Shown here: positions 1 to 46,659 of the stretch, in pieces | How positions within the stretch are numbered: the stretch's first letter is position 1 | Layout: each line of letters starts with the position of its first letter | NCBI GenBank assembly: GCA_017643685.1 | Contig: JAEPMY010000014.1 | Span: 1 to 46,659, forward strand | Reading direction: 5' to 3' | Length of the DNA stretch: 46,659 nt | From: Sneathiella sp. | GTDB lineage: Bacteria > Pseudomonadota > Alphaproteobacteria > Sneathiellales > Sneathiellaceae | Notes under the pieces: generated by a model | What the model was told of the DNA's origin: nothing | Seen by the model: only the letters and a program-made list of their open reading frames with translations | Database searches by the model: none | Program-made: the position numbers and the translations under genes

Positions 1-509
1 AGTTCGTACGGGATGCCCGCATCACTCAGATTTATGAAGGTGCCAACGGTATTCAGGCGTTGGATCTGGTGGGGCGTAAGCTGCCGGCAAATCTTGGTCG
101 TTCATTGCGTCGCTTCTTCCATCCAGTTAATGACTTCATTCAGGAAAATATGACAAACCCTGAATTGTCCGAATATGTCATGCCACTTGCAAAGGCTTTT
201 GCCAAATTGCAGCAGGCAACTGCGACAATCGGTGAAAAAGGAATGAAAAACCCAGATGAAGCCGGGGCCGCGTCAACTGAATATTTGCATATGTTCGGTT
301 TGGTGGCTTTGGGTTACATGTGGGCGCAGATGGCTAAAATCTCAAAGCAGAAGTTGGCCGAGGGGGCCGAAGATAAAGCCTTCCATGAAACAAAATTGGT
401 TACTGCAAAATTCTTCTTTGAGCGGATGATCCCTGATGTTTCTTCACTGTTGGTGAAATTGTCTGCGGGATCGAAAACCATGATGGCACTTGACGCCGAG
501 GCGTTTTAA
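1..509 (+). CDS. Acyl-CoA dehydrogenase, FadE type, 3' end only
   Basis: This is the C-terminal part of an acyl-CoA dehydrogenase; the start lies outside the window. The open frame runs from base 3. The first visible residues (FVRDARITQIYEGANGIQ) carry the YEG motif whose Glu is the usual catalytic base that removes the alpha proton from acyl-CoA. About 140 residues follow this motif, which fits the larger dehydrogenases that carry an extra helical C-terminal domain (the PF12806 type) and act in fatty acid beta-oxidation. A strong hairpin follows the stop, so this is probably the last gene of its own transcript, separate from the dehydrogenase-thiolase-fadB operon downstream. The family call is firm; chain-length preference cannot be read. 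Confidence 0.9.
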   Translation, partial: FVRDARITQIYEGANGIQALDLVGRKLPANLGRSLRRFFHPVNDFIQENMTNPELSEYVMPLAKAFAKLQQATATIGEKGMKNPDEAGAASTEYLHMFGLVALGYMWAQMAKISKQKLAEGAEDKAFHETKLVTAKFFFERMIPDVSSLLVKLSAGSKTMMALDAEAF

Positions 510-521
510 GAGAGGTCTTGA

Positions 522-561
522 AGAAAAGACAATAATAGGTGACACTATTATTGTCTTTTCT
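522..561 (+). terminator. Perfect 17-bp hairpin terminator
   Basis: Bases 522-538 and 545-561 are exact reverse complements around a 6-base loop (539-544). The descending arm ends in TCTTTTCT. It sits 13 bases after the stop of the partial dehydrogenase. A 17-bp perfect stem is long for an intrinsic terminator and it is AT-rich at the base, so a role as a protein binding site is also possible. Confidence 0.7.
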
Positions 562-590
562 GCCTCGGGCAGTATTTTTTTGTCATTAAA

Positions 591-605
591 TTGACAAATT
601 GTCAA
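591..605. promoter_or_regulatory. 15-bp palindrome, candidate operator
   Basis: TTGACAAATTGTCAA is a perfect palindrome with 7-bp arms around one central A. Its left half is a consensus -35 hexamer (TTGACA), but no clear -10 follows at 17 bp. It lies 48 bases before the preferred start of the next gene, a typical place for repressor control of a beta-oxidation operon. The regulator is unknown. Confidence 0.5.
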
Positions 606-652
606 ATAAACGGAAATTAAAATTAAAAAACAAAGACTTAAGGGTTGCTGAT

Positions 653-1789
653 ATGATGGAAAGAAAGATTTTCGCTGAAGAACACAACATCTTCCGTGAA
701 TCAGTTCGTAAGTTCTATGAAGAACACATTATGCCGCATCACGCACAGTGGGAGAAAGATGGTCAGATTAGCCGTGAAGCGTGGCAGGAAGCCGGGCGTC
801 AGGGATTGCTATGCATGTCTATCCCGGATGAATATGGCGGGGCAGGGGCAGATAAGCTCTATAGTGTGATCATGATGGAAGAGCAGGCGCGTGCCGGCGC
901 CAGTGGTCCTGGCTTCAGCCTGCATTCTGAAATTGTCGCGCCGTATATCCTGAATTATGGCACCGAAGAGCAGAAAAAGAAATATCTGCCAAAACTGGCT
1001 AGCGGTGAAATGATCGGAGCCATCGCGATGACAGAGCCATCCACTGGTTCTGACTTGCAGGGTGTTAAAACCCGCGCGGTTAAAGATGGCAATGAGTATG
1101 TGATTAATGGCTCGAAGACCTTCATTACCAACGGTTACATGTCTGATTTGGTGATCGTTGTTGCGAAGACGGATCCAGAAGCTGGTGCCAAGGGAACAAC
1201 CTTGTTCTTAGTTGAAGCCGGGACGCCCGGTTTTGAAAAAGGCCGTAACCTCGATAAGCTAGGATTGAAGGCGCAGGACACAGCAGAATTGTTCTTTGAT
1301 GACGTTCGCGTTCCAGAAAGTGCCATTTTGGGCGGTGAAGGAAACGGTTTTATCTGCCTGATGCAGGAACTGGCGTGGGAGCGGTTGCAAATTGCGATTG
1401 GCGCAACAGCTACAATGGAAGCGGTCCTGAACGAAACCATTGAATATACCAAAGAGAGAACCGCCTTTGGTCGTAGTGTTATCCAGTTCCAAAACTCCAA
1501 GTTCAAATTGGCTGAGTGCAAAACAGAAGTGCAGATTGCGCGTGTGTTCGTAGATCGCTGCATTGATGAGTTGCTGAAAGGTGAGCTGGCTGTTGATACA
1601 GCTGCGATGGCAAAATACTGGTGTTCGGATCTGGAAAATAAAGTTGTGGATGAATGTCTGCAGTTACACGGTGGATATGGCTTTATGTGGGAGTATCGGG
1701 TTGCCCGTGCCTACGCGGATGCTCGTGTTCAGCGGATCTACGGCGGTACAAACGAAATCATGAAAGAAATCATAAGCCGTCAGCTTTAA
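653..1789 (+). CDS. Acyl-CoA dehydrogenase, long-chain/isovaleryl-like active site
   Basis: This flavoenzyme of 378 residues oxidises acyl-CoA to trans-2-enoyl-CoA. Family motifs are the AMTEPSTGSD flavin-binding stretch and the terminal RIYGGTNEIM. The usual C-terminal catalytic Glu is replaced by Gly (YGG), and a Glu is instead present at residue 243 (AWERLQ), the helix G position used by long-chain and isovaleryl-CoA dehydrogenases. I chose the ATG at 653 because AAGGG lies 8 bases upstream; a TTG at 599 would add 18 Lys-rich residues and would start inside a palindrome. It leads an operon with thiolase (21 bp gap) and a FadB-type enzyme, so it probably supplies the first step of the same beta-oxidation cycle. 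Confidence 0.93.
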   Translation: MMERKIFAEEHNIFRESVRKFYEEHIMPHHAQWEKDGQISREAWQEAGRQGLLCMSIPDEYGGAGADKLYSVIMMEEQARAGASGPGFSLHSEIVAPYILNYGTEEQKKKYLPKLASGEMIGAIAMTEPSTGSDLQGVKTRAVKDGNEYVINGSKTFITNGYMSDLVIVVAKTDPEAGAKGTTLFLVEAGTPGFEKGRNLDKLGLKAQDTAELFFDDVRVPESAILGGEGNGFICLMQELAWERLQIAIGATATMEAVLNETIEYTKERTAFGRSVIQFQNSKFKLAECKTEVQIARVFVDRCIDELLKGELAVDTAAMAKYWCSDLENKVVDECLQLHGGYGFMWEYRVARAYADARVQRIYGGTNEIMKEIISRQL

Positions 1790-1810
1790 GACGGAACTTG
1801 GAGGAATAAA

Positions 1811-3019
1811 ATGACTGAAGCATTTATTTATGATGCGGTTCGGACACCTCGCGGTAAAGGCCGTGCGAGTGGTAGCCTGCATGAGGTGTCCCCGATTGAA
1901 TTGGCGTCTGCCTCTCTTGAGGCTGTCCGTGACCGGAATGAACTGGATACATCCCTTGTTGATGATGTGATCCTAGGATGTGTGGAGCCTGTGGGAGAGC
2001 AAGGCGCGGTAATTGGCCGTGTCGCGCCGCTTCATGCGGGTTATGCTGAAACGGCTTCTGGTGTTCAGATTAACCGCTTCTGTGCATCCGGTCTTGAGGC
2101 CGTTAATATGGCTGCTGCACAAATTATGTCCGGTCAAAGCGATGTGACAATCGGCGGCGGTGTCGAGAGTATGTCTCGCGTGCCAATGGGATCATCTGGT
2201 GGCGCCTGGTCAATGAACCCAGAAACAGCATTCAAAACTTATTTTGCACCTCAAGGTATTGGCGCAGATATGATCTGTACCAAATGGGGTTACAGCCGCG
2301 ATGATGTCGATGCTTATTCTGTCGAAAGTCAGAAACGCGCGAAACATGCATGGGACAACGGTTATTTCAAAAACTCTGTGGTGCCAGTGAAAGACATGAA
2401 TGGCCTGACCATTTTGGATCATGACGAGCATATGCGCCCTGAGACGACGATGCAGTCACTTGGGTCTTTGGATCCTGCTTTTCTGGTGCAGGGGGAGCAG
2501 TATGGTTTTGATGCGGTCATCAAGCAACGTTACCCAGAAGTTGAAAAGCTGAACCATGTGCACCACGCTGGCAACTCTTCCGGTATCGTAGACGGCTCTG
2601 CGGCTGTTTTGATCGGTAACCAGGAAGCTGGTCAGAAGATGAATTTGAAGCCACGCGCTCGCTTTAAGTCTTTCGCGTCTATTGGAAGCGAGCCTTCTAT
2701 CATGTTGACGGGCCCAAGTTACGCCGCTGAGAAAGCACTGAAACGTGCTGGTATGACCAATTCTGATATTGACCTTTGGGAGTTGAACGAGGCGTTCGCT
2801 GGCGTTGTACTGCGTTTTATGGATGTGATGAGCGTTGATCACACTGAGATGAATGTGAACGGCGGCGCGATTGCTATGGGGCACCCTCTAGGGGCAACTG
2901 GTGCCATGATCCTTGGAACCGTGCTGGACGAACTGGAGCGCCGGGATCTGAACACTGCACTGATCACTTTGTGCGTGGGTGCGGGCATGGGAACAGCAAC
3001 AGTGATTGAACGTGTGTAA
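1811..3019 (+). CDS. Acetyl-CoA C-acyltransferase (thiolase)
   Basis: This 402-residue thiolase cleaves 3-ketoacyl-CoA with CoA in the last step of beta-oxidation. The nucleophile Cys91 lies in [11 protein letters not shown], followed by the NEAF motif, His358 in GHPLGATGA, and Cys388 in CVGAGMG, so all catalytic elements are intact. GGAGG precedes the ATG by 6 bases. It sits between an acyl-CoA dehydrogenase and a FadB-type multifunctional enzyme, 15 bp before the latter, which indicates a degradative FadA-like role. A biosynthetic acetoacetyl-CoA thiolase is less likely given this context. Confidence 0.95.
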
Positions 3020-3034
3020 GGGGCAATAAAGAAA

Positions 3035-5170
3035 ATGATCAATTATTCAGTCGATAATGACGGCATCGCAACCATCTCTTGGGATATGCCGGATCGCAGT
3101 ATGAATGTGCTGAACAATGGTAGCATCCCTGCGTTCAAAGAAGCTGTCGAAAAGACGATTGCAGATGATAACGTAAAAGGTGTGATCATCACATCGGCCA
3201 AACCTGACTTCATCGCTGGTGCTGACCTTGAAATGCTGCAAGGTTGGAATGGCGCTGAGGAAATGTTTGAAAATGGCATGGAGCTGCAGATGCTGTTCCG
3301 TTCCATGGAAAAAGGTGGCAAGCCATTTGTTGCAGCGATTAATGGGACTGCTCTTGGTGGCGGCTTTGAAATTTGCCTTGCGTGCCACCGTCGGATCGCT
3401 GCGGATAATCCAAAAGCGAAAATTGGCCTTCCAGAAGTAAAAGTTGGTCTGTTGCCAGGCGGCGGCGGAACGCAGCGTTTGCCGCGTCTGATCGGTATTC
3501 AGCCAGCCCTGCCTCTTCTGCTTGAAGGGAAGCATCTCAGCCCTGAAAAAGCTTTGAAAGCGGGAGCCGTTGAAGAGGTTGTTCCTGCCGATCAGCTTTT
3601 GGCACGTGCTAAAGAATGGCTGATGAATGCGAAGCCAGAAGATGCTGTGCAGCCATGGGATAAAAAAGGGTTCCGCATTCCGGGCGGTGCCCCTATGACG
3701 CCAAAAGGGATGATGACTTTCACCGCTGGTAACGCCATGCTGCATGAGAAAACGCAAGGTAACTACCCTGCGGCGACCAACATTATGTCCTGCGTCTATA
3801 ATGGTTGCTGTGTTGATATTGACAGCGGTTTGAAAATTGAAACGCGTTATTTTGTGAAAACCTGTATGTCACCAGAAGCCAAGAACATGATCCGTTCTTT
3901 GTTCTTTGGAATTGGAAATGCCAATAAGCTGGCGTCACGTCCAAAAGATATCCCAACTCAGAAATTTACCAAAGTTGGTGTTCTGGGGGCCGGCATGATG
4001 GGTGCAGGTATTGCCTATGTCACAGCAATGGCCGGAATTCAGGTGGTTCTGATCGATCAAGATCAAACCGCCGCCGAGCGCGGTAAAAGCTACTCTGAAA
4101 ATCTGCTGAAGAAAGCCATTCAGCGGAAACGCATGACAGAAGATAAAGCTGAAAAGATTTTGTCTCTGATTACACCAACGACAGATTATTCCCTGTTGGA
4201 TGGCGCGGAACTGGTTGTTGAAGCAGTGTTTGAAAACCGCGAGATTAAGGCAGATGTAACTGCAAAATCAGAAGCGGTTATTGCAGATAACGCAATCTTT
4301 GCCTCCAATACATCGACGTTGCCTATCACAGGCCTTTCCGAAGCAAGTAAGCGCCCTGCAAATTTCATTGGACTGCATTTCTTCTCGCCAGTTGACAAGA
4401 TGCCATTGGTGGAAATCATTTGCGGTAAGGATACAAGCCAGGAAACTCTGGCCCGTTCAATGGATTATGTAAAAGCTATCCGTAAAACACCGATTGTGGT
4501 GAATGACAGCCGCGGCTTTTATACAAGCCGTGTATTTGGCACATATGTGAATGAAGGCATTGCGCTTCTGGCTGAAGGTGTGAACCCTGCTCTCATTGAT
4601 AATGCTGGGAAAAAGGCGGGTATGCCGGTTGGTCCACTTGCACTAGCCGATGAGGTTGCGCTGGATCTGATTTATAAAATCCGTAATCAGACCAAGAAGG
4701 ATTTGGGCGATAAGTATGTTCCAAATCCTGCGGATGCAGTTGTCGACAAAATGGTTGAAGAACTGGGGCGGGTTGGTAAGCGCGAAGGTAAAGGCTTCTA
4801 CGAATATCCAGCAGATGGCAAAAAGCATCTGTGGTCAGGGCTTGCTGAGCAATTCCCACAATTGCCCGAAGAGGATCAGCCTTCCGTTGAAGAAGTGATT
4901 AAACGTCTCATTTACATTCAGTCCGTCGAGACCGCACGCTGTATGGAAGAGAATGTGGTGACAACTGCCGAGGACGCAGATGTTGGCTCGATTTTGGGGT
5001 GGGGCTTTGCACCATTCCGCGGAGGTGCCATCAGTCAGATCCACACTGTCGGTGTCGATAACTTCGTTTCCGAATGTGATCGTATGGCACAAGCATATGG
5101 CGCGCGCTTTACGCCACCCAAAATGCTGCGGGATATGGCTGCAAAGGGTGAAAACTTCTATGCAGCGTAA
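3035..5170 (+). CDS. fadB: FadB-type enoyl-CoA hydratase / 3-hydroxyacyl-CoA dehydrogenase
   Basis: This 711-residue bifunctional enzyme hydrates trans-2-enoyl-CoA and oxidises the resulting 3-hydroxyacyl-CoA with NAD. The N-terminal crotonase domain has both catalytic glutamates, Glu112 in GGGFEICL and Glu134 in GLPEVKVG, plus the [11 protein letters not shown] segment. A Rossmann NAD-binding motif ([11 protein letters not shown]) starts near residue 317, and [13 protein letters not shown] carries the dehydrogenase histidine. The length fits the FadB/FadJ family. It is the third gene of the operon with the dehydrogenase and thiolase, and a strong terminator follows. Confidence 0.96.
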
Positions 5171-5194
5171 TTAATTTCTTTCCTCCCGAAAGAG

Positions 5195-5230
5195 AAAAAG
5201 CGCGGTCACCTTTACGGTGCCGCGCTTTTT
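5195..5230. terminator. Bidirectional intrinsic terminator
   Basis: AAAAAGCGCGG (5195-5205) pairs exactly with CCGCGCTTTTT (5220-5230), and CACC/GGTG extend the stem inside. A-tract and T-tract flank the stem, so it can act in both directions. It lies between the convergent fadB and the double-hotdog thioesterase gene. Confidence 0.9.
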
Positions 5231-5249
5231 GCATTTTGAGGGAACTGGG

Positions 5250-6167
5250 TTACAATTGATTTCGAAGGAGTTGTTCTTCAGGAATGCTTTGATATTCCGC
5301 TGGTAACTGCACTGATTTGCGGGCTGTCATATCAAAATAACATCCTAGAACGGTCGTGTTATTCATGACTTCACCGCTGTCGCAATCGATTAATTGATGC
5401 CCAAAGGCGAACAGTTTTTCATGGCGATCTAAAAGGCCACTTTTCAGCACCAAGCTGGTGGATCGTTTAACGGGTTTATTAAACTCCATATAATAATCAA
5501 GTGCGGCAGAGCCTAGATTGCGGTCTTTAAAGGTTTGTCGATCGATGCCGACATGCGCCATGATATGACTCGCTGCATCGGAAAAACGGGCAACGATGTG
5601 TCGCGTTTCAATATTGCCATAAGCATCACATTCCCATACATCAACTGCGCTTCTATTGGTTTCGAACATATGCTGCAATGGGGCTGCAGGCATGATCAGT
5701 GTTTTCATGGGAGCGGGTTTATACTGACCCTCATGATCATCAGATAAAGTTTTTGCGGCTTCCAGAACATCTTTGGGTAAGGGCAGGATGTCGCCACTTT
5801 GTAGATCTTGGTATACCAACTCGAATTCCTGATTGCAGGAAAGCTGACCCGTGATCACATTATAGATATTGGTGAAACCTCTGAGATACTCTGAGGTAAC
5901 TTCGCGAACCCCAGATACCGCCTCCATCAGCGCGCCGCCCCGAAGTTCAGCCTTATACTGAATGCGGAGATTTTTATAGCGAAGAGATTTACCTGCCTCC
6001 CGAATGCGGGAGGGGGAGAGTGTCAGCGCGTTTAAAAGATGAGAAAGCGCGGCCGAGGCTTTTTCAGAATAAAACTGTACATTCATGTGATCCATTTGGT
6101 CGCATTCCCAGGCCTCCACCGCACCGCGGTAAGATGGGATTAATTTTGAGGAAGATACTTTAAGCAT
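5250..6167 (-). CDS. Double-hotdog acyl-CoA thioesterase-like protein
   Basis: This 305-residue protein seems to contain two hotdog (4HBT-like) modules. The first has ECDQMDHMNVQFYSEKA near the N-terminus, matching the D-x-x-x-H-x-N active-site pattern. The second begins around residue 180 with WECDAYGNIETRHIVARFSDA. Such proteins hydrolyse acyl-CoA thioesters. The ATG at 6167 has GGGGAGG 6 bases upstream and overlaps the end of the preceding single-hotdog gene by 8 bp, so the two are probably translationally coupled and may work together. The substrate is unknown; carnitinyl or branched acyl-CoA are options suggested only by the gene neighbourhood. Confidence 0.8.
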   Translation of the reverse strand: MLKVSSSKLIPSYRGAVEAWECDQMDHMNVQFYSEKASAALSHLLNALTLSPSRIREAGKSLRYKNLRIQYKAELRGGALMEAVSGVREVTSEYLRGFTNIYNVITGQLSCNQEFELVYQDLQSGDILPLPKDVLEAAKTLSDDHEGQYKPAPMKTLIMPAAPLQHMFETNRSAVDVWECDAYGNIETRHIVARFSDAASHIMAHVGIDRQTFKDRNLGSAALDYYMEFNKPVKRSTSLVLKSGLLDRHEKLFAFGHQLIDCDSGEVMNNTTVLGCYFDMTARKSVQLPAEYQSIPEEQLLRNQL

Positions 6168-6597
6168 GCAAGGCCTCCCCATCCTGAAGTTTCAACTCAG
6201 CTAACCGATCCAGCGTTCCTTGTTCGAAAGTGATTACCTTTCGCTCTTTCATATCGAAATGAAGAGCTGTCATCACACAATCAAATGAGAGTTTCTCTTC
6301 GGCGCTATTAAATAGTTGATGATGAACTGTAATGGATTTGGGGGTGTAATCTTTAATCCCGCTTATCATGTGGATCAGGTCACCCGGCATCAATTCGCTT
6401 CGATATTGGCAGTGTTGATCTACCGCTGCAAAGCCTCGCCCCTCTTTGATGATCTCAGGCGTGTAGCCAAGCTGCTGAAAGACGCCTTGCATGGCAACGC
6501 TGATGGCTGTGTGATAAAATTGAATATTCATGTGACCAATCAAATCAAGTTGAGCGTTAATCACATGACTTCGGTATGTTTCGAAATACCTGCTCAT
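6160..6597 (-). CDS. Acyl-CoA thioesterase, single hotdog (4HBT/YbgC-like)
   Basis: This is a 145-residue hotdog thioesterase. The motif AQLDLIGHMNIQFY places Asp18, His22 and Asn24 in the 4-hydroxybenzoyl-CoA thioesterase arrangement, where Asp is the catalytic residue. It is the third gene of a minus-strand operon: crotonase, TetR regulator, this gene, and a double-hotdog thioesterase that starts inside its last codons. The Shine-Dalgarno is weak (GAGGGA, about 12 bases from the ATG), so translation may partly depend on the upstream gene. The operon suggests release of CoA from a specific acyl-CoA under TetR control. Confidence 0.82.
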   Translation of the reverse strand: MSRYFETYRSHVINAQLDLIGHMNIQFYHTAISVAMQGVFQQLGYTPEIIKEGRGFAAVDQHCQYRSELMPGDLIHMISGIKDYTPKSITVHHQLFNSAEEKLSFDCVMTALHFDMKERKVITFEQGTLDRLAELKLQDGEALHA

Positions 6598-6626
6598 AGG
6601 GGCTGTGATCCCTCTTTTTATTTATG

Positions 6627-7256
6627 TTAACCTGATATCCTTTGTAGCATCCCTTGGATATATCGGTCGATCATTTCTTCCGCTTGCGCACCGATTGTCT
6701 CGAGGCGTCCAGTGGTACTTAGCATCAAGGCGCCTGTGATATATGTTGTGGCATCAAGGGTCTCTTGCTGCGCTTGTTCAGGTGTGACATTGGGAAGTTC
6801 GTTCAAACAATTTGCCATAAATCCCAACGCGCCCAGAAGGCGGCTGTTGAGTTGCTGGTTGGTTTCTTTCGAAAAACCCCGCTTTTTCACTTCGCCGGGG
6901 GAGAAGAGGTAAAGACCCAATTGCAGATCTTCGCTGTGATCAAAATAATACCGGAAGTATGCAGACACAGCCGTCGCCGCCCTGAGCGGGGGAGTGCTTT
7001 GTGTTTGTACTTCCTGTTTAATGAATTGTGTTAATCGGGCAAGCGAAGCGCTGAGCAAATCAGCGTAGATTTCTTCTTTGGATTGGTAATAAGCATATGG
7101 CGCGCCGGTCGAATAACCGGCGCGAGTTGCGATGGCGCGCATAGTGGTTCCATCAAGGCCTTTCTCACGAAAGAGAGCGCCCGCAGCTTCCAGGATTTTT
7201 TGCTTTTTATACTCCTGCAGCTGCTGCCGCCTTGTGCTTTTTACTGGTTCGTTCAT
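6627..7256 (-). CDS. TetR/AcrR family transcriptional regulator
   Basis: This 209-residue repressor has the N-terminal TetR helix-turn-helix (AAGALFREKGLDGTTMRAIA, then the conserved G-Y-S/T-G-x-x-Y-x-Y-F/Y-x-S-K-E pattern). The C-terminal ligand domain is unassigned. The ATG at 7256 overlaps the TGA of the upstream crotonase gene (ATGA); a TTG 9 bases earlier is less likely. Lying inside an acyl-CoA operon, it is probably an acyl-CoA-responsive autoregulator, and the TGAACAACGTTCA palindrome before the operon is its most obvious target. It could also control other acyl-CoA genes nearby. Confidence 0.92.
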   Translation of the reverse strand: MNEPVKSTRRQQLQEYKKQKILEAAGALFREKGLDGTTMRAIATRAGYSTGAPYAYYQSKEEIYADLLSASLARLTQFIKQEVQTQSTPPLRAATAVSAYFRYYFDHSEDLQLGLYLFSPGEVKKRGFSKETNQQLNSRLLGALGFMANCLNELPNVTPEQAQQETLDATTYITGALMLSTTGRLETIGAQAEEMIDRYIQGMLQRISG

Positions 7257-8107
7257 TTTACCCAATCAACATCTTCACCACTATCCCGCTCTTTGACCGC
7301 TTGTTGGAAGCCAACCTCTTCTGCGCGGGCTTTGAAGCCCATACCTTCGGGGCTGTGTCTGGTGATACCATCAAAAATAGTGGCTGTCATTTGTGTGGAC
7401 ATAAGCCCCATGTTATCAAGGGCCTGATTAATCATCATTTTTTGCATCATCAGCTGGTTTTTAGGAACAGAACCGATCCGTTTCGCAAGTTCCAAAACCC
7501 GTGCCTCTAGCTGATCAGACGGTACGGCATCCAGTACCAGTCCCATTTCCTTGGCTTCTTTGCCAGTAACCAGATCTCCGGTCAGCAGCATCCGCTTGGC
7601 CTTTTCTACGCCAAGGCGATAGACCCACATTGCCGTCGTTGGGCAGCCCCAGACACGGGCGGGAGGGTATCCGATTTTGGCGTTTTCTTCCATGATAACG
7701 ATGTCGGCGCAAAGGGCAATATCACTGCCGCCTGCGACAGCGTAGCCGTGAATTTTGGCGATGACAGGCTTGTAAGAACGGAAAATACTCATGAAGTCTT
7801 GGGTGTTCCCCATCATCATTTTGTAATCGAGCGTCGGATCCCAAGGCATTTCCTGTACGCCGGGATTTGTACCCTCTGTCTGCGCGTAAAGTTTGAGATC
7901 ATATCCGGAGCAAAAGGCGCGACCTGCGCCTTGTAGGATAATCACATGCACTGTGTCATCAGCATTTGCTCGCTCAACAGCTTCGCGGATTGCGCGGGGC
8001 AGGTCCATCGAAATTGCATTTAAAGCGTCTGGGCGGTTCAGCGTGATACGGGCGATGCGTCCTTCTGTTTCATATAGGACGATATCTTTTTCTGTTGTTT
8101 CTGACAT
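7253..8107 (-). CDS. Crotonase-family protein with altered catalytic residues
   Basis: This 284-residue protein has the enoyl-CoA hydratase/isomerase fold, with an N-terminal RITLNRPDALNAIS segment, the oxyanion segment GRAFCSGYDLK and a glycine-rich AVAGGSDIAL loop. Where hydratases carry a Glu in GGGCEL this protein has Asp or Ile (GGSDI), and the second catalytic Glu of the GxPE motif is replaced by Pro (IGYPPARV). It is therefore unlikely to be a standard hydratase and could be an isomerase, hydrolase or lyase of the superfamily. The start at 8107 has AAGGAGG 5 bases upstream. It heads the TetR/thioesterase operon. Confidence 0.88.
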   Translation of the reverse strand: MSETTEKDIVLYETEGRIARITLNRPDALNAISMDLPRAIREAVERANADDTVHVIILQGAGRAFCSGYDLKLYAQTEGTNPGVQEMPWDPTLDYKMMMGNTQDFMSIFRSYKPVIAKIHGYAVAGGSDIALCADIVIMEENAKIGYPPARVWGCPTTAMWVYRLGVEKAKRMLLTGDLVTGKEAKEMGLVLDAVPSDQLEARVLELAKRIGSVPKNQLMMQKMMINQALDNMGLMSTQMTATIFDGITRHSPEGMGFKARAEEVGFQQAVKERDSGEDVDWVK

Positions 8108-8142
8108 TGCACCCTCCTTTTTTTGATATTTGTTCACAAAAA

Positions 8143-8155
8143 TGAACAACGTTCA
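8143..8155. promoter_or_regulatory. 13-bp palindrome, probable TetR operator
   Basis: TGAACAACGTTCA is a perfect palindrome with an odd centre. A further TGTTCA lies 6 bases to its left (8131-8136), giving a second inverted pair with TGAACA. The site is 36 bp before the crotonase start and between divergent genes. The operon it precedes encodes a TetR regulator, so autoregulation is the simplest inference. Confidence 0.55.
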
Positions 8156-8236
8156 ATAAATATTTTTTTAAATTTCGTCGACGGAATGTGAATGAGCAGG
8201 CGTTTTATGATCAGACACAACAAAAAAGGACCTGTT

Positions 8237-8704
8237 ATGAAAAAACTGACGATGATGATTATTGCAACCGCCATTGCCGGTAGTTCCGTCGCGGCTTATG
8301 CTGCGAGCGAGATGAAAGAGCACCGTCACGGAAAGATTGAATTCATTTTTGAAAAGAAGGATGCCAACAAAGATGGCAAGCTTTCTAAAGATGAGCTTTC
8401 TGGTCGCTGGGCGTCTAAGTTTGAAAAACTGGATAGCGATAAAAATGGTTTCATCACTTTGGCCGAAGCCAAAGAGGCGCATGAGCGTATGAAGAAAGAA
8501 CGGCTGACAAATATGATGATGCGCCTTGATACCGATAGTAACGGCGAGGTCTCAGAAGCAGAGTATACGGCCTTCACACTTGAAAAATTCAAGAAAGCTG
8601 ACAAGGACGGAAATGGTAGCCTGAGTATGGACGAGATGGCCGATGCACGGCATGCGTTTGGGCCGCACAAAAAGGGCCACGGCAAGCCTCGAAAAGACGG
8701 CTGA
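8237..8704 (+). CDS. Exported EF-hand calcium-binding protein
   Basis: This 155-residue protein begins with a signal peptide (Lys-Lys followed by a hydrophobic stretch and an SVAAYA-A cleavage region near residue 22). The mature part holds four EF-hand loops at about residues 42-53, 66-77, 98-109 and 122-133, each starting with the D-x-(D/N)-x-(D/N)-G pattern. The C-terminus is rich in His, Lys and Gly. The ATG at 8237 has AAGGA 6 bases upstream; an in-frame ATG at 8192 would add 15 residues ahead of the signal peptide. It is probably periplasmic or extracellular and binds calcium; no link to the acyl-CoA genes around it is evident. Confidence 0.88.
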   Translation: MKKLTMMIIATAIAGSSVAAYAASEMKEHRHGKIEFIFEKKDANKDGKLSKDELSGRWASKFEKLDSDKNGFITLAEAKEAHERMKKERLTNMMMRLDTDSNGEVSEAEYTAFTLEKFKKADKDGNGSLSMDEMADARHAFGPHKKGHGKPRKDG

Positions 8705-8711
8705 TGAAAAG

Positions 8712-8739
8712 AAAGGGCCGGATTTACCGGCCCTTTTGT
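8712..8739. terminator. Bidirectional intrinsic terminator
   Basis: AAAGGGCCGG (8712-8721) pairs with CCGGCCCTTT (8727-8736) around a 5-base loop and is followed by T residues. It separates the EF-hand gene from the convergent acyl-CoA dehydrogenase gene that ends at 8743. Confidence 0.88.
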
Positions 8740-8742
8740 TAG

Positions 8743-9903
8743 TTATATACCTAACTGCCTTGAGGCAAGGTCGCGCATAATTTCTTCAGCGCCGCCACCT
8801 ATAGCATTCACCCTCACTTCCCGGTAAATCCGTTCAACCTTTGGGCCCCGCATGAAACCTGCACCGCCCATAACTTGAACCCCTTCACGGGCGCAAAACT
8901 CCATGGTCTCCGTCGCCTGATTTTTTAGCATGCAGATATCCGCTACCGGTTGTTCCCCTTGTTCTAGCTGCCAGGCAACTTGATCCAGATAGGCTTGAGT
9001 TGCGTTGATCCGTTGGGCCATATCCACGAATTTGTGCCGAACCACCTGTTTTTCGGAGAGTGGCTTGCCAAAAACCATCCTCTCTTTGGCGTAGGCAACA
9101 ACTTCGTTAAAACAAGCGCGGGCAAAGGAGACGCATCCGGCGGCCAGCCAAAGTCGCTCATAATTAAAGTTGAGCATAATGGCGGGGAAGCCCATATTTT
9201 CAGCACCGAGTAAGTTTTCAACTGGCACGCGGCAGTTGTCGAAATAAAGTGTTGCCGTGTCAGACGCCCACCACCCCATTTTCTTGAGGGGGGTGCGATC
9301 AAAACCCGGTGTGTCTCTTTCGATGAGGAGAAGGGAGATGCCTCCCATTCCGGGCTCTCCCGTACGAACAGCTACCGTGTAGACATCGGCGCGCATGCCA
9401 GATGTGATGAAGGTTTTGGAGCCATTGACAATATAATGGTCACCATCACGTACGGCAGTTGTCTTCAGGTTTGCCACATCAGAACCTCCACTTGGTTCCG
9501 TAATGGCAAGGGCTGAGATCAGTTCACCAGACAGGATTTTGGGTAGATATTTTTTCTTTTGCTCTTCGCTTCCGACATTTTTAATTGGTGGGGCTCCAAT
9601 GGTATGGCTCATCAAGCTGGCCGTCACACCACCAGCACCAGCGCGGGACAGCTCTTCTGCACCGATTAGCCCGTAATAGAGGTCCCCATCAACTCCGCCA
9701 TATTCTTCAGGGAAACCAACTCCAAGAAGTCCGATATCGGCTGCTTTCTTGTATAATTCTCTTGGAAAGCTCTCGGCTTCATCCCATTCACTTGCATATG
9801 GCTCGATCTCGGTCTCCACAAATTTACGGAGCATATCTCGAAACGCTCTGTGTTCTTCTGTAAAGAAGTGCGGGGTGTTGCGCTCTAGCAGGTCCATTGT
9901 CAC
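8743..9903 (-). CDS. Acyl-CoA dehydrogenase, last gene of the carboxylase operon
   Basis: This 386-residue dehydrogenase has the flavin motif ALAITEPSGGSDVA. The normal C-terminal YEG is replaced by AIGGGAEEIM, and a Glu sits at residue 249 (NYERLWLAAG) in the helix G position typical of isovaleryl-CoA and related enzymes acting on branched substrates. Its ATGA start overlaps the stop of the biotin carboxylase gene by 4 bp, showing tight coupling. It shares the GGGA(D/E)E ending with the other dehydrogenase of this operon, so the two may handle successive intermediates of one branched or isoprenoid acyl-CoA pathway. The exact substrate is inferred only. Confidence 0.92.
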   Translation of the reverse strand: MTMDLLERNTPHFFTEEHRAFRDMLRKFVETEIEPYASEWDEAESFPRELYKKAADIGLLGVGFPEEYGGVDGDLYYGLIGAEELSRAGAGGVTASLMSHTIGAPPIKNVGSEEQKKKYLPKILSGELISALAITEPSGGSDVANLKTTAVRDGDHYIVNGSKTFITSGMRADVYTVAVRTGEPGMGGISLLLIERDTPGFDRTPLKKMGWWASDTATLYFDNCRVPVENLLGAENMGFPAIMLNFNYERLWLAAGCVSFARACFNEVVAYAKERMVFGKPLSEKQVVRHKFVDMAQRINATQAYLDQVAWQLEQGEQPVADICMLKNQATETMEFCAREGVQVMGGAGFMRGPKVERIYREVRVNAIGGGAEEIMRDLASRQLGI

Positions 9904-11870
9904 TCTCCCGTTGCTTCAATTTCCAGAAGAACCGCTTTGGATGCGACTTGGTCATCGGATTTTGCAGAAATCTTGGTGACCGTGCCGTCAATTTTGGCCG
10001 TAATCTCATGTTCCATTTTCATGGCTTCCAAAATGGCAACCACTTGGCCCTTGGTAACTATGTCACCCTCCGCAACCATCACATCAATCACCCGGCCATT
10101 CATAGGCGCTTTAATCACGCCGTCACTACTGCCATCGCTTCCACGCGCAGATGACAGTGTTACTTCAGTTGCTGAGAAGGTAAGGGCACCAATGCCGATA
10201 TATAAATGCTCGCCACCCACCGCGTATGATATGGTTTTTTGAACGTCGTTCATTAATACGCGAAGGCGGCCTTCCATTTCATCAAGGAAGGAGATATCAA
10301 AACGCTCTTCCCCGCAGGAGACTGTATATGCATTCTCTCCTAGCTGTTTAATTTGGAAGCTGTGTTTTTCGTCACCAACTTCCAGCAACATTGGAGTGAG
10401 CGTTGCATCGCTGCTGTCCCATCCATCGGTAACTGAGCCCGTATCATGCTGTGAAAAGGCATATTGAAGGGCCGCGGCAATGGAGAGATCCCCACTTTGA
10501 GGTATTGGGCGAACCCGTGCTTTTTTAGGGAAATGGGTGTCAATAAATGCTGTTGTCGCATCCCCAGCCTTAAAACTTTCATGGGCAAGGCAATCGATGA
10601 GGAATTGGCGATTGGTTGTAAGGCCTAAATCATCTGTTTCTTCCAAGGACCGGATGAGACGGCGAATAGCATCTGCGCGGCTGTCTCCATAGGCGATTAC
10701 CTTGGCGATCATCGCGTCATAGTGAGGCGTTACCTCATATCCATCAACGAGGCCATGATCACAGCGAAGTCCATCCCCCTCCGCGGGGGACCAGCGGACC
10801 AGTTTGCCAACCCGAGGTAGAAAACCTTTATAAGGGTCTTCCGCATAAAGGCGTGCTTCAATGGCGTGACCAAACAGGAAAACATCCTCTTGTGAGTCCG
10901 GGAGCTCTTCTCCTGCAGCAACGCGAAACTGCCATTCCACCAGATCGTAACCAGTGATGCATTCGGTGACGGGATGCTCCACCTGTAGGCGAGTATTCAT
11001 CTCCAGAAAATAGAAATGATCATCTGAACCTAGCAGAAATTCGACTGTACCCGCGCCGTAGTAGTTGATGGCTTGTGCAGCCGCAACGGCTGCTGCTCCC
11101 ATTTCTTCTCGAAGTTTTTCAGACACAGCGGGGGAGGGGGCCTCTTCAATGACTTTTTGATGGCGTCGTTGAATGGAACAGTCCCGCTCACCTAGATGTA
11201 GGGTATTGCCCTGCATATCAGCGAAAACCTGAATTTCGATATGTCGTGGCTCGATCACTGCTTTCTCAAGGATCAGTTCACCAGAGCCGAACGCATTTTC
11301 GGCCTCAGATCGGGCAGCCTTCAACGCTTTTTCAAGTTTTTCAGGTTTTGCCACCAGCCTCATGCCACGGCCGCCGCCACCTGCGGCAGCTTTCACCATG
11401 ACGGGAAAGCCGATTTCCTCAGCGGCTTTAATGAAGTGAGTATCTGATTGATCTTCCCCTTCATATCCGGGGACGCAAGGAACCCCCGCTTCGATCATCC
11501 GCCGTTTGGCTTCCGCCTTGTTGCCCATGACATCAATGGCTTCAGCGGATGGGCCAATAAAGACGATGTCGGCATCGGCACATTTTTTTGCAAAACCGGC
11601 ATTTTCAGACAGAAAACCATATCCTGGGTGAATGGCATCTGCACCCGTTTGGTTGGCGGCATTCAGGATTTGATCGGCAGAAAGATAACTTTCACCCACG
11701 GGCGCGGGGCCGATCAAGATCGCCTCATCGGCCAATTTTACATGTAGGGCTCCCGCATCAGCTTCTGAATAAACGGCAACTGTGCGGTATCCCATTTCTT
11801 TTGCAGTGCGAATGACGCGGCAAGCAATCTCACCGCGGTTCGCTATCAAGATTTTGCTAAATGCTGGCAT
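9900..11870 (-). CDS. atuF: Acyl-CoA carboxylase alpha subunit, biotin carboxylase/BCCP (geranyl-CoA carboxylase-like)
   Basis: This 656-residue subunit carboxylates its own biotin with ATP and bicarbonate and passes the carboxyl group to the partner transferase. It has the N-terminal FSKILIANRGEIACRV segment, an ATP-grasp region with AAGGGGRGM, the HIEIQVF and ERDCSIQRRHQKVIEEAPSP motifs, and a biotinyl domain with EAMKMEH about 40 residues from the C-terminus. Length matches both methylcrotonyl- (LiuD) and geranyl-CoA (AtuF) carboxylase alpha subunits. The atu assignment rests on its partners, especially the transferase and SDR, recalled from Pseudomonas proteins, and is not proved. It starts 3 bp after the dehydrogenase stop. 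Confidence 0.75.
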   Translation of the reverse strand: MPAFSKILIANRGEIACRVIRTAKEMGYRTVAVYSEADAGALHVKLADEAILIGPAPVGESYLSADQILNAANQTGADAIHPGYGFLSENAGFAKKCADADIVFIGPSAEAIDVMGNKAEAKRRMIEAGVPCVPGYEGEDQSDTHFIKAAEEIGFPVMVKAAAGGGGRGMRLVAKPEKLEKALKAARSEAENAFGSGELILEKAVIEPRHIEIQVFADMQGNTLHLGERDCSIQRRHQKVIEEAPSPAVSEKLREEMGAAAVAAAQAINYYGAGTVEFLLGSDDHFYFLEMNTRLQVEHPVTECITGYDLVEWQFRVAAGEELPDSQEDVFLFGHAIEARLYAEDPYKGFLPRVGKLVRWSPAEGDGLRCDHGLVDGYEVTPHYDAMIAKVIAYGDSRADAIRRLIRSLEETDDLGLTTNRQFLIDCLAHESFKAGDATTAFIDTHFPKKARVRPIPQSGDLSIAAALQYAFSQHDTGSVTDGWDSSDATLTPMLLEVGDEKHSFQIKQLGENAYTVSCGEERFDISFLDEMEGRLRVLMNDVQKTISYAVGGEHLYIGIGALTFSATEVTLSSARGSDGSSDGVIKAPMNGRVIDVMVAEGDIVTKGQVVAILEAMKMEHEITAKIDGTVTKISAKSDDQVASKAVLLEIEATGE

Positions 11871-11873
11871 GGC

Positions 11874-13034
11874 TTAGCCTCTGCGTGCTTCAGGCAGGGT
11901 GTTCATCAATTTGCAGATGATCCCCAGCATAACCTCATCAGCGCCCCCACCGATGGAGGTTAAGCGACCGTCCCGATATGCGCGAGACACAGGTGTTTCA
12001 TTCATGAAGCCCATTCCGCCATAATATTGCAGGCAGGCATCGTTGATCTCACGTGTAAGGCGTCCCGCTTTCAATTTTGCCATAGAGGCCAGCATGGTGA
12101 CGTTCTCACCGGCCACATAATCCTCTACCGCACGATAGGTCATGGAACGAAGCGCTTCGACCTCGGTTTTCAGTTCCGCCATACGGAAGTGAATGACCTG
12201 ATTATGCAAAAGGGGCTTGCCGAACGCTTCGCGCTGGCGGGTGTACTCGATCGTGTCATCAATAATCAGGTCCAGTGCCTCAAGGGCCGCCCCTGCAGCC
12301 CAAAGTCGCTCTTCCTGAAACTGTAACATCTGATAGGTGAAGCCCATTCCTTCTTCACCAATGATGTTTTTCTGCGGCACGCGAACATCTTCGAAATAAA
12401 GCTGTGCTGTATCGGAGGAGCGCATGCCGAGTTTATCGAGTTTTCGCTCAACCGTGATGCCAGGTGTGTCCATTGGAACAATCACCAGGGATTTACTTGT
12501 GTGGATCGGCCCGTCACTTGTGTTGACCAGCATACACATAAAATCAGCTTGCGTGCCGTTAGTGATCCACATTTTCTGGCCGTTGATAACGTAATCATCG
12601 CCATCTTTAACGGCTTTTGATTTAATGCCGGCAACGTCGGAACCTGCTCCGGGCTCAGACACACCAATGCAGGCGACGTAATCACCAGAGATAGCAGGGC
12701 GTAGGAAGTTCTCTTTCACATAGTCAGAACCGAAGCGAGCGAGCGCTGGTGTTGCCATATCCGTTTGCACCCCGATGGCCATAGGGACGCCGCCGCAACG
12801 GATTTTGCCAAGTGTTTCCGACATGGCAAGGCTATAGGAATAGTCGAGGCCCATGCCGCCATATTCCCCTGGCTTACAAACTCCCAAATATCCCTGATCG
12901 CCCATTTTCTTAAACAGTTCGTGGGCAGGGAATATACCTTCGGCTTCCCATTCATCCACATAAGGGTTGATTTCCTGATCAATAAATTTGCTCAGGTTTT
13001 TCATGAACTCTTTATGTTCCGGTCCGTAAATCAT
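11874..13034 (-). CDS. atuD: Acyl-CoA dehydrogenase, citronellyl-CoA dehydrogenase-like
   Basis: This 386-residue dehydrogenase carries the flavin motif CIGVSEPGAGSDVA. Glu242 in QEERLWAAG is the likely helix G catalytic base, while the C-terminal motif is TSIGGGADEVM without the usual Glu. The stretch GGVPMAIGVQTDMATPALAR and overall length resemble, from memory, AtuD of Pseudomonas, which oxidises citronellyl-CoA to geranyl-CoA. It lies between the two carboxylase subunit genes, as atuD lies near atuC and atuF. It could instead act on another beta-methyl-branched acyl-CoA. Confidence 0.75.
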   Translation of the reverse strand: MIYGPEHKEFMKNLSKFIDQEINPYVDEWEAEGIFPAHELFKKMGDQGYLGVCKPGEYGGMGLDYSYSLAMSETLGKIRCGGVPMAIGVQTDMATPALARFGSDYVKENFLRPAISGDYVACIGVSEPGAGSDVAGIKSKAVKDGDDYVINGQKMWITNGTQADFMCMLVNTSDGPIHTSKSLVIVPMDTPGITVERKLDKLGMRSSDTAQLYFEDVRVPQKNIIGEEGMGFTYQMLQFQEERLWAAGAALEALDLIIDDTIEYTRQREAFGKPLLHNQVIHFRMAELKTEVEALRSMTYRAVEDYVAGENVTMLASMAKLKAGRLTREINDACLQYYGGMGFMNETPVSRAYRDGRLTSIGGGADEVMLGIICKLMNTLPEARRG

Positions 13035-13052
13035 GGTTTTTTCTCCCTTATT

Positions 13053-14672
13053 TTACATACGGCCGATGCCGAAAGTATTTGTATTGGTTATCCGGGCGTC
13101 CCCCTCTGTCGCGATGGAGAGGCAATAGCTCAGAATTTTTCTGGTATCACGTGGATCAATCAGGCCGTCATCCCAAAGGCGCGCTGTTGCAAAGAGGGCT
13201 TCACTCTCTTTATCCATGCGCTTGATGATGCCCTGTTCCATTTGGCTTAAGGCATCACGATCGGGCTCTTGTCCCATCCGTTTAAATTTCTCTTCGGTGA
13301 CAATGGACATCACTTTGGCCGCCTGTTCACCGCCCATGACAGCAACACGGTTATTGGGCCATGCAAAGATGAAGCGCGGATCAAATGACCTGCCGCACAT
13401 TCCATAGTTACCAGCCCCAAAGCTGGCGCCAATATGCAAAGTGATTTTGGGGACAGTTGCATTGGTGACCGCTTGGATCATTTTGGATCCATGCTTGATG
13501 ATGCCCGCTTGTTCGGCCTCGGTACCCACCATAAATCCTGTTGTGTTTTGCAAGAAGATAATCGGTGTTCCAGATTGGCAGCATAGTTGAATAAACTGTG
13601 CTGCTTTTGTCGCACCATCGGCATCAATTGGGCCGTTATTGCCAATTATGCCGACGGACTGCCCTTCGATTTTGGCGTGCCCACAAACGGTTTGACTGCC
13701 ATAGAGTTCCTTGAAATCCAAAAAGTCGGAACCATCGACGATGCGGGCGATAACTTCCCGTACGTCATATGGTTTGCGGTAGTCTGCCGGAACCAGGCCT
13801 AGCAATTCTTCGATATCGTATTTTGGATCTTCAAAGTCGCGGGCTGGCATGTCGGGCCCATTTTCAACCCATGGCAGATTGCCAACAATCTCGCGGGCAA
13901 GACGAATTCCATCCGCATCGTTTTCGGCCAGATACTCTGATACACCGGAAATGGTCGAATGCATTTCAGCACCACCCAGTTCTTCATCAGTGGCAATTTC
14001 ACCTGTCGCCGCTTTTAACAGTGGTGGCCCCGCCAGAAACACTTTCGCGCCGTCTTTTACCATGATGGTGTAATCGGAAAGCCCCGGTTGATACGCACCA
14101 CCTGCCGTGGATGAGCCATGCACCACTGTGATTTGGGGGATGCCGGCGGCGGACATGCGCGCCTGATTGGCAAATCCGGTGCCGCCTTTTACAAATATCT
14201 CGGATTGGTAGAGCAGGTTTGCCCCGCCAGATTCCACGAGATTAATAACCGGTAATTTATTTTTGAGGACAATTTCCTGTGCACGCAGGTTTTTTTCAAG
14301 TCCCATCGGGGCAATGGTGCCGCCTTTGATCGCACTGTCAGATGCTTTGATCATGCAGCGAACGCCTTTGACATAACCAATTCCGATAATCAGGCCGCCA
14401 CCAAGGACATTTTTCTTTCCGTCATCATCGTGCATTCCAAGCCCTGCAAGGGTACTGAGTTGCAGGAAAGGCGCCCCTTTATCGAGAAGGAGGGCAATCC
14501 GTTCTCGCGGTAGAAGTTGCCCCCGTTTCTCAAATTTTTCCTTTTTGGAATTTGAGGTGTCCCTGACCCGCTGCTCAAGGGCACGGAATTGCTCAATCCG
14601 CTCCAGCATGATCTCGCGGTTGGCGTTAAAGTTTTCGCTCGAGGTATCAATTTCCGATTGGATGACCGGCAT
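13053..14672 (-). CDS. atuC: Acyl-CoA carboxylase beta subunit (geranyl-CoA carboxylase-like carboxyltransferase)
   Basis: This 539-residue subunit transfers the carboxyl group from biotin to an acyl-CoA. The first half has the transferase core with LVESGGANLLYQSE and VHGSSTAGGAYQPGLSDY; the second has GFMVGTEAEQAGIIKHG and the HIGASFGAGNYGMCGR oxyanion region. The N-terminus (MPVIQSEID) and the segment KGGTIAPMGLEKNLRAQEI resemble, from memory, AtuC more than methylcrotonyl-CoA carboxylase, which reads KGGTYYP at the same place. This is the best single clue that the operon acts on a longer beta-methyl isoprenoid-type CoA. It lies 12 bp after the SDR gene. Confidence 0.77.
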   Translation of the reverse strand: MPVIQSEIDTSSENFNANREIMLERIEQFRALEQRVRDTSNSKKEKFEKRGQLLPRERIALLLDKGAPFLQLSTLAGLGMHDDDGKKNVLGGGLIIGIGYVKGVRCMIKASDSAIKGGTIAPMGLEKNLRAQEIVLKNKLPVINLVESGGANLLYQSEIFVKGGTGFANQARMSAAGIPQITVVHGSSTAGGAYQPGLSDYTIMVKDGAKVFLAGPPLLKAATGEIATDEELGGAEMHSTISGVSEYLAENDADGIRLAREIVGNLPWVENGPDMPARDFEDPKYDIEELLGLVPADYRKPYDVREVIARIVDGSDFLDFKELYGSQTVCGHAKIEGQSVGIIGNNGPIDADGATKAAQFIQLCCQSGTPIIFLQNTTGFMVGTEAEQAGIIKHGSKMIQAVTNATVPKITLHIGASFGAGNYGMCGRSFDPRFIFAWPNNRVAVMGGEQAAKVMSIVTEEKFKRMGQEPDRDALSQMEQGIIKRMDKESEALFATARLWDDGLIDPRDTRKILSYCLSIATEGDARITNTNTFGIGRM

Positions 14673-14684
14673 GTCGTCTCCCCC

Positions 14685-15560
14685 TTACTCGTCGTCGCTG
14701 TCTTGAAACACCTTAGGCGTGACAGCCAGATGGAACCCGTTAAAGGCTTCGTTGTTTTTATGATCCTGCAACGGCCAATGCAGGCGGGCATTCGGTGCCG
14801 CGCCATCCACCCGGATACAGTCGCCGGAAATAAAGGTCGCTGCCTCTGAGAGCAAAAACACAATGGCTGCAGATGTTTCTGATTCTGTCCCCATCCGCTT
14901 GGCCGGATTGTGGGTTGCCAGCTTTTTGATGTTTTCTTGGAACCATTCTGGATAAGTGTCCATACCGGATGACATGATCCAACCGGGGGCGACGGCGTTT
15001 ACTCGAACGCCTGACGACGCCCATTCAATAGCCGCGGTTTCTGTAAAGCTGAGCATGCCTTTTCGGGCGGCACCGGAATGGCCCATGCCGGGCATAGAAA
15101 GCCACATATCCGCGACAATATTCACAATAGAGCCGCCATTCTTTTTCATCCATTGGGTGAAACATTCACGTGCCACCAAGAAGCCGCCTGTCAGATTGTT
15201 CCGAACCACAGCGTCCCAACCTTTTTGGCTAATACTTTCAAGCGGGGCAGGGAATTGACCGCCTGCATTATTTACCAGCCCATCAATCCGCCCGTGTTCC
15301 TTCAAGATATTCGTCACGGTTTGGGCAACAGCTTCTTCGTCCCGGATATCACAGGAATGACATGTCGCGGTGCCACCAGCTTCTTCAATTTCTCCTTTTA
15401 CTGTTTCCAGTTTATCCATGGAGCGACCTACGAGGGCGACCTTGGCGCCAAGGGAGACAAGCTCGTGCGCGGTGCACCTTCCGATGCCGCTGCCGCCGCC
15501 CGTCACGATGATGGATTGACCTTTAAATAGGTCTGACCGGAAGATGGAATTATACCCCAT
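14685..15560 (-). CDS. atuB: SDR-family oxidoreductase, AtuB-like, lacking the usual catalytic Tyr
   Basis: This 291-residue protein has the SDR nucleotide motif TGGGSGIG at residues 20-27 and the NNAGG motif. The standard YxxxK active site is not there: the aligned segment reads GHSGAARKGM. This is the pattern of enoyl- or dienoyl-CoA reductase-like SDRs. About 45 residues extend beyond the core, ending in an acidic tail. It is the first gene of the operon, and the N-terminus (MGYNSIFRSDLF) recalls AtuB of the citronellol pathway, whose reaction is not settled. The promoter region upstream holds a 20-bp palindrome. Confidence 0.75.
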   Translation of the reverse strand: MGYNSIFRSDLFKGQSIIVTGGGSGIGRCTAHELVSLGAKVALVGRSMDKLETVKGEIEEAGGTATCHSCDIRDEEAVAQTVTNILKEHGRIDGLVNNAGGQFPAPLESISQKGWDAVVRNNLTGGFLVARECFTQWMKKNGGSIVNIVADMWLSMPGMGHSGAARKGMLSFTETAAIEWASSGVRVNAVAPGWIMSSGMDTYPEWFQENIKKLATHNPAKRMGTESETSAAIVFLLSEAATFISGDCIRVDGAAPNARLHWPLQDHKNNEAFNGFHLAVTPKVFQDSDDE

Positions 15561-15658
15561 GGAATAGACGCCTCCACTTTACGCTTATTATTGGAAAACT
15601 CGCTGCCTTCTTAGATTTTTAGCACAGTTTCGCTTCCTTGATTGACAAATAAGGTAGG

Positions 15659-15678
15659 TGACGTTTACGTTAACGTCA
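15659..15678. promoter_or_regulatory. 20-bp GACGT palindrome, candidate MerR-type operator
   Basis: TGACGTTTACGTTAACGTCA matches its reverse complement at 18 of 20 positions. On the minus strand the site starts with TTGACG, a -35-like hexamer, 114-119 bp before the SDR start. Long operators of this ACGT-rich kind, placed in the promoter spacer, are known for MerR-family regulators of branched-chain acyl-CoA genes (LiuR, from memory). No merR gene is visible in the window. The divergent SCP2 gene could share the site. Confidence 0.55.
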
Positions 15679-15759
15679 AGTAACTGGGAGGCTTTAGATT
15701 TGCTATGGAAAATCAAATTTGAAGCGCGTTAATTTTGCTTGTGAAAAGGACCAAATGGG

Positions 15760-16062
15760 ATGGCCACTTTAGAAGAAATCACTGAAGGAATGCGGGATCG
15801 CATCGGCGAAGATTGCGGCCTTGGCGCTACGTTAAAATTTGATTTCGGCGATGACGGAATTGTTTTCTTGGATGCCGACACTGTTCCGAATGTTGTCTCC
15901 AACGAAGACAACGAAGCTGACTGTACCATCAAAATCAGCAAAGACAATTTCGAATCTCTCGCTGCGGGTGATCTGGATCCAACAACTGCCTTTATGATGG
16001 GCAAGATCAAGATTCAGGGCAACATGGGAATTGCAATGAAATTGCAGAGTGTTTTTAGCTGA
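15760..16062 (+). CDS. SCP2 sterol-binding domain protein
   Basis: This 100-residue protein is a single SCP2 domain. The pattern of an N-terminal helix, an acidic beta-sheet (DNEADCTIKISKDNFESLAAGDLDP) and the C-terminal MGKIKIQGNMGIAMKLQSVF is characteristic. SCP2 domains bind lipids or acyl-CoA in a hydrophobic tunnel. It is transcribed divergently from the atu-like operon, with the 20-bp palindrome between them, which suggests shared regulation and a carrier role for hydrophobic acyl-CoA or lipid. Its own terminator follows 20 bases after the stop, so it is likely monocistronic. Confidence 0.9.
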   Translation: MATLEEITEGMRDRIGEDCGLGATLKFDFGDDGIVFLDADTVPNVVSNEDNEADCTIKISKDNFESLAAGDLDPTTAFMMGKIKIQGNMGIAMKLQSVFS

Positions 16063-16081
16063 TAGCCGAATCCGAAACTGG

Positions 16082-16112
16082 AAAAGCCGTCCATTTTGGG
16101 CGGCTTTTTTGT
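16082..16112 (+). terminator. Intrinsic terminator after the SCP2 gene
   Basis: AAAAGCCGTCC (16082-16092) pairs with GGGCGGCTTTT (with one G-T pair) and is followed by a T-run. Confidence 0.88.
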
Positions 16113-16253
16113 GTTTAGTGGGGAAATTACGCCTCAAACAGTGCAAATGAGCAAAAAAGTGATCTTTTATGCAAGTTTTCTCTGTACCTTTTGAAAATGA
16201 TCTATTAACAAAGGCGCTTCGAATTTAAGTTTAAACCGAACGGAGCTAGTCAC

Positions 16254-16457
16254 ATGACAGCGAGATCTGCACGGCACGGCCGTAATCAGGGCGGCAAGAG
16301 TCGTAAAAGCGGTGGCGGTGGTCGCGGTAAGGGTGGTATCAAAAACACTCGTTCCAACGCTCAACGCGCTGCTCGTAAAATCACACTGAAGATGGGACGT
16401 CATTCTGCCCGTCGTCAGCTCAAGAAAATTCAGGCTGCAACTCGCGCCGCTGCTTAA
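16254..16457 (+). CDS. Small highly basic protein of unknown function
   Basis: This predicted protein has 67 residues, of which about a third are Arg or Lys, with a Gly-rich stretch (SGGGGRGKGG) at residues 19-28 and a helical basic C-terminal half ending in Ala. I do not recognise a family. The ATG has GGAG 8 bases upstream, and a strong terminator lies 22 bases after the stop, so a real monocistronic gene is likely. Composition suggests binding to nucleic acid, perhaps RNA or the nucleoid, but nothing more can be said. It is flanked by an SCP2 gene and a convergent exonuclease gene. Confidence 0.65.
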   Translation: MTARSARHGRNQGGKSRKSGGGGRGKGGIKNTRSNAQRAARKITLKMGRHSARRQLKKIQAATRAAA

Positions 16458-16478
16458 CTAGCAGAGATTTTCTAGAAT

Positions 16479-16512
16479 AAAAGCCGCATCGGTTGTCCGC
16501 TGCGGCTTTTTT
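16479..16512. terminator. Intrinsic terminator between convergent genes
   Basis: AAAAGCCGCA (16479-16488) pairs exactly with TGCGGCTTTT (16501-16510), followed by more T. It ends the small basic gene and can also serve the exonuclease gene from the other side. Confidence 0.92.
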
Positions 16513-16519
16513 CTTGGGG

Positions 16520-17068
16520 TTAATCCTCAAGAGCGGTGTATCGCTCCCCCACATCCTCATAACCATTTTCATAGCTCCAGCCATCTCTCATAGCTGCTAG
16601 AACGATATTGGCGCAGGCGCGGCTATCAGACAGGGCATCATGGTGGTTTAAGGTTAAGCCCAAATATTCTGCGACATTGGGCAGCTTTGTTGGGCGGACG
16701 CTCCACATCTCACGGGCCATTTTGACCGTACAGATAAATTCCTGCTGCGGTGAATCCAGATCATATGTGGCGCAGCAACTTTTCAGCACTTTGGAATCAA
16801 ATCCGGAATTATGCGCGCTTAGAAAATCGACGCCCTCAAACCAGGGAAGGATCTCTGGCCACAGTTCACCGAATGTAGGTTCCATAATCACGTTCGGCCA
16901 AGTGATGCCGTGAATATGTGTGAAGAAGAAATCCTGGGAGGGCGGGCGGATCAAATATGATCGCTCGTCTGTGATACGACCATCCTCCGCACGGACAAGG
17001 CCGATGGCACAGGCGCTGTCAGATGCGTAATTGGCAGTCTCAAAGTCGATGGCAAGGAATGTACTCAT
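16520..17068 (-). CDS. DEDDh-type 3'-5' exonuclease (DnaQ-like)
   Basis: This 182-residue protein is a stand-alone DEDDh exonuclease. Motif I is FLAIDFETA near the N-terminus, motif II is SAHNSGFDSKVL, and motif III is NHHDALSDSRACANI; together they provide the four acidic metal ligands and the catalytic His. No polymerase or BRCT domain is attached. Such proteins trim DNA or RNA 3' ends and are often annotated as DNA polymerase III epsilon-like. It seems to be monocistronic, with a terminator on each side. Confidence 0.92.
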   Translation of the reverse strand: MSTFLAIDFETANYASDSACAIGLVRAEDGRITDERSYLIRPPSQDFFFTHIHGITWPNVIMEPTFGELWPEILPWFEGVDFLSAHNSGFDSKVLKSCCATYDLDSPQQEFICTVKMAREMWSVRPTKLPNVAEYLGLTLNHHDALSDSRACANIVLAAMRDGWSYENGYEDVGERYTALED

Positions 17069-17085
17069 GGAATAAGTATATAAAA

Positions 17086-17117
17086 AAACTCCCGAGAGGC
17101 CATCCCGGGAGTTTCAT
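17086..17117 (-). terminator. Intrinsic terminator after the acyl-CoA synthetase
   Basis: AAACTCCCG and its partner CGGGAGTTT form a stem across 17087-17114. Read on the minus strand it is followed by a T-run (complement of 17081-17087). It ends the synthetase transcript before the exonuclease gene. Confidence 0.85.
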
Positions 17118-17119
17118 TT

Positions 17120-18841
17120 TTAGCTAGCGGCGGCTTCCGCCTTTTTCCGCTCTTCGTATTTCTTCTGCTCCTCCTCCTTCAGCTCTTTCTTGGAGAGCTT
17201 ACCCACAAGGGTTTTCGGAAGTTCAGGCCTGAACTCAACGGCTCCTGGCAACTCGTGTTTTCCAAGCTTGTCTTTTAGGAAGGAACGCAGCTCTTCCAAC
17301 GAAAATTCGCTTTGGCCGGCTTTGAGCTTGATGAAGGCTTTGGCGGCTTCACCGCGATAATCGTCAGGGATACCAATCACCGTAACTTCTTCCACGGCTG
17401 GATGCTCAAAGATCGCTTCTTCAATCACACGTGGATAGACGTTAAACCCGCCTGACGTGATCATATCTTTTGTGCGATCCACGATAAACATGTAGCCGTC
17501 TTCATTAAGGTAGCCGGTGTCACCTGTCAGGAAGAAATCGCCGACAAATGATTCAGCGGTTGCCTCTGGCTTATTCCAATAGCCCTTCATGATGTTCGGG
17601 CCCTTGATACCAATCTCCCCAATTTCACCGGCAGGCATTGTTTTGGTTTTGTCTTCCACATCAAAGATACGGATTTCAATACCGGGAACCGGCACACCTG
17701 CAGAGCCTGCAACACGCTTATCTGTATCTGGTGTCGCCGTGCCGGATGGAGACGTCTCTGTCATGCCCCAACCTTCAAGCAAACGACATCCTGTCAGCTT
17801 CTGGAACTTGTCCTGTACTTCTACAGGCAACGGTGCGCCGCCGGAGTTGCAAAGTTTTAAGAAGCTGAAGTCGTATTTCTGAATATCTGGATGGTTTGCG
17901 ATGGCCATATACATTGTCGGAACACCGGGGAAGACTGTGGGCTTTTTCTTGGCCAAGTCTTTCATCACATCTTCCAGATCGAATTTGGGATGAAGGATCA
18001 GTTCAGACCCGCCCGCGATACCAAAGTTCATATTGACGGTCAGCGCATAGATATGGAACAGCGGCAAGACAGCCATTACTTTTTCGGTTCCATCGACGAG
18101 TTTTGCATCCTCGCCCTCCTGCATAGCACGGAGCTGCTGAGTAGACGCCACCAAATTACGGTGGGTCAGCATAGCACCTTTCGGTAAGCCAGTTGTACCG
18201 CCTGTATACTGAATAACGGCGATGCGCTCTTCTGGGTGTTTAACTTCAACTGGATCATATTTCCCGTCATTGGCGATCAATGACTTGAAGGACATATGCT
18301 TGTTGTTGTTTGGAATGCGTGAAATTTCTTTGGATTTTACAATCGGATAGAGCAGGTTTTTTGGGAAAGGCAGAACCTCTTTCAGGTTGCCAACAATTAC
18401 CTTCTTCAGGCGCGTTTTTTCGACCAGCTTACCAATGTTTGGATATAGAACCTCAAGGTCCAATGTGATCATAAAGTCAGTTTGGCTGTCTTCGATTTTA
18501 TGGATCAGTTCCCGCTCCGCATCCAGCGGCGAATAGTTCACAACTGTACCGCCCGCTTTCAGAATGCCAAAGAAGCAAACGATATATTGCGGACAGTTAG
18601 GAAGGTAGAGACCCACATGGACACCTTTGCCAACACCGAGCGCTTGAAACCCCTTTGCGGCGCGGCTGACGAGATCATCCAACTCGGCATATGTATATCT
18701 TTTGTCGAGGAAATCGATTGCGTAGTTATTTGGCCACTTTTTGACGGCTTCGTCCAAAATGGCAAAAACCGGCTTGTTTTCGATCTCAATATCCCATTTT
18801 ACCCCTTGAGGGTAAGACTTTTCCCACGGAAAATCTGACAT
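17120..18841 (-). CDS. fadD: Long-chain acyl-CoA synthetase (AMP-forming)
   Basis: This 573-residue ligase activates fatty acids to acyl-CoA through acyl-adenylate. Signatures are the P-loop-like YTGGTTGLPKGAMLTHRN, the GWGMTETSPSGTATP adenylate motif, the TGDTGYLNEDGYMFIVDR hinge region, and a C-terminal GKLSKKEL with the conserved Lys. The C-terminus ends in a Lys/Glu-rich tail. I chose the ATG at 18841, with AAGGGATTGGAG upstream; starting at 18967 would add 42 residues without homology support. It is divergent from a 72-residue protein gene, with a 15-bp palindrome in between. AtuH-like activation of isoprenoid acids is possible but cannot be told apart from general FadD. Confidence 0.92.
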   Translation of the reverse strand: MSDFPWEKSYPQGVKWDIEIENKPVFAILDEAVKKWPNNYAIDFLDKRYTYAELDDLVSRAAKGFQALGVGKGVHVGLYLPNCPQYIVCFFGILKAGGTVVNYSPLDAERELIHKIEDSQTDFMITLDLEVLYPNIGKLVEKTRLKKVIVGNLKEVLPFPKNLLYPIVKSKEISRIPNNNKHMSFKSLIANDGKYDPVEVKHPEERIAVIQYTGGTTGLPKGAMLTHRNLVASTQQLRAMQEGEDAKLVDGTEKVMAVLPLFHIYALTVNMNFGIAGGSELILHPKFDLEDVMKDLAKKKPTVFPGVPTMYMAIANHPDIQKYDFSFLKLCNSGGAPLPVEVQDKFQKLTGCRLLEGWGMTETSPSGTATPDTDKRVAGSAGVPVPGIEIRIFDVEDKTKTMPAGEIGEIGIKGPNIMKGYWNKPEATAESFVGDFFLTGDTGYLNEDGYMFIVDRTKDMITSGGFNVYPRVIEEAIFEHPAVEEVTVIGIPDDYRGEAAKAFIKLKAGQSEFSLEELRSFLKDKLGKHELPGAVEFRPELPKTLVGKLSKKELKEEEQKKYEERKKAEAAAS

Positions 18842-18978
18842 CTCCAATCCCTTATGTTGAATTCCCTGATTTTTCTTTTTCGTTAGGTTAAGTTGTGAAA
18901 GGGGGGCGGTCAAAGAAAAAAAGAGTTTCCCTAAGGGAAGGGTGGCCGTAAAAAACACATTGTGCACTGCACCAATTG

Positions 18979-18993
18979 CGAGAATTGTTCTCG
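18979..18993. promoter_or_regulatory. 15-bp palindrome in the fadD divergent promoter region
   Basis: CGAGAATTGTTCTCG is a perfect palindrome with 6-bp arms around TTG, and looser ATT/AAT symmetry extends outside it. It is 138 bp before fadD and 57 bp before the divergent small gene. GAANNNTTC cores occur in sites of several regulators, so the binder is unassigned. Confidence 0.5.
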
Positions 18994-19049
18994 ATCAATG
19001 TGTGTGCTTTTATTCTAATCAATCATAATAAGAAAAAAGGAAGAAAAAA

Positions 19050-19268
19050 ATGAGCACACCTGCTGAAATCGCATATCACACCGTCCAGGCAGGCCTCGCT
19101 AAAATTGCGGAAGAAGGGCAGTCAGAAGACGCCTTTGCCCGCTCTTTAATTAACGAGGCTATCGCTATTTACATGAAAACCCGCTCCGCCGATGATGTCG
19201 GGACGGAGCTGGAATTTCTGGCTGAGAATCTGGACGATGATCAGGAATATACTTTTATGCGGCCTTGA
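19050..19268 (+). CDS. Small conserved-looking acidic protein, unknown function
   Basis: This predicted protein has 72 residues, with an alanine- and glutamate-rich helical first half and an acidic end (AENLDDDQEYTFMRP). AAGGAAG lies 7-8 bases before the ATG, which supports translation. I do not recognise a family. It is divergent from fadD across a palindromic region and runs convergent with the PLP-dependent dehydratase gene, whose stop is only 5 bases away. A link with fatty acid activation is suggested only by position. Confidence 0.65.
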   Translation: MSTPAEIAYHTVQAGLAKIAEEGQSEDAFARSLINEAIAIYMKTRSADDVGTELEFLAENLDDDQEYTFMRP

Positions 19269-19273
19269 CCCCT

Positions 19274-20206
19274 TTAAGAGGGTAGGCCATCAAGCCCGGC
19301 GCCGCAGATGATCACACCGGTTTTGGCACCTTTGGTGTCGATGCGCTTGGAATGCAACGCGCCGATTGCTGCGGCTGCGGAAAGTTCAACGGCAATGCCC
19401 GCATTCTCCCAAAGCCAGCATGCTGCTTCTTCCATAATCTCATCGCTGACCAACACCACTTCATCTACATTCTTAGAGATGATGTCGAAATTTGCTTCGG
19501 CGCTTCGGCGCGGGGCTAAGGTGCTGGCTTTGGTGTAGATCCCATCCAATGTCACAAGTTCACCTGCTTTTAAGCTATCATGCAGAGTTGGAGCGCCTTC
19601 TGCCTCAATCCCGATGATTTTAATGTTTGGGTTGATCTGTTTAGCTGCGCTTGCGACCCCAGAGATAAGCCCGCCGCCGCCGATCGCGACAAGAAGAACT
19701 TCTAAATCAGCGACATCCTCCAGCATTTCAAGGGCAATGGTGCCTTGACCCTGAATAACAGTATCGTCGGCGAAGGGGTGGATATAGGTTTTACCGTTCT
19801 CGTCCCGATCTTTTAGCGCAAGAGCGTTAGCATCGTCCCAGACCGGACCAGAAACAATCACATCAGGGGTCAGCTTCTGAAGCTTTTTGACTTTGCTCGC
19901 AGGTGTATTCTCCGGGAGATAAATTGTCGTTGGTGTTTGGGTGAGTGCCCCCGCATAGGCAACGCCCATACCGTGATTGCCGCCAGATGCTGTGACCAAT
20001 CCGCGGGACAGTTCTTCCTCGCTCAGCGATAAAACAGTGTTGAGCGCACCACGAACTTTAAAAGACCCAGAAACCTGAAGATTTTCAAGCTTCACCAGAA
20101 TTTCCAAATCTTCTGACAGTTTCAGAGGTATGGTTGGAGTTCGGCGGATATATGGCTTCAGACGATTGGAAGCCTGCTTGAAATCATCAAGTGTGAAGGA
20201 GGTCAT
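19274..20206 (-). CDS. PLP-dependent threonine/serine dehydratase family enzyme
   Basis: This 310-residue fold-type II PLP enzyme has the lysine-binding motif SGSFKVRGA with Lys50 as the expected Schiff base, the conserved ASGGNHGMGVAYAG segment and the phosphate-binding loop AIGGGGLISGV. No ACT regulatory domain follows, so it resembles catabolic threonine dehydratases, serine racemases or hydroxyectoine-utilisation dehydratases rather than IlvA. It would release ammonia and a 2-oxo acid. It is divergent from a dienoyl-CoA isomerase gene; a 9-bp inverted repeat lies between the two starts. Confidence 0.87.
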   Translation of the reverse strand: MTSFTLDDFKQASNRLKPYIRRTPTIPLKLSEDLEILVKLENLQVSGSFKVRGALNTVLSLSEEELSRGLVTASGGNHGMGVAYAGALTQTPTTIYLPENTPASKVKKLQKLTPDVIVSGPVWDDANALALKDRDENGKTYIHPFADDTVIQGQGTIALEMLEDVADLEVLLVAIGGGGLISGVASAAKQINPNIKIIGIEAEGAPTLHDSLKAGELVTLDGIYTKASTLAPRRSAEANFDIISKNVDEVVLVSDEIMEEAACWLWENAGIAVELSAAAAIGALHSKRIDTKGAKTGVIICGAGLDGLPS

Positions 20207-20244
20207 AAAACTTACCTGAAATTATTACATTGAGAGGTTAGGAG

Positions 20245-20271
20245 GGTTATGGTTACACTTTCACCATAACC
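20245..20271. promoter_or_regulatory. 27-bp inverted repeat in a divergent promoter region
   Basis: GGTTATGGT (20245-20253) and ACCATAACC (20263-20271) are exact reverse complements separated by 9 bases. The element lies 39 bp before the dehydratase start and 30 bp before the isomerase start, so it could control both. No T-tract follows it, which argues against a terminator. Confidence 0.6.
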
Positions 20272-20300
20272 AAATAAAAACAGAAAGAACAGGGGAAGTC

Positions 20301-21152
20301 ATGGCATATCAAACAATGTCGCTGACGGTTGAAAACCACATCGCGCATATACAGTTGAACCGGCCCGATCAGTATAACTCTATGATTATGGAGTTTTGGC
20401 AGGAGATGATTGACATCTTTGCTGAGATTGAGCAAACGCCGGAAGCTCGTGTCGTTGTCATCTCTTCCATGGGTAAGCATTTCACCGCGGGGCTGGATCT
20501 CACCGCCTTTGCAGGTATCGCCGAAGAAATGAATAGCGACCTTGATGGTGCTCGGGTACGGGAGCGGTTCAAAAACACCGTTCTTGAGATGCAGGAAAGC
20601 TTTAACGTTATCGAGAAATGCCGTCTTCCGGTTCTGATCGCGACGCAGGGAGGTTGCATCGGCGGCGGCGTGGACATGATTAGTGCCTGCGATATGCGTT
20701 ACTGCACTGAAGATGCGTTTTTCTGTATTCAGGAAATTAACATTGGGATGACTGCGGATGTGGGCACGTTGCAGCGCCTCCCGCACCTGATCCCCTCCGG
20801 CATCGTGCGCGAATTGGCTTATACAGGCCGTCGCATGTTCGCGGATGAGGTCAAGGAATATGGTCTTGTTAATCAGGTTTTCGAAAATGCTGAAGCTATG
20901 TTGGAGGCGGTGATGAAAATTGCGACTGAGATCGCCAGTAAATCACCCCTTGCTGTCTATGGGACCAAGGAAATGATAAACTATACCCGTGATCATTCCG
21001 TTGATGATGCCCTGAAATACATGGCGGTTTGGCAGTCCGGCATGTTCCTCTCCCGCGATTTGCTGGAAGCCGCCAGCGCCAATCAGGCGAAACGCATGCC
21101 GGAGTTTGATAATATTCTGGCGCCTAAGAAGATGGTGCGGCGCTCTCCTTGA
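20301..21152 (+). CDS. Delta(3,5)-delta(2,4)-dienoyl-CoA isomerase-like crotonase
   Basis: This 283-residue crotonase-family enzyme resembles eukaryotic ECH1. The core reads GGGVDMISACDMRY, then CIQEINIGMTADVGTLQRLP; these supply the Asp, Glu and Asp residues used by ECH1 to shift conjugated double bonds in unsaturated fatty acyl-CoA. A standard hydratase would have Glu in place of the first Asp and lack the ADVGTLQRLP pattern. It would help degrade polyunsaturated or odd-position double bonds. The last 29 bp overlap the convergent thioesterase gene. GGGGAAG precedes the ATG. Confidence 0.87.
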   Translation: MAYQTMSLTVENHIAHIQLNRPDQYNSMIMEFWQEMIDIFAEIEQTPEARVVVISSMGKHFTAGLDLTAFAGIAEEMNSDLDGARVRERFKNTVLEMQESFNVIEKCRLPVLIATQGGCIGGGVDMISACDMRYCTEDAFFCIQEINIGMTADVGTLQRLPHLIPSGIVRELAYTGRRMFADEVKEYGLVNQVFENAEAMLEAVMKIATEIASKSPLAVYGTKEMINYTRDHSVDDALKYMAVWQSGMFLSRDLLEAASANQAKRMPEFDNILAPKKMVRRSP

Positions 21153-21570
21153 GTTTGGAAGTCTGATTGAAAATTTTCCAAATCCCATCGGCGGTCAGAA
21201 TGATCTGATCGCCGATCATCAATTCCCCACGAATAAAGACAACTGACATGCCTTTGCGGGTGATATTGCAGTTGAGGTCAATCCAGTCCCCTTCTTTGGC
21301 ACCAGCCAGAAAGTCAATGTTGAGAGAAATCGTTGCGCAGCGGCGTTTATCAACGGCATTCCAAACATAATGCCCCATCATTTCATCTGCAAAACTCATC
21401 ATCATGCCGCCATGAAGCATGCCGTTAAAATTGCAGTGTCCCTTCTCGACAAGAAATCCGAACTTATACTGATCCCCTTCCTTCTTGAAATAAAGCGGTC
21501 CAATTTTTTCTGGATACATTTCAGGGGCTTGGTAAAGGCGGTAGCCTTCAGGGATTTTGGATGTGGTCAT
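21124..21570 (-). CDS. PaaI-type hotdog thioesterase
   Basis: This 148-residue protein has the PaaI-family signature CNFNGMLHGGMMMSFADEMMG, where the N-G-x-x-H-G-G and the following Asp/Glu form the active site. These enzymes hydrolyse acyl- or aryl-CoA thioesters. The gene is convergent with the dienoyl-CoA isomerase and overlaps it by 29 bp, which may create transcriptional interference. The region upstream of its start holds a hairpin and then the 58-residue gene, which is transcribed in the same direction. Confidence 0.88.
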   Translation of the reverse strand: MTTSKIPEGYRLYQAPEMYPEKIGPLYFKKEGDQYKFGFLVEKGHCNFNGMLHGGMMMSFADEMMGHYVWNAVDKRRCATISLNIDFLAGAKEGDWIDLNCNITRKGMSVVFIRGELMIGDQIILTADGIWKIFNQTSKLKESAAPSS

Positions 21571-21606
21571 AATGTGCGCATTCTCGTTTTTCGCAAATGT
21601 ATGACG

Positions 21607-21636
21607 AAACGGGCCAGCGATGCAACCAGCCCGTTT
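21607..21636 (-). terminator. Hairpin after the 58-residue gene, possible terminator
   Basis: AAACGGGC (21607-21614) pairs exactly with GCCCGTTT (21629-21636) around a 14-base loop. The T-tract is short, so termination efficiency is uncertain. It lies 17 bases past the stop of the small minus-strand gene. Confidence 0.5.
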
Positions 21637-21653
21637 GGGGAATGATACAGATT

Positions 21654-21830
21654 TTATTTCTCGTACCCATTTCGCATGGCATTTTCAATGCAGTCATCCA
21701 AATGCACATAACCTTGCGTGGAAGCCCCTACAATTCGGCCATTTGTGGCTGTACGGCGCCACCTCCATTTGGGCGGTTCATGCTCATCTTGATAAAACTC
21801 CCACTTGTCGTTTATGCCTTCTGTGCCCAT
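21654..21830 (-). CDS. 58-residue DUF1508/YegP-like protein
   Basis: This short gene encodes 58 residues. The start ATG at 21830 has AGGAG 6 bases upstream, and the frame ends at TAA (21654). The protein contains the pattern W-x-F-Y-x-D, then WRWRRTATNGRIVGASTQGY and a later DCIENAMRNGY. This W-R-W-R / N-G-x-I-(I/V)-x-x-S-x-G-Y arrangement matches the small repeat of the DUF1508 (YegP) family, although the spacing after GY is shorter than I remember. Function is unknown; YegP-like proteins are stress-related in some bacteria. It is divergent from yjbQ and would be missed by length cut-offs. Confidence 0.72.
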   Translation of the reverse strand: MGTEGINDKWEFYQDEHEPPKWRWRRTATNGRIVGASTQGYVHLDDCIENAMRNGYEK

Positions 21831-21895
21831 TTTAATCTCCTGAAATCATTGGTAGCTTCAAGACGTTTCAGCGGCTTAACTGTGAGAGGATGATC

Positions 21896-22315
21896 ATGTG
21901 GCAGAAAAGTGGAGACTTAACCGTCCAGACCTTGGGAAAAGGCCTCACCGATATTACCCGAAAAGTGGATCAGTTCCTGTTGGATATTGGAGCTCGCCAA
22001 GGGGTGCTTACCCTTTTTATTCAGCATAGCTCTGCTTCTCTCACGATCCAGGAGAATGCCGACCCGGATGTGCAGCGCGATCTTGAAGATTATATGGAAA
22101 AAATTGTTCCTGAAGGGCATGGCCTTTATCGCCATGACAGTGAAGGGCTAGATGATATGCCGGCGCATATCCGGTCAGCCCTGACAGATGTGTCGCTCAC
22201 CATTCCTGTGCTGCAGGGGGAAATGCGCTTGGGCACCTGGCAGGGTATTTATGTTTTTGAGCATCGGGAGAGGCCGCATAATCGCCACCTCGCCCTGCAT
22301 TTTATTGGTGAATAA
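21896..22315 (+). CDS. yjbQ: YjbQ/UPF0047 family protein
   Basis: This 139-residue protein belongs to UPF0047, with the family features LTLFIQHSSASLTIQENADP, the acidic HDSEGLDDMPAHIRSAL segment and the GTWQGIYVFEHRERPHNR end. The conserved His, Ser and Asp residues form a metal- or phosphate-binding pocket. YjbQ of E. coli has weak thiamine phosphate synthase activity, but the physiological role is unsettled. I chose the ATG at 21896 (MWQK) because GAGAGG lies 6 bases upstream; the ATG at 21890 overlaps that ribosome binding site. It is convergent with the M20 peptidase gene with 5 bases between. Confidence 0.92.
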   Translation: MWQKSGDLTVQTLGKGLTDITRKVDQFLLDIGARQGVLTLFIQHSSASLTIQENADPDVQRDLEDYMEKIVPEGHGLYRHDSEGLDDMPAHIRSALTDVSLTIPVLQGEMRLGTWQGIYVFEHRERPHNRHLALHFIGE

Positions 22316-22320
22316 AGGCG

Positions 22321-23781
22321 TTACCCGCCAACATTTTCCATCAAACGAACATAGAATTGGATAATCTCCTGATAGTTATCCACCATGATCCGTTCATTGG
22401 TTCCGTGAATGCGCCCCAGATCATCTGGCCCGAAACGCATCGGGATAAAGCGGTAGTTATTCTCGGCTAGTTCCTCATAATGCTTACTATCAGAGCCTGC
22501 GAGCATCAGCCCCGGAGAGACAATAACATCTGGCAGGACTTCCCCGATGGTCTTTTTGATATTGTGATAACTTTCATGATCGTGAGCCGATACCTTTGAT
22601 GGCTCATTCCCTTGCTTCACTTCGATGGAAATATCCTGGTCATTCACAACTTCCGTCACATGATCAATCACACCCTGAATGGTGGTCCCCGGCAGTATTC
22701 GGAAATTCACGGTGGCATTAGCAGTGCTTGGCAGTACATTGTCTTTTGTTCCGCCATCAATGATTGTCGCCGCAGTGGTCGTGCGGACCATGGCGTTTGT
22801 TGCACCGCCTTTGCCAAGTTGATCGACAAGAACGGGCTCCAGCAGCCAGCGGTTTGAAATCACGGCTTTTAAGGATGTTGGCATATATGGTGCCAGTGTA
22901 TCAAACATATCGGTCACCGGACGGCGAAGTGCGGGAGGCAATCTGTTCTCTTCCAGCCGGGCAATTGCGCGGGAGATTTTACCAACAGCGGTTTGTTGCG
23001 GCGGCATGGAGGAGTGCCCCCCCTCCGCTTTCGCGGTTAGTTGCAGCGTCAAATACCCTTTCTCGGCAAGGGCGATAAAGGCAATTGGTTCGGTGACGCC
23101 GGGCATAATGTCTTTAACGACGACCATTCCCTCATCAAGGGTGAAAGCAACTTTGACATTCTGCGCGGTTAAATGTTCAACGATTTTCGCTGCCCCATTT
23201 GGGCCGCCAATTTCTTCATCATGGCCAAAAGCGAAATAGAAGGTACGCTTGGGCTGGTAGCCTTGTTTCAGTTGATACTCAGCCGCTTCCAGTGTCGCAA
23301 ACACGGAAACTTTGTCATCCAGCGTGCCCCGGCCCCAAATGGCGCCATCAACAATTTTTCCAGAAAAAGGAGGTTGCTCCCAATTTTGTTCAGTGCCTTC
23401 TTCGATAGGGACCACATCTGTGTGCCCCATGAGGATGGCGGCCGGAAGACTTGGATCCGATCCTTCCCATTTATACAGAAGGCTATAATCACTGATGACT
23501 GTTTTTTCGAGTTTTGCGGCAACCGTTGGGTAGGCGCGATCAATCATAGCGTGCAGCTTCTCAAATTCTGCAGCCTCAACAGGGGCGTCAATCGACCAGG
23601 AAATGGTTTTGTAAGTAACGGCTTCCGATAGTCGCTCCGCCGCGGCCGTTTTATCAATATCCGCCTTTGGAACGGCGATATTTTCTTTTTCTTCAGGATT
23701 ATTAGTAAAAGTTTTGAAGGCGACCGTCCCAAGCAGGGCAACGATCGCCACAAGGATTAGATATCCAATTTTTTTAAACAA
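22321..23781 (-). CDS. Membrane-anchored M20 peptidase (carboxypeptidase S/PM20D1-like)
   Basis: This 486-residue protein starts with a membrane anchor (residues 5-22) and then has an M20 dizinc peptidase domain: LMGHTDVVP, GRGTLDDK, FGHDEEIGG, the dimerisation domain, and a late GRIHGTNERI. The long insertion relative to ArgE/DapE and the anchor match carboxypeptidase S and mammalian PM20D1, which hydrolyses or makes N-acyl amino acids. The only start that keeps the anchor is TTG at 23781, with GGGGGT upstream; the first in-frame ATG codes for a Met about 78 residues in. It probably acts outside the cytoplasm on peptides or N-acyl amino acids. Confidence 0.87.
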   Translation of the reverse strand: MFKKIGYLILVAIVALLGTVAFKTFTNNPEEKENIAVPKADIDKTAAAERLSEAVTYKTISWSIDAPVEAAEFEKLHAMIDRAYPTVAAKLEKTVISDYSLLYKWEGSDPSLPAAILMGHTDVVPIEEGTEQNWEQPPFSGKIVDGAIWGRGTLDDKVSVFATLEAAEYQLKQGYQPKRTFYFAFGHDEEIGGPNGAAKIVEHLTAQNVKVAFTLDEGMVVVKDIMPGVTEPIAFIALAEKGYLTLQLTAKAEGGHSSMPPQQTAVGKISRAIARLEENRLPPALRRPVTDMFDTLAPYMPTSLKAVISNRWLLEPVLVDQLGKGGATNAMVRTTTAATIIDGGTKDNVLPSTANATVNFRILPGTTIQGVIDHVTEVVNDQDISIEVKQGNEPSKVSAHDHESYHNIKKTIGEVLPDVIVSPGLMLAGSDSKHYEELAENNYRFIPMRFGPDDLGRIHGTNERIMVDNYQEIIQFYVRLMENVGG

Positions 23782-23826
23782 GCTACACCCCCAGTTATTC
23801 TTTTAAAAGGAGTGTAGCCTGCTTTA

Positions 23827-25254
23827 TCAGATAGAGAAACCACCCAATTTAGTTTCCAGATACTCTGCGATGCCTTCGTGACCACCCTCACGTCCGAGGC
23901 CACTTTCTTTCATGCCGCCAAACGGGGCTGCGGCTGCGGTAGGGTTGATGTCATTGATGCCGATGATCCCAAATTTCAGACCTTCGAACATGCGGAAAGC
24001 CCGGTCAATATTCGGGGTGTAGATATAAGCTGCCAATCCGTAATTCGTATCATTGGCTTTCTCCAGCACCTCTTCCTCGCTTTCAAATGTGAGAACAGGG
24101 GCAACAGGGCCAAAAGTTTCTTCGCGGTAAATCAGCATGTCTTCTGTCACGTCTGCGAGAACCGTCGGCGCATAGAAATGGCCTTTATCCATGCCGTTAT
24201 CCATTAGGCGATGCCCACCACACACAAGGCGTGCGCCTTTGGAGATGGCATCTTTAACTTGGTTATCGACTTTAGCGACAGCGGCTTCATTTACAAGCGG
24301 ACCAATGCTGATCCCGTCTTCAAGGCCATTACCGCCGCGCATTTTTCGCACGCGGGCTTCCAGCGTTTCGATAAAGGGCTCTGCAATTGATTTATGAACG
24401 AATAGACGGTTCGGGCTGATGCAGGCCTGACCTGTATTCAGGAATTTGACAAGCGAGACACCTTTCGCCGCATGTTCTGGATCTGCATCGTCGCAAACGA
24501 TAAATGGTGCGTGCCCCCCAAGTTCCATAGAAACGCGTTTCATATTGGCTGCAGCAGCCTGATTTAGCATTTTGCCAACGCCTGTTGAGCCGGTGAAAGT
24601 CAGTTTTGCGATCTTAGGGTTGTTTGTAAATTCTTCACCAATTTCGGCGGGTTTTTCCGCGGTCACAAGATTTACGACACCTGCAGGCAGTCCTGCCTCT
24701 TCGAAGATTTTATACATCTCAACGGCGCAAAGCGGCGTGGCTTCGGCAGGTTTCAAAACAACCGTACATCCCGCAGCAAGGGCTGGGCCCACCTTGCGGG
24801 TGATCATGGAAATCGGATAGTTCCAGGGGGTGATCGCTCCAACAACCCCAACCGGATGCTGCTGAACCATAAAACGCTGGTCACCGCGGGGTGCTGGTAA
24901 TGTCTCTCCGTAAATGCGTTTTGCTTCCTCTGCATACCAAAGCAGGAAATCCGCCCCATACTGGACCTCATTGCGGGACGCCTTAAGTGGTTTTCCCTGT
25001 TCTTTGGTCATGGTGACGGCCAGATGCTCTTTCTTCTCGATCATCAGGTTATAAGCCCGATATAGGAAGGCGGAGCGCTGATAAGCGGTTGTTTTTGACC
25101 AGGTCTTAAAGGCTTCTGCCGCGGCATCGATTGCGGCGACGACATCCTCTCGGCCGCCGTTTGGCACATCGCCAATAACCTCGCCCGTTGCCGGGTTCGT
25201 CACATCAAACCGGGTCCCGCTTTTCGCTTCACACCATTGACCATTGATATACAT
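23827..25254 (-). CDS. NAD(P)-dependent aldehyde dehydrogenase
   Basis: This 475-residue enzyme of the succinate-semialdehyde dehydrogenase-like branch oxidises an aldehyde to the acid. It has the ITPWNYPISMITRKVGPALAAG region, the nucleotide-binding FTGSTGVG, the general base in MELGGHAPFIV and the nucleophile in NTGQACISPNR. The end, PFGGMKESGLGREGG, is typical. The ATG at 25254 has AAGGGG 8 bases upstream; a longer start at 25335 would add an atypical N-terminus. It is divergent from the cysteine-dioxygenase-like gene. The substrate is unknown; succinate semialdehyde or glutarate semialdehyde are candidates by similarity. Confidence 0.93.
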   Translation of the reverse strand: MYINGQWCEAKSGTRFDVTNPATGEVIGDVPNGGREDVVAAIDAAAEAFKTWSKTTAYQRSAFLYRAYNLMIEKKEHLAVTMTKEQGKPLKASRNEVQYGADFLLWYAEEAKRIYGETLPAPRGDQRFMVQQHPVGVVGAITPWNYPISMITRKVGPALAAGCTVVLKPAEATPLCAVEMYKIFEEAGLPAGVVNLVTAEKPAEIGEEFTNNPKIAKLTFTGSTGVGKMLNQAAAANMKRVSMELGGHAPFIVCDDADPEHAAKGVSLVKFLNTGQACISPNRLFVHKSIAEPFIETLEARVRKMRGGNGLEDGISIGPLVNEAAVAKVDNQVKDAISKGARLVCGGHRLMDNGMDKGHFYAPTVLADVTEDMLIYREETFGPVAPVLTFESEEEVLEKANDTNYGLAAYIYTPNIDRAFRMFEGLKFGIIGINDINPTAAAAPFGGMKESGLGREGGHEGIAEYLETKLGGFSI

Positions 25255-25399
25255 TGGGTGTCCCCTTACACGTTGTTTTTTGTAAATGCTTTGAAACGGC
25301 TCTACCCCATCGGGGGAGCGTCTGTAAAGTCTCATTTAACAGATTGCGATTGTGGTATCGAGCGGTAAACTATCCCAAAACAATGGGCTGGAGGGTGTG

Positions 25400-25987
25400 A
25401 TGAGCACGGCAGAAAAAAGACAAAAGGCCATAGATGCCTGCGTAGATCAAATACGAGAGATTGTTGGGCAAGAGGATCCATCCAAGGCAACCTTGGAGAT
25501 AGTGAAAGCAAAATTGATTGAGCTATCAGCCCATAAAGATCTCTTCACTCTAGCTGATTTTCCGCCACCTGATGCAAATACGAAGCGCCGTAGCTGTCTT
25601 TATCGGTTGTCTGAGGATGATGATTTTGGCTTTGCTCTTTACGCAAATGTGGCCGATGGGAATGTGGATGCACCGCCACATGATCATACCACTTGGGCCG
25701 TTATTGTGGGGTTGTTGGGGCAGGAAGAAAACCGGTTCTATAGCCGCGCAGAGGATGGAGTGAAACAGGTCGGCGGTGCCGTTGTTGAAGAGGGGACCGG
25801 CGTGGCCCTGCTTCCTGATGATTTGCATAGTATTCATATCAAGCAGGGTGCACCTGTGTTGAACTTTCATATGTATGGCCGCGCGCTCGAACAGGTGCCA
25901 GGACGTAATTACTGGTCAGAACCTAATGGGGAGTGGCGCACCTTCCCGGCGCATACTGATATCCGTGAGGCCCGTTATGGCTATTAA
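25400..25987 (+). CDS. Cysteine/thiol dioxygenase-like cupin
   Basis: This 195-residue protein has a cupin fold of the cysteine dioxygenase kind. The iron ligands are probably His94 and His96 in PPHDHTTWAVIVGLLGQEENRFY and His143 in DDLHSIHI. It could oxidise cysteine or 3-mercaptopropionate to the sulfinic acid. The ATG at 25400 has GGAGGG just upstream; a GTG at 25352 would add 16 residues. Its stop lies 11 bp inside the next gene, a multi-rhodanese, so the two are translationally coupled and likely work in the same sulfur pathway. There is no sign of the Cys-Tyr crosslink residues that I can place with confidence. Confidence 0.82.
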   Translation: MSTAEKRQKAIDACVDQIREIVGQEDPSKATLEIVKAKLIELSAHKDLFTLADFPPPDANTKRRSCLYRLSEDDDFGFALYANVADGNVDAPPHDHTTWAVIVGLLGQEENRFYSRAEDGVKQVGGAVVEEGTGVALLPDDLHSIHIKQGAPVLNFHMYGRALEQVPGRNYWSEPNGEWRTFPAHTDIREARYGY

Positions 25988-27572
25988 GTCGGTCAAACCT
26001 GCGCAGGTTCATGCTCAGCTTAAATCAGGGGCGGAGATCGCCTTTCTAGATGTCCGTGAACATGGCGTACATGCGCAAGGGCATCCCCTTTTTGCTGTTC
26101 CCGTACCGGCGAGCAGGTTTGAACTCAATATCGAAAGGCTGGTGCCCCGAAAATCAGCGCCTGTTGTCTTGATGGGGCAGGACGAGAATGAGCCATTAAG
26201 TATGCAGGCCGCTGAGAAGATGCTCAAAATCGGCTATAGCGATGTTGCCGTGTTAGAGGGGGGCGCCGCCGGTTGGCATGCGGCGGGATTTGAGCTTTTT
26301 AGTGGCATCAATGTACCAAGCAAAGCCTTCGGTGAACTCGTCGAAGAGGTCTGCGGTACCCCACATATTTCTGCGGCGGAACTAAATGCGCGGCTTGAAG
26401 CCGGCGAAGATCTTGTCATTCTGGATAGTCGGCCATTTGGTGAGTACACCCGAATGGCAATTCCAGGGGGAATTGATATGCCGGGAGCAGAGCTGGCTTA
26501 TCGTATTTATCAAACAGTTCCTGGTGAGAAAACGACGGTCGTTGTCAATTGCGCGGGGCGAACCCGTAGCATTATTGGAGCGCAATCGCTGATTAATGCG
26601 GGTGTTAAAAATCCTGTCATGGCGTTGGAAAATGGAACTATGGGATGGTATCTCGCAGGTTTTAAGCCCGAAAATGGTGCTGATCGGGTGGCGCCACCGC
26701 CAAGTGATTCAGCTCATCAGAAATCCTGCGCCGTGTCGAAAAAGTTGACCCAAGCGCTGGGGGTTGAGGTGATAACAACGGATAAGCTGCAAAGTCTCAA
26801 AAAAATTAAAGATCGCAGCTTGTTCCTTTTGGACGTTCGCACGGAGGAAGAGTTTATTCGCTCTCACATTGATGGGGCGCAGCATGCTCCCGGTGGTCAG
26901 TTGGTGCAGGCAACTGATGAATATGTGGGTGTGAAAGGGGCAATTCTGGTTTTATATGATGACCATCATACGAGATCGCATATGACAGCTTCCTGGCTGA
27001 AACAAATGGGGTGGCGAGATGTTTACGTGCTGGAAGATACTGATAACTTGCCAGTGGTGACGGGCCTTGCATCGGTTGCGCCGGTTAAAGAGTTCGATCA
27101 GCTTTCCGCCATGGAATTGCAGGCCGTTTTGTATTCAGGGCAGCCAATCGCTGTTATCGATTTATCTCCGTCTCTCAGCTATCGCCGCGGTCATATCCCC
27201 GGTGCCAGTTGGGCTATCCGTTCCCGCCTTGAAAATGCGGTTCGTTTTTTGCCGCCTGTTGGCATGATTATTCTAACGGCAGATGATGTTCGAGTCGCAC
27301 ATTTGGCCGCGCCTGAGTTGCTGGCAGCGCATCCGCATTTAATTGTTCGTGTGCTGGAAGGGGGGAACCCTGCATGGACTCAGGCAGGGTTTGAAATGGA
27401 CGTGGGTGAGGGGCATATGCTCTCTGATTTGGATGATCAATGGTATAAGCCATATGATAACAAAGATCGGATTCGCGAAAGAATGCAGGAATATTTGGAT
27501 TGGGAGACCGCTTTGATCCCTCAAATCAAACGGGATGGAAGTGCGAATTTTCAGATCTATAAGCCGGAATGA
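25977..27572 (+). CDS. Four-domain rhodanese-like sulfurtransferase
   Basis: This 531-residue protein holds four tandem rhodanese domains, beginning at about residues 5, 120, 265 and 370 (conserved starts such as IAFLDVREHGVHAQGH, VILDSRPFGEYTRMAIPG, LFLLDVRTEEEFIRSHIDGA and AVIDLSPSLSYRRGHIPGA). Only domain 2 has an active-site cysteine (Cys192 in NCAGRTRSIIG); the same loop reads MGQDENEP, YDDHHTRS and TADDVRVA in the others. One active site with three inactive modules suggests binding or scaffolding roles for the rest. The start overlaps the dioxygenase gene by 11 bp. A role in persulfide or thiosulfate handling during cysteine breakdown is likely. Confidence 0.87.
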   Translation: MAIKSVKPAQVHAQLKSGAEIAFLDVREHGVHAQGHPLFAVPVPASRFELNIERLVPRKSAPVVLMGQDENEPLSMQAAEKMLKIGYSDVAVLEGGAAGWHAAGFELFSGINVPSKAFGELVEEVCGTPHISAAELNARLEAGEDLVILDSRPFGEYTRMAIPGGIDMPGAELAYRIYQTVPGEKTTVVVNCAGRTRSIIGAQSLINAGVKNPVMALENGTMGWYLAGFKPENGADRVAPPPSDSAHQKSCAVSKKLTQALGVEVITTDKLQSLKKIKDRSLFLLDVRTEEEFIRSHIDGAQHAPGGQLVQATDEYVGVKGAILVLYDDHHTRSHMTASWLKQMGWRDVYVLEDTDNLPVVTGLASVAPVKEFDQLSAMELQAVLYSGQPIAVIDLSPSLSYRRGHIPGASWAIRSRLENAVRFLPPVGMIILTADDVRVAHLAAPELLAAHPHLIVRVLEGGNPAWTQAGFEMDVGEGHMLSDLDDQWYKPYDNKDRIRERMQEYLDWETALIPQIKRDGSANFQIYKPE

Positions 27573-27662
27573 GCCGTAAAACCCTACGTTCGCTTTGTTC
27601 ACATGCGCAGCGCGGTTTTCTGCGGCAAAAACAAAAAAGCTAAGCTTGCAAATTAATTAAAC

Positions 27663-27702
27663 AGGACATAGCATGTCATCGAATGGACGCATGAGATGTC
27701 CT
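27663..27702. promoter_or_regulatory. Long imperfect inverted repeat before the paired dehydrogenase genes
   Basis: AGGACATAGCATG (27663-27675) and CATGAGATGTCCT (27690-27702) are reverse complements at 11 of 13 positions, 14 bases apart. The element ends 24 bases before the ATG of the first dehydrogenase. It could be an operator or a 5' leader hairpin. It is outside any coding region. Confidence 0.55.
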
Positions 27703-27726
27703 GAAAAATAATGGAGAAACCCCACG

Positions 27727-28923
27727 ATGGATTTGTCATTTACTGACGAAGAACTTGCCTTCCAAGCAGAGGTTCGAGAGTTTTTGGAAACAAAGCTCCC
27801 TGCTGATGTGAAAGATCGCTACGAGCGCGGTCTGCATTTCACCAAAGAGGGACAGGTTCGTTGGCAGAAAATTCTCAACGAAAAAGGTTGGATGGCGCCG
27901 AACTGGCCTGCTGAATATGGCGGGACCGGCTGGACGGCGACACAGAAATACATTTTTGCCCAAGAATTGGGGCGTGCTTCTGCTCCGCCGCCTATCCCGT
28001 TTGGGGTGAGTATGGTGGGCCCGGTGATCTATACTTTTGGGTCGCAGGAGCAGAAAGACTACTACCTTCCCCGTATTTTGAATTCTGATGACTGGTGGTG
28101 TCAGGGTTATTCTGAGCCTGGCTCCGGCTCCGACCTGGCGTCCTTGCAGACGAAAGCGGTTCGGGATGGTGATGAGTATGTGGTCAACGGTCAGAAAATC
28201 TGGACGTCCCATGCACAGCACGCGGATATGATTTTCTGTTTGGTTCGAACAGATTCAAACGCGAAAGCACAAGAAGGTATTTCTTTCCTTCTGATCGACA
28301 TGAACACACCGGGCATTACCCTGAAGCCAATCATCGGTCTTGATAAAGAACACACACTTAACGAAGTGTTCTTTGATGATGTTCGGGTGCCTGTGAAAAA
28401 CCGGGTTGGCGAGGAGAATAAAGGCTGGACTTATGCTAAGTTCCTGCTGGGTAATGAGCGGACAAGTATCGCTCGCATCTCTCAGTCCAAGCTGAAAGTC
28501 AAAAAGCTTCGGGCGATTGCCGCAGAGCAGCGCACAAATGGTGGTCTGCTGCAGGATGATACTGATTTTATGCGGAAATTGAACCAGATCGATGTCGATC
28601 TGATGGCGCTGGAATATACAGAACTTCGGATGCTTTCCCGCATTCAAAAAGGTGAAAAGCTGACTGCGGAACCGTCTTTGTTGAAGATTAAAGGGTCCGA
28701 TATTCAGCAGGCGCTGACAGAGCTTTCTGTTGAGGCGCTTGGTATGTATGGGGTTGCGTACGAAGCTGAAGAAATCCGCGAGGGGCGGAATGATCAGAAT
28801 TTTGCGCCGGATTATGCAAATGGTCCAATGGCGGAACATCTGTATCTGCGGGCGGCTTCCATCTATGGTGGTAGTAACGAAATTCAACGAAATATCATCT
28901 CCAAGATGGTTCTGGGATTATAA
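27727..28923 (+). CDS. Acyl-CoA dehydrogenase, catalytic subunit of a likely pair
   Basis: This 398-residue flavoprotein has the motif GYSEPGSGSDLASL for flavin binding, IWTSHAQHADMIF, and the C-terminal ASIYGGSNEIQRNIISKMVLGL. Glu244 in LLGNERTSIAR is at the helix G position and is the likely catalytic base. GGAG precedes the ATG. The next gene encodes a shorter dehydrogenase without a catalytic Glu, 12 bp downstream. This arrangement is known for heteromeric alpha2beta2 dehydrogenases that act on steroid or bile acid side-chain CoA esters in actinobacteria and proteobacteria (FadE26-FadE27 type). The inferred substrate here is a bulky acyl-CoA. Confidence 0.92.
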   Translation: MDLSFTDEELAFQAEVREFLETKLPADVKDRYERGLHFTKEGQVRWQKILNEKGWMAPNWPAEYGGTGWTATQKYIFAQELGRASAPPPIPFGVSMVGPVIYTFGSQEQKDYYLPRILNSDDWWCQGYSEPGSGSDLASLQTKAVRDGDEYVVNGQKIWTSHAQHADMIFCLVRTDSNAKAQEGISFLLIDMNTPGITLKPIIGLDKEHTLNEVFFDDVRVPVKNRVGEENKGWTYAKFLLGNERTSIARISQSKLKVKKLRAIAAEQRTNGGLLQDDTDFMRKLNQIDVDLMALEYTELRMLSRIQKGEKLTAEPSLLKIKGSDIQQALTELSVEALGMYGVAYEAEEIREGRNDQNFAPDYANGPMAEHLYLRAASIYGGSNEIQRNIISKMVLGL

Positions 28924-28935
28924 GGAATAACAAAA

Positions 28936-30069
28936 ATGGATTTTGAACTCTCTGAAGAGCAGGTCCTGCTGAAAGATAGTGTGGATCGTTTCGTACTTGA
29001 TAATTACGGGGCAGATGATCGCCTCAAACTGTCCCAGACAGAACTTGGCTTTAGCCGTGATCATTGGAAACAAATGGCTGAGCTGGGTTGGCTTGGCATG
29101 GCGTTCCCAGAAGAGGTTGGCGGTTTTGGCGGCGGTGCTGTTGAAACAATGATTATGATGGAAAGCATGGGTCGCGGCCTTGTGCTCGAACCATTCGTGT
29201 CCACAGTTCTTCTTGGGGGTGCGCTGATCGCAGAAGCTGGCAGCGCAGAACAGATTGAAAGCATTATTCCATCTGTTATCGAAGGTAATTTGATGCTGGC
29301 CTTTGCGTATGCAGAGCCACAGTCACGCTTCAATCTGAATGATGTTGAGACAACAGCCACCAAGTCTGGTGATGGTTATGTGCTGAGCGGTACAAAATCA
29401 GTTGTTTATCACGGCGGTACAGCCGACAAGGTTGTTGTTTCCGCCCGGACTTCCGGCGGTAGCCGCGATGCAGAAGGTATTTCCCTGTTTGTTGTGGACA
29501 CGAATGCTAGCGGTGTTGATGTTCGCAGCTATCAGACAGTAGATGGCCAGCGGGCGGCGGATATTCGTTTTGATAACGTATCTGTTGGGGCGGATGCTCT
29601 GCTCGGCGAAGAAGGTAAGGCTGCGCCAGTGATTGAGAAAATTGCTGACCGTGCAACTGCCGCTCTTTGTGCGGAAGCTGTCGGCGCGATGGCGGCTGCA
29701 AACGAGATTACCAATGAATATCTGAAAACCCGGAAACAGTTTGGTATTCCGATCGGGAAGTTTCAGGTTCTGCAGCACCGTATGGTGGATATGTATATGG
29801 AAGCGGAGCAGTCTAAATCCATGGCAGACATGGCAGCTATGAAACTGGACATTGGTTACAGCGACGAGACAAAGCGCGCTGTTTCTGCGGCTAAATCCCA
29901 AATAGGCAAGGCTTGTAAATTTGTGGGGCAGCAGTCCGTACAGTTGCATGGGGGCATGGGTATGACTGATGAATATTCCATTGGTCATTATTTCAAGCGC
30001 CTTTCCACAATTGAATTGCTGTTTGGTAACACTGATTACCATCTGAACCGTTTCTCAGCCTTGTCATAA
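28936..30069 (+). CDS. Acyl-CoA dehydrogenase-like partner subunit lacking the catalytic base
   Basis: This 377-residue protein has the dehydrogenase fold (WLGMAFPEEVGGFGGG, a degenerate FAYAEPQSRFNL in place of TEPSGGSD, and LHGGMGMTDEYSIGHYFKRLS at the end). At the helix G position Asp238 replaces Glu (ADRATAALCAEAVG), and the C-terminal motif is LLFGNTDYH, again without Glu. It is therefore probably the non-catalytic or flavin-contributing half of a heteromer with the preceding dehydrogenase, from which it is separated by 12 bp. A strong terminator follows. Independent weak activity with Asp as base cannot be excluded. Confidence 0.9.
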   Translation: MDFELSEEQVLLKDSVDRFVLDNYGADDRLKLSQTELGFSRDHWKQMAELGWLGMAFPEEVGGFGGGAVETMIMMESMGRGLVLEPFVSTVLLGGALIAEAGSAEQIESIIPSVIEGNLMLAFAYAEPQSRFNLNDVETTATKSGDGYVLSGTKSVVYHGGTADKVVVSARTSGGSRDAEGISLFVVDTNASGVDVRSYQTVDGQRAADIRFDNVSVGADALLGEEGKAAPVIEKIADRATAALCAEAVGAMAAANEITNEYLKTRKQFGIPIGKFQVLQHRMVDMYMEAEQSKSMADMAAMKLDIGYSDETKRAVSAAKSQIGKACKFVGQQSVQLHGGMGMTDEYSIGHYFKRLSTIELLFGNTDYHLNRFSALS

Positions 30070-30091
30070 GGTTTGATGATCAGCTAAGAAG

Positions 30092-30122
30092 AAGCCGGAA
30101 GGGATGACCTTCCGGCTTTTTT
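30092..30122 (+). terminator. Strong intrinsic terminator
   Basis: AAGCCGGAAGG (30092-30102) pairs exactly with CCTTCCGGCTT (30108-30118) around a 5-base loop, followed by a T-run. It ends the paired dehydrogenase operon. Confidence 0.95.
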
Positions 30123-30136
30123 GTTTGGGGATAATG

Positions 30137-30523
30137 ATGCGAAATCCGTGGATTTTTTGTGCTGGATTGCTGGGGGCGGCTGGCGTGGTTTTAGGGGCTG
30201 CCGGTTCCCATATCGCCGCGTCCAAGGGGGCGGATATGCGCTTGCATGACATGGCAGTCAGTTATCAGTTCTATCAGGTGATGGGCCTTATAGGATGCGC
30301 GTATGCTCTGAAATATGCCCCGAAGCTTGTAACTTTGGCTGGGGTTTTGATGATGTCCGGCATTATCTGCTTTTCAGGATCGCTTTATTATCTCTCCTGG
30401 ACAGGGGATGTGATGTTACGCTTCATCACGCCTTTCGGCGGCATTCAGATGATTGCGGGATGGGCTATATTGATGCTCAGCGGATTTTATGTTTGGAAGG
30501 GTAGCCGTGGCAGCTACTCATAG
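30137..30523 (+). CDS. DUF423 family membrane protein
   Basis: This 128-residue protein has four predicted membrane segments, beginning with [23 protein letters not shown], in which the GAxGAH-like pattern (GAAGSHI) is the DUF423 signature. The middle contains [11 protein letters not shown] and [10 protein letters not shown], and the end is [20 protein letters not shown], all typical. The function of the family is unknown. The ATG at 30137 fits the GGGGA at 30127 best; ATG at 30134 would be one residue longer. A frame open from 30104 would start inside the terminator and is rejected. Its last 10 bp overlap the convergent thymidine kinase gene. Confidence 0.9.
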
Positions 30524-31092
30524 GTCGCTTTTTTGAAATGTTGGCGGCATAAGGCGACATATTTGTCATTTCCGCCGATTTCTTTTTGGGCGCCCTGACG
30601 GATCGGTTCTCCGCTTTCATCCACACGGATAACCATGGTGGCTTTTCGGCCGCAATGACAGATTGTCTTCAGTTCTTTTAATTCGTCCGCCCACGCCAGA
30701 AGATGCTGACTGCCTTCAAACAAGTTCCCTTGGAAATCCGTGCGAAGACCGTAGCAGAGCACAGGTATTCCCAGCTTATCTGCGACCTCTGAAAGTTGAA
30801 AAACTTGGTCGCGGGTTAGGAACTGCGCTTCATCTACCATAACGCAGTCAACGGCCCGCTTTTCCTTCTCCTTGCGGATCAGGGTGAGGACATCGGTATC
30901 GTCAGAAAATAAAAAGGCTTCTGCTTCAAGTCCGATGCGGGACGCAATTTTTCCAACCCCAAACCGATCATCAATCGCTGCGGTGAGAAGTAGGGTTTTC
31001 ATGCCCCGTTCTTCATAGTTGAAACTGGACTGTAGCAGGGTTGTCGATTTACCTGCATTCATGGTGGAATAGTAAAAATATAGCTTTGCCAT
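30514..31092 (-). CDS. tdk: Thymidine kinase
   Basis: This 192-residue enzyme phosphorylates thymidine with ATP for nucleotide salvage. The Walker A region is [11 protein letters not shown], the Walker B region is [10 protein letters not shown], and the zinc-binding part has [12 protein letters not shown] and a late CRQHF pair of ligands. The length is normal for the type II TDK family. The gene is 9 bp after the DUF1643 gene on the same strand and overlaps the end of the DUF423 gene convergently. Confidence is high. Confidence 0.96.
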
Positions 31093-31101
31093 TTGCGCCC
31101 G

Positions 31102-31599
31102 TTACATGTCAGTCCAAGGAACCGGTTTCATTTTATAAGAGAGATACAGGGGGTGGCGCGGCTGGTCAAATTTTGTCAGCGCGAGCATGTGTGTTTTTAT
31201 ATCCGCTTTGCGGAGCAAATCTCGTACTGACTGATCCCGGGCTTGATGTATTCCGTGAGCGCCCCAGGCGCAGATGGTCATATCCGCACGGCGACAGGTT
31301 TCCACTAGAATATCATCGTTATCTGGACCAACGGGGCTAGCCGCCTTTTTTAAATCTTTCGGATCTGTTGCCCGAAAGGCAAATAGATTGATTACCTCTA
31401 GCGCACCGCAGCCCATATCAACGGCTCTACGATGGCATCGCTCCACTGTGGGATCGTTCCGATCGGCATCTGCCGTGGATGGGTTTAGCATCAAAAAGGC
31501 GACGCTAGGGCCGTCTGACCATTGCCGCCATAAGCGATACCTGTAGTCACCGCAGGCACTGAAATCAGCACCGCTATTGCCAAAATATGCCGCTTCCAT
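31102..31599 (-). CDS. DUF1643 family protein
   Basis: This 165-residue protein has the DUF1643 hallmarks: CGDYRYRLWRQW, FLMLNPSTADADRNDPTVERC, VINLFAFRATDPKDLKKA and CAWGAHG. The function is unknown; members are often found near restriction-like or nucleic acid genes but here it lies beside a glutathione S-transferase and thymidine kinase. The ATG at 31599 overlaps the TGA of the upstream transferase (TGATG), pointing to coupling; starting at 31704 would add 35 residues that overlap that gene entirely. The core is complete. Confidence 0.9.
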   Translation of the reverse strand: MEAAYFGNSGADFSACGDYRYRLWRQWSDGPSVAFLMLNPSTADADRNDPTVERCHRRAVDMGCGALEVINLFAFRATDPKDLKKAASPVGPDNDDILVETCRRADMTICAWGAHGIHQARDQSVRDLLRKADIKTHMLALTKFDQPRHPLYLSYKMKPVPWTDM

Positions 31600-32267
31600 C
31601 AGGCGTTTTCTACTGTAAGGGACGGAAAAAAGACGGGGCCGCCGCCATCTTTCCAAAGAGGTTGCTTCTTCATGATGGCTTTGAAGCGATCTGATGTGAT
31701 CCATTCTTCCAGCCAGCGCTGAAGATGGGGGTAGGGAGCCTGATCGAACCAGTTTCGATCACTGTTGGCAAATTGTCGAATGAATGAGAAAATGCAGATA
31801 TCTGCATATGTGGGTTGATCTCCAAACAGATACGTTGACACTGATAATTTCTCATCCAGTTTTGCAAGGAATTTTTCCCCTTCTGCCCGGTAATCTTCTT
31901 TGCCCGCTTCTGGGAAGCGGACATGATATTTGTAACGATCAAGAGCAGATTTGAACGGTCCATCATTCTCTGCGATCAGGGTTTCCATCTCTGCGCGTGC
32001 GTCTGGATCTTGAGGATACCAGTTTTGCGGATCATTCTCTGCAAGGGCCCAATGCACCACATCCAGGCTTTCATCAATGACGGTGTCGTTCGGCAGTATA
32101 AGGACCGGGACCGTTGCCTTAGGGCTCGCGGCAATCATTTCATCCGGCTTGTCTTTTAGCAGAATATCTCGCAGCTCAACAGTCTGGCCGGAGGCATGCA
32201 CGGCCATTCGCGCCCGCATCGCATAGGGGCAGCGTCTGAAACTATATATGACGGCGTGGTTTTTCAT
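31599..32267 (-). CDS. Glutathione S-transferase, omega-like Cys active site
   Basis: This 222-residue protein has an N-terminal thioredoxin-like domain with SFRRCPYAMRARM, placing Cys13 at the position of the catalytic residue in omega-like transferases, and a TVPVLIL cis-proline motif with the following DES. The C-terminal half is the helical domain (YADICIFSFIRQFANSDRNWF). Cys-type members often do thiol transfer or dehydroascorbate reduction instead of conjugation. It leads a small minus-strand operon with DUF1643 and tdk. Confidence 0.9.
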   Translation of the reverse strand: MKNHAVIYSFRRCPYAMRARMAVHASGQTVELRDILLKDKPDEMIAASPKATVPVLILPNDTVIDESLDVVHWALAENDPQNWYPQDPDARAEMETLIAENDGPFKSALDRYKYHVRFPEAGKEDYRAEGEKFLAKLDEKLSVSTYLFGDQPTYADICIFSFIRQFANSDRNWFDQAPYPHLQRWLEEWITSDRFKAIMKKQPLWKDGGGPVFFPSLTVENA

Positions 32268-32304
32268 GGCGTAAAGGGGTAGCGTAAAAGCGTATGATAC
32301 ACAA

Positions 32305-32320
32305 GCCTACCAGCGTAGGC
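32305..32320 (-). terminator. Weak hairpin at the end of the disordered-protein gene
   Basis: GCCTAC (32305-32310) pairs with GTAGGC (32315-32320) around a 4-base loop, overlapping the stop codon. No T-run follows, so termination is uncertain. Confidence 0.3.
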
Positions 32321-33236
32321 GATTAACCCGGCGCAGCATGGCTTCGCGCATGACGTTATGCTGAGCGGCACGGGCCGCAAGTGTCGGGGTGTCTTTCTGG
32401 TCTATGATGACGTCATCGCTGTCTTCCACCAGTTTCAGGTCATCCTCTGGGACCGGGCGGGAAACTGTGGACACAGCCCGATAAGCCATAGAGGCTTCTG
32501 CAGCGGATTTTGTTTCTTCTTTACGGGCTTTGATGAGTTCCGAAGACGCAATTCCTGTGTTTGTTTCTTTATCCCGTGTTGGGGCCGCCAGTATATCCAT
32601 TTCCTCCGGTGCGAGATCAGGGGTGTGGGGGGCGTCCGCTTGCGGTTCTGCTTGAGCAGGTTCCAGTGCGCTTTCGGTTGCATCCGGCGGGGGAGGTGCC
32701 GCAGCCTCTGGAATTTCAGGGATTGTCACGCCATCGTCAATTTGCTCCGCTCCATCCCGGTCTTTCTTCTTTTCGGCAAAGACTTCCTGAATGCTGAGGG
32801 GGCGGGTAGGTTTTGGTTCTGCAGGCGCTTTGCGCGCAGGTTCCAGTTTTTCTGGTGTCCAAGCAGTACCGATGATTTGAGGCTTAACTTCTTTTGGGCG
32901 CCTTGAAGCCACGGGGGCAGGTTTCTCCGCGGGCGTTTTAGGGGACTGCGCTGCTTCAGAACGGCTTTCTACCCGTTCCGCTAAAGAGGGCTTTTTGCTG
33001 TCCCCATTCGGCTGATAAGGGGCGTTGGAGGGTGTTTTTGTTGTTTTAGCAGGTGTCGGACCGTTCAAAAAAGGCAGGCGCGCCTCAACTTGATCCACTA
33101 GGAATAGCATGGCCGTGCTCAGGCGCTTGTTCCGTTTTTTAAGTTTGTTGTTTTCGGCAAGCAGTCGCTTCTCCCGAGGGGTGAGATCCTCGGCAGTGTT
33201 ATTCACATATTTGAATTTCCGACCAGCGAAATTCAT
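32307..33236 (-). CDS. Large disordered protein with N-terminal coiled coil, unknown function
   Basis: This 309-residue predicted protein begins with a charged helical stretch (TPREKRLLAENNKLKKRNKRL), probably a short coiled coil, and then runs through a Pro, Ala, Glu and Lys-rich region up to about residue 230 with no globular features. The last 60 residues regain helix-like content (LAARAAQHNVMREAMLRRVNRLRW), a pattern that suggests a short C-terminal binding helix. I do not recognise a family. It is divergent from urtA across a 390-base region. Codon pattern and the absence of in-frame stops over 930 bases support a real gene. Confidence 0.72.
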   Translation of the reverse strand: MNFAGRKFKYVNNTAEDLTPREKRLLAENNKLKKRNKRLSTAMLFLVDQVEARLPFLNGPTPAKTTKTPSNAPYQPNGDSKKPSLAERVESRSEAAQSPKTPAEKPAPVASRRPKEVKPQIIGTAWTPEKLEPARKAPAEPKPTRPLSIQEVFAEKKKDRDGAEQIDDGVTIPEIPEAAAPPPPDATESALEPAQAEPQADAPHTPDLAPEEMDILAAPTRDKETNTGIASSELIKARKEETKSAAEASMAYRAVSTVSRPVPEDDLKLVEDSDDVIIDQKDTPTLAARAAQHNVMREAMLRRVNRLRW

Positions 33237-33571
33237 TGTGACGCGTCTACCCCTCTATGGCCAGTTTGTATGACCTTGATTATGGTCTGGCAAATTTGCT
33301 TCTGGAAAATACACCAAAAAGCCGCTTGCCATCCAATTTTCTTTTAACTGATTTTTCAAATGTTGACGATCTTTATTTCTTAAGAAAATGTTAAGATTAA
33401 AAACTGTGCAAATTGAGCGTTTGGCGTAAAAAAAGCCGTGCGTTGACTAAATATTAATCATATTAGAAATTAATGTTTTGTCGAAAAATTGTGCAGCGCA
33501 AACATTTTTCCATGAGTAAATTGTAAATAAATCAATCGCTTGGGCCCTCTATTGTCGCGCTAACAGTAAAC
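33237..33571. other. Non-coding region upstream of the urea transporter
   Basis: About 390 bases lie between the divergent disordered-protein gene and urtA with no supported gene. AT content is high from 33340 to 33530, including poly-A and poly-T tracts. Two GTGCA-type half-sites (around 33405 and 33491) are at a distance fit for an enhancer-binding activator such as NtrC, but neither is a full consensus palindrome. The last part holds the sigma-54 promoter. Confidence 0.5.
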
Positions 33572-33587
33572 TGGCACATACCTTGCT
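33572..33587 (+). promoter_or_regulatory. Sigma-54 (-24/-12) promoter of urtA
   Basis: TGGCACATACCTTGCT matches the sigma-54 consensus TGGCAC-N5-TTGCT, with GG and GC separated by 10 bases. The predicted transcription start is near 33598, about 30 bases before the urtA ATG. Sigma-54 promoters need an activator such as NtrC, which fits urea uptake under nitrogen limitation. Confidence 0.8.
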
Positions 33588-33628
33588 GTTCTATGTTGCG
33601 CTGCGAAAGCAAATACATGGAGGTGCGC

Positions 33629-34918
33629 ATGCAAAAACTAAAAAAAGCTCTGGGTAAAATCTCGGCAACGGTCGCGTTGGCGGCAACTGCCTTTGGTATG
33701 ACTTCCCCCGCGATGAGTGCAGAAGACGTGATTAAGGTCGGCGTGCTGCATTCTCTCTCTGGGACAATGGCGATTTCAGAAACAACACTGAAAGACAGCG
33801 TTCTGATGCTGGTGGATGACCTTAATAAAAAAGGGGGCCTGCTGGGTAAAAAAGTTGAAGCGGTTGTTGTGGATCCGGCTTCCAACTGGCCACTTTTTGC
33901 GGAGAAAGCCCGCGAATTGATCGAAGTTGAAAAAGTTGATGTTGTTTTTGGATGCTGGACATCCGTATCTCGTAAATCTGTTCTGCCGGTTTTCGAAGAG
34001 CTGAACAGCATGCTCTTTTATCCTGTGCAGTATGAAGGTGAAGAAAGCTCCCGCAACGTATTCTATACAGGTGCGGCACCGAACCAGCAGGCTATTCCAG
34101 CCGTTGAGTATCTTATGAGTGAAGATGGCGGTAGCGTAGAGCGTTGGGTGCTTGCCGGTACTGACTATGTTTACCCACGGACAACTAACAAAATTCTGGA
34201 AGCCTTCCTGAAATCCAAAGGCGTTGCAGAAGAAGATATTATGATCAATTACACACCGTTCGGTCATTCCGATTGGCAGACAATTGTATCTGATATCAAA
34301 AAGTTTGGCTCAGCCGGCAAGAAAACAGCGGTAGTTTCCACCATTAACGGTGACGCCAACGTGCCTTTCTATAAAGAACTGGCCAATCAGGGTATCAAAG
34401 CGGAAGACATTCCAGTTGTTGCATTCTCTGTTGGTGAAGAAGAACTTGCAGGTCTGGACACCAAACCACTGGTTGGTCACTTGGCTGCATGGAACTATTT
34501 CATGAGCGTTGAATCTGAAGAAAATGCGGCTTTCATCAAAAAATGGAAAGCATTTATCGGTGATGAAAAACGCGTAACAAACGATCCGATGGAAGCGACT
34601 TACATCGGCTTCAACATGTGGGTACAGGCTGTTAAACAGGCCGGTACAACAGACATTGATGCAGTTCGTCAGGCGATGTACGGCCAGGAAGTTAAAAACC
34701 TGACCGGTGGTATGGCTGTTATGAACACCAACCACCACCTGTCCAAACCAGTTCTGATCGGTGAAATTCAGGAAAATGGTCAGATCGAAACTGTCTGGAA
34801 TACAGATGGTGTCGTGAAGGGCGATGCCTGGAGTGACTTCATTCCAGAAAGCGCCAAGCTGACCGCCGACTGGACATATCCGTTCGTATGCGGTGGCTGT
34901 GAAAAGCCAATGTACTAA
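33629..34918 (+). CDS. urtA: Urea ABC transporter, periplasmic substrate-binding protein
   Basis: This 429-residue periplasmic protein binds urea for the Urt transporter. It has a signal peptide up to about Ala31 (SPAMSA-E) and the type I binding-protein fold shared with the Leu/Ile/Val binding proteins. The motif GVLHSLSGTMAISETTLKDS near the mature N-terminus, GCWTSVSRKSVLPVFE, and the C-terminal FVCGGCEKPMY are typical of UrtA. GGAGG lies 5 bases before the ATG at 33629. It is the first gene after a sigma-54 promoter. A hairpin separates it from urtB, as is usual for highly expressed binding proteins. Confidence 0.96.
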   Translation: MQKLKKALGKISATVALAATAFGMTSPAMSAEDVIKVGVLHSLSGTMAISETTLKDSVLMLVDDLNKKGGLLGKKVEAVVVDPASNWPLFAEKARELIEVEKVDVVFGCWTSVSRKSVLPVFEELNSMLFYPVQYEGEESSRNVFYTGAAPNQQAIPAVEYLMSEDGGSVERWVLAGTDYVYPRTTNKILEAFLKSKGVAEEDIMINYTPFGHSDWQTIVSDIKKFGSAGKKTAVVSTINGDANVPFYKELANQGIKAEDIPVVAFSVGEEELAGLDTKPLVGHLAAWNYFMSVESEENAAFIKKWKAFIGDEKRVTNDPMEATYIGFNMWVQAVKQAGTTDIDAVRQAMYGQEVKNLTGGMAVMNTNHHLSKPVLIGEIQENGQIETVWNTDGVVKGDAWSDFIPESAKLTADWTYPFVCGGCEKPMY

Positions 34919-34934
34919 TCCATTCCAAATCTTG

Positions 34935-34956
34935 AAGGGGCGGTTTGCCGCCCTTT
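34935..34956 (+). terminator. Intercistronic hairpin between urtA and urtB
   Basis: GGGCGG (34938-34943) pairs with CCGCCC (34948-34953), with a G-T pair and two A-T pairs extending the stem. Only three Ts follow, so it probably attenuates or stabilises the urtA end, with partial read-through into urtB. Confidence 0.65.
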
Positions 34957-34987
34957 CATCCCCATCCTGGAAAACCGGATTATCCCC

Positions 34988-36622
34988 ATGAAAATAATAA
35001 AAAAAGCTATTCTGTTACTGAGTACTTTAACTTGCCTTGTTCTAACCGGCGCAACCCTTGGGGCTGCTTCCGAGCTGTATGATGTAACGCAAGAGCTCAA
35101 CACAAAAAGCTACTCTAAAAAAGCAAAAGTGGTTGCCAAGATTGCCGAAACAGGTGATGAGCAGGCTGCTGATATTCTTCGGGCGTTGATGGCAGGTGAT
35201 CTGTTCGCTCGAAAATCTGATAAAATTATTGTTCTGGCAGAAAAACAGCCAGATGGTGGTTATGCCTTGATTGCCCCCGGTACGGGCGCGGCGCTGGGCA
35301 CGGCTAAAAAATCAGACCTCTCAAAGGTCAAAATCAACAATCGGGTACGAAATGCTATTAAAGCGGCGCTTGGCGGCTTGGATTTGAACCATCCAGATCC
35401 TGCGAAGCGACTGGCCGCAGCAGATGCTGTTTTTAAATCTCTGGATGATGACATGCTGCCCCTGCTTGAGGCGCGTTTGAAAACAGAGGAGAATGATAAA
35501 GTTAAATCCGCGTTTGAGCAGACAATCGCGGCTCTCTATCTCAATGCAGATGTGGATTTTGCAGCTAAGGTCTCCGCCCTTCACACTTTGAAAGAAAGCG
35601 GCGGACCAGAGGTGAAATCTTTTCTCTCCCGTTATTTAGCTGAATTGCCGGAGGAGGAGGCCGAGCTTCGCAGTCAAGTCGCCGAAATTTTGGACGCTGT
35701 TGAGCGCCGACTTTCCAACTTTGCACTCGTTGAAAATCTGTTTCAGGGACTGTCTCTTGGGTCGGTTCTTCTGCTCGCGGCTATTGGTCTTGCTATCACC
35801 TTCGGGGTTATGGGGGTGATCAATATGGCCCACGGCGAAATGGTGATGATTGGTGCATATACGACGTATGTCATTCAGGAGATTTGCCGAACTTCATTTC
35901 CGGCCGGGCTTGAATATTCACTGATCGTGGCAATCCCGGCGGCATTTGTTGTGGCAGGTTTTTTCGGTGTTCTACTTGAAAAATCGGTGATCCGTTTTCT
36001 TTATGGTCGGCCGCTTGAAACATTGCTCGCCACTTGGGGGGTAAGCCTGATCTTGCAGCAATTTGTGCGCACGATCTTTGGTCCAACCAATAAAGAGGTG
36101 AGTGCACCAAGTTGGTTAAGTGGTGCTTGGGAGGTCACAAGTGGTCTTTCACTGACTTACAACCGAATTGCGATTATTATATTTGCGCTCTGTGTTCTGT
36201 TCGCCCTGATGCTGGTGCTGAAGAAAACTTTGTTTGGCTTACAGATGCGTGCCGTTACCCAGAACCGGCAGATGGCCCGTTCTATGGGGGTTGAAAGCGC
36301 AACAGTTGATAGCCTGACCTTTGGTCTTGGCTCTGGTATCGCCGGGATGGCGGGCGTTGCTCTCAGCCAGATTGACAATGTGAGCCCAAACCTTGGGCAA
36401 GCCTATATCATCGATAGCTTCATGGTGGTGGTTTTTGGCGGTGTTGGGAACCTTTGGGGAACTCTGGTTGGGGCGGGTAGCCTTGGCATCGTCAACAAGT
36501 TTCTAGAGCCATATTCCGGGGCGGTTCTCGCCAAAATTCTGGTTCTTGTTGCCATCATTCTGTTCATTCAGAAACGTCCTCGCGGGCTCTTTGCCCTCAA
36601 AGGCCGCTCCGTGGAGGGTTAA
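34988..36622 (+). CDS. urtB: Urea ABC transporter permease UrtB
   Basis: This 544-residue protein is the first permease of the urea transporter. It has an N-terminal signal-like segment (residues 8-26), then a periplasmic, HEAT-like domain of roughly 210 residues, then the LivH-type membrane domain beginning near residue 250 (LSLGSVLLLAAIGLAITFGVMGVINMAHGEMVM is its start region). The late FMVVVFGGVGNLWGTLVGA is conserved in these permeases. The extended N-terminal domain is normal for UrtB and distinguishes it from LivH. Start spacing from urtA is 69 bp; the ribosome binding site is weak. Confidence 0.95.
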   Translation: MKIIKKAILLLSTLTCLVLTGATLGAASELYDVTQELNTKSYSKKAKVVAKIAETGDEQAADILRALMAGDLFARKSDKIIVLAEKQPDGGYALIAPGTGAALGTAKKSDLSKVKINNRVRNAIKAALGGLDLNHPDPAKRLAAADAVFKSLDDDMLPLLEARLKTEENDKVKSAFEQTIAALYLNADVDFAAKVSALHTLKESGGPEVKSFLSRYLAELPEEEAELRSQVAEILDAVERRLSNFALVENLFQGLSLGSVLLLAAIGLAITFGVMGVINMAHGEMVMIGAYTTYVIQEICRTSFPAGLEYSLIVAIPAAFVVAGFFGVLLEKSVIRFLYGRPLETLLATWGVSLILQQFVRTIFGPTNKEVSAPSWLSGAWEVTSGLSLTYNRIAIIIFALCVLFALMLVLKKTLFGLQMRAVTQNRQMARSMGVESATVDSLTFGLGSGIAGMAGVALSQIDNVSPNLGQAYIIDSFMVVVFGGVGNLWGTLVGAGSLGIVNKFLEPYSGAVLAKILVLVAIILFIQKRPRGLFALKGRSVEG

Positions 36623-36625
36623 GAG

Positions 36626-37801
36626 ATGACTTCACAAAATAAGATTACAGAAAAAGGCCCGTTTTTCTCGTTGTTGTCGGGCCTTCCGGGTGGCGGTAAG
36701 GCGTTTATGGGGATACTCCTTACCGCCGCCTGCTTAACACTTGCCGGTAATCTGCTGATCCCAGAGGGGCACGCTTTGCATGTGCCCACATATCTGGTCA
36801 GTTTGATGGGCAAATATCTATGCTATGCCTTACTTGCGCTCAGTGTCGATTTGATCTGGGGCTATTGCGGTATCTTATCGTTGGGGCATGGGGCGTTCTT
36901 TGCCCTTGGTGGCTACGCAATGGGCATGTATTTGATGCGCCAAATCGGTGACCGGGGCGTTTATGGTAACGCGGAATTGCCAGATTTTATGGTCTTTCTG
37001 AACTGGCAGGAATTGCCATGGTACTGGTACGGCATGGATAACGCTTTTGTTGCGGCGATTATGGTTATGTTGGTGCCGGGATTGCTAGCGTTCATCTTTG
37101 GCTGGTTTGCGTTTCGCTCTCGTGTGACGGGGGTTTATTTCTCCATCATCACTCAGGCAATGACTTATGCGTTATTGCTCGCCTTCTTCCGTAACGATAT
37201 GGGATTTGGCGGTAATAACGGTCTGACGGATTTCAAAGATATCTTGGGCTTTGATCTCCGGGCAGATGGGACCCGCGCGGCGCTGTTCGCTGGTTCGGTC
37301 ATTGCCTTGGCAATTGGCTATCTGATTTGTGCCTTCGTCACCCAATCTAAATTCGGCCGGGTTCTAGTGGCCATTCGCGATGCGGAAAGCCGCGCCCGTT
37401 TCACAGGGTATCGGGTGGAATATTATAAGCTGGCCGTTTTCGTGATCTCTGCGGTGCTTGCGGGGATCGCAGGCGCTTTTTATGTGCCGCAGGTTGGGAT
37501 TATTAACCCATCCGAATTCTCTCCGGCCAATTCGATCGAGGTTGTGATCTGGGTTGCTATCGGTGGCCGCGGAACCCTTTGGGGGGCGGTTTTGGGTGCT
37601 GTTCTTGTAAACTGGGGCAAAAGCTACTTCACAGGGGCCTTCCCGGATCTCTGGCTTTATATGTTGGGTGGCCTATTTGTTTTCTCAACGCTGCTATTGC
37701 CAAAAGGCATTGTTGGAACCGCACCAGATGTCAAACGCTGGTTGCAGGAGAAAATGTCCGCTGGTGCAGACGCTGGTGAACCCAAGAAGGGAGAGGCCTA
37801 A
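36626..37801 (+). CDS. urtC: Urea ABC transporter permease UrtC
   Basis: This 391-residue LivM-type permease has about ten membrane segments, including SVDLIWGYCGILSLGHGAFFALGGYAMGMYL and the GGRGTLWGAVLGAVLVN motif near residue 313, which faces the ATPases. It starts 3 bp after urtB, and its TAA overlaps the urtD ATG by one base. With UrtB it forms the membrane channel of the urea importer. Confidence 0.95.
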   Translation: MTSQNKITEKGPFFSLLSGLPGGGKAFMGILLTAACLTLAGNLLIPEGHALHVPTYLVSLMGKYLCYALLALSVDLIWGYCGILSLGHGAFFALGGYAMGMYLMRQIGDRGVYGNAELPDFMVFLNWQELPWYWYGMDNAFVAAIMVMLVPGLLAFIFGWFAFRSRVTGVYFSIITQAMTYALLLAFFRNDMGFGGNNGLTDFKDILGFDLRADGTRAALFAGSVIALAIGYLICAFVTQSKFGRVLVAIRDAESRARFTGYRVEYYKLAVFVISAVLAGIAGAFYVPQVGIINPSEFSPANSIEVVIWVAIGGRGTLWGAVLGAVLVNWGKSYFTGAFPDLWLYMLGGLFVFSTLLLPKGIVGTAPDVKRWLQEKMSAGADAGEPKKGEA

Positions 37802-38574
37802 TGGAAGCGGCTACCTTACAAAAACGGAGCGGTGCGGTGACGTCTATCCTTTATCTGGATGGGGTGAGTGTCAGTTTCGACGGGTTCAAGGCCATTAATG
37901 ATCTGAGCCTAACCGTGGCCCCCGGCGAAATGCGGGCGATTATTGGTCCCAACGGCGCGGGTAAAACCACCATGATGGATATTATCACCGGAAAAACCCG
38001 ACCTGATATCGGTGAAGTCTTCTTTCGTGACGAGATCGACCTCACGCAGCTGGATGAGGCGCGCATAGCCAATTTAGGAATAGGCCGTAAATTTCAGAAG
38101 CCAACCGTTTTCGAAAGTCAGAGCGTTTTTGACAATCTGGAGCTGGCGCTGAAGTGCGACAAGGGGCCGTTTGCCAGTCTTTTCTATAAAATGAGCGAGG
38201 ATCATCTTGCGCGGATTGAAGAGGTTTTGAACATCATTCGATTGGAAGATCGTCGGGATTGGCTCGCAGGGAATTTGTCCCATGGTCAGAAACAGTGGCT
38301 GGAAATCGGAATGCTGCTGATGCAGGACCCTGATCTCCTGCTGGTGGATGAACCTGTTGCCGGGATGACCGATGCGGAAACGGTGCAAACCGCTGATCTT
38401 CTTCGGGAGATTGCGAAAACCAGATCTGTTGTGGTGGTTGAACATGACATGGAGTTCGTTCGGGCGCTGGATTGCAAGGTCACGGTCCTTCACGAAGGGC
38501 ATGTCCTTGCAGAAGGCGGTCTTAAAACCGTGTCCGAAAATCCTGAAGTTATCGATGTGTATTTGGGGCGCTGA
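37801..38574 (+). CDS. urtD: Urea ABC transporter ATP-binding protein UrtD
   Basis: This 257-residue LivG-type ATPase has Walker A GPNGAGKTT, a signature-like LSHGQKQWLEIGMLL and Walker B LLVDEPVAGM, followed by the EHDMEFV switch histidine. The LSHGQ signature in place of LSGGQ is common in UrtD. It overlaps urtC by one base and is 2 bases from urtE, so stoichiometry may be set by coupling. Confidence 0.95.
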   Translation: MEAATLQKRSGAVTSILYLDGVSVSFDGFKAINDLSLTVAPGEMRAIIGPNGAGKTTMMDIITGKTRPDIGEVFFRDEIDLTQLDEARIANLGIGRKFQKPTVFESQSVFDNLELALKCDKGPFASLFYKMSEDHLARIEEVLNIIRLEDRRDWLAGNLSHGQKQWLEIGMLLMQDPDLLLVDEPVAGMTDAETVQTADLLREIAKTRSVVVVEHDMEFVRALDCKVTVLHEGHVLAEGGLKTVSENPEVIDVYLGR

Positions 38575-38576
38575 TC

Positions 38577-39272
38577 ATGCTGGCTGTTGAAAATATTGAT
38601 TTATTTTATGGTGCCAGTCAGGCGCTAAAAAAAGTTTCTCTGACCGTGAACAAGGGAGAGGTGACCTCTTTGATGGGGCGTAATGGCGTAGGGAAAACCA
38701 GTACGCTGCGGGGTGTTGTGGGGCAACATCCTATTACATCAGGGAAGATCACCTGGGAGGGTGAGGATATCTCGTCTCTGGGGGCAGCAAAACGCGCGCG
38801 CAAAGGAATTGCTGTTATTCCTCAGGGACGGGATATCTTCCCACTGCTCACGGTTGAGGAAAATCTTAAAACCGGCTTTGCCTGCTTGCCGAGAAGTGAG
38901 CGGCGGATTGATGATGAGATTTTCGATTTGTTTCCGGTTTTGAAAGATATGCTGGGGCGGCGTGGTGGCGACCTGTCTGGGGGACAACAACAGCAACTGG
39001 CCATTGGTCGGGCGCTGGTAACCAAACCGCGCCTGTTGGTCTTGGATGAGCCAACGGAAGGCATTCAACCTTCCATTATCAAGGATATCGCAAGAGTGAT
39101 CGCCAAACTTCGGGATCGCGGAGATATGGCTATTTTGCTCGTAGAGCAGTATTTTGAATTTGCTCGGGACTTGGCGGATAGATTTGCCGTTATGGATCGG
39201 GGGGAAATCATGCTCGAAGGGCGAAAAGAAGAAATGAAAGAAAGCGATGTCCGGCGCTACCTTACCGTATAA
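38577..39272 (+). CDS. urtE: Urea ABC transporter ATP-binding protein UrtE
   Basis: This 231-residue LivF-type ATPase has Walker A GRNGVGKTS, signature LSGGQQQQLAIGRAL, Walker B LLVLDEPTEGIQPSI and the switch region LLVEQYFEFA. It pairs with UrtD to energise urea import. Its last 26 bp overlap the start of ureD, which joins the transporter and urease parts into one unit. Confidence 0.95.
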   Translation: MLAVENIDLFYGASQALKKVSLTVNKGEVTSLMGRNGVGKTSTLRGVVGQHPITSGKITWEGEDISSLGAAKRARKGIAVIPQGRDIFPLLTVEENLKTGFACLPRSERRIDDEIFDLFPVLKDMLGRRGGDLSGGQQQQLAIGRALVTKPRLLVLDEPTEGIQPSIIKDIARVIAKLRDRGDMAILLVEQYFEFARDLADRFAVMDRGEIMLEGRKEEMKESDVRRYLTV

Positions 39273-40113
39273 ACAGGGGGTGACACCTCGACTTGCCCGG
39301 TCGGAGGGGCAGGTCGAGGTGTCAATTATTCAAAAAAATGGCAACAGCGTCATCAAACGGTTGTTTCAATCGGGATGTGGGCGTGTGCGCTTTCCTGAGG
39401 TGGATCACAAAGATTTGCCAGAAGCCGTATTGATCAACACATCTGGCGGTTTGACCGGCGGTGATGGGATGGCATATCGGTTAAGTGCCGAGGCTGGAGC
39501 TGGCCTCACCGTAACGGGGCAAGCGGCTGAGAAAATCTATAAATCATTGGGCGATCCCGTTCATATCAACAGTGATATCACTGTGGGAGCGGATGCTTAT
39601 TTGGAATGGATGCCGCAGGAAACAATCCTGTTTGATCGAAGCCATCTGGATCGTTTGAACCGGGTTGAGTTGGAAGAGACGGCTACGTTTCTGGGGGTTG
39701 AAGCCAATGTATTTGGCCGGACGGCTCACGGGGAAGTGGTGCGGGATATCAAAATCCGCGATGCCTGGCAGGTTCGGCGGGGCGGCAAATTGATCTGGTT
39801 TGATCGGTTTCTGTTTGATGGAAATGCCCATGAAGAGTTATCGCGCCCTGCATTGTTAAACGGAGCCGTGGCCATGGGGACGATTATTTGTGCGGGCAAA
39901 AACGTTGCTGAGTTAGTTGATCCGCTGCGGGAGAAATCTGAAGAAATGGAAAGCCGCGTCGGGATTAGTGCACTGGAGGATGATTTCATCATTTTACGAA
40001 TTATGGATGAAAATGCGGCGCGTTTTCGTGTTCATATGATGACCATCATACGAGTTTTAAGAAACAGCCTTCGGGGCGGGGATAACCCGATGCCGACGGT
40101 CTGGAAAATATAA
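39247..40113 (+). CDS. ureD: Urease accessory protein UreD
   Basis: This 288-residue protein is the UreD scaffold that binds apo-urease and helps deliver nickel with UreF and UreG. Key segments are [17 protein letters not shown] and [14 protein letters not shown], followed by [16 protein letters not shown]. The ATG at 39247 lies inside urtE; a GTG at 39280 is an alternative, preceded by AGGGG directly next to it, which is too close to serve as a ribosome binding site. The overlap makes coupling with urtE likely. The length is at the upper end of the family. Confidence 0.92.
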
Positions 40114-40124
40114 AGGGAAGGGAC

Positions 40125-40427
40125 ATGCAATTTTCACCGAGAGAGAAAGATAAGCTTCTGGTGTCATTGGCAGCTATGGTCGCTCGTGGCCGATTGGCGC
40201 GGGGTGTGAAACTGAACTACCCAGAGGCCATTGCCATTATCACGGACTATGTGGTGGAAGGGGCCCGCGACGGCAAAAGCGTTGCCACATTGATGGCCGA
40301 AGGCGGGGAGGTCATTTCAAAAGAGCAGGTCATGGATGGCATCGCCGATATGCTGCAAGAGGTGCAGGTCGAAGCCACTTTCCCGGACGGCACCAAACTT
40401 GTCACCGTTCATAATCCCATTCGATAG
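40125..40427 (+). CDS. ureA: Urease gamma subunit
   Basis: This 100-residue subunit begins with the conserved [20 protein letters not shown] region and contains [21 protein letters not shown] and the late [15 protein letters not shown], all standard for UreA. It packs against the alpha subunit in the (ABC)3 urease trimer. It starts 11 bp after ureD and lies 9 bp before ureB. Confidence 0.97.
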
Positions 40428-40436
40428 GAGGCGCCC

Positions 40437-40751
40437 ATGAAACCGGGAGAAATTATTCCAGCAGAGGGGACGCTAGTCCTAAACGCGGATAAAAGCACCA
40501 AAACCCTAACAGTTGCCAATACGGGCGATCGCCCTGTTCAGGTAGGGAGCCACTATCATTTTGCTGAGGTGAATTCCGGCCTTGAGTTTGATCGGGAAGC
40601 GGCAAGAGGATGTCGGCTTGATATCCCATCGGGCACCGCTATTCGCTTTGAGCCTGGGCAGTCACGAGATGTGACGCTGATCGATATTGGCGGAAAACGC
40701 GAGATTTATGGGTTTAAAGGCGATGTTATGGGCGCCTTGGGGGGGAATTAA
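40437..40751 (+). CDS. ureB: Urease beta subunit
   Basis: This 104-residue subunit has the UreB signatures [26 protein letters not shown], and the [28 protein letters not shown] end region. GGAGG lies 6 bases before the ATG. It is a separate gene as in most proteobacteria, not fused to ureA as in Helicobacter. It is 1 bp from ureC. Confidence 0.97.
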
Positions 40752-40752
40752 G

Positions 40753-42465
40753 ATGCCAGCAGAAATGACACGCCGTGCCTATGCAGGCATGTTTGGTCCA
40801 ACCGTCGGTGACAAGGTTCGTCTTGCCGATACGGATATCATCATCGAGGTGGAGAAGGATTTCACCACCTATGGTGAAGAAGTGAAATTTGGCGGCGGTA
40901 AAGTAATCCGCGACGGAATGGGGCAATCACAGATTACCCGTGCCGGAGGGGCGGTTGATACGGTCATCACAAACGCACTGATCATCGATCACTGGGGAAT
41001 TGTCAAAGCTGATGTGGCTTTGAAAGATGGAAAAGTGGCGGCTGTTGGAAAAGCGGGCAACCCCGATATTCAAAACGGTGTTGATATCATTATTGGTCCT
41101 TCCACCGAAGTGATCGCGGGCGAGGGTAAAATCCTGACCGCTGGGGGCATTGATGCTCACATCCATTTTATCTGTCCGCAGCAAATCGAAGAAGCACTGG
41201 CAAGTGGCGTGACGACTATGATGGGCGGGGGAACAGGTCCTGCAACGGGGACCAACGCAACAACTTGTACGCCGGGCGCGTTTCATATCGCCCGAATGCT
41301 CCAAGCGGCAGAAGCCTTTCCAATGAACCTTGGGTTTTTCGGAAAAGGGAATGCCAGCCTGCCTGAAGGATTGCAAGAGCAGGTCGCGGCCGGCGCCTGC
41401 GGCTTGAAATTACATGAGGATTGGGGCACCACACCAGCGGCTATCGATTGTTGTCTTGGGGTTGCCGATGAAATGGATGTGCAAGTCCTGATCCATACCG
41501 ATACCCTTAATGAAAGTGGTTTCGTTGAAGATACCATTGCGGCGTTTAAAGGTCGGACGATCCACGCGTTTCATACCGAAGGAGCGGGGGGTGGGCATGC
41601 CCCGGATATCATCCGGCTTGCGGGTGAAGATAACGTTATTCCCTCCTCCACCAATCCGACACGTCCTTTCACGGTCAATACGATTGACGAGCATTTGGAT
41701 ATGTTGATGGTATGTCACCATCTGGATCCAAATATTCCAGAAGATGTGGCATTTGCCGAAAGCCGTATTCGCAAAGAAACGATTGCTGCGGAAGACATCC
41801 TGCATGACATGGGGGCTTTCTCCATTATCTCGTCCGATAGTCAGGCCATGGGCCGTGTTGGTGAGGTTTTGGTGCGGACCTGGCAGACAGCAGATAAAAT
41901 GAAGAAGCAGCGGGGGCGTTTGGCGCAGGAAATGGGTGATAACGATAATTTTCGCGCTAAAAGATATATCTCTAAATATACGATTAATCCTGCAATTGCA
42001 CAGGGTATCGACAGTTATGTTGGATCCATCGAGGTTGGAAAACTTGCCGATCTGGTCCTGTGGTCTCCTGCCTTTTTTGGAGTGAAACCTGATCTGGTTC
42101 TGAAAAGCGGCACAATTGTCATGGCGCCAATGGGAGATCCAAATGCATCTATCCCGACACCTCAACCGGTTCACTACCGTCCGATGTTTGGATCCTTTGG
42201 CAAAAGCCTGACTGCAAGTTCCGTAAGTTTCGTTTCTGAAGCCGGATTAGCTGCGGATTTGAAAGGGCAGTTGGGATTGGAGCGGGAGTTGCTACCTGTT
42301 AAAAATACTCGCGGCGGCATTGGCAAGAAATCCATGATCCATAATGATGCGACCCCTGATCTGCAGGTTGACCCTGAAACATATGTTGTGACCGCTGATG
42401 GTGAAGTGCTGGCTTGTGAGGCAGCAACGGAACTGCCAATGGCACAACGCTATTTTATGTATTAA
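40753..42465 (+). CDS. ureC: Urease alpha subunit, catalytic
   Basis: This 570-residue subunit holds the dinickel site that hydrolyses urea to ammonia and carbamate. Ligands and catalytic residues are in place: His136 and His138 in GIDAHIHFI, the carbamylated Lys219 in LKLHEDWG, the flap His322 in MVCHHLDP and Asp362 in ISSDSQAMG. The ATG at 40753 ([20 protein letters not shown]) is the family start; the frame is open from 40687 but that extension lies inside ureB. The protein is of normal length and appears fully active. Confidence 0.98.
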
Positions 42466-42469
42466 GCCC

Positions 42470-42997
42470 ATGAAAACAGCATTGGAACTGATCCCGGCGA
42501 ATGAAGCGTTCGCTGGTGAAATCGTCGGGGATGTCACCCTTGATTTTGATAGCCGTCGCCGTCGCCGTATCCGCCTTGAAACGGATGAGGGGGATCCTTT
42601 TTTGTTGAACCTTTCTGAGGTAAAAACTCTGCGGGATGGGGATGTTTTGAAACTAGATGACGGCTGCGGCATTCGGGTGAAAGCCGCACCAGAGCCGGTG
42701 GTCGATGTTACGTGTCACAATACCGCTGAGCTGGTGCGGGTCGCATGGCATTTGGGAAACCGGCACCTGCCGACCCAATTGATGGGCGATCGGCTTCGCA
42801 TCCGACAAGACCATGTGATTGAGGATATGCTGGAAAAATTGGGGGCCACACCAACCCGTGTCGAGGCACCTTTTAACCCTGAAGGCGGGGCTTACGGACA
42901 TGGGGAGACTATGGGGCATGATCTTAGCGGTCATAGTCACGATCATAGCCATGAACACGGGCACGAACATGCACATTCTCATGATCATTCGCACTAA
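42470..42997 (+). CDS. ureE: Urease accessory protein UreE, nickel carrier
   Basis: This 175-residue metallochaperone supplies nickel to the UreDFG complex. The N-terminal domain begins MKTALELIPANEAFAGEIVGD and the metal-binding domain includes WHLGNRHLPTQLMGDRLRI, with the His used for nickel between dimers. The C-terminus is a His-rich tail of about 30 residues with repeated (G/S)H(D/E)H units (13 or more His), which stores extra nickel. The ATG at 42470 is 4 bp after ureC; a longer frame open from 42398 lies within ureC. Confidence 0.94.
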   Translation: MKTALELIPANEAFAGEIVGDVTLDFDSRRRRRIRLETDEGDPFLLNLSEVKTLRDGDVLKLDDGCGIRVKAAPEPVVDVTCHNTAELVRVAWHLGNRHLPTQLMGDRLRIRQDHVIEDMLEKLGATPTRVEAPFNPEGGAYGHGETMGHDLSGHSHDHSHEHGHEHAHSHDHSH

Positions 42998-43012
42998 GGG
43001 TAAGGGGCAGAT

Positions 43013-43693
43013 ATGTCGCTAACCGGACTATATGAGCTGATGAGTTGGATGTCCCCATCCTATCCGGTTGGGGCTTATACCTACAGTCATGGGGTAGAAT
43101 ATGCGGTGGAGGCAGGCTTTATTCGGGATTTGAAAAGTCTGACGCCGTGGCTGCAAGATGTGCTGCATCATGGCGGCGCGCGAAATGATGCTATCCTCTG
43201 TGCAGAGACACACCGCGCAGCTACAAACGGGGATAATGATAAGTTGCGGGAGTTGTTAGAGCTTGGTTATGCCTTACGTCCCACAAAGGAGTTGGATCTT
43301 GAAACGACGGCGCAGGGGCGTGCTTTTATGAGCGTGACCTCTGAAGTTTTTCGATCTGAAACCTCGTCTTTCCTGAAAGAAGCTGCGGTCTGTCCGATTG
43401 TTTATCCGATTGCCATGAGCGCCGCTGCGGCGGATCGGGGTATTCCGCTTAATGCAACTGTGGAGGCTTATTTGCACGGATTTGTGTCGAACCTTGTTTC
43501 GGCAGCGGTGCGGATTATTCCATTGGGGCAAACGGATGGACAGCGGGCCATCGCCGCGCTTGCCGATGACGTTGAGGCCCAAGTTCAGGAAACCTTAAAG
43601 CTAACAATCGCCGATATCGGGAGCGCCACCATGATGGTGGATTGGTGTTCGGCGCAACATGAAACACAATATACGAGGTTATTTAGATCATGA
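43013..43693 (+). CDS. ureF: Urease accessory protein UreF
   Basis: This 226-residue helical protein assists GTPase control during nickel insertion. Signature segments are [22 protein letters not shown] and the late [20 protein letters not shown] with the conserved Gln. It overlaps ureG by 4 bp (ATGA at 43690-43693). The preceding ureE stop is 15 bp upstream. Confidence 0.94.
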
Positions 43694-44316
43694 CATCAAC
43701 GGTAAATGGACCCTTACGTGTGGGGATCGGCGGGCCGGTTGGCTCAGGCAAAACGGCACTGACAGATGCGTTATGTAAATATTTGCGGGATCATTACAAT
43801 ATTGCAGTTATCACCAATGATATCTACACCCGTGAGGATGCGGAGTTTCTAAACCGTTCTGGCGCGTTGAGCACAGACCGGATTGTTGGTGTTGAGACAG
43901 GCGGCTGCCCCCATACGGCCATTCGTGAAGATGCGTCCATCAATCTGGCAGCGGTGGCAGATTTGAATGAAAAACTCACCGACCTCGAAATGATCCTGAT
44001 CGAAAGTGGCGGCGACAATTTGGCGGCGACCTTCTCCCCAGAGCTTGCGGATATTACGATCTATGTGATTGATGTGTCTGCTGGTGATAAAATCCCGCGC
44101 AAAGGCGGGCCCGGTATCACCCGATCTGACTTGCTGGTCATCAATAAAATTGATCTGGCGCCGCTTGTTGGGGCAGACCTTGGGGTAATGGATCGGGATT
44201 CAAAGAAGATGCGGGGAGATCGTCCCTTTATTTTTACCAATATTAAAGATGGTAAGGGTGTTTCGGAAGTGGCTGATTTCATCATCAAAACAGGCGGGTT
44301 GCCTGAGCGGCTTTAA
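43690..44316 (+). CDS. ureG: Urease accessory GTPase UreG
   Basis: This 208-residue GTPase drives nickel delivery to urease. It has the P-loop [20 protein letters not shown], the metal-binding [12 protein letters not shown] (Cys-Pro-His) motif and the [14 protein letters not shown] and NKIDLAP motifs. It is the last gene of the urt-ure unit; no strong terminator is seen in the 72 bp after it, so read-through to the following hydrolase gene is possible. Confidence 0.97.
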
Positions 44317-44388
44317 TTTCGTTGTTTTCCAGCGGCGTGCATTTTATCCTCCATCTTATCCTAAAATAACAAAAATAAGGGAGGGATC

Positions 44389-45249
44389 ATGAATAGTTGG
44401 ACCGTTGGGGATATCAAAATCACCCGTATCGTTGAGATTGAGGTTGCCGGTGGCACTCGATTTGTGCTGCCCGACGCCACACCAGAAGCGGTATTGCCGA
44501 TCAAATGGCTTGCGCCCCACTTTATGACGGAAGAGGGGAAGTTGATCATGAGTATCCACGCCCTCATCGTGGATACCGGCAAGCAGCGTATTATTATCGA
44601 TACCTGTATTGGCAATGACAAGGAGCGGGTCATCCCAGCCTGGAACCGCTTGCAAACGGATTTCCTGAAAGATCTGGAGGGGGCGGGATACCCACGGGAG
44701 AGCATTGATATGGTTTTCTGCACCCATATGCATGTGGATCATGTGGGGTGGAACACAATGTTGGTTGATGGAGAGTGGGTCCCAACCTTCCCGAATGCGC
44801 GATATCTGTTCGCCGATAAGGAATGGGATCATTGGCAGGTGACCGCACAGGAAGAGTTTGGTGAGGTGATTGAAGATAGTGTGCAGCCGATTGTGGATGC
44901 GGGCCTTGCTGAGTTCGTGCCGTGTGACGCAGAGATTTGTGATGGCATCACATTGGTTCCGACACCGGGGCACACGCCGGGGCATGTTAGTGTCAAAATA
45001 ACATCGGGAGATGAAACAGCTTTCATTACCGGTGATATGCTGCACCACCCTTGCCAAATGGCACGTCTTGATTGGCCATCCGCACCAGATCATGACAAGC
45101 CCATGGCCAAACAGACCCGCCGCCGTATTTTCGAAGAAGTTGCCGATACAGATATTCTGGTGATCGGAACACATTTTGCGACACCATCAGCGGGTTACGT
45201 AAAGCGGGACGGCGATGGTTGTTATCGATTAGAGGTCTTTCACGGATAA
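44389..45249 (+). CDS. Metallo-beta-lactamase-fold hydrolase
   Basis: This 286-residue protein has the zinc motif THMHVDHVGWN (HxHxDH), a later TPGHTPGHVS with the third His, ITGDMLHHP with the bridging Asp, and a late GTHFATP. It is close to the quorum-quenching lactonase/AHL-like and alkyl-hydrolase branch by motif, but the substrate is unknown. AAGGGAGG precedes the ATG. It follows ureG by 72 bp and may be read through from the urease operon, although a functional link is not evident. Confidence 0.9.
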   Translation: MNSWTVGDIKITRIVEIEVAGGTRFVLPDATPEAVLPIKWLAPHFMTEEGKLIMSIHALIVDTGKQRIIIDTCIGNDKERVIPAWNRLQTDFLKDLEGAGYPRESIDMVFCTHMHVDHVGWNTMLVDGEWVPTFPNARYLFADKEWDHWQVTAQEEFGEVIEDSVQPIVDAGLAEFVPCDAEICDGITLVPTPGHTPGHVSVKITSGDETAFITGDMLHHPCQMARLDWPSAPDHDKPMAKQTRRRIFEEVADTDILVIGTHFATPSAGYVKRDGDGCYRLEVFHG

Positions 45250-45328
45250 TTCATCCTGTATTTCCGGGCGTTTTATGCTAAATGAACGAGAAGGGCGCGC
45301 AGACCCCACAGTATGTTGAGGGAGCCAC

Positions 45329-45958
45329 ATGAAATTATATGATTTGCCTGGGCCACCAAGCCCGCGCCGTATCCGGATTTTTCTTGCTGAAAAAGGCGTT
45401 GAAGTTGAAACCGTCCCTGTGAATATTCGGGAAGGTGAGCATATGCAGGAAGCCTTTGCGTCTAAGAATAAGCGGCGAACAATTCCTGCACTAGAGCTGG
45501 ATAATGGCACCGTTCTGACGGAAAGTGATGCGATCCTTCGCTATTTGGAAGAGAAGTTTCCGGAGCCCCCTTTATTTGGAACAGATCCAGAAGAGCGCGC
45601 TGTAGTAAATAACTGGCTGCACATTATCGATGTTGATGGTTTTTGCGCTGTGGCGGATGCTCTTCGGAACTCAATTTCGCGTTTTGAAAATCGGGCGCTT
45701 ACGGGGTCTCGGGATATCGCGCAAATTCCAGAGCTCGCCGAGCGAGGAGCCAAACGCATTGACTATTTCTTTGAAGATCTGGAAGAGCAGTTGAACGGGC
45801 AAACCTATGTTGCCGGGGACAGCTATACAGTTGCGGATATCTGTGCATTGGTCGTTGTAGATTTTGCTGGGATGGCAAAAAAAGATATTCCCGATAACTG
45901 CCCCAATATAAAACGTTGGCACGAAGAGGTTTCAGCCCGCCCAAGCGCGCAAGCCTAA
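45329..45958 (+). CDS. Glutathione S-transferase
   Basis: This 209-residue transferase has the N-terminal thioredoxin-like fold (MKLYDLPGPPSPRRIRIFL, with Ser11 or Ser-like hydroxyl as the likely catalytic group), KRRTIPALELDNGTVLTESDAILRYLEE with cis-Pro and the Glu-Ser glutathione contacts, and a C-terminal helical domain with SYTVADICALVVVDFAGM. GGGAG lies 5 bases before the ATG. The last 4 bp overlap the convergent DinB gene. Confidence 0.93.
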   Translation: MKLYDLPGPPSPRRIRIFLAEKGVEVETVPVNIREGEHMQEAFASKNKRRTIPALELDNGTVLTESDAILRYLEEKFPEPPLFGTDPEERAVVNNWLHIIDVDGFCAVADALRNSISRFENRALTGSRDIAQIPELAERGAKRIDYFFEDLEEQLNGQTYVAGDSYTVADICALVVVDFAGMAKKDIPDNCPNIKRWHEEVSARPSAQA

Positions 45959-46452
45959 ACGTCGAGAGATCTCAAATAGTAAATCAGATCAATAGAGGGC
46001 GCTGCTTTACCAAGCTGGGTCAGGCATTGGTGGCACTGCCCTCGGTGATGGGTCTGGTGATTAAAGACATGGGTGAGGACGTGGCGCATATGAGTGCGCT
46101 GCTCCTCCCCTGCCATGGTTTTATAGGATAGCGTTTCCTCAAAGCGAGCTGCAGGTAAAGTCTGAATAACGTTTAAAATGCGTTGATCCATCTCCTGACG
46201 AACGGTCCAAAGGTCCTCAAAATTGTCATGAAGAACGCTGTTTAACGCTTCTGGCACACTACCTTTTCCGTCTACCCGGTGAAGCCATGCAATGTCACCT
46301 ACAAGAATATGGTTGAGAGTGCCAAGGGCAGATTTAAAGAAAGCGCCCACGTCACGGTTCAGTTCTTCAGGGGTGAGGTGTCCGACTTCTGCATAGAGCG
46401 TTTTATTTGCCCAGATATTATAGTTGGCCATCATTTCAAAATGATCCCGCAT
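45955..46452 (-). CDS. DinB-family protein
   Basis: This 165-residue protein belongs to the DinB/YfiT-like four-helix bundle family. It starts with the typical FEMMANYNIWANKTLYAEV, and has NHILVGDIAWLHR and HVLTHVFNHQTHHRGQCHQCLTQLG; the His residues of these segments form the metal site. Members are thiol-dependent transferases or of unknown function. The gene is convergent with the glutathione S-transferase gene and follows the membrane methyltransferase gene on the same strand by 11 bp. Confidence 0.93.
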   Translation of the reverse strand: MRDHFEMMANYNIWANKTLYAEVGHLTPEELNRDVGAFFKSALGTLNHILVGDIAWLHRVDGKGSVPEALNSVLHDNFEDLWTVRQEMDQRILNVIQTLPAARFEETLSYKTMAGEEQRTHMRHVLTHVFNHQTHHRGQCHQCLTQLGKAAPSIDLIYYLRSLDV

Positions 46453-46463
46453 CGCTTTCTCTC

Positions 46464-46659
46464 CTATATCCAGCGCCGGACACGCGCCTTGTAACTCAGA
46501 TAGGTTTCCCCAAATTTTTGTTCCAGATACGCCTCTTCGCGGGCGATCACATGATAGCGGATGATCAATAGTGCAAAAGGTAGGAACGCAAGAGCCAGAT
46601 AACTCATCGCGGCCAGTGCAAGTGAGGTATAGGCAATCGTCATCCCCACATAAATGGGG
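46464..46659 (-). CDS. Isoprenylcysteine/phospholipid methyltransferase-like membrane protein, 3' part only
   Basis: Only the last 65 or so residues are inside the window; the frame stays open to the edge. They read (N)PIYVGMTIAYTSLALA, a membrane segment, then REEAYLEQKFGETYLSYKARVRRWI. The PIYVG motif followed by two membrane helices and the E-x-x-L-x-x-x-F-G-x-x-Y-x-x-Y-x-x-x-V-x-R-(W/F) ending is typical of the ICMT/PEMT family of membrane S-adenosylmethionine methyltransferases. The substrate cannot be inferred. It is upstream of the DinB gene on the same strand, 11 bp away. Confidence 0.85.
   Translation of the reverse strand, partial: PIYVGMTIAYTSLALAAMSYLALAFLPFALLIIRYHVIAREEAYLEQKFGETYLSYKARVRRWI

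Follow-up and report, generated by a model that had tools for sequence, protein, structure and literature searches.

Two-subunit dehydrogenases and the Sneathiella pair

Acyl-CoA dehydrogenases can be built from two different subunits that share the work of one enzyme. In ChsE4-ChsE5 and ChsE1-ChsE2, the alpha subunit holds the isoalloxazine ring of the FAD, the catalytic Glu and the substrate site, and the beta subunit contacts the ADP-ribose (available part of PMC11153573). In CasC of Rhodococcus jostii RHA1, a fused steroid dehydrogenase, the Glu lies in one half of the protein, the C-terminal one, and the other half is needed for FAD (available part of PMC8399759). PimC-PimD, encoded in the pimFABCDE operon of Rhodopseudomonas palustris, is a pimeloyl-CoA dehydrogenase. 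A PimCD-like pair of Ralstonia CL21 (ABZR87_RS14790/14795) was studied by RB-TnSeq: the fitness defects were strong on dicarboxylic acids of C8, C9, C10 and C12 chain length and weak on heptanoic acid, homologs of the pair in three other beta-proteobacteria had a similar fitness profile, and the authors suggest a heterotetramer (available part of PMC12543098).

We analysed a window of 46,659 nucleotides of Sneathiella sp. (i.e., the whole stretch of DNA considered here), which carries what is very probably a PimCD-like heteromeric acyl-CoA dehydrogenase, a kind of partnership that is already known. The preliminary description had placed two dehydrogenase genes side by side, 12 bp apart from stop to start, and the reading frames, both on the same strand, bear this out. 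The first gene (27727..28923, + strand) encodes alpha, the large, PimC-like catalytic subunit of 398 aa, and the second (28936..30069, + strand) encodes beta, the small, PimD-like non-catalytic subunit of 377 aa. The 12 bp between them, GGAATAACAAAA (28924..28935, + strand), begin with a purine-rich stretch and are presumed to provide the ribosome site of beta. Each protein contains three Pfam acyl-CoA dehydrogenase domains, and for each the best family over the full length is a Pim one, i.e., TIGR03204 pimC_large for alpha (506.6 bits, below the cut-off of 623.85) and TIGR03203 pimD_small for beta (449.2 bits, below the cut-off of 652.7). These curated cut-offs are reached by none of the 25 Sneathiella-family genomes. 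The gene order is identical to that of PimC-PimD, and Bradyrhizobium-type PimC/PimD relatives are 52-57% identical to the window pair.

The pair differs from PimC-PimD by these lower scores, by a clade of its own and by its surroundings. Indeed, no pim operon (pimFABCDE) surrounds it, its immediate neighbours being rhodanese and DUF423 genes. Directly upstream (25352..27572, + strand) lie a gene that we take by eye to be cysteine-dioxygenase-like or cupin-like (25352-25987, for which the Pfam search gave no match) and a rhodanese gene whose domain is found by Pfam in four stretches. A Bradyrhizobium genome carries a pim-like cluster (FadB, ligase, thiolase, alpha, beta, SDR), to whose counterparts the thiolase and the FadB of the window are 35% and 32% identical. 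The window is filled with further acyl-CoA catabolic genes, and an SCP2 gene lies 12 kb from the pair; it also holds a carboxylase cluster that is presumably Atu/Liu-like, and what we take by eye to be urease genes and a TetR gene. A scan for promoters and terminators gave a signal within about one standard deviation of shuffled sequences. Like the Ralstonia CL21 genes, those of the window form an adjacent dehydrogenase pair; the two are likened by description, and the phenotype comes from other organisms.

Trees place the pair in the same way for both subunits. The alpha tree (65 rows, with long-branch warnings) resolves several subclades next to the Bradyrhizobium-type PimC clade (99/99), and the window group (100/98) forms one of these. 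The main subclades recur in the beta tree, where the Bradyrhizobium-type PimD clade (100/99) excludes the window. R. palustris is not included by name in these trees.

An active site probably divided between two proteins

Three ordinary dehydrogenases of the window (599-1789, 8743-9903 and 11874-13034) carry the flavin loop, the helix-G Glu (placed by eye), RxxFG and QxxGGxG all in one chain. In the pair, these elements are distributed: alpha has only the flavin loop and the helix-G Glu244, and beta has only RxxFG and QxxGGxG; its flavin loop is degenerate, and it has no catalytic Glu. We followed this distribution in a census of 144 alpha and 143 beta sequences, in which motifs were scored in the aligned region only and the rows are not independent, because the sets include many relatives from the genus.

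The alpha flavin loop, YSEPGSGSD (residues 128-136; 28108..28134, + strand), is almost invariant, S129, E130, G134, S135 and D136 each being found in 143 rows out of 144, with a gap in the remaining one. Glu244, the presumed catalytic base on helix G (LLGNERTS; 28456..28458, + strand), is a Glu in all 144 rows and aligns with residue 247 of 4x28_A (FadE26), which confirms its placement in the preliminary description. An RxxFG-like motif is found in none of the 144 alphas, and QxxGGxG in a single one (L127). The betas present the reverse image. RKQFG (residues 266-270; 29731..29745, + strand) and QLHGGMG (residues 336-342; 29941..29961, + strand) are the two motifs missing from alpha; R266, F269 and Q336 are each present in 143/143 betas, the RxxF pattern in 142 and the QxxGG pattern in 139. 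The beta flavin loop, AEPQSRF (residues 126-132; 29311..29331, + strand), had been called degenerate and the C-terminal motif devoid of Glu, and both are seen in the sequence. This loop has its own conservation (E127 in 142/143, R131 in 128/143), and the C-terminal motif reads LLFGNTDYH. The C-terminal catalytic position is Gly in all 143 betas; among the 144 alphas, it is Gly in 134, Ala in nine and a gap in one.

One residue had been misplaced. Asp238 of beta, previously assigned to the catalytic site of helix G, lies two residues early, and the catalytic position is Ala240 (29653..29655, + strand), with no Glu; the register was read by eye from HMMER alignments to the isovaleryl-CoA dehydrogenase 4o5m and to Tcur3481. 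The latter, the beta of a solved heteromer, has the same Asp-x-Ala as the window beta. Over the 143 betas, the catalytic position is Ala in 113, Gly in 21, Val in five, Thr in three and Ser in one, and it is acidic in none. Position 238 is Asp in 117, Glu in four and non-acidic in 22. We therefore rejected Asp238 as a catalytic relic, its register being off by two and the position being non-acidic in those 22 betas.

From these motifs, the FAD site is predicted to be divided, with the flavin loop in alpha and the ADP-binding motifs in beta. This predicted split agrees with the division described for ChsE4-ChsE5 and ChsE1-ChsE2 (available part of PMC11153573), and the placement of the catalytic Glu and the division of the FAD site are as in ChsE4-ChsE5 (FadE26-FadE27, 4x28) and Tcur3483-Tcur3481 (6wy8). 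The structure models were compared with solved enzymes. The alpha model has a mean pLDDT of 82.9, with values below 50 only at 130-135 (flavin loop) and 377-381 (C-terminal motif). Its top match is 6wy8_B (Z 34.6, rmsd 3.2, 372 residues aligned), followed by 4x28_B (34.1), 8hk0_B of the Fic32-33 complex (33.9) and 6wy9_A (33.9), the following row being at 31.7; these four best matches all come from two-protein complexes. The beta model (mean pLDDT 94.2) best matches ordinary homomeric dehydrogenases (best Z 48.2), while Tcur3481 (6wy8_A) comes at rank 31 (46.4) and FadE27 (4x28_C) at rank 43 (45.8). Because homomeric enzymes score slightly above these two, the beta fold is uninformative on the choice between heteromer and homomer.

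The two genes also travel together more often than by chance. An alpha gene lies at most 400 bp away from 131 of the 143 betas, in the order alpha-beta for 124 and reversed for seven, and a beta at more than 400 bits is kept in 23/24 genus genomes. Natural fusions exist: one genome of the same genus encodes alpha and beta in a single frame of 775 residues (L104), and a second alpha-beta fusion occurs in another family (L239). Both are arranged alpha-beta; CasC is fused with its catalytic half C-terminal (available part of PMC8399759), and the window has two separate genes. Tandem alpha-alpha-beta genes are found at three loci (L082, L116 and L118). For the tandem-alpha loci and the L239 fusion, and for the diverged-beta loci and the flanks of the gamma-proteobacterial alphas discussed below, motifs were scored over whole reading frames.

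Complementary active-site halves, conserved pairing and natural fusions thus give good support to the earlier proposal of one catalytic and one non-catalytic subunit, and the window pair is very probably a heteromer like ChsE4-ChsE5. In such an enzyme, alpha would hold the isoalloxazine ring of the FAD, bind the acyl-CoA and supply the base Glu244. Beta would have lost catalysis, and its RxxFG and QxxGGxG residues would reach the ADP part of the same FAD across the interface. Each alpha-beta dimer would then have one FAD and one active site, which would put an alpha,beta double bond into the acyl-CoA. By analogy with the ChsE complexes, the quaternary structure is probably alpha2beta2, with the corresponding FAD stoichiometry. 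Taken as a whole, the account of one heteromeric, PimCD-like dehydrogenase working most likely on dicarboxyl-CoA is the one that we favour, with a fair degree of confidence.

Candidate substrates and competing readings

The likeliest substrates would be CoA esters of medium- to long-chain dicarboxylic acids, as for PimCD. We hold this assignment, drawn from the PimCD relatives and from a PimA-like neighbour, to be an evenly balanced call. The neighbour is an acyl-CoA ligase gene (17120..18967, - strand) whose best match is TIGR03205 pimA (587.5 bits, below the cut-off of 705.6); it lies 9 kb from the pair, on the opposite strand and outside any operon with it. One PimA-like ligase (E <=1e-130) is found in 22/25 family genomes. 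In five of these it is on a different contig from the pair, and in all 17 genomes that have both on one contig, among them those of the sister genus, a distance of 5.1-10.5 kb separates it from alpha. This linkage is moderate evidence, because synteny within one genus is partly inherited.

The same heteromer could act on another substrate of this genus, such as the CoA ester of a branched or medium-chain fatty acid or, in view of the cupin-like and rhodanese genes, a thio-acid. We regard this as possible, at a clearly lower probability. The pair lies outside the Bradyrhizobium-type PimC/PimD clades, in a clade of its own, and the substrate may therefore have changed. The cupin-like and rhodanese genes are kept directly upstream of the pair within the Sneathiella family, sister genus included, and the many other acyl-CoA catabolic genes of the window also fit such a substrate. 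However, the upstream linkage is absent from the 13 compared loci outside the family, and the PimA-like ligase indicates dicarboxylates.

It is quite improbable that the enzyme acts on side chains of steroids, bile acids or other polycyclic compounds, the bulky substrates first put forward. This reading has in its favour an architecture shared with ChsE4-ChsE5 and Tcur3481-Tcur3483; these steroid enzymes supply the solved alpha that is closest in sequence and are among the closest by fold, and the SCP2 gene lies in the window. The preliminary description had read this alpha2beta2 layout as a steroid hallmark, but it is not unique to steroid enzymes, and the window alpha is about 30% identical to theirs, falls in a separate clade of the alpha tree and stands where steroid catabolism is not indicated. 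PimC and PimD are the best families. The tree asked for earlier was run for alpha with FadE26 and Tcur3483, and without Scd1AB; the grouping expected of a steroid enzyme did not appear, FadE26 and Tcur3483 lying outside the PimC-like group (99/89). A tree constrained to join the window group with these two is worse by 25.0 log-likelihood units (AU p 0.0196; long-branch warnings apply). KshA_C, the sole steroid marker searched, was not found in this genome (92.8% complete) and gave weak matches in 2/24 genus genomes, compared with beta in 23/24. On the families, the alpha tree and the missing KshA_C match, we rejected the steroid enzyme as first choice, and the nearby PimA-like ligase points the same way.

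Finally, two separate homomeric dehydrogenases that are neighbours by chance are hardly credible: each protein is modelled with a complete three-domain dehydrogenase fold, but in nearly all family members sampled alpha has neither RxxFG nor QxxGGxG and beta has neither of the catalytic positions, the pairing is conserved and alpha-beta fusions are known.

Lone alphas, lone betas and a possibly shared subunit

The PimCD-like reading of the window pair raises a further point, since not every subunit has a partner next to it. At E up to 1e-45, the genome encodes no PimD-like protein other than the window beta; it also encodes a second alpha, on another contig, with no dehydrogenase neighbour. This second alpha class counts 21 copies in 20/25 family genomes, none of them within 1 kb of a beta. 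The main alpha has a beta within 1 kb in 23/24 cases, the exception being a pair split over two contigs; one genome (G011) holds two equal main-alpha copies, which may be an assembly duplicate. All 18 second-class alphas examined have the helix-G Glu and the flavin loop and lack RxxFG and QxxGG in the aligned region, and no other dehydrogenase was found in the fetched flank of any of these 18 loci. The C-terminus of one second-class alpha (L205) looks broken. Alphas of a third class, which score lower, are accompanied by a weak dehydrogenase match at two loci (L067 and L207) and by none at another (L208). To bind FAD, lone alphas that lack the motifs of beta should therefore depend on a beta from another locus.

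The same situation is met beyond the family. Among ten genomes chosen for their many alphas, and not at random, eight have one to four alphas without a beta within 1.5 kb, the flanks being mostly checked and the higher-scoring 40 beta and 35 alpha rows being compared; in one genome (G308), an alpha and a beta both lie near contig ends and may be neighbours. In a phylum sample of 299 genomes, alpha (E up to 1e-85) is found in 61 and beta (E up to 1e-70) in 49, with six candidates scored per genome and copy numbers that are lower bounds. This sample gave 127 alpha places; the regions followed up, 40 in number, cover part of the places where no beta was evident. Genomes devoid of beta were considered and rejected: 12 were checked, at one locus each, and all 12 have a diverged beta beside alpha (164-237 bits), so that the difference between 61 and 49 is a threshold effect. 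At one of these loci (L219), the diverged beta is on the strand opposite to alpha. Plasmid records matching alpha (E up to 1e-80) number 158, all below 60% identity, and no relative was confirmed on viral contigs.

Betas can also stand alone, and those of gamma-proteobacteria that do so, or that adjoin a ruined alpha, are closely related to the window beta. No alpha lies within 400 bp of 12 of the 143 betas. Four of these (L083, L159, L168 and L172) are near contig ends, and beside one (L175) an alpha in two pieces lies on the opposite strand. At four loci (L113, L117, L119 and L121), betas of 445-467 bits are directly preceded by a degenerate alpha-like frame (23-126 bits) with no intact flavin loop or helix-G Glu; in that of L121, the C-terminal position is a Glu. 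At the last three (L120, L125 and L132), no dehydrogenase was found in the fetched flank. These last seven loci belong to gamma-proteobacterial genomes with 7-23 alpha-like genes each (E up to 1e-40; the counts cover alphas only), the best scoring 359-412 bits. In 12 alphas fetched from them, the helix-G Glu is present in 12/12 and RxxFG or QxxGGxG in none (aligned region). One adjoins a beta (L260), and seven, across five genomes, have no partner nearby. Near the other four (L249, L250, L252 and L253) stands another dehydrogenase of 34-138 bits, which could be the partner.

A beta above 400 bits is present in every genome where a lone alpha was seen, and alphas are present in all genomes with a lone beta. 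This distribution of sequences fits assembly in trans and suggests a shared beta, without proving it. FadE31 pairs with both FadE32 and FadE33. No report of shared or interchangeable dehydrogenase subunits was found in the open-licence literature, and the available parts of PMC6593523 and PMC6429209 do not mention that pairing. The lone betas found among the 12 unpaired ones strengthen the idea that one beta subunit serves several alpha subunits, to which we give slightly less than even chances. Alternatively, lone alphas might bind FAD another way or partner an ordinary dehydrogenase.

The steroid reading of the window pair is thus corrected to a PimCD-like one, and the comparison yields criteria for recognising such heteromers: an alpha with the Glu and without RxxFG and QxxGGxG, and a beta with the reverse. 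By reasoning, the same residues expose lone alphas that would be unable to hold FAD alone and lone betas that would be unable to catalyse alone. If a common beta does serve several alphas, the exchange of alphas on it would widen the substrate range in a combinatorial way, and dehydrogenase partnerships would be unreadable from the gene neighbourhood. Dicarboxylate catabolism would then possess a shared and swappable component, which could easily be tested.

Surroundings of the pair

Directly upstream of the alpha and beta genes, the forward strand carries (25352-27572) a gene which looks cupin-like by eye, with no Pfam match, and an overlapping gene for a protein of four rhodanese domains. 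Both are kept at this place in most family loci compared, including those of the sister genus.

A predicted PimA-like dicarboxylate-CoA ligase is encoded on the reverse strand (17120-18967). In all 17 genomes having both on one contig, such a ligase lies 5-10.5 kb from the pair. Beyond it, an acyl-CoA gene cluster (5250-15560, reverse strand) encodes a biotin-dependent acyl-CoA carboxylase (9900-11870 and 13053-14672, reverse strand), two dehydrogenases, and enoyl-CoA hydratase, SDR and thioesterase-like proteins. We take one of its genes to be TetR-like, and the cluster presumably resembles the leucine/acyclic-terpene (Liu/Atu) clusters.

On the forward strand, urea ABC transporter genes (33593-39272; urtA-D by NCBIfam, urtE by position) are followed by genes that, by eye, seem to form a complete urease operon (39247-44316).

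Alphas and betas apart

The same genome encodes two further PimC-like alphas, on contigs C17 (21976-23172; L067:8971-10176) and C23 (9413-10612; L066:9410-10615). No dehydrogenase gene adjoins the C23 copy at L066. Alphas of its class, none with a beta closer than 1 kb, are present in 20 of the 25 family genomes.

Betas close to that of the window stand alone at three loci (L120, L125, L132) or directly follow a degenerate alpha-like frame at four (L113, L117, L119, L121). The host genomes are gamma-proteobacterial, with many alphas elsewhere.

Natural fusions

Two loci encode this kind of enzyme as an alpha-beta fusion in a single frame (L104:8667-10994, reverse strand; L239:4523-6907, forward strand). 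Their domain order is opposite to that of CasC, the fused steroid dehydrogenase of Rhodococcus jostii RHA1, whose catalytic half is described as C-terminal (PMC8399759).
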